Assembly: GCA_963921825.1 (NCBI GenBank)
Contig: OY997591.1
Coordinates: 31,827,825 to 31,891,824, forward strand
Origin: Erodium maritimum
Taxonomy: Eukaryota; Streptophyta; Magnoliopsida; Geraniales; Geraniaceae
Length of the DNA: 64,000 bases
Direction: 5' to 3'
Position numbers and translations under genes: made by a program. Below the pieces are notes generated by a model. It saw only the letters and a list, made by a program, of their open reading frames with translations. It had not been told where the DNA came from and did no database searches. Below, piece after piece: positions 1-64,000 of this stretch. The stretch's first letter is position 1. Each line of letters starts with the position of its first letter.

Positions 1-586
1 GTGCAGGTGCTTGAGGTGCACCTGTTACTACAAAACATATATATGTCAAGCATCGGTATATTAATGACATACAGTCAGCACCACAACCACAAACAACAAA
101 TGCGTTTTGTGGCTTGAGTGATGAGTATATTTTTGAACAAGAAATAGGAAGAAAGTGCTGCACCCCACACCTTTAGGTTTTAGGACACATAAACCTATTC
201 CAATCAATCACAACTACGAGCTCCAAAGTGTAAACTAAGTGTCTAGGTTTTCTTAGTCCCTCTTAGGTACTTAAGATCTACACTAGTTGAGTTATCTTCT
301 ATGGAGTTTTCAGCATGAAACTACCTTTTTTTTAACTAGAATTGTGAGTGACAACTATAAGAACTTAGGCACATATTGATATACTATAAATGGTTCCAAC
401 TCAGATGGTATATTTTTCCATACTAATTTGAATGTAGAAAAGTAGAAATCAAAGACCAAACACGAAAATTGTGATTTATGACTTACTACTTTCTTCCTCA
501 TCATCATCATCATACTCGTAATCTTCGTAATCATAGTCATAGTCTTCATCATTATAATCAACTCCATAATTCACCTTACGAGGCAT
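1..586 (-). CDS. HBS1: HBS1-like translation GTPase, first two coding exons (partial)
   Basis: Seen: on the minus strand an ATG at 586-584 opens a 33-codon exon (487-586) beginning MPRKVNYGVDY and continuing as an Asp/Glu/Tyr-rich acidic stretch. It ends at a consensus donor (GTAAGT). A second exon (1-21) follows a CAG acceptor in phase and reads S-APQAPA before leaving the window. Known: plant HBS1-like proteins (Dom34/Pelota partner, EF1A-like GTPase for ribosome rescue in the cytosol) start with MPRK followed by an acidic Asp/Tyr-rich segment, then a RanBP2-type zinc finger and the GTPase. Only the poorly conserved N-terminus is present, so the call rests on this short signature and on splice logic. 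The zinc finger and GTPase would lie left of base 1. A generic acidic nuclear protein is the alternative. Confidence 0.55.
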
Positions 587-900
587 GGTGCTCTTTCTCC
601 TGCAACACAGTCAAGTAAAAAAAAATGCTGCTCAAATGAGAATATATATTCCTCTAACCTATCCAATCTGTAAACAAAAACAAAGTTGCAAATACCTCTA
701 CACAATGAACAGTGTAAGCGAAAGCTTTCAGTAAAGCAGCTTCCCCGACGAACTAAAATCACTTGGGCATTGCGAAGCGGCACGAAGATAAAGGTCGGTC
801 CCGTTTGGCTCCCGAGAAAATTCCGCAGGAAAGAGAAAAAGGAGGCTATAAAAATCCGATTCAGATGGAGCTATTAGGGTTTGAGGCGCATCGGCGGTGG
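587..900 (-). promoter_or_regulatory. 5' leader of the HBS1-like gene with leader intron and telo-box
   Basis: Upstream of the HBS1-like ATG the minus strand shows a probable 96-bp leader intron (600-695; donor GTATTTG, acceptor TTGCAG, pyrimidine-rich end). Further upstream is AAACCCTAA (874-882), the telo-box found near transcription starts of many plant translation-machinery genes. That fits a translation factor. The transcription start was not located. Confidence 0.4.
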
Positions 901-1112
901 TGGCAAGCACGGATGAGTGTGAATCTCAGGTGGAAAGTGGATGGGAGAGAAACTCGTTTGGGTCTGTTTTCGTAACTTTCTCAAACAACTTGATTGAATG
1001 AATCCGTTCCCCAAACGCTTTTGCAAATAAACGCGCGTCTCAGCAGAGTACTGTATTGTGTCATAACTTATGACACAATACATAATTACTGAAAGCTTTC
1101 GCTTACACTGTT
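708..1112. repeat. Inverted 27-bp repeat flanking the HBS1-like leader
   Basis: Bases 708-734 and 1086-1112 are perfect reverse complements over 27 bp, with AAAGCTTT near the centre. The left copy lies in the probable 5' leader of the HBS1-like gene and the right copy about 350 bp upstream. No target duplication is visible, so it may be a small foldback element or an inverted duplication from template switching. Confidence 0.6.
1053..1081. repeat. 29-bp perfect palindrome
   Basis: Fourteen bases on each side of C1067 are exact reverse complements (arm GTATTGTGTCATAA). It sits just inside the right copy of the 27-bp inverted repeat, so the two may share an origin. Confidence 0.8.
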
Positions 1113-2089
1113 TTAACCCATATGCCTTTAGATCTCGGTTTTTTTGATGTTCAGATCTCCTTTTCTTATCTCCAATTCTCCATAATTAAAAATACAATAT
1201 ATTGATAATCATATATCATCCAACATTTATGATATTATCATTTATATAATATAATACAATTGAATATATCCAGAATCTCACATTCATAAACAGATATAAT
1301 GACTAGTATACATAAATTTTATGGATCTCAGCTTTGTGGGTACATCACTTATCCAAAACATAAGATATAAATCAATACACAAGTGGAGATAAGAACAATT
1401 GAAAACAAATTTAAAATCCAAAAACTGAGATATACGAAAACAGATCTGAGCAAAATCAAGTACTAAAAAAATATAAAGTACATATTAATATGCATGGATC
1501 AAGTTAAGGAACTAATACGGATCTAAAAAGTTTTATCTACAAAACAAGATCGGGAAAAGCAATTGCAAAGTAAACGAAGATATAAGAATAATCAACAATA
1601 CTTACATCCCCTATAGAAAAACGAAGAAATAAAGAAACCAAAATCAAATACCAACTGAGACTTTTGTTGGAGATCAACACTAAAACTTGAAAAGGGAAGA
1701 GAATAGAAAAAGAGAGAATGACAAAGGGAGAGAGAGGAGAGAATTGAGATGGTGTGCTGCCGAGATTGTAAAATGAGAGAGAGGTTATATAGCGTCCAAT
1801 GGTCAATTAGGGTTGGATGAGCAAGGACTGAAACATGTGATGAGTTGTATTTAATGGTACAATGGGCTGTTTAATAATGGGCTTAAAACTGTTTTTGGGT
1901 GAAAACTGTTAAGTTTGTTTAGCCTATCCATGACCATGTTACTAAACCATGTTTACTACATAAGGTAAAATAATTTATTTTTCAAATTTATTATTTTTTA
2001 TATATTAAAAAATAATTTATTTTGAATATTTCATTATATATGTTTAATATATTATTTATTAATAATTTAAAATAATAAAATAATCAAAT
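1113..2089 (-). promoter_or_regulatory. Intergenic stretch with a possible promoter and leader pointing left
   Basis: The minus strand has a TATATAA-like box at 1786-1792, then a C/T-rich leader (about 1660-1760) and a possible donor (GTATTTG), like a plant housekeeping promoter with a leader intron. No coding exon follows before the HBS1-like promoter, so it may be a decayed or duplicated promoter. An 89-codon minus frame (1537-1806) covers it but is leader-like in composition and not called. The rest is AT-rich without recognised genes. Confidence 0.25.
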
Positions 2090-2172
2090 CCGCCTAGGCC
2101 CCGCCTAGTCCCCGCCTACCGCCTAGGGGTCCTCGCCGCCCGACTAGCGCCTAGCGCCATTTACAACCATGG
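2090..2172. mobile_element. Right-end fragment of an hAT-type element
   Basis: A GC-rich run of CGCCTAGGC-like words ends in TTTACAACCATGG. This resembles the right end of the complete hAT copies at 2210-3047 and 60109-60475 (CTAGGCGGGG..TTTTTACAACAT). No left end or target duplication was identified, so it is a fragment or an over-diverged copy. Confidence 0.35.
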
Positions 2173-2209
2173 TCATAAGAGCATTACAACCGTGGCATTG
2201 CCTTAGCAC

Positions 2210-3047
2210 CAAGGTTGTAAAAAAGGTTAGGCGTTACACGGACGGAGACGGGAATTAATCGGATTATTATTTTAGTATATATTATCAAAATTTATATTAT
2301 ACTATATAAAAAATATTAATAACATCGAACATTAAATATAATAAAAACATAAATATTCTACTAAACTGAAAGTATCATACAATTCTTAAAAGGGATTACT
2401 CCATGTCCTAACGCCCAACTTTCAGAAATTGTTAAATCCAAACCCTGTACAATTGAAATTGCCATGTAGTAACGATCAATTAATTGAAATTGCCAATTGT
2501 TTCTAATTTTAAACGGACGTTAACTTGGACAAGTGAAAAGTCGAGTTTACCCTCAAATATGTTCTTCCTACGGATGTTAACTTGGCCTAACTTCATCTCT
2601 TTGTGACCTAATCTCTTAATCTCAGCTCTTCGAACTTCATCTCTTTGTGTCCAAGCTTCGAATTTCATCTCTTCGTGACCTCAGCTCGTGCAAGCTCCAT
2701 TATAAAATGAGTCACATGGGCAGCACGTGATTCACTGTTCACGGAAAAATTCAATTCAAACAGTACTTTTTTATTTTTAATAATTCAGTTTTGAAATTCG
2801 TTACTATTTGACAATTTTCCAAAGCTTGGGTACGGATTTGACAATTAAGTGTAGTACGAGGTTAGGACATGGAGTAAACCCTTCTTAAAAAATATCAATA
2901 AGTATGAGTATGAGTATCAACTAGCATAATTTTATGGTTTCACTTGGTTTGTAGAAGGTTAGGAACTGTTTTTTTAACTACAAATTTGATCAGACGCCTG
3001 ACCGACCCACTCAATGAATCGGGCAGGCGGGGATTTTTACAACATGG
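2210..3047. mobile_element. Non-autonomous hAT element, 838 bp, with 8-bp TSD
   Basis: The element is bounded by a perfect 8-bp direct repeat CTTAGCAC (2202-2209 and 3048-3055), the size made by hAT transposases. Its ends are inverted: CAAGGTTGTAAAA on the left and, on the complement of the right end, CCATGTTGTAAAA (11 of 13 identical). No transposase-like frame is present. The right 110 bp match the copy at 60109-60475. The frame at 2944-3126 lies inside and is considered chance. Confidence 0.8.
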
Positions 3048-3055
3048 CTTAGCAC

Positions 3056-3979
3056 TATCAATTTATATTTTAGGAAAAAAATCAATTGACAGTAGAAAAG
3101 AGAAAACACTTATTAGTAATACTTAATTTTTTGTCTACAATAAGACAATATTAAGGTAAAGCTAATTTTTTAATTTTATTAAATTACTTTATTTATTTTT
3201 ATTTTTAAAATAAAATATAATGTAAAGAAACATATACTTTATTTCACAAATATTGATTGTACATAAAATTGAGATACAAAAAAAATATATTTTTGTAATT
3301 CTAGAATTTAAAAAATGTGTCAAAAATATATATTTTGTAAAATATAAAATTTAAAAACATATTAGATTAATTTTTTACTTGAAACAAAAAATAAATACTC
3401 TTGAAACTAAAAACATAATAATTTGATTTTGCAAACCTAAAAAAATCAGATTCAATAACTGATATCTTAAAAATGAAAGTTGTTAAACTAATATAATATA
3501 TACTCTATAATATAAAATATAAAATCATACTTAAATATAATATATAATATAGAATCATGTTTTTTTAAAATAAACATAAAATCCTTTCAAAAATATATAA
3601 TATTTTGTAAGCATGAAGGTAAAAAAAATGAAAATTTTCGATTCTAATACTAAAAAAATAGCACACACAGCAACTGGCAACCCACAAAATAAAACATATT
3701 TCTCTTTTACTATTTTTTTTTTAAATAATATTATTTATATATAAAAGTAACAGTTGGCAGACTCAAGCGTTACCGGCCCATGAGGCGGTAGCGGGCTCAG
3801 GCCGTAAGCCTATCACTGCCCCTCACAGCCCATGCGTTGGTTAATCATGTCTTAGGCGTTAATCAAGCAGTGATGCGCTGCAGATGCTCTAACGTGCGTC
3901 ACAGAAGACTATTGTGCTCTATATGGACAAAAACGTGTTTGAAAGGGTTCATTATGCTTGGGATCTTCTATTTTTTGTA
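3056..3979. other. AT-rich intergenic stretch without recognised genes
   Basis: Bases 3056-3740 are extremely AT-rich with no supportable frame. A GC-richer block at about 3750-3900 has words such as GGCCCATGAGGCGGTAGCGGGC and looks like a piece of another repeat, but no ends were found. Confidence 0.4.
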
Positions 3980-4739
3980 GGGTTAATTGTTAAAAACTGT
4001 ATTGAAGTTTTGTCCATAACAAAAATATGCATAAATTTTTGTCCATGTATACTAAAGTTTTTGTTATAAAACGATAGGAAATAAAAGGAAATAGATCAAA
4101 AAACCAAAACGCGGAGAACACAACGATATAACGTGGAAAACCCCTCCAAACAACGGAGAGGAAAAAACCACGGGCGCCAACCAACAAAACTTCACTATAT
4201 GGAGAGTGTTTACACAACGCCGGGGATTTACACTGATTCAACTTATCCCTCATGGCAACTTACAGGTGGTATTTATAGGGGTGGTGTACAGATACTCCAT
4301 ACAAAATAGGGAAACAAAAAATATCTACAATTAAGACCCAATTTCCTAATATTTGTTACTTTGACAACAAGACATATGATTTCCTATATTGGTTACTTTC
4401 TAAATTAGTTACTTGGTAACCAAGCCACAAAATAGCTTGAATTTGGATCAACTTTCAACAGTTTTGTTTACCAATTTTTTCAGAAAAAAACGTAACAGCG
4501 ATGTTCAGAATGAATGGTCTATGCAGTTTTCCCGGATTCAAGAGATTTGTGGACAATACATAATCCATTCTAAAGTTGTGTGGGCAATTCATAATGCATT
4601 CTATAGTTGTGTGGGCAACATTTTAGGATAGTTTTCGACAACTTGTTAAGTTTGTTTTTAAATAATCGGTGGACAAAACTTCAGTGCATCCACAAAGCAT
4701 TGATATGGCTCTCTCTCTCTCTCTCTCTCAATAGACACT

Positions 4740-7206
4740 GTGGCAACAACATCATCATTAAAGATTGCTCAGAGACATGAAGAAGGTTCTACAAGAGATG
4801 AACTCATGGAGGATGAAGAACAAGGCCTTGGACATTCAAGGACTTCTTCACAACTCAAGAAGGATATACAAGAAGTTTATGGAGATGAAACAACCTTCAA
4901 CCTAGATCAACTATTTTTCTGGAAGCACAATAGGGTTTGGAGGAAGGTCAGACAGCTCAAATAAATGGTTATTAGCTCTAAGGACGTGCAGTAGCAAAAG
5001 GAGCATAATCAAGCTTCTTCTTCAATGGGATGTCCATCTCCTGGCTTTAAAAATGTCAGGTCTCGGTTCAAAAAGAAAAGATTTGTTGAAAGGCTGAATC
5101 AAACATCTAGATCTCCTGTTATTCCCAAGTTCTTCACTGCTTTTGTCCACAATATACCACCACATTCATCTCCTTCCTAGCTGCAAAATGTGTTTAGGAA
5201 GATACCTGACTTTAGAAAAGCTCTGGTAGCTCAGAGACTAAATCCTAAAAATAAGTGGTATGGGTTTGTTTACTTTCGTAGCTCCAAAAGTCTAGAGTAA
5301 GCAATTGGAAGGTTCAATGGAGTCTATATATGGGAACACAAATTATTTGTCACCAAAGCTTGGATTAGGAGTACGAGTGGTTCAACAACTCACATTAACA
5401 CTTCTAAGCCTTTCACTAACTCTAGATTGCCAAGCTTGCCTTCAAAAACTTACGAAGACTATTTGCATAGTGGTTTTATAGTCACATCTCAATCATCTGT
5501 TCTCAAACATTCTCATCTTGTAGTCATACATCTAAATATGCCAATAAAGGCAGTTATGAGAGAAATATCATTACAAGTAGTCTATGAGGTCCAATTGACG
5601 TCTCTAGGTAACAGAACTGTTTTGGTACACTATCTAGATGAACATTTTGATGAAGAATTATTGAGAGACAATGGCTCCTAGCTCCAACAATGGCTAACAG
5701 TCCTCCTTGGGTTTGAAATTTTAGGTGCTAAGAATGAAAATTTTATTTTGTTTTCCATATAAGGAATACCATATCATGGATAGTATGAGGAGGACTTCCA
5801 AGCCTCCATTGCTAATCATGGAACAATTATTTACACACACCCTGTCTCCAAAACAGGAATTCTGGTGGATGTGGCTTATGTTCTAGTACATACTTTTAAA
5901 GTTTGAATGAATGCCACGGAATCCTCACAAGTGTCCCAATATCTCCTCCAACAAGTCCTTTCACTACCAACACTTAGTCTACTTCTCCCTCAAATTCCTT
6001 TTCATTTGAATTGGGAGATCATCTTACTACTACACAAGAGCAAAGCCTTGTCATTCACTCTACTTCCTCATCTGAGACATCATTTCCTGACCAAGTGGAA
6101 GCCCCTGATACAAATGCCCCATTTAATTCTCTAGCTGAAGAAAATATACAACCACCTGAGGTTGCAATTAGTATTGAGAATCTTCTGCTGCAGTTAATGT
6201 TGAGAACATTCACTCTTCTTCCCATTAGGATTCTCTTCAGAATATGATGATCAGTAATATATTTGCAGAGATTGATGGTTCAAAGCATAACTTGTTGGAT
6301 CATCCTACATCCCAAGTCAATAATTTGGACCAAGCAATGATATCCAATCTATGCATGATAAATTTGTCACTAATCACCCAAATGAAGATTAGATCTCTAT
6401 AATACCAGTATTAAGGACACCTTCTCTCATTCAGTCAAATACGCATATACTCACCTATACTGTTACTAAAGCCCATTCCAATGTTACAGCTACCAATTTA
6501 GTTACAATGGAAGGTAACCTTTCTTGTCTAATTACTTTACAATCACCTTTGAATATTTTATTTCAGGAAAGTACAAGGCAGATAAGCATTTATTCTTGGA
6601 TTGGCCCAAGAGATTTCTACCTTGGAAAGGAATACTATCAATTATACTGACAAGCAAAAGGATATTTGCCTCTCAACATCTCAATCACTAAGACCACTAA
6701 GCCTAGAAAATATTTCAAGTGGGAAGATATTTGAAGCAGATTTCCCCCCTTCCTCTCTAGTACCTCCCTCTCTACTACAAAAAGAAGTTTTAGAGGTTGC
6801 TGATTTTTTGGGCCTCTCATCTGAAAAATATAAGGGTGTAGTGGCTCCAAAATACAGTTCAACGAAGAAAAAAAGCCTCCAAGCAAGAACTTCTCATTCG
6901 TATGTTACCAAATCAAAACAAAAAGAACCAGCTCCTCATATTCAGCCACATCCAAAACCCATATTTTTAGAAGAAAAATATGCAGCAAAAAGAGTATGGG
7001 GCTTTGGTAAGGCAATTGGTCTGAAGGCTAGAATTTCTGAAGAAACTATTTTATATCAGTTGAATTCTTTGGAAGACTTTGACAATCATAAGGTGGATTT
7101 TGATGGAGGCTCTAAAGATGAGTTTGTGGATTTAGAAAAGGATTCAGATACAGATTTTTTGGTGAGCAATAAGCTCATCAATCTTTCCTTACAAAAATCT
7201 ATATGA
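4740..7206 (+). pseudogene. LINE-1 ORF1 (RRM-type nucleic-acid-binding protein), decayed
   Basis: Pieces in several frames form an ORF1. At 5140-5360 the translation contains FVHNIPP, then WYGFVYFRSS and LFVTKAWI, the RNP-like pattern of the RRM that replaces the usual ORF1 fold in many plant L1s. Later pieces (5427-5681, 6601-7206) match ORF1 of LINE-3 in order; 6601-7206 ends in an acidic tail. Stops and frameshifts break it. The final TGA (7204-7206) overlaps the ORF2 ATG (7203-7205). ORF1 proteins bind LINE RNA; this copy cannot make a full one. Confidence 0.7.
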
Positions 7207-8420
7207 AATTACTCTCATGGAATGTGAGAGAGATCTCATCCAAGCAAAAATGGGATCTTTGGTAACTTGGTCCACAAGGAATGTCCAAACTTTATTCTTC
7301 TGCAAGAAACTATATTGGAAACTCTTCCATCCTCTTTCCTCAGATATTGTGATCTTGATTGAGGTTGGGAATTGACATCTATTGAAGCTGTTGGAAACTC
7401 AAGGGGAATTATTTCTATCTGAAAATCAAAAGACTATATTTTCAGACTTAAAAAGACTAGATGGAGCCCTTATTTGGTTTGGGAAGTATGTTATTCTAAA
7501 TAAGCCTTACTGCATTGTCAATATTTATGCTTCAAACTCTAGAAGGGGCAAAAAATTACTTTGGTGGAAAATTGAAGATAACTTGAAAGATCTAACTCTC
7601 CTGATGTGCCCATTTTAGTGGGTGGGGATTTCAATATTGTTTTGGATGTGGATGAGAGATCCAATAAAAGGGGTTCAGGTTCTGATATGGCATTCTTTCA
7701 AGCATTCATCAATAATCTAAGCCTTATAAACTTACCTATGGTTGGTTGAAAGCTCATTTGGTTTAGACTAGGATCTCAGGCTTCAAGGATTGATAGGACA
7801 AAATTTGGATCTGAATCTAGATCCAAATTTTGTAGATCTCTTTGGGATTAAAAGTTTAACTTGGAATCTTGGATCTGGTGTTAGGATACTATTTTAGGAG
7901 GACATCTGGTGGGGTGAAATTCCATTCAAATTCTATTCCTCATATCACAATCCAAAAAGATAGTTGTTGTAGACGCTTGGACAGGTTCAACTTGGCATAT
8001 GAATTTTAGAGCATCTCCTAGGGGTAGGGGTGAGGATGAATGATAGGCTCTTACAATTGTTCTTAATGGGGTTCACCTCTCTACTCATCCAGACACTTTA
8101 TGTTGGGTATGGGATAGTAAAGGGTTTTCAGTAAAAAAAAACTCTACACATTACTTTAGCAGTAAGGCACCCCTGCCTCAGATTCATATCTTGGACAAAA
8201 CATCTTTGGTCAACATCAATCCCCAACAAAATCACAACCGTTTGTTGGCTGGCTTGTCTCGAATCTATTCCTTATAAGAGATTCCTGGAAAGTATATATA
8301 TGACATTGTCACTAAATGATGTCACTTGTCATGTTTGAAATTGAGATTTTGTGGATGGATCTCATGCACTGCCCCAAAGCTTGGCTTGTCTGGGGTTGTA
8401 TTATGTCTTGGTGGGGAATT
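7203..8420 (+). pseudogene. LINE-1 ORF2 remnant: endonuclease joined to zf-RVT, no RT
   Basis: ORF2 begins MKLLSWNVRE at 7203. It continues in shifting frames as an apurinic-type endonuclease (VGGDFNIVLD near 7620-7650; FRLGSQASRIDR near 7765-7800). Near 7860-7980 it jumps to the C-terminal region, WHMNFRASPRGRGEDE and DTLCWVWDSKGFSVKK, which lies after the reverse transcriptase in L1 ORF2. The RT domain with its YADD/FADD motif is missing, so an internal deletion removed it. Not functional. Confidence 0.7.
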
Positions 8421-9125
8421 GTTTAGGTAATCCCTGAATCTGTCAAGGAGCTCCTAATCATTTGATCCTCAATTATTCAACCAAAGTTCAAAAAGACATG
8501 GAAGAGAATAGCTCAAATCTGTTGGTGGTGGTGTAGAGTTGTGGCCTGTCGGAGAAGGTGTGGGCGTGAGTCTTGAAAAAGTCACTGGCCACGTCAACAG
8601 AAGACACCATCAAGGTGGGTATGGAACCTAGCTTCTATAGTCGTAGTGGAAGAGTAGAATGAAAGGGGTGGTTCTTTTGTGGGAGGCGGCCCTCCATGGA
8701 GAACGAAGTAGATACATAGGGATAATTTTGTCCTTACAATTTATTAAATGGACTTCGTTTGAATATTTAACAAAAACTTATAGTTTGTGGGATATTGACC
8801 TTTTATAAGGTATGTACATGATAACAAAGTTTAGGGTGAGTATGTTTTTGGGAAAAAAGGTCACTAACGGGTATATTTCTGTACTTTTTCCTTTATTTAA
8901 TTTCTCCGAGAATTGTAAAAGTTGATGTTTGCTCTATAGGTGTTGTTTAATCTCTAAATGTAATTTGTGATTTGTACACTTCCTCACTCCATGTAACTCT
9001 TATTTATCCTCAAAAAAAGTTTAATCTAAGTTTGTTTTGCTGATAAAAAAAACAAAGCATAGACAAAAGTTTATGCATGTTTTCGTTTGTAGACAAAACT
9101 TCAATATACTTTTTGACAATTCATC

Positions 9126-10472
9126 ATTTTTTAATCGAGGAGAATGAAATGTATCCCCATAAAAGGACACATGATAATGAGAATCACAAATCATCAAAAT
9201 AAGGTTCCAACATTACTACCAAAAAACAAAGCGATATAATAGAATGCCACCCCAACAGCCCAAGAGTAAAAAATCCACTAGGTCAGACTAGTAAACAATA
9301 TTACAAAAGGCCGTCAAGATTAATCCTCCACCCTCAAAGAGGACGAGTAACCCATGTCTCTCCACCAACCAATAGGAAGGTTGATCGGTCCCAACAACGA
9401 CTATTTTACCAGAGCCATGCCGAGAAGAAAAATAAACCCAAGAAGAACAGTGAGAGAAGGGAACAAAAAAACAAAACAAAACATGAGAAAACTGAGGATA
9501 AACTTTAGAATTGATGAAAGAGAGTAGTCACAAGAGACTATAGCCACAAAATGATGTTGATCTGCTACCCGATCGCATCGAGCTAGAAAATGCCTCGTGT
9601 TGGATTCTACTAAGAAGAACCCCCAAATCAATTGCTTTATCGCTAGTAAACACCCTCCCTACTATGCTCTAACCAAAGTTGTTGTAAACTCAATAACGCA
9701 ATTCACAACCAATCATTTTGTAGTCGTCGAGAACCCAATAGAGAAGAGTAGAAGAAGATAAAGAGGGTCAAGGAGGAGGGGAGGGCACTAAGTTATCACC
9801 AAGGGCCAAAACTGTCAAAACCAATGGCATATAATGAGCAGGTGGGAGACAATCTCCCTTGACAACCTATAAAGATATCACGTCTATATCTCAATGGAAA
9901 TAGGGATTCCTCTATCCTCAATAATTAAGGAGATGGGAAGCATCTCATGAGAAAAAAGGAAAATAAAGATTTGTATCTTGGGAATGGCTAACCAAACAAT
10001 AGATAACCAGGACATAGTATAGCTTGAATCCTAACAAAAAATAACCTCAAAAGCCCTAGATGAAGGCTTCACGGATCTAAGAACCAAACCAAAATGGAAG
10101 ACTTCTTAGGTTCTGACCGGACTCCATAGAGGAGTCCTCGTATATCCTTAAAAGCTGCCAACTCTCGATCCCGAAGAGTCCTTATACTGGTGTAACGATA
10201 AACACAATCGAACCAAATGACCACTATGGGGCTAGGCTAGTCTAGATTCAGCTTATAAAGCTGAGGAAATATTTTTAGTCAAGGTAGTATCAAGAATCCA
10301 TGCATTCTCCTATAAAGGGATCATAAAGATAAAAACCATGAACCAATAGAAAGTGGTGGGACCATAAACGACCTGGTTGGATCCTAAGAAAATGATAAAA
10401 TATGGTGTAGAAACAGGGAATAGGAACACGCATATAGAGAAAAGGAAACCAAGTATCACTCTAATTCGCTCC
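9126..10472 (-). pseudogene. Minus-strand LINE ORF2 relic, C-terminal part
   Basis: Read from 10472 leftward, the minus strand gives the region after the reverse transcriptase of plant LINE ORF2: FPQLYKLNLD near 10270-10240, then RTLRDRELAAFKDIRGLLYGV near 10180-10120, followed by zinc-binding-domain-like remnants to about 9290. Many stops occur. Its upstream continuation is at 27808-28170, so the large LTR element at 10473-27807 was inserted into this relic. It is a different, older LINE than LINE-1 to LINE-3 and has the opposite orientation. Confidence 0.55.
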
Positions 10473-12501
10473 TGTAAAGACCGGAAAAATTAAAATGGGG
10501 TAATCTTTTGCAAAACGAAACATTGGAGTAAGTTTTTGCAAACAAGGTGTTTAAAGAGAGAAATCAAAAAAAAGGAAGAAGGTGGACTGACCTGGGAGTT
10601 GGGCCAGGCTTGGGCCCAACCAGGAGTGCGCCCCAGGCCCGCACACCAAAGTGGCCCAGAGACGTACGCGGCCCGGTTCATCGCGAGAGAACCCTAGCCT
10701 TTTAAGCCAAAACGCGTCGTTCAGCGTCTTTGGTATGCACGCGGACCGAGACGAGAGGTCGTCTCCTCTCTCGCGAACCAGGACGAACCTTCGCCGTCGC
10801 GCTGTCCTTCCTCTCCGTTCTTCTCCACCTCCACCTCCACCAAGCTCCTCTTCAACTCATACTCCTTCTTCTTTATCTGATGCTTCAACTCGCTGCGAAA
10901 CCCCAAACCCAGAAGAGCCCTCGCTTCCTCCCTCTTCGTTTCGCCGCCAGAACCAGCACGAGTTCGCCGGAGACCCATTCCCTCAAGTTCATCCTCCCCA
11001 CGCGTGAATCGAGCCCCAGCCTGCACTCCTTCTTCTTCCCCGACCTTGTATTATCGGGATTCCAGCTTCCCGAGCTCGATTCGAGCTGTGTGGCTCGGAA
11101 CCCTAGCCGGTGAAACCCACCTCCGTCAGATCTGAGACTTGGGTCGCGTTTCCAGCAACCACATCGCTGTCACGGGGTCACCAGAGTCTCAACGACCGTC
11201 TCCGCCTGTTCTCCCCTCTCCCAAGCGCTCCTTGACACCTTAGACGGCGGCCGGAAACCTCGCGGTCTCGCCGGAGTCAGGCCGAGCTCGAGCTCGTGGC
11301 CGAGCAGACTCTGGGTCAGATAGGTCGTGGGCTGAGAAGGCATGGGCCTGGTCACAGGCCATTGGGCCAGATTTGGCATCGGGCCAGACGAAAGAGAAGA
11401 CGGGCCTTGGGCTCAAACCAAGACTTTGGGTTCGGACACGGGCCGGGTCTGGACTCGGGTCTGGACCGGGCTTGGGTCTGGACCGGGTCGGATCCAGGTC
11501 AATCCAGTTTCAAAGAAAAATGTTTTAAAATCAGATTTAATTAACTGATTTAATTAATTCAAGGTGAGAAATTAAAAGAAAATTTTGGTTAAATCAGAGG
11601 ACCTTTGGACAATTACCGGTTTTGATTGGACTTTCTATTTGTCAAACCTAGACGGGACTTCGCCCGAGAACTTGGGCTTGGAACCGAGTAAAGACGGAGA
11701 GGAAGCTAGCTCGGACTTCGACATCTACGAGAAGATTATTAGAGGAAGACCAAAAGGTAGGGGAAATTCTAACTACTCGAGTATTTCATTACTAGAACGC
11801 ATGTTAGGTTAATAAAATTGGAAAGGTCCTAGATTTGCATATAGGATGCGAATAACTAGAATAATTGTCTTTCAATTACTAATAATCGGATGTGTCTAGA
11901 ATAGAATACATGCTTAGGATGAGAATAACTAGTGTAACTTGCTTTCAATACTTGGGAATTGATTTACTGGTAGAGAGGCCGTGATGAGCCCCCGGATTAG
12001 TTGTTGTGTTAGGTTCACATGCTTGGTTGCTAGTTATTAGGATAATCAAGAGTCTAATGAAACTAGTTTAATTTTATGTTTGATTGATTAAATGTTTACT
12101 TGATTGGTTGAGTGATTGCGTGTTGAAATAGTTGGTCGATTGAACGGATGATCGAGTATGACTGGTTGTGCCAAATGGTACAATCAGGTGATCGATGTAC
12201 CGACGGTTCGTGACAGGTAAGTATACGGTAATTGTGGAGTACTAATGAGTGTATTTGCTGTGATGAAAGTGTGATTCGACAAGTGTTGATTGATGGATAA
12301 ATTATAGTGTGTTTCCCTTATTCTTATTCTTGAAATGTTTGGTTGTTCGATTTGGTACTACACCGGGGGGGGGGGGGGGGGGGGTAATCCGGTGGTGTTA
12401 TGGTCATTGGTGGTTGGAAGATCCTATGGGATTGGAGCCTGAGGGCATCGGTTATTGGATACTACTGGGATTGATTATTGGAGCCTTAGGGCATTGGTTA
12501 T
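10473..12501 (+). repeat. 5' LTR of the gag-only element, truncated at its 3' end
   Basis: Matches the 3' LTR pieces at 19976-20350 and 23580-25000, differing at only a few percent of positions where I compared them (for example 11585-12360). It holds a TATA-like TTTTAAG near 10700, a GGGTC/TCGGG-rich zone (11300-11520) and a 20-G run. Identity with the 3' LTR stops at about 12501, inside a GATTATTGGAGCC repeat; the last kilobase of LTR and the primer-binding site are missing. Confidence 0.8.
12365..12384 (+). repeat. 20-nt G homopolymer in the 5' LTR
   Basis: An uninterrupted run of 20 G follows TACACC. The matching site in the 3' LTR has 25 G (24925-24949). Such a tract can form G-quadruplexes and slips in replication and sequencing. 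Confidence 0.95.
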
Positions 12502-12630
12502 TGGATGAAGGTGTGGTGCGTAGATGGGCCTTGTGATGGTCGGAGGATACATCATGGCTTGTTGAGAGTGATGAAGAAGGAGAATCACAGTGGAGATTGA
12601 AGCAGCAAGGACGAGCTTCGAAGCTTCTGA
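12502..12630. repeat. Segment shared with the Mutator-like element at 29490-29615
   Basis: About 126 bp (GGATGAAGGTGTGGTGCG..CTTCGAAGCTTC) match 29490-29615 at roughly 90%. It sits exactly where the 5' LTR departs from the 3' LTR and before sequence that belongs to the internal region of this family (compare 45940-46080). It is therefore filler or a captured segment at a deletion junction. Confidence 0.75.
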
Positions 12631-12639
12631 TTTCGTTTA

Positions 12640-14369
12640 AGCCGAACGGTTGAGATGGTTATATTGCTTGATTGGTACCCTTACCCTAATGACTGTAAGA
12701 TACAGTGATCGGTGAAGCCGAACGGTTGAGATCGGTATTGGGTTAACAGGCAGTTATCGAGCCGTTAAAAATTGGTGGTTGAGTAAATCATTTGTTAAGA
12801 AAGATTGTTAATTTGAGTTTTTTTGTGTGGTTTTGTGGCAATAGTGTGAGTTTCTAAGCTAAGAGTGTACTACGAATGTCTTGATATGTTCCTCTTTTAT
12901 GGGTGATTTTGTTAAGGTGTACCCACCTTCCGACTAGAAGTCGGTAAAGCGTGCTACGATTCTGAGATTTTGGGGCACGAGAACCCCATGGTATTTGGGA
13001 GCACGAGCACTCCGCATACCGATGGTATTGATAATTTTGGGGCACGAGCACCCCGTGGTACTTTGGGAGCACGAGCACTCCGCATACCGAGTGTGTTGAG
13101 AAATTTGGGGAGCACGAGAACTCTATACACTGAGAACTTCGAGGAACATGAGAACTTCGTTTATTGATTGTGTTGTGTACTTTGAAGAGCATGAGAACTC
13201 TGTGTATTGATTGTGTTGTGCACTTTGCGGAGCATAAGTATTGAATGCATTGTGAAAATAAATTGGTAATTGTCGATTTATTTAAGTACCCACAGTTCTT
13301 TAAGAATTAAAGTTGAAATTGATATTGAGTCGAAATCGATAGTGAGTTTGAATTTGACATTGGGTTTGAAGTTGCGGCTTAACGTAAATTGGAAATTGAG
13401 TTTGGAATGGAAAGTAAGTCGAGACAGCGTTTGAGATTGAGTGTTAAGATCGGGTTTAGATCGGATGAACGAGCGATGCTCGGGGTGGTCATGACACGTT
13501 GGTTAAATAATTGTTAAGGAAATTTCCGCTTAGGACGGCGGTTAATTGATAAGTAAAACCTGAAGGGTTAAATTGACCGGGTGATAATGAGATACTTGCT
13601 AAGACCCGCGTGGGTTATTTATGGTGTTCAAGAGGTTGTGTATTTGAGATGTTTTGTGTGCACCTTATGGGTAGGACTCTGTGTACAGGTTATTATATAA
13701 ATGTCCCGCTTAGGCGGATGGTTAGTGGAAAATACGAATAGGTCATGTCGAATTTTCTGTGAAGCTGAAGTGTTTGTATTATCACGGGCTGACTCAGGGG
13801 CGCCACTGTAGTCGAGCGTGATAGGGGATGTCAAGTGGTTGCAACGAGATTCGGGGACGCCTGAATTGGGTTGCAACGACGTGAGATCAACCTGAATGTT
13901 ATAAGAGAAAAGTAAGGGATTGAAATTATGGAAAAAAGTTGAGGACATAAATTGTGAAATTTATCGTGTTACGATTCTAGACCCTAGTGTTGGGAAGATA
14001 CCCAATCGCGGGGTATGCATGTTGCTTTGCGATTTGTGTGAATTGATTGAGATTGTTCCTCCTGTGGGAGTTGATTGCTTTGATTGAACCGATGATTGCT
14101 GTTGTGAGACGCACTAAGATACGGCCTTGTCTGCCTATATATAAAGTATTATATATATCTACTGAGCCTAAGTGCGGTTAGTCATTTTATGATCTTTGTG
14201 AGACGCGCGTGAACGTCCTTGTGTTTTGATCGAACCGGTTGTTCTAAACGAGACTTCGTACTACTGATCCAAGTAGAATCCCATTAAGACGCATGAGAAC
14301 GTCCCTTTATGATGAATTGAACCACCTGAGTTAATTTGAAATATGAACTTACGTTTTAAGTGCAACGAG
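12640..14369 (+). other. Internal non-coding region of the gag-only element
   Basis: Bases 12640-12800 match 45940-46080 and 13730-13900 match 46560-46720, both downstream of the primer site in the second family member. This is therefore the internal leader, not LTR. A tandem array of GCACGAG-containing units of about 50 bp lies at 12965-13200. No gene is supported. Confidence 0.7.
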
Positions 14370-17260
14370 TGTCACGCCCCAATTTCAGCGAACCGAAACT
14401 AGGGACGCGAACGTTTAAAAAGTTACAAAACTGAAACCTGTTTTCGTTAAATCACTTTAAAAGTCAGTTTAGTTCCACAAGAGAATATTATTTACATCTC
14501 AAAATAAAAGTCCCACACTTGGACAAAACGAGATACACGTCTCTAGACTCAAAACACCCAGCAACCCGCTTCAAGCTCTTCAAGCTTCAGAAGCTCACCT
14601 AGTCCAGACTACGAACGGTACCTGTAGGAAAATCAGCTAGGGGTGAGCGTTCTCTCACCACCACAGATAACATACTGACTAAGGCATAATTAGTAGACAA
14701 AGTCGATGACACCAACAACGACTCAAAGACACACACACGACCAGTCTTTTCCTCAACTGACTCGACACACGGATACGTTATGTAGACCCCACACTACGAT
14801 CGACGACCTCCTCCAAGACACGACTGACCACACAATACCAAACAAGATCACAAAGGATCGCAAACCGGCTGCTCAGTAACCAATCTCTGTCTCTCGCCCT
14901 TTCCGATCCCAGTCGGTACAGGCGGTCGACCTGTCGCGCAACTTCTCCCGATCCCAGTCGGGAGGCTAACCCACAACCTCTCCGCTTCACCCGATCCCAG
15001 TCGGGTGGTTAGCCACACCCGCGCGTCCTTCCCCCGATCCCAGTCGGGGAGCTAGCCCACAACCCCTCCGCTTCTCCCGATCCCAGTCGGGAGGCTAGCT
15101 ACACCACACAACCTCCACCAGTATCAAGTAACCAATCACAATCACAAACAAGTTCAAACAGACAGTAACGACATCGGTGACAACTCCACATGCACTCAAG
15201 GCCAACAAGACACCAACAACCAAACACAGGTTCAACAACCCTACGGGCCCTCATGGCCGCCCAAGACACCAACAGTAAAGTACGAGTTCACAACCCCACG
15301 GGCACTCACGGCCACCCAAAACACCGAAACGACAACACGGGCTCTCACGGCCACCCAAGACTCAGCAATAAATAACACGGGCTCTCAAGGCCACCAAAAC
15401 TCGACAATAAATAAAACGGGCTCTGAAGGCCACCCAACTCAACAACAAATAACACGGGCTCTCAAGGCCACCCAAACTTAACAACAAATGACACGGGCTC
15501 TCAAGGCCACCCAAACTCAATCAACAAACAACGCACAACAACCTCCGGGCATGGTCATATGCCTCCAGTAAATCAGTTAACGCTAAGTTCTCTGCTCCTA
15601 CGACACTACTAAGTGTCACATGCATTTCCAGTATTCGCTACGTTCCCGTATCATGCATTTCTAATATTCGATAACCTAAATAACCCACGACACCCCGGTG
15701 TCACATGCAATTCTACAGTTAACTTTCCCTAGTCAGGGCCGAGATCCGGCTACTTTTCCCTACCTCGTAAGCAACTCCAAAAGTGCTCCACTAAACCCGA
15801 GATGATCGCAGTCACTCGCCGAGCCTCCCTTTGCCTCGGTCCGCAGCACGATCTAAAAGAACACAGATTTAACTCACTTTTAAACTAGTAGGAATAAGCC
15901 GAAAATTAAATAAACTCAACGCCCAAACGTAACCCCGACAATGTCGATAAAGGACCCTTTAAGGCCCGATTCGCCCGACATGGTGAATCTGCCCGGGTTT
16001 TGTAAATTGCTTTCCGAGGCTCCCCTTCGATCGGAGCCGGACTCTAAATTTAACACGAAGCCCCAAATTAATAACGGTTCCGCCGTTAAGTTAACGGCTA
16101 CGATTTGTCCATTTTAAATTCGACAATTGTCGTTTACACCCGAGCGGGATAAAAGTCGGGTTACGACGGATCGGGTTCGAGCACCCGCGCACCGAACCCA
16201 GGTTTGATCTAAACCCAGTTTAAACCCCCTTTTAACTTAAAACCGTCGTAGAACTCCCTTGCTTTAATTAATTCCGTCTTTGATTTTAAAACAAAACGGT
16301 TTCCTTCCGTTCGTTTCCAAACTCGATATTTTGGTCCAAAACCCTTATAAAGTCGATTTGATTTCGTTTCCCTTTTTCGATTTAACTTAACTCGAGTTTA
16401 AACTTAACAGCCGACTTTCGCTTTAAAACCCGTTTAACCTACCCGATCTAGTTTTAACGATAACCATTAAACAGTTCAGTTTAGACTCCTCCATTTCACA
16501 CTTGAACAGATTCAAAACAAATGTAAAGAACATAAAAACGATATCTTATATTTTGTCGTTCTTTACAATTTCAGATTACAACGTTTACAATAATCTTTTA
16601 GACAAAACTGGATTCATGTTTTTTGTGTTCTGTTCCTTTCCATTTCGGGAGCTCCGTTCCATCCCGACCGGATCTGAACGAACTCGGGAACGGGAAAACA
16701 AAAGACGAAGAACGGGATCGGTTAGGTGCGACCGACCACCGGCGCTGGTCGGTCGAGGTTCCACGGCCGAGAACTAACCGTGAGGAACGGTGGCGGCGAT
16801 GGAGAGCGGCGGTGTACGGCGGTGGACGGCGGTGTACGGCGAGGTTCGCCTTGGGTCCGGACGGCTCGGTCCTGTTCCGGATCTGACGAGCTCGCCGGCG
16901 ACGGTGGGAGCTCGGCTCACGTTAGGGCTCGGGATGGGGAGGTCGGAGACGGTGGTGGCGTGGGGAGCTCGGGACGAAACCGGTGGTGGACGGCCGGTTT
17001 GTGGACGGAGACGGGGACGATGCTGGTCGGAGATGAAGGAGAAGAGAGAGGCAGGGAGGTCGGGACGGTGAAGGCGTGGCTGGCCGGAGCGGTAACGGCG
17101 TCGGGATGGGGGAGAAGAAGACGGGACGAGGGTGGTGAAGACCGGGACGGTGACGGCGTGAAGAGCTCGGCCGGAAAAGGTGGTGGACGGAGCTGGTTCG
17201 GCGAGGGAGGTGAGGAAGAGAGAGAGTCGGATCGGGAGGGAGAGAGAGGATTCTCTGTAC
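14370..17260 (-). mobile_element. Minus-oriented LTR of a related Ty3-gypsy-type family
   Basis: Starts TGTCACGCCCC, the complement of the usual 3' LTR end of this group, and shares long stretches with 20356-23578 (for example around 15560-15700 against 21880-22050). Tandem arrays occur: a roughly 43-bp unit with the hairpin CCCGATCCCAGTCGGG (14890-15100) and a roughly 38-bp unit GGGCTCTCAAGGCCACC (15230-15530). The right boundary is uncertain. The GC-rich frames at 16500-17300 fall in this LTR and are not regarded as genes. Confidence 0.6.
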
Positions 17261-17274
17261 TAATGGATCAGGCG

Positions 17275-17690
17275 CCAGCCGTTGAGAAGCATCTTTAGGA
17301 GACCGCCAGAGCGTGGAAGAACAGGCCGAGGCCGAGTGTCTTCCTAAGGCCGTCAAAGAGTCGTAATACTAAGAGGCAGAGGACCTCAGGATTGTTTCAA
17401 CCACGGACCCATTCCGATGGGACACGACAGGTTGGGGCAGCAGCGTTAGTTGGACCTTCCCCGGTGGCACAGTTTTGTCCTTCGTGCAAACAGTTTGGAC
17501 ATCTAGGCCGGAACTGCCCATGGAATGTTGTATTCACAAACCGTCCTGCAGGTCGGCCTACGAGAGCCGATAAGATAACATGCTCTCACAGCAGCAGATT
17601 CTTCCACCACCACCGCGAGAAGGACTTCTGATTCAGCAGGGCCGAGCATACGCGATTGCCGGGCCCCGAGCTGAGGGACTTGATACCGAT
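17275..17690 (+). pseudogene. gag remnant with CCHC zinc knuckle
   Basis: The translation of 17392-17631 contains CPSCKQFGHLGRNC, a perfect C-x2-C-x4-H-x4-C knuckle (Cys29, Cys32, His37, Cys42 of the 79-residue frame), the RNA-binding signature of retrotransposon nucleocapsid. A short upstream frame starting MDQAPAVEKHL ends in a stop at 17296-17298. The downstream QGRAYAIAG resembles the end of Ty3-gypsy gag. No protease follows. This is the only protein-coding trace of the element. Confidence 0.65.
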
Positions 17691-17699
17691 CTTGAGATC

Positions 17700-19958
17700 G
17701 CTTAGAGTGCTCGGTTACGATTTACATTGTGGATTGTGTTTTCTAACACTTGAGCTTTACACTTGGCCGTATTGTTAGCGTGGTTATTTTCTGTTGGAAC
17801 GAAATTAAAACTGGTAAACCCTACCCGTATCTTAACACACCGACTAGAGGTGCGGTCGTACCGATTAGTGTCAGTTTGAGTTTGAAAGAGGAGTAACAGA
17901 CCTTGTCGTACTGAAAGTTATTTTCTCTCGTCGAGAGTACTAATCGAGTTTTAAGAACCGATGGGTGAAACAACAGACGTTCATCGAATGTCATCAGCAG
18001 CGAATGCTGAGCAGTGGAAGGCTGCAACCTTGACCAGTAAACGGTCCGACCGGTCACCGGAGATGACCGAGCAACGATAAGATCAGAGTAGCGCAGCGGA
18101 AGCGTGGTGGGCCCATACCCACAAGAGTCGTAATCGACAGCTCCTTCTACCCCTGCTAAAGGATTTAAGTTATGAGATTCGAACCGTCGAACCGTTTTTG
18201 TTTCAAATTCCGTTTAACGAGCGAAAAGTTGCACAAGTGTGTGCCGTACGTAAGAAATTAGATTAGAATGCGCTCCCTACGTTCGTCCCGGAGGGACCAA
18301 ACGGTTTGCCGTCAGTTCACGCGGAACAGGCGAATAACACCGAGAGTTGACCAGACAACTTTCCTAGCGGAGAAGAATACGGAAAACGAGAACCGGGTAC
18401 CAAGGTGTACCTTTGTCAGCAAGAGAAGAAAGATCGCCAAACTTCCCACGAGGAATAAGCATAACCATAAGGCTACGCCATAGAATTGAGAGCACCTCTC
18501 GTTGGAATCCGGCAACGGATAGCCGAAGGCGACTACCACAAGCTTCCAGGCCAGTAACAAGATGGCACCGAATGAAGCGTTGTGTGGTAGGTCGGATTTT
18601 TGTGCCATGCATGAGCACAAGGAAAGATAAGAGTTAATCGTTGTTGGTTTTGAGTTGTTCGAGGAACGATGGAAGGAACCGCGCTAGTTTCTGTACTGTT
18701 CAAATTATTGAGATCTCAGTGCATGATGATTACTCCTTATGGGGTGAATGGGGTGGACTTGACTATAAGTCGTTTTAATCAATAGCTCATGAACGAGTGT
18801 CAGCGATATAAGGATTACCACCAGTTGGAAAAATCCTTGTCAATCGATCTTGGATTATGTTTCGCTGTAGAGTGTGATTATCATACGGTTAGTTTTTATG
18901 TTTTGAAGGACACCTACTTTCGACCAAATGCCAGTAAGAGGTTTTATCGGTCCTTGTTGTTATACGTCGTTCGTCCGACTAGATGTCGGTAGTATTCATG
19001 GTAGTACTGAACCATGCACCGGTTCTGAGAACCGTTGTCTCGTTGATATGATGATTTGGGTGAGACGAATTGTGATGTGTTTTGGTCAGGTGTTGAGAAC
19101 TGGTACCGATGTCAAGAGAATTATCGCGAGTTGGATAACCTTCCCGATTGATCACAGTTAGGTGTTGATGTCTTACCGCGAGTTAGGTTTGTGATGCTTG
19201 ATGTGTGACTGACCCGTATCAGGTTGAGAATCGTGATAAGGTTTAACCGTTGTGACATGCTGCACACGTGTGCCATGCTTAGTATGACATAAGGTTTTTG
19301 ATTAAGTTACGTTTTGAGGCATGCCGCATTTCGACTATATGCTGGTACATTGTACCATTTACTTGATTGAGGTACGTCTAACTTTCCACGAGATGTGATG
19401 AAACGAGCGTTTGTTCCAAACCCCGCAGTGGTTATGAGAACCTTTGATTGGATGATTGCATTTGTGCGTTACTTGCTCGTCTTGTGTGTGTTAGGTCGTG
19501 ACAAGACCGTATTGGCGTTCCAGTGTGAACTATTCGGGAGACGGTTACTAAAGAGAAATTGAGGAGTTACATTCTGCGGATGACTCCGTCCTTGTCCGAT
19601 TTTCGGAGTATTCCGGTAAGACACCCATACCGAAGGTAAATTCCGGTATGGCATGTCTGAACCGAGGTCGTTCTATCCGGTGCAATACCGGTGCCATTGA
19701 GGATTCTGATGAGAAGTATCTACATCGAGGTTGTTGGTGACGGTCCGCCGTCTACACTAACGTTGGATATTGTTATCGGTTGCCAAGATCGTTATCTGGC
19801 ATTCCTCAATATCTGAGGTGGGTGCGATTATCCCTATTGAGTTGCACCTGTTGGTCCACCGGATGTGGTAAACCGGATGGTTGTTCCGAACCGTGCAATG
19901 ATCATGAGATCCATTATCATGAGGAGCACGTTTGTTTTAAATTTCGAGGACGAAATTC
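17700..19958 (+). other. Internal region after gag without pol domains
   Basis: Where protease, reverse transcriptase and integrase should lie there are only short broken frames (17821-18057, 18268-18637, 18789-19161, none with pol motifs) and repeats of the CCGGT type near 19600-19900. A tRNA-derived block lies at 18082-18123. Confidence 0.55.
18082..18123 (+). pseudogene. 5' half of an initiator tRNA-Met embedded in the retroelement
   Basis: The sequence reads ATCAGAGTAGCGCAGCGGAAGCG, then TGGTGGGCCCATACCCACA. It follows plant initiator tRNA-Met from position 1 through acceptor strand, D arm (A-box TAGCGCAGCGG) and anticodon arm (CAT anticodon), with one substitution and one missing A in the anticodon loop. 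The T arm and 3' acceptor strand do not follow. The same 5' end recurs in the second family member at 47809-47831, in matching upstream context. It is in sense orientation, so it is not a primer-binding site. Confidence 0.65.
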
Positions 19959-19962
19959 TTTT

Positions 19963-19975
19963 AAGGGGGGAAGAC
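19963..19975 (+). promoter_or_regulatory. Polypurine tract before the 3' LTR
   Basis: AAGGGGGGAAGAC directly precedes the TG of the LTR, after the ATTTCGAGGACGAAATTC context that is typical of Ty3-gypsy elements. It would prime plus-strand synthesis. Confidence 0.8.
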
Positions 19976-20355
19976 TGTAAAGACCGGAAAAATTAAAATG
20001 GGGTAATCTTTTGCAAAACGAAACATTGGAGTAAGTTTTTGCAAACAAGGTGTTTAAAGAGAGAAATAAAAAAAAGGAAGAAGGTGGACTAATCTGGGAG
20101 TTGGGCCAGGCCTGGGCCCAACTAGGAGCGCGCCCAAGGGCTGCACGCCAAACCGGCCCAGAGACGTACGCGGCCCGGTTCATCGCGAGAGAACCCTAGC
20201 CTTTTAAGCCAAAATGCGTCGTTCATCGTCTTTGGCATGCACGCGGACCGAGACGAGAGGTCCCCTCCTCTCTCGCGAACCAGGACGAACCCTCGCCGTC
20301 GCGCCGTCCTTCCTCTCCGTTCTTCTCCACCTCCACCAAGCTCCTCTTCACCTCA

Positions 20356-23300
20356 ATTTCAGTAAACCGAACTCGGGACGCGAACGTTTTAAAAACATAA
20401 AAACACTTGAAACCCGTTTTCATTAAATCACTTTAAAATACCAGTGTAGTTCAACAAAATAATAATTACAACTTAAAACACGTCCCAACAAGTGGACAAA
20501 AACGAGGTACACGTCACTAGACTCAAAACACCCAGAATCCCGCTTCAAGCTCTTCAAGCTTCAGAAGCTCACCTAGTCCAGCCTACGAACGGTACCTGTA
20601 GGAAAAGCAGCTAGGGGTGAGAGTTCGCTCACCACCACGAATAACAGACTGACTACGGCATAATTAGCAGGCAATGCCGATAACACCAAACAAGGTCAAC
20701 ACCGGGGAACACTGTCCCCAACCCAAGTACTCTGACTGAACATACACCCACTGTTTCCTTCCTTGACCAACTCAACACTCTGACATGCAAGTAGCCCCGA
20801 CACAACGATCACGACCTCTTCCAAGGACTCAAAAGAAACTACGCAACACCAAACAAGATCACCAAGGATCGCACACCAGACAAGATCACAAAGGATCGCA
20901 AACCAGCTGCCAAGAACGCTCACACCCTCCCGAGACTCTAACTCGATCAGGCCAACCCAAGAATGCTTGCAACTTACCGAGACTCTAACTCGTAAGCCAG
21001 CCGGAATATGCTTGCAACTTACCGAGACTCTAACTCGTAAGCCAGCCAAAGAATGCTTGCAACTTACTGAGACTCTAACTCGTAAGCCAGCCAAAGTATG
21101 CTCACAAACCCAAACCACACACGCACGGCCAGGACCCCTTTATTGGCGGGCGGGCCCCCTACCCCGTCTGAACATGCAGACGCGTGTGCTCGTGGACCCC
21201 CGTTTCATGAAGCGGGCCCCCAACCTCAGGTAACCAGAATCACAATCACAATCACAAACACAATCACAAGCAAGTTCAACAACCAGTAACAACACAGGCT
21301 CAACACTCATAGGCACTCATTGCCACCAAGACACCAACAGTAAAACTCGGACTCAACGGCCCCACAGGCACTCACGGCCTCCCAAGACACACCAACAGTA
21401 AAATACGGGCTCAACAGCCCCACAGGCACTCACGGCCTCCCAAGACACCAAAGGTAAAGACACGGGTTCAACGACCCCACGGGCACTCATGGCCACCCAA
21501 AACTCAACAATAAAACACGCTCGCAACTTACCGAGACTCTAACTCGTAAGCCAGCTAAAACGCCAAAGATAAAGACACGGGTTCAACAACCCCACGGGCA
21601 CTCATGGCCACCCAAAACTCAACAATAAAACACGCTCGCAACTTACCGAGACTCTAACTCGTAAGCCAGCTGAAACACCAACAGTAAAGTACGGGCTCTC
21701 ATGGCCACCCAAACACGAATAATAACACAGGCTCTCATGGCCACCCAAGACTCAACAATAATAATACAGGCTCTCAAGGCAACCCAAAACACCAAAAGAT
21801 CAATCAACCTCTGGCTTAACCAAAGCCTCCAACAGTCCTAATATTAACAGTTTCTCAATCAACCTCCGGGCATGGTCATATGCCTCCAGTACTCCTAATA
21901 TCGATAAGTTCACAAACAACCTCCGGGCATGGTCATATGCCTCCAGTAATTCTAATAACGCTAAGTTCTCTGCTCCTACGACACTACTAAGTGTCACATG
22001 CTTTTCTCATATTCGCTACGTTCCCGTATCATGCTTTTCTAATATTTAAATAAATCTACTCAACCCACGACACCCCGGTGTCACATGCAATTCTAATATT
22101 AACTTTCCCTAATCAGGGCCGAGATCCGGCTACTTTTCCCTAACTCGTGCGTGTTCTCCCAAAAGCCAACCACGAGCTCCGGTGATGATCTCAATCACTC
22201 ACCCAGCTTTCCCTTGCCTCGGTCCGTGGCACGATCTAAAAGAACACAAATTAAAGGCACTTAACCACTCGCAGGAATAAACTGAAAACCATTAAACTCG
22301 ATGCCCAAACTTAACCCCGACAATGTCGATCACTCCCAAACTTCCCAATTACTCGACATTGTCGATAAAGGACCCGTAAAGGCCCGATTCGCCCAACATG
22401 GCGAATCTGCCCGGGTTTTGTAAAAGGCCTTCCGGGGCTCCAAAAGCCCCCGTTTTCGTTTCTACGGTCTTAATATAGTTCAAGGGACCCAATGTACTTG
22501 ACGGAATCGAATTCCGACTCCCGAGTCAATTAATTAACGTTTAAAGTTTCCAAAACCCGTTAATTACAACTTCTCCAATTTAAATCCAATTTTCGATTCG
22601 GTTAAGGATAAATGGTCCGGGGAACGTTTTAAACCTCCCGAACACTAAACCCGAGCACCCGAGCACGTGGGCCCCACCCGGCCCAATCTAGTCGTGGGCC
22701 CTAGGGCTTAAATGAGGCTCGGCCACCATGGTGGTGGCCGGCCCTAGCTCCGGCCAGCCACCTCCTATGGTGGCCGGCCACCCCCCATGGTGGTCGGGGC
22801 TTCTCCCGAGCCCTCGGTCGCCGGAAAACGTTCAATCAAGCCTCCAACACCTCTAAAACGTCTCCAACAATTACCCCAACACCAAAACCACCTTAAACTA
22901 ATAGTTTTACCCAAACCCTAACAATTGAAAATCAACAAAACGGGAATCGGTTCGGTGCTTACTCGAGAGGAGAACGAGGGGAACGATGTTGCTCCTTGCC
23001 TATCTTCTCTCTTCTTCTTCTTCTCCTTCTCTCTCTAAACACTCTCTTCCTTTTTCTAACTCAAACAACTAACACATTTTCTATTTTTTTTCTTTTTAAA
23101 CCCATGTGGCTGGCCATGCTTCCCATCCATTCATTTCCCCCCCAAAACTAACACCGCCACTAATTGGACAAGTGGAAAGGTGGGTCCCACACCTTTTGGA
23201 AAATAGATTCGCGAAAAACGGACGTTTCGGGCCTCGAACGGGCACTTTTCCCAAGAAATTACGAAACTTGACGGGCTACAAGGAAATGGCTCAACTAAGA

Positions 23301-23578
23301 CCGCTGCGACGACGGCTAAGCTTTTTGGATCCAAAACGGTCCTCGAATGGACCAAAACGTCACTCGGTTGACTTTTCCAACGCAAAGTCAACATTTCCCA
23401 AATTGGTCAGAAAGTTGCCCTGAGTCCCCTGGAACTCACTTTGGTCAATAACGGGGTCAACTTAAGTCCGGTATGACACTCGGGGTCATTTTAGGTTCAC
23501 TTAACTGTCAGTCTTAAAATTTTTAAATTTTCCTGTTTTTCGCAGGTTTGACTGGCGTTGACCGGGAGTGGTTATTAT
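20356..23578 (-). mobile_element. Nested minus-oriented LTR, related to 14370-17260
   Basis: Shares AATTTCAG..CCGAA.C..GGGACGCGAACG and much of its body with 14370-17260, but lacks the TGTCACGCCCC end. Compared with the left LTR it replaces about 170 bp (10850-11021). It has 51-bp tandem units containing CTTACCGAGACTCTAACTCG (20960-21100, 21520-21670) and GGGCTC..GGCCACCC units (21290-21780). Read on the minus strand it has a TTTAAAAA box and a GA-rich leader (23000-23100). Probably a truncated solo LTR. Confidence 0.6.
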
Positions 23579-25005
23579 AGCCCCAGCCTGCACTCCTTCT
23601 TCTTCCTCGACCTCATATTACCGGGATTCCAGCTTCCCGAGCTCGATTCGAGCTGTGTGGCTCGGAACCCTAGCCGGTGAAACCCACCTCCGTCAGATCT
23701 GAGACGGGAGGCCTTGGGTCGTGTTTCCAGGCAACCACAGCGCTGTCACGGGGTCGCCAGAGTCTCAACGACCGTCTCCGCCCATTCTCCCTTCTCCCGA
23801 TCGCTCCTTGACACCTTAGACGGCGGACGGAAACCTCGCGGTCTCGCTGGAGTCAGGCCGAGCTCGAGCTCGTGGCCGAGCAGACTCTGGGCCAGAAAGG
23901 TCGTGGGCTGAGAAGGCATGGGCCTGGTCACAGGCCATTGGGCCAGATTTGGCATCGGGCCGGACGAAAGAGAAGACGGGCCTTGGGCTCAGACCAAGAC
24001 TTTGGGTTCGGACACGGGCTGGGTCTGGACTCGGGTCTGGACCGGGTCGGATCCGAGTAAACCCAGTTTCAAAGAAAAATGTTTTAAAATCAGTTTTAAT
24101 TAACTGATTTAATTAATTCAAGGTGAGAAATTAAAAGACAATTTTTGGTTAAATCAGAGGACCTTTGGACAATTACCGGTTTTGATTGGACTTTTTATTT
24201 GTCAAACCTAGAGGGGACTTCGCCCGAGAACTTGGGCTTGGAACCGAGTAAAGACGGAGAGGAAGCTAGCTCGGACTTCGACATCTACGAGAAGATTATT
24301 AGAGCAAGACCACAAAGTAGGGGAAATCCTAACTACTCGAGTATTTCATTACTAGAACGCGTGTTAGGTTAATAAAATTGGAAAGGTCCTAGATTTGCAT
24401 ATAGGATGCGAATAACTAGAATAATTGTCTTTCAATTACTAATAATCGGATGTGTCTAGAATAGAATGCATGCTTAGGATGAGAATAACTAGTGTAACTC
24501 GCTTTCAATACTTGGGAATTGATTTACTGGTAGAGAGGCCGTGATGAGCCCTCGGATTAGTTGTTGTGTTAGGTTCACATGCTTGGTTGCTAGTTATTAG
24601 GATATTCAAGAGTCTAATGAAACTAGTTTAATTTTATGTTTGATTGATTAAATGTTTACTTGATTGGTTGAGTGATTGCGTGTTGAAATAGTTGGTCGAT
24701 TGAACGGATGATCGAGTATGACTGGTTGTGCCAAATGGTACAATCAGGTGATCGATGTACCGACGGTTCGTGACAGGTAAGTATACGGTAAGTGTGGAGT
24801 ACTAATGGGTGTCTTTGCTGTGATGAAAGTGTGATTCGACAAGTGTTGATTGATGGATAAATTATAGTGTGTTTCCCTTATTCTTATTTTTGAAATGTTT
24901 GGTTGTTCGATTTGGTACTACACCGGGGGGGGGGGGGGGGGGGGGGGGGTAATCCGGTGGTGTTATGGTCATTGGTGGTTGGCAGATCCTATGGGATATT
25001 GGTTG

Positions 25006-26694
25006 TGTTGGGTCTCGAGGTAGGGTTGGAGATGAACCAACTCGCAACGGGAAAATCAATGTAAACCAAGAGACGATTAAAACCATGAAACAACTAACAA
25101 AGAATGGATTCACAAGAGAAAATTTCAGCACTAGTTCTTACCAAAACAAGAACACCGGTTAACGAATGATTGGCTTGAGTCTCCAAGACGCCTACGTATC
25201 CACATGGGAATCAAAGCCACGTAGTTCTTCTCTTTGAGGACTCAAGAACACAAACATGGAGGTGGAAACTAGCCAAACCCGAAATGGTCATGGAAGAGGG
25301 AGAGAAAATGTGTTTCCTATTCTTGTCTTGTGTTTGTTATGTTGAAAAAAGATGAATTAAACATAACAAAACTCATATTTGTCCAACTAAAGGCATGAGA
25401 CAAGTATGGTGTCAAGTAAGGTGTAAATAGGACAAAGTATGGCAAGACAAGATTGGGTTAGGTGGTGAATCACCAACACCTTAATCCTTGTCTTGCTTAC
25501 TTAGTACTAATTAATCAAGACTTGATTAATTAGTTCTATGGGCCTTGGTTGCATGGGCCTTTCATGGGCCTCTTGGAACATGGCCCGTGGCCATTTCTAA
25601 CGAGGTCCCGTGATTCGCTCATCGCCTCCAAGCCTTCCATACCGGAAATGTCCAACATTATCCGACGCGATCAATCCCAAGACTCCAAGCCTTGTCTCGA
25701 TCCGTAAAGTCCTATTCACGTACGGGCACATGACCCAAAACCCAGTTTTGGTCATGTCCCGAGACAACTCCCTTTTGGCCATTCTCCATAAATGTGTCAA
25801 TGAGTTTCATCCTCCGGTGTGACCCTTAGGTTTATGCATGTCAATAGATCAACGTAAAATCCCATTTTACTTGATCCTATTTAAGTGGCAACTAACGAGA
25901 CTTTAGTATTGCCTGACACTACATAACGAATCGACCCTGTCGATTCTCACCTTTCCGTCGTCCCTGTCATTATCCTTTTATCTCTGATATCATGATTGAG
26001 ATAAGGCATAGAGCCGTCATCCTTATTATTCTCAATCACCGTTCCTTGATATGTGAGATGACTGAAGATATGATACCCAGTATCATGTGCATGGCCATGC
26101 TATTCTTCCAGTCACTCTCGATCAAGTGGCCGAGAACCGATATCTTTCCCATACCTTAGTATGAGGGATAAATCCCTTAGCCGTCTTTCGTGTCACTCAT
26201 GTAGCCCGTCCCCAAGCCAATCCTGGCCGTTATGGAAGCCCTGTTACGGACAACGTTAGGCTCAGGTCAAACTCAGTTGTTGACTACATAGCGATCACAA
26301 AGACTCCTTGGTCTAAGGATACATGACAAGCTACAACACTGTATATGTTCATGACTTAATCTATGGCACATATTCAAGGCGGGTCGTCCAATATCATGTC
26401 CCACATGATATCTATGATCAGACTCCGGAATCTCATTCCAATGACTAACAGAACGTAATCCATAAAGAGCCATCTTTCATACTAGTCGCTTCTAGTGAAG
26501 CTTTGTTGACTAGGGACCCATCGAGTGTGATCTATCTCGATCTATGGTTCTATTCGCATGGTGGGCATAGATCAGAGCACACATCGATATATTACTCCAA
26601 CACATAAGTAATATAAAGTCGCTTTAATTTTATTTCTAACGATGATATATACATTTGGACATTTAGGATTGAACTACGGGCACTAAGACTAACA
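25006..26694 (-). mobile_element. Solo Ty1-copia LTR, 1689 bp, TSD GGTTG
   Basis: Starts TGTTGGGTCTCGAGG and ends CTAAGACTAACA, flanked by perfect GGTTG duplications (25001-25005, 26695-26699). It is the reverse complement of the 1688-bp LTR at 55692-57379 throughout. No internal region remains, so the element was reduced by LTR-LTR recombination. It interrupts the 3' LTR of the gag-only element. The frames at 25597-25822 and 26273-26473 are shadows within LTR DNA. Confidence 0.92.
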
Positions 26695-27807
26695 GGTTGA
26701 TTATTGTAGCCTGAGGGCATCGGTTATTGGATACTATGGGGATTGATTATTGGAGCCTTAGGGCATCGGTTATTGGATACTACGGGGATTGATTATTGGA
26801 GCCTTAGGGCATTGGTTATTGGACCCTACGAGGCAGTTGGATGGGTTACTCTGTGAGAAATGGTTACTGTGGTTTCACCCAAGTGTATGCGTCCTACGGG
26901 AGCACTACCTTGGTTCCCTATGACCTATGGTCCTTTGAGGGCATTTCCGGGAATCCCGACGATGAGCGTCCCTCGGGGATGGTTTCCGGTGCCCCGATGT
27001 ATGTGCCCCCTCTAGGCCGAGGGAAAATCTGATATGATACGGGTACTCTGGTGGATCGGTAATATGGGAACCGATGTGACACCAGAATCCATCTGTGGAT
27101 CGGAGGCTTGAGAAAGCAAGTGGTTGGTGTATCATTGTGTACTCCCATTTTAGTAGCTACGATTTCGTTTATAGTATTTTCATGGAATCTTTTAAGTTAC
27201 TGTTATCTTTGAAAAAGCGATACTATTTTATTTACACTGATTCCATAGCATTTCATTGATTAATAGTATTTACTCGTTCCCAGTTGTCATGGTATTCTAT
27301 CTGACTATAATGTTCTCTATTTATTCTCTGGGAAGTTATCGTTATCCTTGAGAATGCGCTATTGTCATCGTTGCTTTTTATTTGTTTATTATATCTTTTG
27401 GTCTAAGGGTTTTAAGCACTTTTGTGACATCGAACTAAAGCAGTTTTATTATTAAGCTTGGAGGCTAAAGTTGTTTACGACTTTCCCTACTGAGCGTAAG
27501 CTCACCCCTATTTGTTTATTTATTGTGTGTACAGGTGTACTTGAGATCTGGGGAATTCGAGGCTCGGGAGCTTCCGGATGTCTTGAGGGTTGTATTAGAG
27601 ATGTGTTGGTCCACATTGTTGAACTTTATTTACCTTATGTTATTTGTCAAGTTTTGACACTATATTTGAAATTTTGGATTGAATTATTGAGAAATATTTT
27701 GGACTCGCTTTCAGCTTTAAAAGAGTTTATTACAGTTTTACTACTTTTATCTCGATTGTTTCAGGTCACGTCTCGAGTCCGGCCAAAACCGGATTTGGGG
27801 CGTGACA

Positions 27808-28170
27808 GCTATACCAGATGCATAGTATATGTCTCCAAGAGATAGTTCCCTCTATAAAAAATCTCCACCATCATTTTAGAATAAGAGTCATATGGATAGT
27901 CAAATTACATACCCCAAGCCCCCTAAGGCATTAGACCCGCATACCACTCCATGGAACCTTAAATAGTCCACGACAATCTATCTCGGAAGTCCACAAAAAC
28001 CTCTTCAGATAGTTGTTCAACAGCTCAATCACCTTATTCGAAGGCATGAACATGGACATATAGAAAGTCGGTGGGGTTTCCTAGGTGGCTCAAATACGGG
28101 TATGGAAGCTCCCATAGAGATGAAGCACATTTTCTAGATAGCGAGGCAAGACCAGAACCTACCTGTCCAG
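27808..28170 (-). pseudogene. Minus-strand LINE ORF2 relic, RT C-terminal part
   Basis: The minus strand translates to PTFYMSMFMPSNKVIELLNN followed by YLKRFLW, then after a stop GLGVCNLTIHMTLILK and WWRFFIEG. This is the canonical series (FYMS.F..P..V, RRFLW, GLGV.NL, KWWWRF) of plant LINE reverse transcriptase C-termini. It continues into 10472-9126 across the LTR element. Not functional. Confidence 0.65.
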
Positions 28171-28546
28171 AACCAAAACTGATTTTATAAACCAAAACTG
28201 ATTTTTTAAGGGTTATTTACGATAAGGTACCCTTATGTTTCATCCACGAACGATAGGGTACCCTTATAAATTTTTTGCACGATAAGGTACCCAAATGTTT
28301 CGTCCACGAACGATTTGGTTTAATGCTGTTAAAAAACTAACAGACCTACGTGAAAAGACCATTTTACCCTTTATCATTTTAGTTGACTTTTGACTTAAGT
28401 GTAAAAAGACTTATTTACCCTTTCAATAGATTTAATTTCATTAATATTTTAATTAATTATTAATAAAATCATCAATTTCTTTATTAATTCTTATTTATTT
28501 TACTTTTTAAAATTTTAATAAATTTAATTATTTAACATATATATAT

Positions 28547-28880
28547 AGGGTAGCTATCCAGTAAAAACCACCCTTATTGTGCAAACTACGAACTCACCAG
28601 GTGCTGACACGTGGCACGTTTAGTGCTGATAGTTTGCGCAGCACGGTGCTAATAGTTGGGACTATTAGCACTGTGCGCCCAAACTATTAGTACTATGCGC
28701 GCCACGTGTCAGCGCCTGGTGAGTTCGTAGTTTGCACAATAAGGTGCGGTGTTTTATATATATATTGTCCACGTGTCAACATCTGGTGCGCTCTGCTGAC
28801 ATCACTTTGGGGGGATCCTGTGGCTCTCATGGGTTCGTAGTTTGCACAATAAGGGGGGGTTTGTACCTGATACCAATCCT
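28547..28880. mobile_element. (TA)n-flanked foldback element nested in the MULE
   Basis: Begins TAGGGTAGCTATCCAG and ends as the complement of TAGGATTGGTATCAGG, between two TA microsatellites. Inside, GTGCAAACTACGAACTCACC (about 28579) is inverted near 28740, forming a long hairpin. Flanking TA repeats are typical of small elements that target TA microsatellites. No coding capacity. Confidence 0.65.
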
Positions 28881-29040
28881 ATATATATATATATAATTAT
28901 CTTTAATAAATATATATTTTTAAATTTCATATTAATCCTAATAATTCTTATATAACATTTTTTTAATTTCATTTTGAATTAATAAAAACTAATGTTTTCT
29001 TAATTCCATTTTTTTACAAAATTTTAATTGAATTTTTTTT

Positions 29041-29830
29041 TACTCGTCTTCTTCGTCAGTGTTCTTCGTGAGTTCAGATTCAAGAACAACAACCCAAAAT
29101 CTCCAACCTCTGTCTCGATTAATCACTCCGTTCATTGACTTGAACCAGTTCAGCTTCAATAAAAAAAAAATCAAACGAACAGCAACCAAAATCCCCAATT
29201 TGCAGAAATCAAACGTCCTTGCTGGAAAATTTCCAACGAGGGTTGAAATTGAAACCCATTTCCGACGAGGGTTGAAGCAGGGACGACGATGGACTGAGGA
29301 TGACAAGAGGCTGATGACGACGAGCTCTAGCTCCAGATCTGAAGTGGCGGACGCGGCCCTGTGGCAGCAGACGAGGGTCCGATCGTTCTCGCCGCCGACA
29401 AGTATTCGTCTCCGCCGCCCTTAAGCTTCTTCTATGTTCATCTCATAGTTAACCTAAATTCCAAACCTTCGTCGTAGTTCTCGCAGTCATGGATGAAGGT
29501 GTGGTGCGTAGATGGGCCTTGTGATGGCCGGAGGAGACATCATAGCTTGTTGAGAGGGATGAAGAAGGAGAATCGCAGTGGAGATTGAAGCGACAAGGAC
29601 GAGCTTCGAAGCTTCATATTTCAAGCGGCGGCGATGGGACTTTGATGGCGCGACGGGAGATTCAGAAGCGGAAGAAGCAGACGAGGAGTAGTCCGACTGT
29701 CTTCTCCGGCGTGGTATCGACGAGGTGTAGTCCGGTTGTCTTCTCCGGCGTGGTATCGACAAGGTCCAGTGATGAAGGAGACGAAGTTCAGATCTAGAAT
29801 AGAGATGAATAGAGATCTAGAATAGAGATG
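29041..29830. other. Captured, exon-like sequence inside the MULE
   Basis: This GC-richer block has frames on both strands, the largest 121 codons at 29059-29424, without recognised domains. Bases 29490-29615 match 12502-12630. A 37-bp unit (GTCTTCTCCGGCGTGGTATC) is repeated in tandem at 29693-29766. Probably captured host sequence; the source is unknown. Confidence 0.4.
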
Positions 29831-30173
29831 GATGTGATGAAGGAGACGGCGTGGAATATGTTTTATAATTATTTATTATATTAATTATTTTTATTTTATA
29901 ATTATTTCTTAAATTTATTATTATTAAACGAGTGTAAAATGGTAATTTCATATGTACAATTTATAAGGATATAATAAGGAAGGGTAAAATCGTCATTTCA
30001 CACTCCACTTAACTACACATGTCTGATTTGGAGGAATATTCCGTTAGTTTTCTAACGGAATATGCCAATTCCGTCCGTGGACAAATCATTTGGGTACCTT
30101 ATCGTTCATTTGAAACATATGGGTACCTTAACATTCGTGGACGAAACATAATGGTACCTTATCATAAATAACC

Positions 30174-30715
30174 ATTTTTTTAAATAAAAATTGATTTTTT
30201 TAGAATAAAATTGATTTCTTAAGATAAAACATTGATTTTTTTAAAAAAAAATAAAATCTGATTTTTGTAAAATAAATAAATAAAAATAAATTTTAAAAAT
30301 CAATAGGATGAGTTTGAAAATTTGACTATTAGTAAGGGGTATTATTATCAGACTTTTTTTAAGTGTTTGGATGAAAAAATAGATGGAAAATAAACAGAAA
30401 CTAACGATAGGTACTAAAGTGGGAAAAAAAATGCATTCTAAAGTAGTGAGGTGTCACAAAAAATAGTTATGATAGTGAGATGAAAATACAAAAAATTTAG
30501 AATAGTGAAATAAAATTAACCCTTTTTAAAATTAACCATGATATCTATGTTAAATGGACCGTAATGGTCTGTACTTTTTCCTACTCATTGCAAAATGCCT
30601 TTTGCTTTCTATACAGATGGTAGTGTCTGTTACAAGTGCATCATATTTACAGTAGGCAAGATGGTGCGAATGGATTAAATGAATCATGTATCGCTATTCT
30701 ACTTCAGAACTCCAA
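30174..30715. other. AT-rich 3' flank of the ABC1K gene
   Basis: No gene is seen. It contains T- and A-rich runs and TTAACCC-type words. The ABC1K 3' untranslated region should lie at its right end. Confidence 0.4.
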
Positions 30716-33700
30716 TCATTGATCGGATAAGACTGACTCGCTCCAACCAAGCATGAGATCCCGGACAATAGTTGGAAAGTCTGCAACACCGATACCATCA
30801 TTAAAAGTTTTTCACTTCCCGGAATCTTACAATAGACAATCTGAATGATACTTTACCTCGTACAACTTCCACCGCTACTGATGGTACGTCTATTTGATCT
30901 TCCACCAGTCTATACACATCAACAAGCTACACAAAACAGGTAGACTCTATTCAGTATATCAAGTGTTTTTTAGCCATACACTATTCAATTTTACCTCTTG
31001 AACATGTAGCTTTGAGTCCTCGGTAAAAGCAAGAAGAAGTTGTCTACGGATCCCTACATCGGAAACAAAAAGACGAGCACCATCTTTAATGGTGTCCGTC
31101 AGGTCCAGTTTACTTGAGACTTGCCAGTCTCTTGAGCTTTTTCTGTAAATACCGATACCGTTATATTCTTAAAACTACAACAGACCATAGGAATAGACAA
31201 GATACATACATGCTCTGCAGTTGCAGTGCTGGATTGCTACTCATCTTTGCCACATTTTCCTTTGCAAGAGTAATAAGGTTTTCAAGCCGTTTCCACTGGA
31301 ACATACCATCTTTAAAAAGAACCTAAGGGCCCATCACAAGAAGCAAAAGAACACATCAAACTGGAGACTTATTGATGGCCATGAGCAAATCAATCCTTAC
31401 TTAATTACGAGAAAAATAAATACCATATAAGTAACTATGTAAAAACACCAAGGAAAATTATATATGACTGCAGAATTTACAAGGAAAAAAATGTGCAACT
31501 ATATGCACAACCAGATTTTTCTATGAACAGTGTTACACAACACCTAATAAAATTGAATCAGTACAGTACAGGTCCTTTTACCAACAAGTCAGTATATCTA
31601 GACTTAAGCAAGTTATACAACCAATTCTCCATTACCTAGACTAGACAATATATATGCCGAAAATTGTTACATACAACATTCTGAAATGATTGTCATCATG
31701 GGTAGTAGTTCCGCATTTGAAACCCAAATTTATAAAATCATGAAATAAACTTTAACTCAAGAATACGATAAAGCATTAGAACCCCAAAAGTAAGGTGCAT
31801 GAAAACAAACAACATGGTAATGGACATCCTAGGAAAGTTTTAACATGCTTATATGACAATTGTTTTGAACCAACCTGTACAAGTCGTTCGCGTAGAGCTG
31901 GATTTGGATCTGTTAAGAGGCGCTTTGCCACATATGGATATGCAACCTGGTTTTACATATAAACGTCAATTCATTTCAGAAAAATGCGGCATAATGATAC
32001 AAATATAATCATCATGTAATAAAATTAATTTATGAGTAATAGATCCGCAGGTAATCAATTACTTAATTTAATTCCTAGTAAGAATCTAAAAAATATAATA
32101 TACATGAATCCTATTAATCCATTGACAACATAAATTAAAATGCGTTTGTGATATTTTTCCTTATCAGCAATAAGGCCACCTACCAGGTTTGAACCCTAGC
32201 CATAGGGCCAAAGACCCAAACAATTAACCACGTGGCCAAGTAGGCAGTGGTGTATGTGCTATAATTACTTCCGACAACAACAACAATAAGTAACTCGATA
32301 GCATTTGACTCTCTATAAATCAAGATACTCTCAAGTCAGCAACAAGAATCGATAAAGATACTCTCAAGTCCTCCCTTTCTGCCCTCAGTTTAGATCTTTG
32401 GAAAATTGAGGGAAATGTGAAAAAATGGCAAAAGTTGTTAAGAAAAACTAATTGCAGAAAAGTCTTCTTTATTCCAGTGTTTGTTTCCTTCAACTTTTAC
32501 AAGATTCAAACTAAGTGCTGGTGCGTTACTAACTTGCCATAAATAAGAAAAAGGTACTGTACACTATAGAAGGCAAAAAGGTCTGCTTAACCTCAAGAAA
32601 TTTGAAGTCTGGCTTCAGTGTAAAACAGATGCCTTCTTGAGTCAACAATGACCGGATGACGAGAGAAAACCTCTCTGGAATACGAATCGGATATTGGTAA
32701 ACCAGTTGGTTAAATTTACCTGAGACATACATAGATTAAATATTAGTATGGTCATTTGGTCAAAATTAAACACAACAAAAGCATCATATACCAGAAACAA
32801 GAACAACTATTGCAAGCAAAGATATGAGGCACAAGTAAAGAATAGCACATCAATTTACCGGTAACACTGCGGAAATTAAAATCAGAGAGTCCTTTGGCAG
32901 AAGAGTTCTGCCAAATTGCTTCTAGAGCAGGAATTATGGGAGAAACATCAGTTCCACTGGCCAAGAAACCGAGCCTGGTGAAATCATTTGCCATCTCAAC
33001 ATAGTCCTCATTTACAGCGTGGACAACAGCATCAATTAAAATCTGCTTGTTTTGCTGAAAGATTGAGGAGAAATTAGTATGCAAGACCGAGGAAGAGTAT
33101 AGTCCATAAAACTAAAGTAAAACAACAACTTGGCAGGAACAGTAGAGTTTTTAGTTTTCCTAATCTAACTGTATATTCTCAGGTCCTATTATTTTGGCGA
33201 TGGGAACAAGGGATCTGTTTATAAATGTCAGTACGTTTACTATAAACACTAAATTATCACACGGGAGTTTTCTGGAATGGGCAGAATATGTTAAAAGCAC
33301 TAATTCAAATGATTTGTTGGACGAATAAAGACATAACGTTCTATAGTTATCTTTTGTCGGAACTATACTACAACTTTTCACATGGATTCATTGTTTTAAA
33401 AAACGGTCAAGGCGGACAATTTTAGTCCTGAGGCTGCACCTCATGGGGTATATTTCAGGTACGTGCCTCGGATGGGACTGAGGCAAGATGGCGTCTCACA
33501 TATTTGCTGGTTTTGGGTTGGGATTCTTCATGTGTTTGGGTTTCTGATTTGGAACATGTGTGGGGATTGTTAAAGTTTTAAAGTTTGGGCCCAAAATTAA
33601 TTCTAAAAATCAGAAAATAAAAAGTCAAACAAGCCCTAATCTTAATGTTTAATTGTGATCTCTCCGCTTCCCTCACGATTTGTCCCGCCTTCTCTGGCAA

Positions 33701-36700
33701 ACTCACCTCACGTCCCTCACCATCGCCTTTGTCCTTCCCGTGAAGGAGTAGTTCTCTCATTCATTATTGAATTCTTCAAGCAGTATCTGATTGATAACAG
33801 CCTTGATGATTACATCTCCATACCCAAATGGGGTAAATGTCAATCCTATGGCTGCTAAGGTTTAGGCCCGATTTCTTAATCTAATTTCCTAATCTATATA
33901 CCTTGTGTGTGTGTGTATAAATATACATAGGGGCGGACGGTAACCAGTACAAACCGTAATTAACGTACACAAGTCTATTCGTCGTGTCTCGCAACACCCA
34001 GTCTCTCGATGGAGGGTACGAATATACAATCGCAGCGGAAGCAAATAACTCGAGACCATACATAAATAACTGCCACTGTTAGATTCACAAAACAAAATCG
34101 AAATCACCATTTCTTACCAAATCAAGAACACCGGGAAATGAATGATCGGGTTTGAGTCTCCAAGACGCCTACGTATCCTCTTAAAAATCAAAGTCACGTA
34201 ATTCTAAGCTTAGAGGACTCAAGAACACTAAAATGGAGGAAGGAGGTGACTTGGACGAAACTTTGGGGGAGAGAGGAAAGTGTTGTTCTTCCGTTTTGTG
34301 TGTTATGTCTCTTATGTTGAAAGGATGACTCTTATGTCATCTAACCCCATCAACATAATAGAATAATAATGAATAGGACAAGCAAGGTGTAAAGTCTTAA
34401 TAGTCCGTAGAGAGTTGGTGGATTGAGTATCCAATCCTATCACCAACTACCTAATCTAACTAATTAGTTAGAACCATTTAGTTAAGACTTAACTAGTTGG
34501 TTCCATGGACCTTTGGTGACATGGGTTTCGCGGGTGATGGCCCGTGGCCATTTCGACAAGGTCCCGTGACGCGATCATCACTTCCCACGCCTTCCATCCC
34601 GGATATGTCCAACATTATCCGATGAGATCGTTCCCAAGACCCCAAGTCTTGTCTCGATCAGCTGTTTACTGCACAACAATCACAAAAACTCCTTGGTCTA
34701 AGGATACAAGACAAGCTACGACATTGAATATGTTCATGACTTGATCTGTGACACATATTCATGTCGGGTCGTCCAATATCATGTCTCACATGATATCTAT
34801 GAACAAACTCCAGAATCTCATTCCAATGACTAAATAGAACGTAAGAGTCATCTTTCATACTACTCGCTTCTTGCGAAGCTTTGTCGACTAGGGACTCATC
34901 GAGTGTGATCTATCTCGATCTATGATTCTATTCGTATGGTGGGCATAGATCGGAACACACATCGATATATTACTTCCAACACATAAGTAATACAAAACCG
35001 CTTTACTTTTATTACTAACGATGATTTATACATTTGGATGTTTACGATTGAACTACGGGCACTAAGACTAACACCCAACAATTGGAATGATGACTTACAA
35101 CTATTTATTTCCTAAATACGTATATGTATATTAAGGTGTAGTGGACTGACAAGTTTCTAAAACTAGGTAACAGTCAAACTTGACGAGCTGTCGATCACGA
35201 ATTTTTAACTTATTGGGGAGATATGAGCAGAACGCGTTTCATGTTACAAATGTGGGTGTGTATATACATATATAAAGACAATAAGTAGCAATAGTTTAGT
35301 AAAATAAGATAGTTACATACATATTTTAATTCATATTTTGTGCAATTGAATTGCATTTGAACAACAAATTGAACTTGTTATTGATAATCTCTTTTTTGTG
35401 TTCGTACTATGCACAAGTATTCGAGTACAATTGTATATGAAAACTAGTTGACCGAGTTTTGATTTGATCTAATTTTGACTGGTTTTAACTTATCTTGGAA
35501 ATTGGTCAAAATTGGTCAAAACTCGGGTTGAAGAACAAAGACAAAATGACATGTCAGGTCCCCCATATGTTTACACACAAGTACGAGGCGTTATTTAATT
35601 TTAGCACTATCTTGGCACCTGATATTTTCTATCTTACCTGACTAAGCACCGCAACATTCCCAAAGTCCACATATGCAATACGTCCATCACGCATTGCAAA
35701 AATATTTCCAGGATGAGGATCACCATGGAACAATCCAAACTCCAGCAATTGCCGCAGAGCAGCACTTACTCCAACTGTCAAAAAACCATTTACATCAATG
35801 CCAGCTTCCTTTATTGCCTGCATTACAAGGTGGTAAAATGTCAATATTAACAGAAGACCTTAGTGTATCTTATAGTTTCCTATCGAAGACAATAATACAT
35901 TAAACTACTACCATAAACCATGATGTCCTACCTGTGGGTCAGTGCACCGAATTCCATCTATCCATTCCATTACCAAAACACGAGAGCCACTAAGTTGTTT
36001 GTAAACCTGAGGAATCTTCACAGTAGGATCATCTTTGAAGTTTTCTAGAAAATCTTCAATATTCCGGGCTTCCTGAATTCAAAATAGAAAACGATATACA
36101 TCAAACCCAGAAAATGTATACACTTCAGTAATTTATATGATAGCCACTGCTATATGCATTATTGTGCAAATATGCTTTAATTTTGAAGTTCACGTATTAT
36201 TCTGTGGCCTGCATTCTCATGTTATTTACAACCAAAGAACATAATAGTACTGCTAATTGAAATAGAAAACAGTTGCAAAGTACCAGTGTGTAATCAAGCT
36301 CTTCAAGGAGCTTCTCACCAAATTCATCAACTATCAGCTCAGCATTACACCCCAGTTTCTGTAGGCTGATGCCATTTAAGAATGAAGCAAGAGTACGGAA
36401 AAGAAAAAGATCCCGATAAATTATTGGCTCTATCTGAGGCCTTTGTACCTGTAAGCATGTCAAATTAACACTATTACAGTGAGCTCAAGTTCCCGTTTGT
36501 ATTTGTACAGAACTAGACAAAGTAACACACAGAAATACAAGTAGATTACAAATTTTCATTTTTATAGGGGTTAATTACCTTTGGTACCCCTTTTGAATTG
36601 GTAACATACCTTTAGTACCCCAAAGTTTTATAACATTCAATAACAGTCCTTATGTTTTGGTAACACACATTTAGTACCCTTTATGAATAGACACAGATCA

Positions 36701-39163
36701 TTTAATACCCCTTATAACAAGACATTTAATACCCCTTATGAATTGATCACAGATCATCAAAATGGCGTAAACTTGACCAAAATTTTGTGCAGAGCGTTAC
36801 CAATACATCAAGGTACTAAAGAAGTGTTACCAATACATCAGGGGTACTTAAGGTAATTAACCCTTTTTTATTAACCATGAGATATTATGGAGTAGAAAAA
36901 TAATGAAAAGGTAAACAATTCAAGCAATTGCATGCAGATAAATAACAGCTTTATCCATGAAATAATCACTTCCCCTTCTGTTCTTTCGTATTCCTTTTTC
37001 TAAGAAGATAAGAGTGTGCTACAACCTCTGCGAAAAATACTAATTTCCAAAGTATTAATGCAAATCGGAAAGGCCTAAAGATAACTTCATGCAACCTTAA
37101 TAGCAACGTCCTCCCCTGTGTCACGTAGAGTAGCTCTATAAACCTGACCCAAACTCGCAGCAGCAATTGTCTGTGATGATATCTTACTGAACATAGTTTC
37201 CAGGGGTTGGCCCAATTCCTCTTCTATAATCTTGAACGCAACCTAGGAAACCATTCACTAGTTAAGTGAATGTATTGAACTCCAGATGAACACAAGAATG
37301 CCACCTACTGCAAACAATAATGTCATGCTCTTTCACCTCATTGGGGAAAGGAGGAACATCGTCTTGAAGAATGCAAAGTTCATTCATATAATCTTCTCTG
37401 ATGATATCAGGTCTGTTGGCAAGGACCTGTCACGACATAGGAAACATTCAATCAACATGGAATGTAAGAGTAAAGAGCATTTGCAAAAGTAACCAACCAC
37501 AATGAATTAGACCTTCTGTGGACAAATTTAAATCCAGAGAGCCCAATCCTCCTTTCAATCTTCAGCCATGTTAGCTTAATGCTTAAATCTCCTTTCTTTT
37601 AGAAATCGGACATACAATAACAAACCTTTTCGTTTAATTTATGTCAGGATATAAGATTTTCCAAACAAAAGGAGGTTGAGTCGGGTAATTCTAAATTTTT
37701 TATGGATGTTTTCTTATTGTCACCCATGGGTACAGTCTAAACGAAAACAAATCAGAATCCATCAGGAGAGTTCACAGAACAAGGCATGACAAACCTGCCC
37801 AGCTTTGATGAAGGAGGGTCCCAAATCACACAGAAGATTTCTAAGCTGCCGAGCACGATATGGAACCACTTCTTCATCCCTCCCAACAAGGAAATCATAT
37901 CCCAAATTTGCCCAGTAAAACCCCAAGCTCCATACTATCTTCACACCTCGCGACATAAGTGACAGAATAGCTCCATTTGATTCCAATACCTTACTCCTCA
38001 CCTGATAATCAGCAGTTATGGGTTCATCACACACCATAGCAAACTACTATACAATAAGTAAATATATAAAACCGACTAAATGTCAAGAGTACAAAATAAG
38101 TAATTGGGCCTTCTGCTATCAACTTAAGCTTTGAGTTGAGTTCATAGTATAACTGTATTTTTTGGTAAATATCAGAGTTCTAGAGCAAGTTGCATCTGGA
38201 ATTTGTGTGCAAGTATAGTGGTTAATATGTATATAATAGTCATTGCAAGGGATTCATAGATAAATTTCACAACATTTTAACAACTTGATTAACTGGGGAC
38301 CAACAAAAATCCAATAATGCACATGCCATAAATCTGACTGAATATTGTTTTTTTGATCAGAGCAGTTTTATATAGGTCTCTTTCAAGATGAGAGAAAGAG
38401 GCAGCCCGCAAGAAACAGGCTAAAAACGGACTACAAGATGCCCAACATAGGCACCCTAACAAAACTAGAAAACGAAACATCAACAGTACCAAAACAGAGC
38501 CGAAACAATACACAAACACAACCCCCACCCAACAGTCAAAAACAAATAAAATACAGAAAATCTGACTGAATATATCAAGCAGAAAGTATAGTGATCAGAA
38601 ATGCAATAGTAAAGCAAAGCTACACTAGTCCTGTATTGAGGAACAAACTTAGAATGATTGGGTGCGTGGCTGGAAAATTTGGACAAAAATTCAAACTTTG
38701 TTATCAGTACAACCAGTAGAAACTGCTACAGTAGGGAAAAAGGTGCCCCTAAGCATAAGAATCAGCAACAAGCACATAAAGTTCATTCCAAACCAACCAC
38801 TTGAGCATCTCAATCAACTTTTAAGTGCTAAATTCGTACTGTCTCGGGAGAGTACTTGCGGAACGGCAGGCAAACGCCTCGCTCGAAGTCGAGCTGCTCC
38901 AGGGCGGAGCTGGACTTGCCACTTTGCAGTGCCCTGCTCACTCTCTCACCGGTCAAGCTTGTCGTCGCCGAGCCGGTATCGCCGCTAGGTATCGCCGCAA
39001 AGCTCGTAAGTCGCCCCTTTCCGTATCGGCTCAGCGGCACAGACCTGGGGCGCAGATGTACATGGCTTCGGAGCTTGTGCCGATTACGTGATGAAGAAGA
39101 GGAAGAAGAAAGTGGCCAAGTTGTGTGATGCGGAAGATAGTTGGTGGATGACGCGAATTGCAT
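30716..39163 (-). CDS. Plastid-type ABC1 (ADCK/UbiB) atypical kinase, 14 exons
   Basis: Fourteen exons join in phase with GT-AG borders to a 681-residue frame: 39163-38840, 38001-37795, 37426-37337, 37242-37096, 36448-36284, 36072-35932, 35817-35638, 33054-32859, 32719-32592, 31946-31875, 31322-31210, 31142-30995, 30926-30857, 30780-30716 (TGA). The ATG at 39163 begins MQFASS with a Ser/Arg-rich, acid-poor N-terminus like a plastid transit peptide. ABC1 hallmarks appear in order: IKAGQ (KxGQ), AAASLGQVYRA (Ala-rich loop), VAIK lysine, EELDYT (ExD), HGDPHPGN and VDFGN (DFG). The family phosphorylates or regulates prenyl-lipid metabolism, often in plastoglobules. The exact ABC1K number was not assigned. 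Introns carry several transposons, but every motif and splice site is intact. Confidence 0.93.
33055..33994 (-). other. Rest of ABC1K intron 7, left part
   Basis: Intronic DNA without genes. It includes a GC-richer block at 33405-33500 (CCTGAGGCTGCACCTCATGG, CCTCGGATGGGACTGAGGC) that may be an old transposon piece, and a GT microsatellite at 33905-33916. Confidence 0.4.
33995..35073 (-). mobile_element. Copia LTR with internal deletion, in ABC1K intron 7
   Basis: Ends GGGCACTAAGACTAACA like the solo LTR at 25006-26694 and shares the TCCAAGACGCCTACGTATCC and CTCCTTGGTCTAAGGATAC blocks. About 0.57 kb of the middle is missing (joined near 34660). It lies in the 2.6-kb intron between exons 7 and 8 (33055-35637). 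No clear duplication was found. Left boundary approximate. Confidence 0.7.
36568..36863. mobile_element. MITE with GGGTTAATTACC ends in ABC1K intron 4
   Basis: The left GGGTTAATTACCTTTGGTACC and the right GGTACTTAAGGTAATTAACCC are inverted. The 296-bp interior repeats TTTAGTACCC and TTACCAATACATCA motifs. AT-rich flanks (TTTTTATAG, TTTTTTATT) could be an eroded 9-bp duplication. It sits between exons 5 and 4 (36449-37095) and leaves their splice sites intact. Confidence 0.7.
38346..38557 (-). mobile_element. 5'-truncated LINE tail (212 bp) in ABC1K intron 1, 16-bp TSD
   Basis: A perfect 16-bp direct repeat AAATCTGACTGAATAT (38330-38345, 38558-38573) flanks a segment that, on the minus strand, ends TATATAAAACTGCTCTGATC plus poly(A), a typical plant LINE 3' tail. 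It shows target-primed insertion with strong 5' truncation. The frames at 38289-38686 are shadows. Confidence 0.88.
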
Positions 39164-39294
39164 GGCTGGTTGATCAATTCTAGGGCTGTACAATTGGGAA
39201 ATTGATCGCCCAAACAGAGAATTTGCTGGTGGAGACTTCGGAGACGTATCTGCAGAAAATGAATCAATTTAATTTTTTTTTATTTGAATAAAGC

Positions 39295-39302
39295 TATTTA
39301 TA
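39295..39302 (-). promoter_or_regulatory. TATA box of the ABC1K gene
   Basis: TATAAATA on the minus strand, 132 bp upstream of the ATG, in an AT-rich context with no competing box. The target duplication of the composite hAT element begins at the very next base (39303). Confidence 0.55.
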
Positions 39303-39473
39303 CTTAAAAGTAGGGGTGAACATCGGTCGGGACCCGACAATATTTTCATTATCCGTAACTTAAATCGGGAGGACCGGTTACTTGAAATCCAAAACTGTCA
39401 CCGCACCGAGTTCCAACAGGAAACCTAAAAACCGGCCGTCATGAAGTCAGTCGGTTACGGTTTTTAACCGACC

Positions 39474-39824
39474 TGTTAAAGCCCTATCCAACCCAAAAGC
39501 TCGAACTAATGGGTGGAGACATCAAGATGTATATCAAGGGGTCAATTTATCCACACGTTTTCGATGTGGGACTCACACTTCAACACTCCCCCTCACGTGT
39601 AGGACTGGACATCTACACGTGGGCCATAGCAGGACTGGACATCTGCATATGGGCCGGAGACCACAGGGTGGAGGCGACAAACAGGTCGTGGGCTGAACCA
39701 GCTCTGATACCATGTTAAAGCCCTATCCAACCCAAAAGCTCGAACTAATGGGTGGAGGCATCAAGATGTATATCAAGGGGTCAATTTATCCACACGTTTT
39801 CGATGTGGGACTCACACTTCAACA
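39474..39824 (-). mobile_element. Complete TRIM retrotransposon, 351 bp, TSD CGACC
   Basis: Two 112-bp terminal repeats (39474-39585, 39713-39824), nearly identical, start TGTTAAAG and end CTTCAACA on the plus strand. Perfect CGACC duplications flank them (39469-39473, 39825-39829). On the minus strand the 5' LTR is followed directly by TGGTATCAGAGC (39712-39701), a primer site for initiator tRNA-Met, and a GAGGGGGAG purine tract precedes the 3' LTR. The 127-bp interior has no coding capacity. The GTGAGTCCCACATCG motif in the LTR is typical of plant TRIMs. Confidence 0.93.
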
Positions 39825-40102
39825 CGACCAATTGAGCTTTTTTTGGGCCTTCAATTAAAGCCCAAAATAGAAAGAAAAAAAACATCAATTTCTAAAACAA
39901 CTAGAATAATAAAACCAATTTACAACAAAAACACAATCAGTTATTACTAGTAATTTACTATTAAGCTATTACATCAAGAAAAACGTTTTTAAAAAAGTCT
40001 AATGGTCTCTAAAAACAAAAACCTTCAAGTTAAATATATGACACAAACAATAATAAAAGATTAAAATATATATTTATTCAAGTATAAGATTTAAATTAAA
40101 GT

Positions 40103-41747
40103 AAAAGCTCCACGCCCTCGTCGAGACCTCCCCCCTCGCGTCTGTCGAGTCAAACCCTAGTCTGCACCTATTTTGCCTCTGTACTTGCCGCCGAAAATCT
40201 GTCGGCACCGCTTTCTTTCTGTCCCATCCATCCCTGTACCCATGCATACCCCCTCGAAGACTGAGCCGGAAGCGTGGCGTTATATTCATCCACCGGGCAT
40301 GACATCCTTTACTATCTCGTTTCCCATGCGGCACAACAGAGATGATAGTCTGGTGGAACTCCGATGCCGGGGACATCGGGGCTCTCCTCACCCGTGTCGG
40401 GGCTTTGCGAAGGAGCATCCCGGGCCCTTCTCGTGGGGTCGAGGCGTCCTCCGGGGATCTGTAGGGCCACGTCAGGTGGTTGGGTCGTTGACCCATGACC
40501 TCGCTCTGGGTTCGGGGCTGTGTGGAGAGGGCGAGCGTCGAGCTCGCTTCCCTGCGTTACCCTTCTCATCTTCTCGATTTCCATGGGTGCAGGGACGGAA
40601 GGAACGGCTCACCTATGACCTTGCTCTGGGTCCGGTGAAGAGGGGTGCACGTGGGTGCCAGTCATGGACCCCCCCGACGTATTTCCTGTCCAGGGCGGAT
40701 CCCCGGGACGCAGGGGTGTTCCGACCTAGGGTTCCACTTTGGTGGTCTCAAGAGCTGGGATGGGCGGCATGGGGGCTTTTTTTGCTTTCCGCGGAGTACC
40801 AGAGCACTCAGGTTTGCCCTGCTTCATGCACGGCGGGTCGACCATCTCCCTCCCATTTTTCGATTGAGGCTGGTTTGTTATCCCGTCGAGGCTTGTCTCG
40901 GAGGATTGCGGCGCCGGAGTATAGTCTTCACTTTGTGGGAGCACGGTACCTAGGGTTGTCTAGGGCGGCCCGTGCGCAAGGCTGGGACCCGTTGTCCTTG
41001 GATCCATTACCTAACATAGGTGGGTATCGGGGGTGGAGGGCCAGAGTGTCCTTGGACCCATTACCTAACCCGGGCCCGGTATTGGATGGGGACTAAGTCC
41101 TCTAGGGAGGTTCTCTACGGGTTCGTTCGCTGCGAGCTAGGGGATTGCTCGGGGAGGGTCCGGTGGAAGAGGCATGGGTTTCCTCGGCTCTCGCCCTATT
41201 GGAATGTCATCATCCTCGCTCAGGGGTGGAAGGAGGGGTGAATTTCTGGTACCGGTGCTAGCACCAGAGAAGAAGAGTGGCCAGCGAGTCACAGTTCGGG
41301 CGAGGGCTGGGTTTCAGCCCCACCGGGCCACATGAGTACGCTGGCAGGGCTCAAGGACAAGAAGGAGTCCCTGAGGATACCCTGGTCTCCCTTCCCAGCT
41401 GATGGTCATAAGTTCGGTTTTATAGCGCAAGAAGAGTATCGTCCTCGGGCGATCCAGTAGCATTTTGGCCCTACCTTGAGCAGTGTTCCGTCGATCGTTT
41501 TTAATTTTCAGTCTGTTTTTAGGAGGTGGCTGTTAGGTCACTTTTGTCCAAGTTTGGTCAGTTTTGGTTATTTTGTTTCTGTCTTAAGTCATTTAGTCGG
41601 TTATCAGCCTTAGGTCGCCTTCATGGCAATTCAACAAAACGTTTAGGCGTTTTCTCGGTAGATAGGGTTATTGTGTTTACCCCGTCAAGGTCGTCAGACA
41701 TGTACTAACTCTTTTCAAGGAATATATTGCACGAATATTCAAAAAAA
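40103..41747 (+). mobile_element. GC-rich poly(A) retroposon, 17-bp TSD
   Basis: A perfect 17-bp repeat AAGATTTAAATTAAAGT (40086-40102, 41748-41764) flanks a 1645-bp segment ending in poly(A) (from 41741). This is the footprint of LINE-type reverse transcription. The body is far more GC-rich than its surroundings and starts near AAACCCTAG. An open frame of 307 codons (40173-41096) has no recognised domain. The 3' part resembles a LINE 3' UTR (CAAGGAATATATTGCACG). It could be a truncated LINE of another family, a non-autonomous LINE relative or a retroposed transcript. Confidence 0.75.
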
Positions 41748-42194
41748 AAGATTTAAATTAAAGTTCATTACAATCAAATAAACTTTAAATTTTAAAATCA
41801 AATAAATTCATTAATGCTAGTGTCAAAATTTAATTTATTTACCTTGAACAACCAACTTACTATATAATTATTTATAAGAAAATTTATGATTAAAAGTAAA
41901 CTAATCTCCTACATTTTACCTTTAATCTAATACTAGTGTCAACACTTAATTTAAACTTATTGTAATACTATAACCATCAAATTAGTAAAAAAAAACATAA
42001 ACATTTTTATATACACACCTAAAACCGGTCGGTCGGGTTTTTACCGGTTTGGAAGATAAAAAACCGTACCCACCCAAAATACTGTCGGATTGGTATTTTT
42101 TAACCGTAACCGTCGCCGGTGACACCGGTTCGATTGATTCCGGTGATGGGGACGGCAGGTGACGGTCAGATATTTGTTCAGCCTTACTTAAAAG

Positions 42195-42482
42195 TCTGAA
42201 ACAGAAAAATCCGGAGCCACAAAAAATCCTTACAATGTGAAGCCAAATTTGGTCCAATGTTACATGCCACGCGTAATGTTTAATTACACATCATAAGTAT
42301 ATTATTTTTACACAAACTACAACTGGGTTATTGCAGAAGTGGTGCAGTCTTGATATAAAACAGACAATGTTTAACATATGTTGCAAGATGAACACAACAT
42401 AATGTTAGAATTTAATATGACAAACATACAAGACAAATACAACCACGACAGAATAGTTAGCACAAACGAGTTTGAATATTAT
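42195..42482. other. AT-rich spacer, former upstream region of ABC1K
   Basis: No gene is seen. Before the hAT insertion this stretch lay directly upstream of the ABC1K TATA box. Confidence 0.45.
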
Positions 42483-45400
42483 TGTAAAGACCGGGAAATT
42501 TAACGGTTTAAATAACGTGTTAGAATGTCAAGGATCGAGAACGGATTGATTATTGGATCAACTTCAAAAAAAAAAAGAAACAGGCCTGGACCAGGCCAGA
42601 CTGGGCCATTCAGCCGGACCAAGCCCATGCTCGGAGTTCACGCGCAAGCCCATCACCAGGCAGGCCCACTCATCCTTAAACCCTACGCTCCTCTTCTCTT
42701 CTGAGCCGCACACACTTCCCGAGGATAACACTCATCTCCCTTCTCGCGTCTCTCTCACGCCTTCATCCTTTCCCCTCGCGAACCAGCTTAGATCTGGTCG
42801 CCGCCGTCAGCGCCTCCGACCTTCCACCACCATCACGTCCCTCTTCCTCCACCCGCGTCTCTTCCTCATCACCTGAAACCACCACCGGCCTCTCTTCCCT
42901 TTTCCTCACGATTTCGCAGGCGAACACCGTCGCCCTTGCGATTCGAGCTCCGCTGTGCCGGATTCGAACAAACCAGCGAAGGTGAGCTCTTGTCCCGACC
43001 AGAACCTTCTTCTCCGTCCATCCTTTTCCCGTTTTTAGCTCGCACGCGAGCGGTGGGTAGTCGAGTTCGACGGGAGGAGTTTCGTCGGAACCATCCTCGC
43101 CCCGGTGAAGCGTTCTCGCCGTCAACTTGTACGGAATGGCTCGGGGTTTCGCACCTTCGACTTCCCCTCACCTTCCCAAGCTCGTGACGCCCTCGCCGCC
43201 GTTGAACCACCCTCGTTTTCCCTGGAGCCACCGCTGCCGCCGTCCACCGCCGCGAGAAGACGCAACCATGCCGGAGTCCCTAACCCTAGCCGCCTCTCTC
43301 CCGTGATTCGAGCAGGGACGTGGGCCAGACGCCGAAGTGGGCCGGACCAATACGCGTGGGCCTTGGGCCAGACGTGATCAGCTGGGCCTTGAGCCCAGGA
43401 AGGACTCGGGTCCGGACCTGGATTCGGGTCGGACCTGGGTCTGGACCGGGTCAGGGCTCTGGATCGGGTCTGGATCGGATTCGGACCTGGATCCGGGTCA
43501 GACTCGGGTCGGGTCAGATCAATTTTAAATAAATGACTATTTTAATTAATTAATTAATTAACAACTTTGACTTAAAATCAGATAACACTTGGACTTAATT
43601 ATTAAATTGGAGAACCGTTACGGGTTGGACCGGGACTGATTCTCGTCCCTTTTGTTAAACTCAGGCTGGACCTCGTACGTGGAGAAGACAGACGTAGGCC
43701 CGGACGTCAACAGCTAGGAGACGCAACGGTCGGCTCTTCAAGAGGTAGGGATTACCTCGAATCCGCTTTATTACGGTTTTACTAGAATGCATATAGGGAA
43801 ACCTAATAAACCGGTTAAAGAACTAGTATGCATATAGGAAACGAACAACTAGCGTAGACGTATCAAACTGTGAACATTTACGATTTCTGTCTTGGGAATT
43901 GTTGTGCTGGTAGAATCGGGTCATGTCGCGCCCGTAGGACTTGTGTGCTGAATGTATCTGTGTATGCCTTTGATGCCTGAACGGCTATTAAATAACGAAC
44001 ACGAAAATGAGTAGAATTGACTAGAGAACGCATGATCAGTGATTTGAGTGCTTTTCCCTATTTTACTTGATATGTGGATTGGGAATGTCGGGGATATCGG
44101 TTAAGCCGGTGGGGTAACCACGTGGAGAGTGGTATCGGTAAGTGATGGTATGTGCCTGTTGGCGGTGTTATTATTGAAGTATGACTGTGGTTGTGAAAGT
44201 GATTATTACTGTTATGTGATAGTTGTATTAAGTGTGTGTCCGAGAGGGTGTCGGTAAGTGATGGTCAGTACGGAACAGTTGTGAGTGTAATTTAAGGGTC
44301 GAGATATTATATTCGGTGTTGCATGTTGTGACTGTACTTGGGCAAGTGTGCCGTGTTTGTGGAGATATAAATCCTTGGTTGTGAAATGGTCAGGTGAGTG
44401 ATAGACAGACGTGATTGTGATTGTGAGTGTGGTTGTGATTGTGAGCGTGTACCTATTGATTGTGGTGGTTGTTGAAATATGTCGGGATCCTGTTTGTGAG
44501 TGTGATTGCGATTGTTTTGATGTGCGGCCGGTAAAGTGTGAGAGAAGTACTTCCGTCAGGTGTATCGTACCTTCCGGCGCGTAATCAGTAGGGTATTGTA
44601 GTTGGGGTACTTGGGTTACATGAGAAAGGTGGTTTCCCTACCTTCCGACTGGGAGTCGGTAAAACGCTGTGTCCTGCGAAGAGGCGATTTCCCTGCCTTC
44701 CGTCGATCGGTAAAACGTTGTGTCGGCGATGAGGTCGACCGCCTATCTTGACTCTGTGTTAGGGAAGTTGCGTGCGGTTACGCCGGGCCGAGAGGGTTGC
44801 TCCCTAGACCGTGCGATGGCTACGGGCCGTTTCATTTTGAATTGCTTTGAATTGACTGAGTACTGTCGTGTTTTGACTTTGGGTGTTCTTCTTTGTTATG
44901 AGTTGCGTGTGACCGTGAATGAATCGATTTGTTTGTCTTTTGGTGAATTCATGTGTGTGGCTTCCGTGTAATTTAAAGTGTCGTAATTGTGGTTGTCCTT
45001 AAGTCGTTTGTGTAGGGGCTTGGGATGTGGAATCTCGGGACAGTTATGGTCGGGTAAAGTGAAGTTTGGTTAAGTTGATTATATGTCTCGTTGTCATTTT
45101 CTCTTTTTAATCGTTAAAAAGTTAGTTTAAAAACGTAAATGGATGTCTGAATTGGATTGTTCCTTTCGTTGTGTGCCTTAGGCGATTGGATGGTGTTGAG
45201 CTGAAGCTAGTATGGGTGGTCGGGTAAACGTCGGGATTAAAAAGGGGTTTATCTTTAAATTGGGTTATGAATCGGTGTTGGTATAGTTGGACATTGAGTA
45301 TCCGAGTTTAAAGAGGGTTATTGGCTTTTATTTGGTTCAAGGTCGTTTTGTGTTAAAACCTTTATTATATTTTTTAAGTATGGGACTGCATTTGTGTGAC

Positions 45401-45736
45401 TTCGAGATAAGGTGGTTTGACGGTTTTCCCTACTGAGCGTCAAGCTCACCCCCCATTTTTACCATGTTTTTCTACAGGTAGTGGTCATGACCTGGAGTTG
45501 AGGACATCGCAGAGCATGGGGCTAGCGAGGGTTCGGGTCTATGCTTATTTATTATTTTCGTAGTGACGAACGGTTATTTCGAACTTCTGTATTTTACTGA
45601 GCGTAGGACTCAGGAATTCTAATACCTTGAACTATTTTATTTACCGTTATCGAACTTCAAGTTTTTAAATTGTTATTATTTAAAATTCCCTAAGTCGCGT
45701 CTCGGGTCCGGTCAATACCGGATTTGGGGCGTGACA
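42483..45736 (+). repeat. Intact 3254-bp LTR
   Basis: Begins TGTAAAGACCGGG and ends CCGGATTTGGGGCGTGACA, matching both ends of the LTR at 19976-27807. It contains CCTTCCGACTGGGAGTCGG hairpins near 44645 and TACTGAGCGTCAAGCTCACC near 45430 (compare 27487). LTRs above 3 kb are unusual. The GC-rich frames at 42553-43532 are LTR leader DNA. Confidence 0.85.
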
Positions 45737-45739
45737 GTT

Positions 45740-45753
45740 TGGTATCAGAGCCC
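45740..45753 (+). promoter_or_regulatory. Primer-binding site for initiator tRNA-Met
   Basis: TGGTATCAGAGCCC lies three bases after the LTR end, complementary to the 3' end of initiator tRNA-Met, the usual primer of plant Ty3-gypsy elements. Confidence 0.9.
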
Positions 45754-47808
45754 AGTTTCATTTTGAAAATTGTTTTCAAAACCTCGGACCGTACGTCAAT
45801 TAGGTGGGTAGAGTTAGGTGGTCTAAGTCGTGGTACTCAGTAACGCAAGTTGGAAACATCCGATGCGTAGAGTTGGAACGACACAAGTCTTGATTGTTTC
45901 ATTGTTTGTTAAGTTTGGATCTTTTATATTACGTCGGTTGCATTGCTCGATTGGTATCCTTGCCCTATTGGCTGTAAGCTACAGTGATCGGTGAAGCCGA
46001 ACGGTTGAGATCGCGATTAGGCTAATGAGCAATGATCGAGCCGTTATAAATTGGTTGTTGAGTAAATCATTTGTTAAGTGTGATGCCACCTTGGCTGGCC
46101 GTTCCATGATTGATAAAGTTGAAGTGTTGACTTATTGAAGTGTTGACTTGTTTAAATTGTCGGTTGTTATTTAAGGATTAAAGTTGAAAGATTGACCCGA
46201 AAGGGGTGTTAATTGAGTAGAGGGTAGAAAGGCCGAGATGAGCCATAGGATTGGCTGTGGTTGCCTCACATGCATTGCTTGCTAGTCTGTAGGATAAATT
46301 AAGAGTCTAATGAAACTAGATAAATTGTATGCTTGAATGATTGAATGAATGCTTGAATGATTGAATGAATGATTGAATGATTAAATGAATGTTTGAGTGT
46401 GATTGTTTGTATGGATTCCTTGTTGTGTGTATTGTTGAACTCGTGGATTTCTAAGTTTGTTGTGATTGGTGTGTGTGAGCCAAGTACTAGAGGGCTCCCT
46501 TTGGATGTTGATTTGTGAAATGTTGTCCCGCGTGCGCGGATGGTTGTTTAAGTTTTCCAACGAGTCATGCCGAAATTTCTGTAAAATTGGAATGTATATC
46601 CTATTATGATTTGACTGCAGCAAATCATGATAGTAGGGATATCAATTGGTTACAACGTAGTTCGGGGACGCCTGAACCGAGTTGTAACGAGATGATATCC
46701 ACATGTATTATTTTGCTACAAGAATAAGCTTTTTCAACCCGTGTTACTAAGTGGACCTGCAATTGTGAAAATTTGAGTTGTGATGTGAATCTGTGATTCG
46801 GTTTGTTCGCGTGTGAACTTGTCACACTGCTGGTTGTACTTGAGTGTTGATTTGATTGCTTGTGAAGCATGTTAATTCCTCGTGTGGTGTTGGTAAACCG
46901 ATTGATTGCGTGTAAGTTTGAAATGTTGTGTGCTATACTTGAGCTTTGGTGTGTGATTAAATGGCGAGACTTGCTGTTCTTCTATGCGTTGGTGTGGTAG
47001 GTTGTGTGTGACGCAGTAGGGTGCGGTGTTTGTACTAGTATTATTACTACTACTATTACTTCGACTATTAAGAGTAAACTATAGGGTTTAAAGGACCGTT
47101 TACGTGGTTGCGGATCTTGTGTAAACGTCAGTTTTTGAGAGAGTTACCTTTAAGAGTTGTTAAGAAACTGAACTTGGGTACGTACCCGTGCGAGGGATAA
47201 TACGACGTGACATCTCAAGGCAGAAGAGGTAAGTCGTTGGGGCACAGGTGCCCGGAGTACTACCACTGGAACGGTGCGGAGGAACAGCACCAACAGGTAC
47301 CGGGCTGCAAAGGGACGGAATATCAGAGATGAAGTATGACGCCAGATTTACGGCATGGGCCAGTTGCACCAGTTTTGGTAGCAGTCAAGGCGAACCGATA
47401 CAAGGGATTCGAGCGAGGGCCGAGCCCAGAGTTTGGATCGAGTTCTCACCCTGATGACTCGGGTGCAGCTTGAGATAGTGGATACGACAACAACCATGGA
47501 ACGAGGTCGCCGAAAGACCGCTGAAGTTCGTGAGACTCGACAACGTTCGAGCAGTCTTGCGAGAGTTCGGGAGATTCGATAATCGAAGGAACGAGGAACC
47601 GCAGGGTTCTCCCGACCGCAGGCCTCGCCGGACGTTCTGAAGCAGACAGATTAAGGAACATCAGTAGTTTACGTCACGTTCGAACGGAGGCCAATGCTTT
47701 CACTTTGCCGGCATCCGGAACATCATATACGAGTGCGGAGCGGCGGAGGACCGCAACAGTACCAGTAAACCGACAGATCGGTCAGGAAAGGTGGCCGGTT
47801 GACGTTGA
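45754..47808 (+). other. Internal region of the second gag-only element
   Basis: Contains CAGTGATCGGTGAAGCCGAA (about 45980), shared with 12700, and TTCGGGGACGCCTGAA (about 46662), shared with 13852. A GAATGATT tandem lies at 46330-46390. No gene is supported. Confidence 0.6.
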
Positions 47809-47831
47809 GATCAGAGTGGCGCAGCGGAAGC
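47809..47831 (+). pseudogene. First 22 nt of initiator tRNA-Met at the element break
   Basis: GATCAGAGTGGCGCAGCGG plus AAGC matches the 5' end of plant initiator tRNA-Met exactly and contains the A-box TGGCGCAGCGG. The upstream 50 bp align with the sequence upstream of the longer fragment at 18082. Similarity stops at 47831, where unrelated DNA begins. Confidence 0.6.
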
Positions 47832-48260
47832 CCACTTGCGATGACATTGTTGGATGAATCTCTGTTGTCCTGCCCACTAGGATCAAGTATTCTGCATAGA
47901 TCCTTCACCAACGATCCAACCTGGTGTAGGGAATATAGGTTAGTATATTGATGATAAACAAATTCAAATAAACAAATAAACAAATTGAAATAATAGAATA
48001 ACTTTTACCGATCAGCTAGCTTACTGATTACGGAATAGGAAATTCGGGTTTAGTCGAGTCCAGGTACTCCTGTCCCCTTAAGACACTTGACTGCCCCATA
48101 TGGGCAGCAGTCTCCCAGGATACAACGACTAACGTCAGGGAACTCAACTCTGTGTAGAGAAATCACCAGGATTAAGGAAGAATGAAGATGAAATTGGAAG
48201 AGAAAGTGATAGTTTTTGATCTATGGTATTTGATATGTTTGGTATTTGTAAAGTGTTTGA
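47832..48260 (-). other. Unclassified retroelement-like leader
   Basis: On the minus strand this looks like an LTR or transcript leader: AACTATCACTTTCTCTTCC, then GACTGCTGCCCATATGGGGC. A possible short exon VGSLVKDLCRILDP lies near 47900. No ends or domains were recognised. Confidence 0.3.
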
Positions 48261-48261
48261 A

Positions 48262-48790
48262 GTATGTTCCGCAACCATTCATCAGTTGAACCAAATGGTA
48301 TATTGTACACGAAAACTTTAGAACCTGAGCCCCTTGGTGACTCTGAACTCGCATCCAAATTCATCGCCGAAGGTGTGACACCTTGTTCTGTCAAAGCTTC
48401 CGTAATTGATACCGAAGCTAACGCTCCTGACATATCGGAATGCACAATACCAGTAGAACGAGGAGCAGCAATAGCAACTTCCGGGGTCAAGGTCTCCACC
48501 TTCTTCACGCCTTGAACCGGTTGTACACTCGCGCCCTTCCGCTTCACTCCCGGGACCAACTCAGTCTTAGGCACTTTACCAATTCTTTGCCGTACCTTTG
48601 GCACAACAAGAATTCCTTCACATACAGACAACCTCAACGCACCACATCCTGCACAAAAATTCGAGATTTTCCTCACAAAACGAGTTCCACATACATCACA
48701 AAAAGACGCCTTGGGAGATGTGGCCTTTCGAGGCTTGAGAGCTCCGACCATCTCACTTTTATTCACTATCAATGGAGAAGTTATTGACAC
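48262..48790 (-). pseudogene. Zinc-ribbon plus truncated RRM frame (LINE ORF1-like)
   Basis: The open minus frame (first ATG at 48751) contains CDVCGTRFVRKISNFCAGCG, a CxxC-x11-CxxC zinc-ribbon-like motif, then a Lys/Pro-rich middle. Near its end is KVFVYNIPFGSTDEWLRNI, the start of an RRM like that of the LINE ORF1s here (KLFVHNLPLNTSNIWLRN in LINE-3). The RRM breaks off at about 48262 and unrelated sequence follows. It lies head-to-head with LINE-2 and is not part of it. Probably the 5' end of another LINE's ORF1; a host gene fragment is possible. Confidence 0.45.
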
Positions 48791-49835
48791 GGCCTTATTG
48801 TTGATACATACACTCCGTCTTCAAGGGCTCAAAAATGAAATCCCTAAAGAGACACCCATACAACTCTCATATCCACAATTAACCTTCTCTAAGTGCCTGC
48901 AATAACTAACACTGATTTTTCTGAAACTTCCTCCTCTCAAGGAAATCAGACACGTCAAAATTAAAATACAGACATGAGATCAGAGTTGGGGAGCCATTTG
49001 AAATCCACAGCCACACCATCCTAAACCAAAAATGAACAGCTATCAGACTAAACTCCAAGTCAAGATTCCCCTCATGTTTTAGGTACATACCCTACTCAGC
49101 ACACATCCTCACAACATTCTCTTGACAAAGTCCTCACTCAACATCTAAGGAACAATTCTTCTAACAGATTCTCTCTATTAATTGAGGAGTCTCCTTCTAT
49201 TAGTCCTCCTGTAAATGTATTGCTCCAAGTTAAGCACATTCATGGTGATAAGCATTTATTAGGGGGTGAGGCTCTTTGCTTGGGAAGCCAAATTCTCTTA
49301 CAAGACCTCAAAAAAGAGAACTTTTTTGAGACTCCATTAAATGAAGACGTTTCTCATGGTACTTTTGGGGGCTTCATAAAATCTAGAAGTATCAAATCAG
49401 ATCACATGTGGAGGGAAGTTAGGTTTAAATAATATTTCCTCTCAAAGAGGTGCAGTTGGAAAATCCTCCAAAAGGACCAAAAGGCCTCAACAAGCATTCG
49501 TTTATGCTACAAGGTCCAAAAACCAAATCCTTCGAGCTTCAAAAGATCCATCTCCCTCCATTTCTTAGAAATCTTCACCCAAACCTTCTCTCAATCCTCA
49601 TCCACCCAAAGGACAAAATTACTATAATGCCTGGGATTACTGCAAAGCACTAAGGCTTAAAGCTATTGACAATAATGAACTAGTGGCTCAGTAATTTGAA
49701 AATCTAGAAGAAGAAATCAACAAAAAGGTTGACTTTGAAAGTGACTCTGTAAATATTTTGAAGATCTCCTCTCTAATTCAGAGCCTGATCTGTCTAGCAT
49801 GACAAACCAGTTAGGAAACAATTCTTTTTAATTCT
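48791..49835 (+). pseudogene. LINE-2 ORF1 remnant, C-terminal part
   Basis: Short frames (49220-49432, 49450-49653) match ORF1 C-terminal parts of the other LINEs, including the conserved block WDYCKALRLKAIDNNELVAQ near 49628-49690. The N-terminal RRM is absent and the frame is shifted. An acidic tail precedes the stop just before ORF2. Confidence 0.55.
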
Positions 49836-49841
49836 AAGTAA

Positions 49842-50584
49842 TGAAAAATACTCTCATGGAATGTGAGAGACTCTGTTTCCAGACAAAAAAAGAGAGCAAT
49901 CAGAGACTTGTGCAACAAGAAATCCCCCAATTTCATTCTTTTCCAAGAAACCAAAGTACAACAATTGGATCCTCTCTTTCTTAGGGCTTGTGGCTTCAAT
50001 TCTGACTGGATTATTGATAGTATCCCTGCCATGGGATTATCAGGAGGCCTAGCAAATACGTGGAAAAAATCTATCTTTTCAGCTCATCTTGTCAAGAAGA
50101 TAGGCAATATCTTGATCTGGTATGGATAATTCATCTCCTTACAAATCAATTTATGAATTAGTAATGCTTATGATCTTTGAAATGATGCCGCAAGAGCCTC
50201 TCTTCGGTAATCTATATTGGCAGAGGATATCATTACAAGGAACTCTTTGATCATGGGAGGAGATTTCAATGCCATACTTGACTTGCAGAAAGAAACAGAT
50301 CTTCAAAAACTTTCTCTCCAACAACACCATTCTCATTCTTTGTTCATAGCCTGGGGGTCATTGACTTACCTCTAATTGGGGGGAAATTCACATGGTTTGG
50401 AACTCAATCTCAAGCATACAGACTAGACAGATTCCTCATCACTCCCAACCTGCTCAGTCTAATACCAACCCTAAAACAAACCTGTCTCTCAAGGAGTATC
50501 TCAAATCACAAGCCAATAATTATCTCCTGCCCTTCCATTGATTGGGGACCAAAACCCTTTAAATTCATCAAAGCCTGGATTGAC
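49842..50584 (+). pseudogene. LINE-2 ORF2, endonuclease part
   Basis: Starts KILSWNVRDSVS (one extra A shifts it from the nearest ATG at 49843), then FQETK, a GGDFNAILD motif near 50260-50285 and SIDWGPKPFKFIKAWID up to the copia insertion. These are the catalytic landmarks of L1-type endonuclease. Frames shift several times. Confidence 0.7.
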
Positions 50585-50974
50585 TGTTAGTCTTAGTGCC
50601 CGTAAATCAATCCAAAATGTCCAAATGTATTTATCATCGTTAGCAATAAAATTAAAGTGGCTTTATATTACTTATGTGTTGGAGTAATATATCGATGTGT
50701 GATCTGATATATGACCACAATGCGAATAAAACCATAGATCGAGATAGATCACACTCGATGGGTCCCTAGTCAACAAAGCTTCACTAAAAGCGACTAGTAT
50801 GAAAGATGACTCTTTATGGCTTACGTTCTGTTAGTCATTGGAATGAGATTCCAGAGTTTGATCATAGATATCATGTGGGACATGATATTGGACGATCTGC
50901 CCTGAATATGTGCCATAGATTAAGTCATGAACATATTCAGTGTCGTAGCTTGATATTGGACGATCTGCCCTGAA
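50585..50974 (+). repeat. E1 5' LTR fragment ending in a templated 24-bp duplication
   Basis: Bases 50585-50952 match the start of the 3' LTR. A 24-bp copy of 50883-50906 (TGATATTGGACGATCTGCCC plus TGAA) then appears at 50951-50974, followed by E2 gag. About 1.3 kb of LTR and all of E1 up to RNase H are missing. Confidence 0.85.
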
Positions 50975-51254
50975 AGGCGCTATCAAATATGTACGAAAAG
51001 CCGTCTGCATCAAACAAGGTATATTTGATTCGTCTATTAGTTAACACGAAGATGAGGGAAGGTGCTAATGTTACTGATCACGTGAACGAATTTAATACGA
51101 TACTATCTAGATTAGTATCGGTGGACATTAAATTCGATGATGAGGTACAAGCCCTTTATTGCTGTCTTCGTTACCTGATAGCTGGTCAGGAACCGTCACA
51201 GCAGTTAGTAGTTCGTCTGGATCTACTAAGCTGTCGTTCTAGGGGATAAGAGAC
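50975..51254 (+). pseudogene. Copia E2 gag, truncated and frameshifted
   Basis: Reads NMYEKPSASNKVYLIRLL, then HVNEFNTILSRL and FDDEVQAL, the conserved core of the copia gag (UBN2 family). A frame change near 51150 and a TAG at about 51241 separate it from the polyprotein frame. The N-terminal part of gag, the 5' LTR and the primer site of E2 are absent. Confidence 0.75.
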
Positions 51255-54200
51255 TTGATTCTTGGGGAAGATATTCGTAGAAGGAATTCTGGAGAATCGT
51301 CAGGCTCCGTGTTGAACGTGGACGGAAGAGGTAGGAATTATGAAAGGGGTAAGAACAAAGGGCGAGGAAGATCGAAGTCCAGAAGGAGAGGACAATCTAA
51401 GAGCAAAGCAGACGTGACTTGCTATAATTGTCAACAAACTGGCCACTTCAAGAGTCAATGCCCGAACCCAAAGAAGGAAAGAAAGGAGAACAACTCGGTG
51501 AATGCGACAGAAGAATTTGAAGATGATGCTTTGATCTGTTGTGTAGAAAGCCCGGTTGAGTCATGGATCATGGATTCAGGTGCTTCTTTCCATACTACCC
51601 ATTATAAAAATATGCTAGTGAATTTTAGACCTATAAAAGGTATAGTTCATCTAGCCAATGATGAGACGGAAGAAATTGCGGGCATAGGAGATGTGAATCT
51701 CAAAAGTCCCATGGGTACAATTTGGACGTTAAAAGATGTAAGGTATATCCCTACCATAAGGAGAATGTTGATCTCTGTAAGTCATCTGGACAACTTGGGA
51801 TACGGTATAACCTTTAAAAACGGCCAATGGAAGGTATCAAGAGGAAATTTGATTATTGCTCGAGGATGGAAGAGAGGAACTTTGTACATGGCGGAGATGC
51901 CAGTGGAAGAGGTTAATGCAGTTACTGATGGGCCTGATCCTTCAACTCTATGGCACCAACGACTTGGGCACATGAGTGAGAAAGGAATGAAGATGTTAGC
52001 TTCAAAGGGGAAGATTCCAGAACTGAAGAATGTGAAGGTTAGTTTTTGCGAACCATGTGTGTTCGGAAAGCAGAAACGAGTTAGCTTTGCAAAGTCAGGG
52101 AAACCTCCTAAGGCAAAGAAGCTGGAAATGGTGCATTCAGACGTGTATGGACCTACAAAAGTTCCATCCATTGGAGGATCTCGCTACTATGTCACCTTCA
52201 TTGATGACTCCACAAGAAAGGTATGGGTTTACTTTCTAAAGCACAAGGATGAATTTTTTAATACCTTTAAGAAGTGGAAAGCTGCTGTTGAGAATGAAAC
52301 TGACTTAAAAGTGAAGTGTTTAAAGTCTGACAATGGTGGTGAGTATAGTAGTGATGAGTTTATTGATTATTGTGCTGAGCATGGTATAAGGATGCTAAAG
52401 ACTGAGCCTGAGACGCCCCAGCATAATGGTGTTGCTGAGAGGATGAATAGAACGCTGAACGAGAGGGCGAAGAGTATGAGGATTCAAGCAGGATTGCCTA
52501 AAAGGTTTTGGGCAGACGCAGTGAGCACAACAGCATACCTCATCAATCGTGGACCCTCAGTTCCTTTGGGATTCAAGATTCCTGAAGAAGAATGGCGTGG
52601 AAAAGAGGTAAATCTTCAACATTTGCGAGTTTTTGGTTGTGTTTCTTATGTGAGAGTAAAGGATTCCGATAGAGACAAGCTTGATCCAAAAGAAAAGAAG
52701 TGTGCATTCATTGGCTATGGATCTGATGACATGGGGTATAGATTCTGGGATGAGTCAAAGATGAAAGTCATCAGAAGCAGAGATGTCACATTCTGTGAAA
52801 GCGCTATGTACAAGGATCGCTTGAGTGTGGAGCAAGATATCACTAAAGAACCCGAAGGCAAGGAAGAAGCAATGTTGGAAGATATTACAATAGAAGATGT
52901 TACAGGCAGCAGTGAGAGTCATCTACAAGAAAATAATGAGGAGATACTACCGGCTACCCCAGTAGCTGAAGTGAGGAGATCGAGTAGAGTTTCAAGACCT
53001 CCAGAACGGTTCTCTCCATCACTACATTATCTGTTGTTGACTGAGAATGGAGAGCCTCAGTGTTATACAGAGGCAGTTCAAATGGATGATTCGATTAAGT
53101 GGGAGTCAGCCATGGATGAAGAGATGAAATCTCTTGAAAAGAATGAGACTTGGTCATTGACTAAGTTACCGGCTGGGAAAAAGGCTCTACAAAATAAATG
53201 GGTGTTCAGGGTCAAGGAAGAACATGATGGTAGCAAGAGGTACAAGGCAAGGTTAGTAGTCAAAGGCTTTCAACAGAAGAAGGGGATTGACTACAACGAT
53301 ATATTCTCTCCAGTAGTCAAGATGACTACTATCAGGCTTGTGTTAGGTATCGTGGCTGCAGAGGATCTTCATCTAGAGCAACTAGATGTGAAGACCGCGC
53401 TCTTACATGGTGATCTTGACGAAGATATTTATATGGTACAACCAGAGGGTTTCCAGAGAGCTGGGAGTGAAGACCTAGTTTGCAAATTGCAGAAAAGTTT
53501 GTATGGTCTGAAACAAGCACCAAGACAGTGGTACTTGAAGTTTGACGATTTTATGATGAGGAGTGGATACTCGAGATGTGTCATGGATCATTGTTGCTAT
53601 GTCAAGCATTTCAATGGATCCTACATCATATTATTATTGTACGTTGATGACATGTTGATTGCAGGATCCAACATGGTAGAAATCAACAAATTGAAGAGAC
53701 ATATGTCTGAAGAGTTTGAGATGAAGGACTTAGGCGCAGCGAAGCAAATACTCGGAATGAGCATCAATAGGGATCGATCTGATGGAAGTTTAAAGCTATC
53801 TCAAGAGAAGTATATTGAGAAGATCTTGAACAAGTTCAGTCTCCAAGATGCTAAGACAAGAAGTACGCCGTTGGGAGGTCACTTCAAACTCACTCGAGAA
53901 CAGTCACCTAAGACGGATAAAGACAAGGAAGAAATGGCTAAAGTCCCGTACGCATCAGCAGTGGGCAGTTTGATGTACGCAATGGTTTGCACAAGGCCAG
54001 ACATTGCACATGCAGTGGGAGTTGTTAGTAGATTCATGTCTAATCCTGGGAGAGAGCATTGGGAAGCAGTCAAGTGGTTGTTTCGCTACTTGAAAGGCAC
54101 TTCAAAGGTTGCACTACATTTCAAGAAGAAGGATGTAATCTTAGAAGGGTTTTCTGATGCAGACTTAGGTGGATGTTTGGACACAAGGAAGAGTACTACA

Positions 54201-54602
54201 GGGTACGTCTTTACCTTGGGTGGCACAGCAGTTAGTTGGATGTCTCGACTGCAAAAGAGTGTTGCTCTTTCAACCACTGAAGCTGAGTACATGGCTATTT
54301 CAGAAGCTGGAAAGGAAATGATATGGTTGAAGAATTTCTTGGAGGAGTTAGGGAAGAAACATGCAGACAGTCCTTTGTATAGTGATAGTCAGAGCGACAT
54401 TCACCTCGCCAAGAATCCTGTGTTTCATGCTAGGACGAAGCATATCCAGTTGAGATATCATTTCATTAGAGGATTAATGAATGATGGTACTTTGTCCTTG
54501 AAGAAAATCCTTGGGTCAAAGAATCCTGCAGATATGTTGACCAAGGTTGTTACAACGGAGAAGCTGAAGTTATGCATAACTTCAGCTGGCCTTCATGGTT
54601 AG
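51255..54602 (+). CDS. Copia E2 polyprotein (zinc knuckle, PR, IN, RT, RNase H), Tork/Tnt1-like
   Basis: An uninterrupted frame of 1115 codons holds, in order: CYNCQQTGHFKSQC zinc knuckle (about residues 57-70); protease MDSGASFHTT (about 105); GAG-pre-integrase HQRLGHMSEKG; integrase with HSDVYGPTKV, SDNGGEYSS and TPQHNGVAERMNRT; reverse transcriptase with YKARLVVKGF, LDVKTALLHGDL, SLYGLKQAPRQW and LLYVDDMLIAG; RNase H with FSDADLGGCL, STTEAEYMA and TKHIQLRYHFIR. The order IN before RT defines Ty1-copia. The frame has no ATG at its start, which is expected of a gag-pol continuation, but gag upstream is broken. The intact frame suggests a fairly young copy. Confidence 0.92.
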   Translation: MILGEDIRRRNSGESSGSVLNVDGRGRNYERGKNKGRGRSKSRRRGQSKSKADVTCYNCQQTGHFKSQCPNPKKERKENNSVNATEEFEDDALICCVESPVESWIMDSGASFHTTHYKNMLVNFRPIKGIVHLANDETEEIAGIGDVNLKSPMGTIWTLKDVRYIPTIRRMLISVSHLDNLGYGITFKNGQWKVSRGNLIIARGWKRGTLYMAEMPVEEVNAVTDGPDPSTLWHQRLGHMSEKGMKMLASKGKIPELKNVKVSFCEPCVFGKQKRVSFAKSGKPPKAKKLEMVHSDVYGPTKVPSIGGSRYYVTFIDDSTRKVWVYFLKHKDEFFNTFKKWKAAVENETDLKVKCLKSDNGGEYSSDEFIDYCAEHGIRMLKTEPETPQHNGVAERMNRTLNERAKSMRIQAGLPKRFWADAVSTTAYLINRGPSVPLGFKIPEEEWRGKEVNLQHLRVFGCVSYVRVKDSDRDKLDPKEKKCAFIGYGSDDMGYRFWDESKMKVIRSRDVTFCESAMYKDRLSVEQDITKEPEGKEEAMLEDITIEDVTGSSESHLQENNEEILPATPVAEVRRSSRVSRPPERFSPSLHYLLLTENGEPQCYTEAVQMDDSIKWESAMDEEMKSLEKNETWSLTKLPAGKKALQNKWVFRVKEEHDGSKRYKARLVVKGFQQKKGIDYNDIFSPVVKMTTIRLVLGIVAAEDLHLEQLDVKTALLHGDLDEDIYMVQPEGFQRAGSEDLVCKLQKSLYGLKQAPRQWYLKFDDFMMRSGYSRCVMDHCCYVKHFNGSYIILLLYVDDMLIAGSNMVEINKLKRHMSEEFEMKDLGAAKQILGMSINRDRSDGSLKLSQEKYIEKILNKFSLQDAKTRSTPLGGHFKLTREQSPKTDKDKEEMAKVPYASAVGSLMYAMVCTRPDIAHAVGVVSRFMSNPGREHWEAVKWLFRYLKGTSKVALHFKKKDVILEGFSDADLGGCLDTRKSTTGYVFTLGGTAVSWMSRLQKSVALSTTEAEYMAISEAGKEMIWLKNFLEELGKKHADSPLYSDSQSDIHLAKNPVFHARTKHIQLRYHFIRGLMNDGTLSLKKILGSKNPADMLTKVVTTEKLKLCITSAGLHG

Positions 54603-54719
54603 TTGAAGGAAGATGTCTCACTACCTCATAAGCTTATTGATGGTGCATTGGGGTGTTATTGGAGTTACATGAGTAGGAGTGAGGTGAAGACATTCATGGA
54701 CAGTCTCCAAGTGGGAGAT

Positions 54720-55058
54720 TGTTAGGGTTGTGTGGAGACTTCCTATTTTATTTAGGAAAGGTCTAGTCTTCCTAATTGATTTAGGTAAGAGGCTTGAGTA
54801 GGCAATTAGAGGAGATTTCCTATTAGGATTAGGAAACCTAATTCCTACCTTATTTTACCCATTGTCTTCTCCTATAAATACCATGTACTTGTAAACCCAA
54901 ATCATTCATTCATTGTGAGAGCAATAAGAAGAGAGTAGTGAGACCGTGGACGTAGGCAACTTGCCGAACCACGTAAATTCTTGTGTTCTTGTGTGATTGC
55001 TTATTTTCCCTTGGTTTCTTCTTGCTTGAATATTGTTCCATGTTGTTATACCCCAACA
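54720..55058 (+). repeat. Copia E2 3' LTR, 339 bp
   Basis: Starts TGTTAGGGTTGTGTGG after the tract CAAGTGGGAGAT and ends ATACCCCAACA. A CTATAAATA box lies at about 54872. No 5' partner exists in the window. The 117 bp between the polyprotein stop and the LTR is untranslated. Confidence 0.85.
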
Positions 55059-55691
55059 CATTCCTCTCAGCAAGACTCAGTGTCCTAAGACACCTGATGA
55101 GCTGAAAAGGATGATGCGAATCCCATGCGCCTGGAGGCGGGATTGATCATATATGCCATGACATGTACGAGGCCGGACGTCTCGTAAGCCTTATGTTGTA
55201 CCAGTAGACACTAGTTTTCCAAGACAAATCCAGATGACTTTAAAAGTTAGTCAGGATATGTGTTTGCGCTGAATGGCGGAGATTTAGCTGGGAGAGCGTA
55301 AAGTAAGATACCGTCGCCGAATCTACGACAGAGGCCAAGTACATGGATGTTGCAGAAGCAGCTAAGGAGGCTATGTGGATTTGGATATTCACGGCAGGGT
55401 TGGGTGTAATTAAAAACTCATTTAGCCCGGTGAATCCATTTTACGACAACACAAGGGCCATTGCGCAAGCTAAAAGCCCAGATCGCATAACAAATCCAAA
55501 CATGTACTACGTCGTATCCACCTCATCAGAGAAATACTGAACCGAGGTGAAGTGAAGATAACCTATATTGCAACAGATGATAACATAGTCAACCCTTTGA
55601 CTAAGGCTTTATCGCTGCATAAACATGTTAGTCATGTAAAGTCGATGGGGACATATTGGAGTTTAGATTGGAACTAGGGCAAGTGGGAGAT
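55059..55691 (+). pseudogene. Copia E1 RNase H fragment and 3' untranslated region
   Basis: Shifting frames give YAMTCTRPDV, SGYVFALNGG, STTEAKYMDVAEAAKEAMWI and DNTRAIAQAKSP, the end of a copia polyprotein of a different lineage from E2. A polypurine tract leads into the E1 LTR. Not functional. Confidence 0.65.
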
Positions 55692-57379
55692 TGTTAGTCT
55701 TAATGCCCGTAGTTCAATCCAAAATGTCCAAATGTATATATCATCGTTAGCAATAAAATTAAAGCGGCTTTATATTACTTATGTGTTGGAGTAATATATC
55801 GATGTGTGATCTGATCTATGCCCACAATGCGAATAGAACCATAAATCGAGATAGATCACACTCGATGGGTCCCTAGTCAATAAAGCTTCACTAAAAGCGA
55901 CTAGTATGAAAGATGACTCTTTATGGCTTACGTTCTGTTAGTCATTGGAATGAGATTCCGGAGTTTGATCATAGATATCATGTGGGACATGATATTGGAC
56001 GATCCGCCCTGAATATGTGCCATAGATTAAGTCATGAACATATTCAGTGTCGTAGCTTGTCATGTATCCTTAGACCAAGGAGTCTTTATGATCGCTATGT
56101 AGTCAACAAATGAGTTTGACGTGAGCCTAACGTTGTCCGTAACAGGGCTTCCATAACGGCCAGGATTGGCTTGGGGACGGGCTACATGAGTGACACGAAA
56201 GACGGCTAAGGGATTTATCCCTCATACTGAGGTTTGGGAAAGATATAGGTTCTCGGCCGCTTGATCGAGAGTGACTGAAAGAATAGCATGGCCATGCACA
56301 TGATACTGGGTATCATATATTCAGTCATCTCACATATCAAGGAACAGTGATTGAGAATAATAAGGATGACGGCTCTATGCCTTATCTCAATCAAGATATC
56401 AGAGATAAAAGGATAGTGACATAGACGACGGAAAGGTTATAATCGACAGGATCGATTCGTTATGCAGTGTCATGCAATACTAAAGTCTCGTTAGTTGCTA
56501 CTTAAATAGGATCAAGTAAAATGGATTTTACGTTGATATATTGACATGCATAAACCTAAGGGTCACACCGGAGGGTGAAACTCATTGACACATTTATGGA
56601 GAATGGCCAAAAGGGAGTTGTCTCGGGACATGACCAAAGCTGGGTTTTGGGTCATGTGCCCGTAAGTGAATAGGATTTTACGGATTGAGACAAGGCTTGG
56701 AGTCTTGGGGTTGATCGCGTCGGATAATGTTGGACATTTCTGGTATGGAAGGCTTGGAGGCGATGAGCGCATCACGGGACCTCGTTTGAAATGGCCACGG
56801 GCCATGTTTCAAGAGGCCCATGAAAGGCCCATGCAACCAAGGCCCATGGAACTAATTAATCAAGTCTTGATTAAATTAGTACTAAGTATGCATGACAAGG
56901 ATTAAGGTGTTTGTGATTCACCACCTAACCCCATCTTATCTAGCCATACTTTGTCCTATTTACACCTTATTTGTCACCATGCTTGTCCCATGCCTTTAGT
57001 TGTACAAATACGGGGTTTGTTATGTTTAAGTCATCTTTTTTCAACATAACAAACACAAGACAAGAATAGAAAACACAATTTCTCTCCCTCTCTCCCTACA
57101 ATTTCGGGTTTGGCAAGCTCCCACCTCCATTTTTGTGTTCTTGAGTCCTCAAAGAGAAGAACTACGTGGCTTTGATTCCCATGTGGATACGTAGGCGTCT
57201 TGAAGACTCAATCCAATCATTCGTTAACCGGTGTTCTTATTTTGGTAAGAAATAGTGCTGAATTTTTCTCTTGTGAATCCATTCTTTGTTAGTTATTTCA
57301 TGGTTTTAATCGTCTCTTGGTTTTCATTGATTTTCCGCTGCGAGTTGGTTCATCTCCAATCTTACCTCGAGACCCAACA
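55692..57379 (+). repeat. E1 3' LTR, 1688 bp
   Basis: TGTTAGTCTTAATGCCCG to CCTCGAGACCCAACA, complete, followed by TTGAC. It is the same family as the solo LTR at 25006-26694 (opposite strand) and the relic at 33995-35073. The 66- to 80-codon frames inside are LTR shadows. Confidence 0.9.
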
Positions 57380-60108
57380 TTGACAACCCTCTATTCTTCA
57401 AAGACACACAAAAGTTTTGGGAACGAATAACTGCATTTGTAGCTTCTCACTTCCTACTTTAGGAAAAGCTGAAAACACTCAAGACACACTTTATGGATTG
57501 TAACTTAAATGTATTTGTGCACCTGGAAAAGGATATTGAGGGCCTGGAAAATGATCTCAACACTATGGATGGAATTCTTTATTCAAGACCCCTCATTCCC
57601 ACTGAAATCTCCAGAGAGGGCTCATCAAAGAAAACCTCATTTCCAAACTGAAAACATTTTCCAAAGTATGGAGTTAGAAAGCTTGAGTAAAGTGGCTCAA
57701 AGAGGGGGATATGTGCTCAAAATACTATCACATTTTGGCTAATTTCGGAAGCCTAATCAAGCAGATCAACCAAATTTCCATCCAAGGCGTCTCTTATACC
57801 AATCCCGTGGAAATCAAAGCATTGGCTGCTTCTCATTTTGGTCAACTCTTCACAAACAACAATCCCCCTACTATTGACATATCTGGACTCCAATTCTCCT
57901 CATTGTCAAATGATCAAGCTGAAGACATTGAATCCCCATTCTTTGAAGAATAAATTTTACAAGCTCTCAGTGACTACAATGGTGATAAATCCCCAGGCCA
58001 TGATGGATATTCCATGAAATTCTTTCAACACTGTTGTTTTTTTCTTAAAAAAAAAAGATGTATGCAACTTCATTCAACATTTCCATGCTTCTGCAGAACT
58101 AGGCAAATGCATTAACTCATCTTTCTTAACTTTGATCCCTAAGATTGATAATCCTCAAAACTTCAGTGATTATAGGCCTACCAATTTGATCGGTGGCCCC
58201 TATAAGATCTTAACCAAAATTTTGGTTGCTAGACTCGAAAAGCTTTTCGATTATCTTGTCAATGATGTGCAATCTAGGTTCATTGTTGGTAGGAAAATAC
58301 TAGATGGAGTATTAAATGCAACTAAGGTTGTCCAACATATTATCAGAACAAGACATGAAGTGATCATTCTCATAGTAGACTTTGAAAAGGCCTTTGATCA
58401 TGTAAACTAGCACTATCTTATCAACACCCTGAGGAGAATGAGTTTTGGAAAAAATGGATCACATGGATTCAATCTTGTCTTCAAGCTTGGATCTCAGTGC
58501 TCATTAATGGCTCCTCCCTCACCTGATTTCAAAATGGAAAGAGGTCTATGGCAATGCCGCCCTTTATCCCCTCTTCTATTTACTATTAATGCAGAAGGGT
58601 TGCATCAGATCTTAAACCTTGGCACCATATTAGGCACCTTCAGAGGAGTCAATTTCTCTCAAGATGGACCTTAAATATCTCATCTGCAATTTGCAGATGA
58701 CACCTTCATATTTCTTCATGCTGATGTTGCACAAGTCCGGAACCACAAATATGCTCTCTTAGCCTTTCAATTAGCTTCGGGCCTAAAAATCAACTTCCTC
58801 AAGTCCAAAGTGGTGCTCTTAAATGCCTCCACAACCAATGAAGCTAAAATTGTCAACATTTTGGGTTGTGAAGCAACCTCTCTGCCTTTAAACTATCTAG
58901 GATTTCAGTTGGGAGCAAATCCTAGAAAGTTGGCCTCCTGTTCTGTAATAATTGAGTCATACAAGAAGAAATTAAGCATATGGCAGGCCAAACTGCATTC
59001 TTTTGGTTGTAGGATTACCCTCATCAAATCAACTCTACCCTCCCTACCCTTCTATCATATATCCTTGTTAAAGGTGTCTGTGGGAGTTTTTAAAGAATTG
59101 GAGAGATGGAAAAAATCTTCTTATGGAATGGGACTGTGGATAGGAGATTCTTGCATAAGGTAAGGTGAAATTTAGTATGCAAACCTAAAGATCAGGGGGG
59201 GTCTAGGCCTCAAAAACCTGCATTTGATGAACAAGGCTCTCCTAACTAAATGGTGGTGGAAATTTATTGTGGAAAGCTCTTCTTTATGAAAAAAAAGTCA
59301 TCTGCTCCAAGTTTAGGTGGGAAGCTTCTGATTGGGATCTCAATTCTCTTCCCCCTCACACAAACTCATAGTCTATTCTCCCATATATCTTCACTCGGTT
59401 CTGATCCAGCATTTTCCGATCTGTTTGGATTCATTGGGCTCTCTTAGAAACTTGGTGATGGCTTCAAAAATCAATTTCTAGTCTGATCTTTGGCTTGACA
59501 ACTCCTTATTAAAGGTTGGATTTAGAAGACTCTTCCTTCTCAATACTCTTAAAGATGCAAAAATCCAATAATTCTGGCATGATGGTTCTTAGTATTTAAC
59601 TTTCAGAAGAAGTCCAAGGGGGGTGGGAAAGGGATCAACTTCAATCATTATGTGTTCTACTCAACCAAGTTGATCTCACTGAGGCTCTTGATTCAGTTTC
59701 CTGGAATTTTGAAGAGAAAGGCTTCATTGTCAACAAAACATATAGGTTGGTTGTAAATCAAGGCACCTAGGTCAGTGATTGACCAAAATTTCTATGGTTG
59801 CTTTCCTTACCTCCAAAAATCTTAACTTTTGGATCACTATGTTGTCACATGGTAATTCCTACTAAGAGATTCCTAGAAATTATAGAGATCTCATTCTCTT
59901 TACAAGATTCAATTTACCCATTTTGCAATTATGAGTTTGAAGATGTAATCCACCTTTTACTACACTGTAACAGAACTTGAAAAATCCGGTGTCTCATTTG
60001 CCAATGGTGGGGATTCTTATGGATCATTCTTGTGGATTTCAAAAGTCTTCAAACTTCTTGGATAACTCTATCGCCCTTTAAAAACAGAAAACACTAGAGC
60101 ATTTTGGC
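57380..60108 (+). pseudogene. LINE-2 ORF2, reverse transcriptase and C-terminal part
   Basis: Continues from 50584. The RT shows MIPKIDNPQNFSDYRPTNLI (58132), VDFEKAFDHV (58378-58410), LWQCRPLSPLLF (58548-58583) and LQFADDTFIFL (58681-58713), the FADD form of the catalytic motif. NYLGFQLGANPRK and the end of the RT follow; zf-RVT-like PTKRFLEI and HLLLHCNRT come near 59850-59980. Stops at several places make it non-functional. Confidence 0.8.
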
Positions 60109-60475
60109 CAAGATTGTATGACTTTATCAACTCAATTAATACAAACTTGTGCACTTTTTATCTTTTGAAAATACTAAACCAAAAAAATTAATAGTGTGAA
60201 TCAAACTTGGGATGTAACACTTGAACAAAGTGTGCTCTACCAAATCAACTAGCATATTTTTATGGTTTCACTTAGTTTGTAGAAGGTTAGAAATTGTTTT
60301 TTTAACTACGAGTCGACCCGACGCCTGACCGGCCCGCTCAATTAATCGACCAAATCGGGAATTAATCGGTCATATTCCACCCAGACGGCCTGGAGCACCC
60401 TAGGAAGATAAATCGGGTCGGCAGAGCCCATTTCAGTGCCTAGGCGGGGCCTAGGCGAGGCTTTTTACAACATTG
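60109..60475. mobile_element. Second copy of the hAT family, 367 bp
   Basis: Ends CAAGATTGTATG and, on the complement, CAATGTTGTAAAA; duplications ATTTTGGC (60101-60108) and ATTCTGGC (60476-60483) match 7 of 8. Its right part (from 60250) shares TATGGTTTCACTT.GTTTGTAG and GACGCCTGACCG with 2931-3010. It splits the LINE-2 tail. Confidence 0.78.
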
Positions 60476-60755
60476 ATTCTGGCTCCTCTCACTCTCTGGT
60501 TCACTTGGTTGGCTAAGAACAATATAGTATTCAAAAACACCTCCAAAGCAATCTCTGAGACAGTTGCAAAAATTCAGAACTACTTTTACAACATAACCAG
60601 GGCATCCTTCAACAAGAAAAATCATTCCTTTCCCTATTCGGATTGGATCAATTCTCCTCTATCATGCATCAAGTCTAAACTTGTTTGATCCTTGTACAAT
60701 GACTCACTCAAGTTCTGATAGGTTGAAATTTTCTTAATGTTAATGTGTTTTTTTT
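60476..60755 (+). pseudogene. LINE-2 ORF2 C-terminus and 3' end
   Basis: ILAPLTLWFTWLAKNNIVFKN, the usual W..W..RN..VF end of plant LINE ORF2, continues to a stop at 60686-60688, followed by a short AT-rich 3' region. Confidence 0.65.
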
Positions 60756-60829
60756 GTTAAATCAAAACCTCTCTAGCGCTACAGTAACTCCACTGTAGAT
60801 CTTCATCAGCCTCATCAACATCTGCAGCC

Positions 60830-62979
60830 ATGACTTCATCCTCCTCGGTAGGACCTCCACCAGGTTTCGAAGGGGCTAAACGGGTAAGGGAAGAACAACG
60901 ACTGGAAGGGATTGGAGAGAGGACTGGCGATGGGGTGAGATTCAGATCAGTGGTCATCTCGTCTCAACATCAAGGTTTGGCTAGAGAGGTGCATCAGGAA
61001 GAAGAGCACAAGTTATTTGTTCACAATCTACCTCTAAACACCTCAAACATTTGGTTAAGGAATTTATTTTTGGAGTGTGGAGAAATTGTCAAAACAGAGA
61101 CTCCATCCAAACCCAATGCTCGGGAAAGGTGGTTTGGCTTTGTCACCTTCAAATCATCGCTTGGGTTGGAAAAAGGGTTACAAATTTTTAATGGTTACTT
61201 TCTGAAAGGTTTTAAGCTGTTTGTGGCTAAAGCTTGGAGTTCGATAAAGGTTTACAAACCGATCAGAAGGTTAAATGTTTTGAAGAGGAGGGAGCAAGAA
61301 GTTGTTGTAGTAGCAGAAGCTGAGAAAGATCAAGAAGAAGTGGCTATTGGAGTGGTAGTAGAAGAACATAGAAATTGGATTCTCATAGGGCATTTAGCTT
61401 TACTCCACAAGAATCATGAACCTGAGGCTATAATGGAAGATTTTAAACTTGAAAGAGGGGATGAGGTTATTGTTAAGTCATTAGGAAATAGAGTAGTCTT
61501 GGTTTACTTCCCCGATCCAGAAGTGGAAAAGAAAGCTTTACATGAAGGGCATGGCTGGTTGAAGTTCTGGATGACATTATTAGAAGATAAAATTCAGCTT
61601 TGTCAACAAGGAGGAAAGTTTTCGTGGTTGGCATTGTATGGGATCCCAATATTGGGGTGGTGCAAGGAAACTTTCCAAGCTGCAGTATCTGAGTTTGAAA
61701 GCTTTGTTTGTGTGCATCCCTCTTCTTTAGCTGGGGATTCCTTGGATGCTGCTTATGTTCTCATTCACTCACAAGAATATTTGAAGGTTTATAGAGAATC
61801 AAGTTTATTGCTGGAAGACAAGAAATACAACTTTATGACTTGCTTAGTGGATCTTTCTGTCATTCCCATAGTTATAAGATCAGTGGCTACTTCAAGCTCC
61901 ACTTCATCCTCAGAGTATGAAAATTCTGATAATGCCTTATCATCTGAATTTAATGTTACTCTCTCATAGGAACCTTCTGCAGAGCTAGTTGCTGATTTGG
62001 TTAGAGAATTTGAGGAAGGGAGGAATGTTGTTATAAGTTCTGATTCTTTGGAAGTGAGGGGTGAGGAGGGTGGCAGGGAAGTTAGAGAGGAGTTTGACAG
62101 GCTGGTTGGTGAGCCATTAATTATGAGACAGGAAAATTGTTTCCTTCATCCGATCAACAACAACAGGTTATAAATATTCCACAGTCAAAGGTCAACTCTA
62201 CATTGGTGGTGGACTCTGAGGAATTTGGTGGTTCAGTATTGTCATCCTTAAGCCTTCCTCTAACTTTTAAAGAAGCTTTGTTGGCATCAAACACCTTGAA
62301 AGGGTTGATCTCTGGTGGTGGTGATACTGTTATGGTAGAATTGTCATCACATGAGAATTGCTTAGCTGGAGAAGATGGGACAGTGATGGGGTAACAAGGA
62401 GAAAAGGAAATGTTGGAAGTTGGTCTCATTAATGAGAAAGGGCCTAATACTATTTTAGTTGCAGAGTTTGGGCCACTTGTTCAGACCACAAATCTCAAAA
62501 ATCATCTTTTGGAGGGAAGGATTAATTCAAATCAAACTCAGTTACCCTCTAATCAGCAAAATTTAAGTCCTATCCCAAAGGAACTGAACTCTAAATGTAA
62601 GAGAGGGTCTACTAGTATGGCTTATAACACAAGGTCAAGATCAAAAGTGTTGAAGCCCGAGGAGATTTCTACAACTGTTTCTACTCCTCTAAACAAAAGG
62701 ACTCAAAATTTCAAGAGAGGTGGAGCTAGTACTTGGGAGTAATACAAAGCATTGGGGCTTAAGGCTTACTTGGTTGATGATCTAGTGGCAGAACAGTTTG
62801 ATAATTTGGAAAATGAAGTAAACTAGACAGTGGAACTGGAAGCTAACTTAGATGATGATTATTGTGACCTTGAAGATATAGAGGAGGGACAAACTGGTAA
62901 ACCTGTGGAGATGCAGGGAGGTGTAACAGAAGGTTCACCTCTCTTTTCTATCCCTACTCAGAGACTTGCATCACCATGA
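60830..62979 (+). pseudogene. LINE-3 ORF1, RRM protein, nearly intact
   Basis: The first 379 codons (60830-61969) are open from an ATG (MTSSSSVGPPPGFEG). The RRM (about residues 62-140) has KLFVHNLPL (RNP2-like), WFGFVTFKSS (RNP1-like) and LFVAKAW. A second conserved part (RNWILIGHLALLHKN; GDEVIVKSLGNRVVLVYF; LAAL-type LALYGIPILGW) follows. A TAG at 61967 and shifts near 62130 and 62400 split the rest, which ends in an acidic tail. The last TGA (62977-62979) overlaps the ORF2 ATG (62976-62978). It would bind element RNA in the retrotransposition particle. Confidence 0.75.
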
Positions 62980-64000
62980 GACTAATCTCATGGAAAATGA
63001 GGGGGGCTTCTTCAAGACAAAAGTGACAGCTCTCAGGAATGTCTATTCGAAACTATAGTTACATATGGTGTTATTGTAGGAGTCTAAGCTATCTACTTTG
63101 CCAGATTATTTCTTAAATGACAGTGGTTTCTCTCGATCTTGGGAGGCTATAATTCTCCATGCAGTTGGAAGCTCAGGTGGGGTGATCACAATTTGGAATA
63201 AAGACTATTTTGAAGTTCAGAGTACTTTTGTGGATGTAAATGTTATCTATTGGACTGGGAGATTTATATCAGCTGGCTTGTCTATTACTATAATCATTGT
63301 ATATGCCCCTTGTGATGTGGCTGCAAGAATAGCTCTATGGGTTGATATTGCTGAGAAAGCCTCTTCTTTTAATTGTCTTTTAGTGGTAGCTGGGGACTTT
63401 AATGCTATACTAGATCCTTCAGAAAAAACAGGTGCAAGGTATTCAGCAACCAGCATAAGAGAATTTCAGAATTTTTTGGACAATTTAGGCATTGTGGATC
63501 TTCAGTTAAATGGAGACAAATATACTTGGTTTGGCCCTAACTCTACAGCTTCAAGGCTTGATAGATTCTTGGTATCTCCACAGGTCATGACAATCTTCAA
63601 CAACATGACTCAACAATGTCTCCCTAGATTCATATCTGATCACAATCCAGTTATTCTCAACAACCATTTAATAGACTGGGGTCCTAGGCCTTTCAAGTTT
63701 ATAAATGTGTGGATCTCTCATCCTAAATTCCTCTCATCCACAAAAAATTATTGGGATTCTACACAGGTATCTGGTTCTCCTGCTTATATTCTCTGGTTCA
63801 AATTGAAAGCATTGAAGGGTTTTTATAGGATATGGAATGAGGTTTTTGGCTGGTTGGATTCTGATATTGATCTTCTTAAATATGATATTAAGAGCCTGGA
63901 TAACTTGATTGATGATAGAGATCTTTCCCCACAAGAGGCTCCTTAGAGGGCCTATCTTAATGCCAAGTTAATCCAAAAACTTAAATTACAAGCCAAATTG
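62976..64000 (+). pseudogene. LINE-3 ORF2, endonuclease domain (partial)
   Basis: Starts MRLISWKMRGASSRQK at 62976, is interrupted at once by TGA (63027) and shifts, then is open from 63098 to 63946. Endonuclease landmarks: IIIVYAPCD, VAGDFNAILDPSE, YTWFGPNSTASRLDRFLVS and FISDHNPVIL (SDH catalytic pair). WGPRPFKFINVWI matches LINE-2 at the copia insertion point. A stop follows at 63944. The ORF runs beyond the window. Confidence 0.78.

Follow-up and report, generated by a model that had tools for sequence, protein, structure and literature searches.

A sense copy of the 5' domain of initiator tRNA-Met lies at the gag-protease junction of a large Ty3/gypsy retrotransposon family in Erodium maritimum

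Results

Two elements in the window carry a sense piece of initiator tRNA-Met

The window, by which we mean the whole 64,000-nt stretch of DNA analyzed here, holds two long terminal repeat (LTR) elements, A and B, whose features are collected in Table 1. The frames of both elements that were scanned gave no hits to reverse transcriptase (RT) or integrase, and the gag remnant of element B gave no Pfam match to gag. Two related insertions interrupt element A (14370-17240, beginning TGTCACGCCCC, and 20356-23578); both resemble inverted LTR sequence and are 68 to 77% alike in pieces. Elsewhere in the window lie a copia-type element (51243-54602), with RVT_2, integrase core, and zinc knuckle in one open frame of 1,119 amino acids and bounded by repeats at 50582-50952 and 55689-56059 that are 96.5% identical, and LINE-like pieces (58675-63946), where RVT_1 (below cut-off), RRM_1, and Exo_endo_phos hits fall in separate open frames.

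Table 1. Features of elements A and B in the window. L044 is a better-preserved copy elsewhere in the genome.
Feature	Position	Strand	Basis and remarks
Element A, 5' LTR	10473..12432	+	starts TGTAAAGACCGG (motif); 3' limit approximate; pairs with 19975-20355 (93.3%) and 23579-24997 (94.9%)
Element A, decayed gag zinc knuckle CPSCKQFGHLGRNCP	17475..17530	+	translation; Pfam zf-CCHC weak (E 0.036), below cut-off
Element A, homolog of the L044 stretch from gag tail through block to protease start	18001..18266	+	blastn, 70.8% over 274 columns, E 4e-36
Element A, sense tRNA-iMet block	18082..18125	+	letters 1-43 matched well; G9A; one base missing near anticodon
Element A, likely polypurine tract	19957..19975	+	read from sequence; adjoins 3' LTR
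Element A, 3' LTR, first part	19976..20355	+	repeat pairing and motif; then insertion up to about 23578
Element A, 3' LTR, second part	23579..24997	+	94.9% to 11012-12432
Element B, 5' LTR, TGTAAAGACCGG...GGGGCGTGACA	42483..45736	+	limits inferred from motifs
Element B, primer-binding site TGGTATCAGAGCC	45740..45752	+	complementary to initiator tRNA-Met 3' end
Element B, broken gag remnant	47210..47735	+	translations by eye; corresponding L044 flank aligns to intact gag
Element B, sense tRNA-iMet letters 1-22, whole remnant of block	47810..47831	+	22/22 identical

An earlier reading made from the sequence alone had proposed that 18082-18123 follows plant initiator tRNA-Met and that a second family member carries its first 22 nt, and both proposals held. 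Letters 1 to 43 of the tRNA aligned to 18082-18123 with identity at 41 of 43 columns, the two exceptions being a mismatch and a gap (score 74), while 200 shuffled versions of the tRNA, tried on both strands, scored at most 34; the piece in element B matched letter for letter (Table 1). The query was a plant initiator tRNA-Met sequence that is identical to the genome's own gene over the first 49 letters. When we searched the genome (763 Mb, 40 contigs), we found this gene in 10 places as one identical 71-letter sequence, so the match is to the host's own initiator tRNA-Met. The query sequence also agrees with a 19-mer, ATCAGAGTGGCGCAGCGGA, which is identical to initiator tRNA-Met letters 1 to 19 and is given as a predicted novel miRNA (tae-N11) in a table of a wheat study (PMC5411081); tae-N11 is probably a tRNA fragment.

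The flanks 5' of the two blocks align as well (73.8% over 103 columns, block included), as had been claimed for the 50 bp upstream of both. In relatives retrieved by the upstream flank of element B, the block extends to letters 42 to 45, and the block of element B therefore ends at letter 22 because this copy is broken there. At the level of the family, the block comprises tRNA letters 1 to about 45 and begins at letter 1 of the mature tRNA in every type. Since it runs past the anticodon arm, the block is not cut in the anticodon loop, and its description as a 5' tRNA half had to be given up.

ARAGORN found no tRNA in the window, and Rfam gave no match in the window at gathering scores and none in the two block regions at E values up to 1. 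We also considered an origin from a whole tRNA, since the DNA after the block of element A weakly resembles the tRNA 3' half (13/28, p about 0.056), and rejected it because relatives show decayed protease sequence there. Neither viral nor prokaryote contigs contained a match to the block patterns, and the gag piece had no relatives in the viral contigs searched. A looser block pattern matched once in one viral contig, in what reads as coding sequence and not as tRNA, presumably that of a phage polymerase; this match was set aside.

The block is a feature of the whole family

Had most family copies lacked the block, the sequence-only reading would have failed. We queried the genome with the upstream flank of element B without the block, and all 37 of the 37 copies retrieved carry it; 40 places were scored, the rest being element B itself, one locus that also has the block, and one match that ends short of it. 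The claim that the tRNA piece was already present in the ancestor of elements A and B is supported. The 40 A-type places that were scored, among them the one in the window, also align across the block without exception, with a query that contained it and 1,787 candidates at first look.

The 5' junction of the block, searched as a 22-base pattern (GATGAG plus tRNA letters 1 to 16, up to 3 mismatches), matched 1,949 places genome-wide, while a reversed control matched none. Among 20 places listed from exact junction matches, 16 hold the whole block; in three the block ends near letter 30, and in another it is cut near letter 20. The three that end near letter 30 (L131, L137, and L140) are of a further type, in which the sense block is followed by different downstream sequence. 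Altogether, the block is a family feature, inherited by a large retrotransposon family.

The block replaces the protease active-site region

Better-preserved copies place the block between gag and protease. In L040 and L046, an open frame runs from the block into the protease, where Pfam RVP_2 (E 2e-27 and 2e-26) begins at profile position 47, directly after the block. L044 has a weak RVP_2 match (E 0.066); counted from the block, its RVT_1 match spans +464 to +1247 and its Integrase_H2C2 match +1998 to +2253. The order protease-RT-integrase, as in Ty3/gypsy elements, is thus found in block-bearing copies, which may belong to the Tekay/Del clade. The sequence-only reading had called the family gag-only, which does not agree with the pol sequence in L038 and L044. 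Element A retains the gag-block-protease arrangement of L044 in decayed form (Table 1) and is gag-only in appearance alone.

Using a protease query, we examined 30 of the 150 loci scored. Twenty-two lack the block and have the usual active-site region, in which the codons of DTG are intact in 16 and altered in the rest; in the remaining eight, L044 and L040 among them, the block replaces the active-site region. In 13 of 16 loci, intact gag could be aligned with the gag flank of L044 at 58 to 61%, and the alignment ends about 360 nt before the intact DTG. Together, these positions indicate that the block stands in for the second zinc knuckle, the linker, and the DTG, about 360 nt in all. The block, its junctions, and the missing gag-pro segment are seen directly in these copies. 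The protease part of P-type copies lies near that of the intact lineage (net divergence 0.010 to 0.037 by codon position), while the gag flank of L044, itself P-type, is only about 60% alike, suggesting that block elements are probably mosaics formed through recombination with intact relatives.

The primer-binding site is separate, and two loci show unusual tRNA junctions

In element B and nine block-bearing loci, the LTR end GGGGCGTGACA (or a sequence near it) is followed by TGGTATCAGAGCC, in a few cases with one changed letter. This LTR-adjacent primer-binding site (PBS), complementary to the 3' end of the initiator tRNA as in Ty3/gypsy elements, lies 1.2 to 2.1 kb upstream of the block. Since the block is also in sense, it is not the PBS, just as the earlier reading had stated.

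Two loci join the tRNA to element sequence differently. In L036, the LTR end is followed by TGGT, tRNA letters 1 to 52 (one change), and then leader, which places sense tRNA exactly at the PBS. This junction is the sole exact one in the genome; the three places within two mismatches of it, one of them L045, have GGG or GAG before the tRNA, like block copies. In L037, gag flank is followed by tRNA letters 1 to 52 (one change) and leader, so that it holds letters 46 to 52, which are absent from the block; it is the only one of its kind among 41 places. Since the acceptor strand ATCAGAG and the T-stem CCTGG are common to tRNA and PBS, the growing minus strand could cross into the tRNA by way of the T-stem and rejoin the PBS through letters 1 to 7. 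The two junctions favor capture by template switching onto the primer tRNA, as the sequence-only reading had supposed, and it is from them that we infer the mechanism itself.

We also observed initiator tRNA in antisense. In L025 and L029, near position 1495, the LTR end GGGGCGTGACA is followed by antisense tRNA that continues far past the 18-nt PBS, in L025 through the full 71 letters and a further CCA. L026 and L030 to L035 have comparable antisense tRNA ending in CCA beside other, possibly LTR, DNA. A genome search allowing up to 3 mismatches gave 49 places, some of which are the tRNA genes themselves. The stretches in these nine loci look like integrated copies of the whole primer tRNA.

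The block lags behind its flanks between lineages

Decay of the block at the same rate as its flanks would have counted against the sequence-only reading, and the answer differed with the level of comparison. Within the P group (6 copies, found via the protease), decay was equal, with values of 0.092 for the block and 0.092 and 0.086 for the adjoining 60 bases. In the A group (18 copies), the block was slightly lower (0.040 vs 0.047 and 0.058 in the adjoining 42 bases) and ranked third lowest of 92 alignment windows, with neighbors at 0.035 to 0.055, all within the query. In the B group (37 copies), it was lower, at 0.105 vs 0.12 to 0.14 upstream, which lies inside the query, and 0.17 to 0.25 downstream; without CpG sites the values were 0.096 vs 0.143, and when 45 other columns were drawn at random 2,000 times, no draw was as low as the block. 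We discounted a set of 11 copies picked by the tRNA query, which showed zero block difference, since their selection was biased.

Between lineages, on the other hand, the block clearly lagged. Net divergence in block vs flanks was 0.000 vs 0.086 and 0.058 between B and P, 0.046 vs 0.243 and 0.368 between B and A, and 0.043 vs 0.208 and 0.328 between P and A. Near-fixed differences numbered 2 of 45 block positions vs 40 of 120 flank positions between B and A (p 5e-5) and 2/45 vs 34/120 between P and A (p 6e-4); the B-P comparison (0/45 vs 8/120, p 0.11) is not significant alone. The block has therefore hardly changed in propagating lineages, while the flanks differ by 20 to 50% between lineages.

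Among junction-picked copies, block divergence (letters 17 to 45) was 0.104, 0.134, 0.131, and 0.126 at flank divergences of 0.08, 0.16, 0.25, and 0.35, with a flat slope of 0.015, in the 16 of 20 that have whole blocks (L131, L137, L140, and L144, where the block is cut, were left out). Such a plateau is expected if change comes mainly after insertion. With all 20 copies, block divergence rises across the flank bins (0.073, 0.134, 0.125, and 0.193; correlation 0.53), and overall it was 0.158 (letters 17 to 45) vs 0.283 to 0.378 in the flanks. In the B group, the retention index was 0.20 to 0.24 for the block and 0.33 and 0.54 for the flanks; block variants there look homoplasic and not clearly reset.

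Discussion

We propose that these Ty3/gypsy elements captured the 5' domain (letters 1 to 45) of initiator tRNA-Met, their own primer, in sense during reverse transcription. The growing minus strand would have departed from the genomic RNA where the protease gene begins and been extended on the packaged primer tRNA as far as letter 1, its mature 5' end. It would then have returned to the genomic RNA within gag, immediately past the first zinc knuckle, so that some 360 nt carrying the second zinc knuckle and the catalytic protease DTG would be lost. The block lineage spread afterwards, as its 1,949 matching junctions show, and would need protease activity in trans. Recurrent copy-choice with the packaged primer tRNA, which would reset the block each time, may then be what most likely keeps it. 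We consider it reasonably probable that the block came from the primer tRNA and is kept mainly by such re-copying, with selection at the nucleotide level as a close rival; of the two, we rank re-copying ahead by a small margin. More tentatively, the internal copy may be rewritten from the packaged tRNA and not conserved by selection at all, which would make the host RNA a heritable template, in a manner comparable to the PBS although the copy is in sense and as much as 2 kb from it.

Re-copying would account for constancy at all positions without any need of function. Against this, the unique L036 junction and the single L037 among 41 places show RT reading the tRNA as a template only as rare events. 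Frequent resetting should also have repaired the one-base loss and the G9A change that A-type copies retain, and the blocks shortened to near letter 30 or letter 20 speak against it as well. In addition, base modifications of the mature tRNA should hinder copying.

The same origin could have been followed by selection on the RNA, with the D arm and anticodon arm imitating a tRNA to aid packaging, recruitment of the primer, or recoding between gag and pro, and we regard this as a possible though less probable account. The block is conserved along lineages at the nucleotide level, and the D-stem and anticodon-stem pairs are still paired in 97 to 100% of cells, but such pairing is expected from conservation alone. 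A closing stem between the two flanks pairs in 76% of cells compared to 41 to 58% when slid, and it includes one G-C to A-U double change between lineages. On the other hand, its pairing drops to 57% of cells among A-type copies, its two sides are purine-rich and pyrimidine-rich coding DNA, and five stretches showed no unusual fold stability (z -0.92 to +0.98), with folds that differ. The closing stem is thus only suggestive as an RNA structure.

It is improbable that the block is kept as a peptide. Read from ATC, it encodes IRVAQRKRGGPITHR, which could link gag to the remainder of pol within a single open frame; this frame is open for 35 to 184 amino acids in 17 copies and in L044 extends from the zinc knuckle into the protease. 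In L038, L040, L044, L046, L049, L063, and L072, it is open for 84 to 184 amino acids into the protease, compared to 8 to 68 in the other two frames, but another frame is longer in L047 and L073. Selection on the peptide is disfavored by the A lineage, which lost the frame through the one-base deletion and yet differs little in the block. Moreover, the B and P groups show no near-fixed difference anywhere in the 45 block positions, even at synonymous ones, and 9 of the 12 variants seen in at least 3 of the 37 B-group copies change an amino acid (as read from counts, much of which is post-insertion decay).

We likewise doubt that a SINE or tRNA gene was inserted by DNA-level or LINE-mediated events and trimmed later. 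SINEs often have tRNA heads, and Kojima (PMC10886601) proposes SINE insertion for tRNA-bearing TRIMs, but here only letters 1 to 45 are present, without the B-box half; the flanks on both sides are gag and protease sequence in place of a SINE body and tail; and the gag-pro junction deletion coincides with the block. Least probable is a Pol III unit in which the A-box of the block starts a short transcript, a role that the sequence-only reading had entertained, since, despite A-box consensus matches at 18089 and 47817 and TTTTT at 18195 in element A, the block ends before the B-box, no B-box-like site in the two scanned plus-strand stretches comes closer to the consensus than one position off, the GGTTCGAACC found in some A copies falls in decayed protease sequence, and several better-preserved copies hold the block inside an open gag-pro frame.

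Capture from the primer tRNA, followed by re-copying, remains the reading that we prefer. To our knowledge, the one part of the primer tRNA that routinely marks LTR elements is its 3' end, at the PBS. Here the 5' domain has been written into the coding region, where it replaces the protease active-site region and is inherited, with 1,949 matching junctions. One genome suffices to ask whether the primer tRNA is also a template often enough to reset element DNA. For annotation, our findings serve as a warning that tRNA-like hits can fall inside gag-pol. We found no report of a primer-tRNA piece in gag-pol among the best matches in the open-licence literature.

Several known systems offer partial likenesses. 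In Drosophila copia and yeast Ty5, a fragment of the initiator tRNA 5' region is reportedly the primer paired to the PBS, whereas the block is tRNA copied in sense, far from the normal 3'-end PBS. Element A as it stands, with gag remnants, LTRs, and no RT found, resembles TR-GAG elements, but its family has pol-bearing members (L038 and L044), so that gag is not the sole coding domain, and element A keeps a decayed protease. In retroviral patch repair, a switch of template to packaged host RNA leads to host sequence being inserted where the junction is nonhomologous (PMC4997597); the passages excerpted from that source give no tRNA case, while the insert here is the primer tRNA and is inherited by a large family. 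The nearest known system is Helenus (TRIMp3), described in Kojima 2024 (PMC10886601) as very short elements whose LTRs hold a tRNA-like sequence with both an A and a B box. The block elements, in contrast, are long and gag-pol-related, and they carry only the 5' domain of the primer tRNA itself, without a full B-box in the two stretches scanned, in an internal coding region 1.2 to 2.1 kb after the PBS. Cassandra and Ajax, described in the same paper (PMC10886601), are likewise LTR elements that captured a piece of Pol III RNA; they have a 5S rRNA promoter in the LTR, while the block family has no complete Pol III promoter and holds its piece at the gag-pro junction. Altogether, the block family represents a variant of small-RNA capture by LTR elements.
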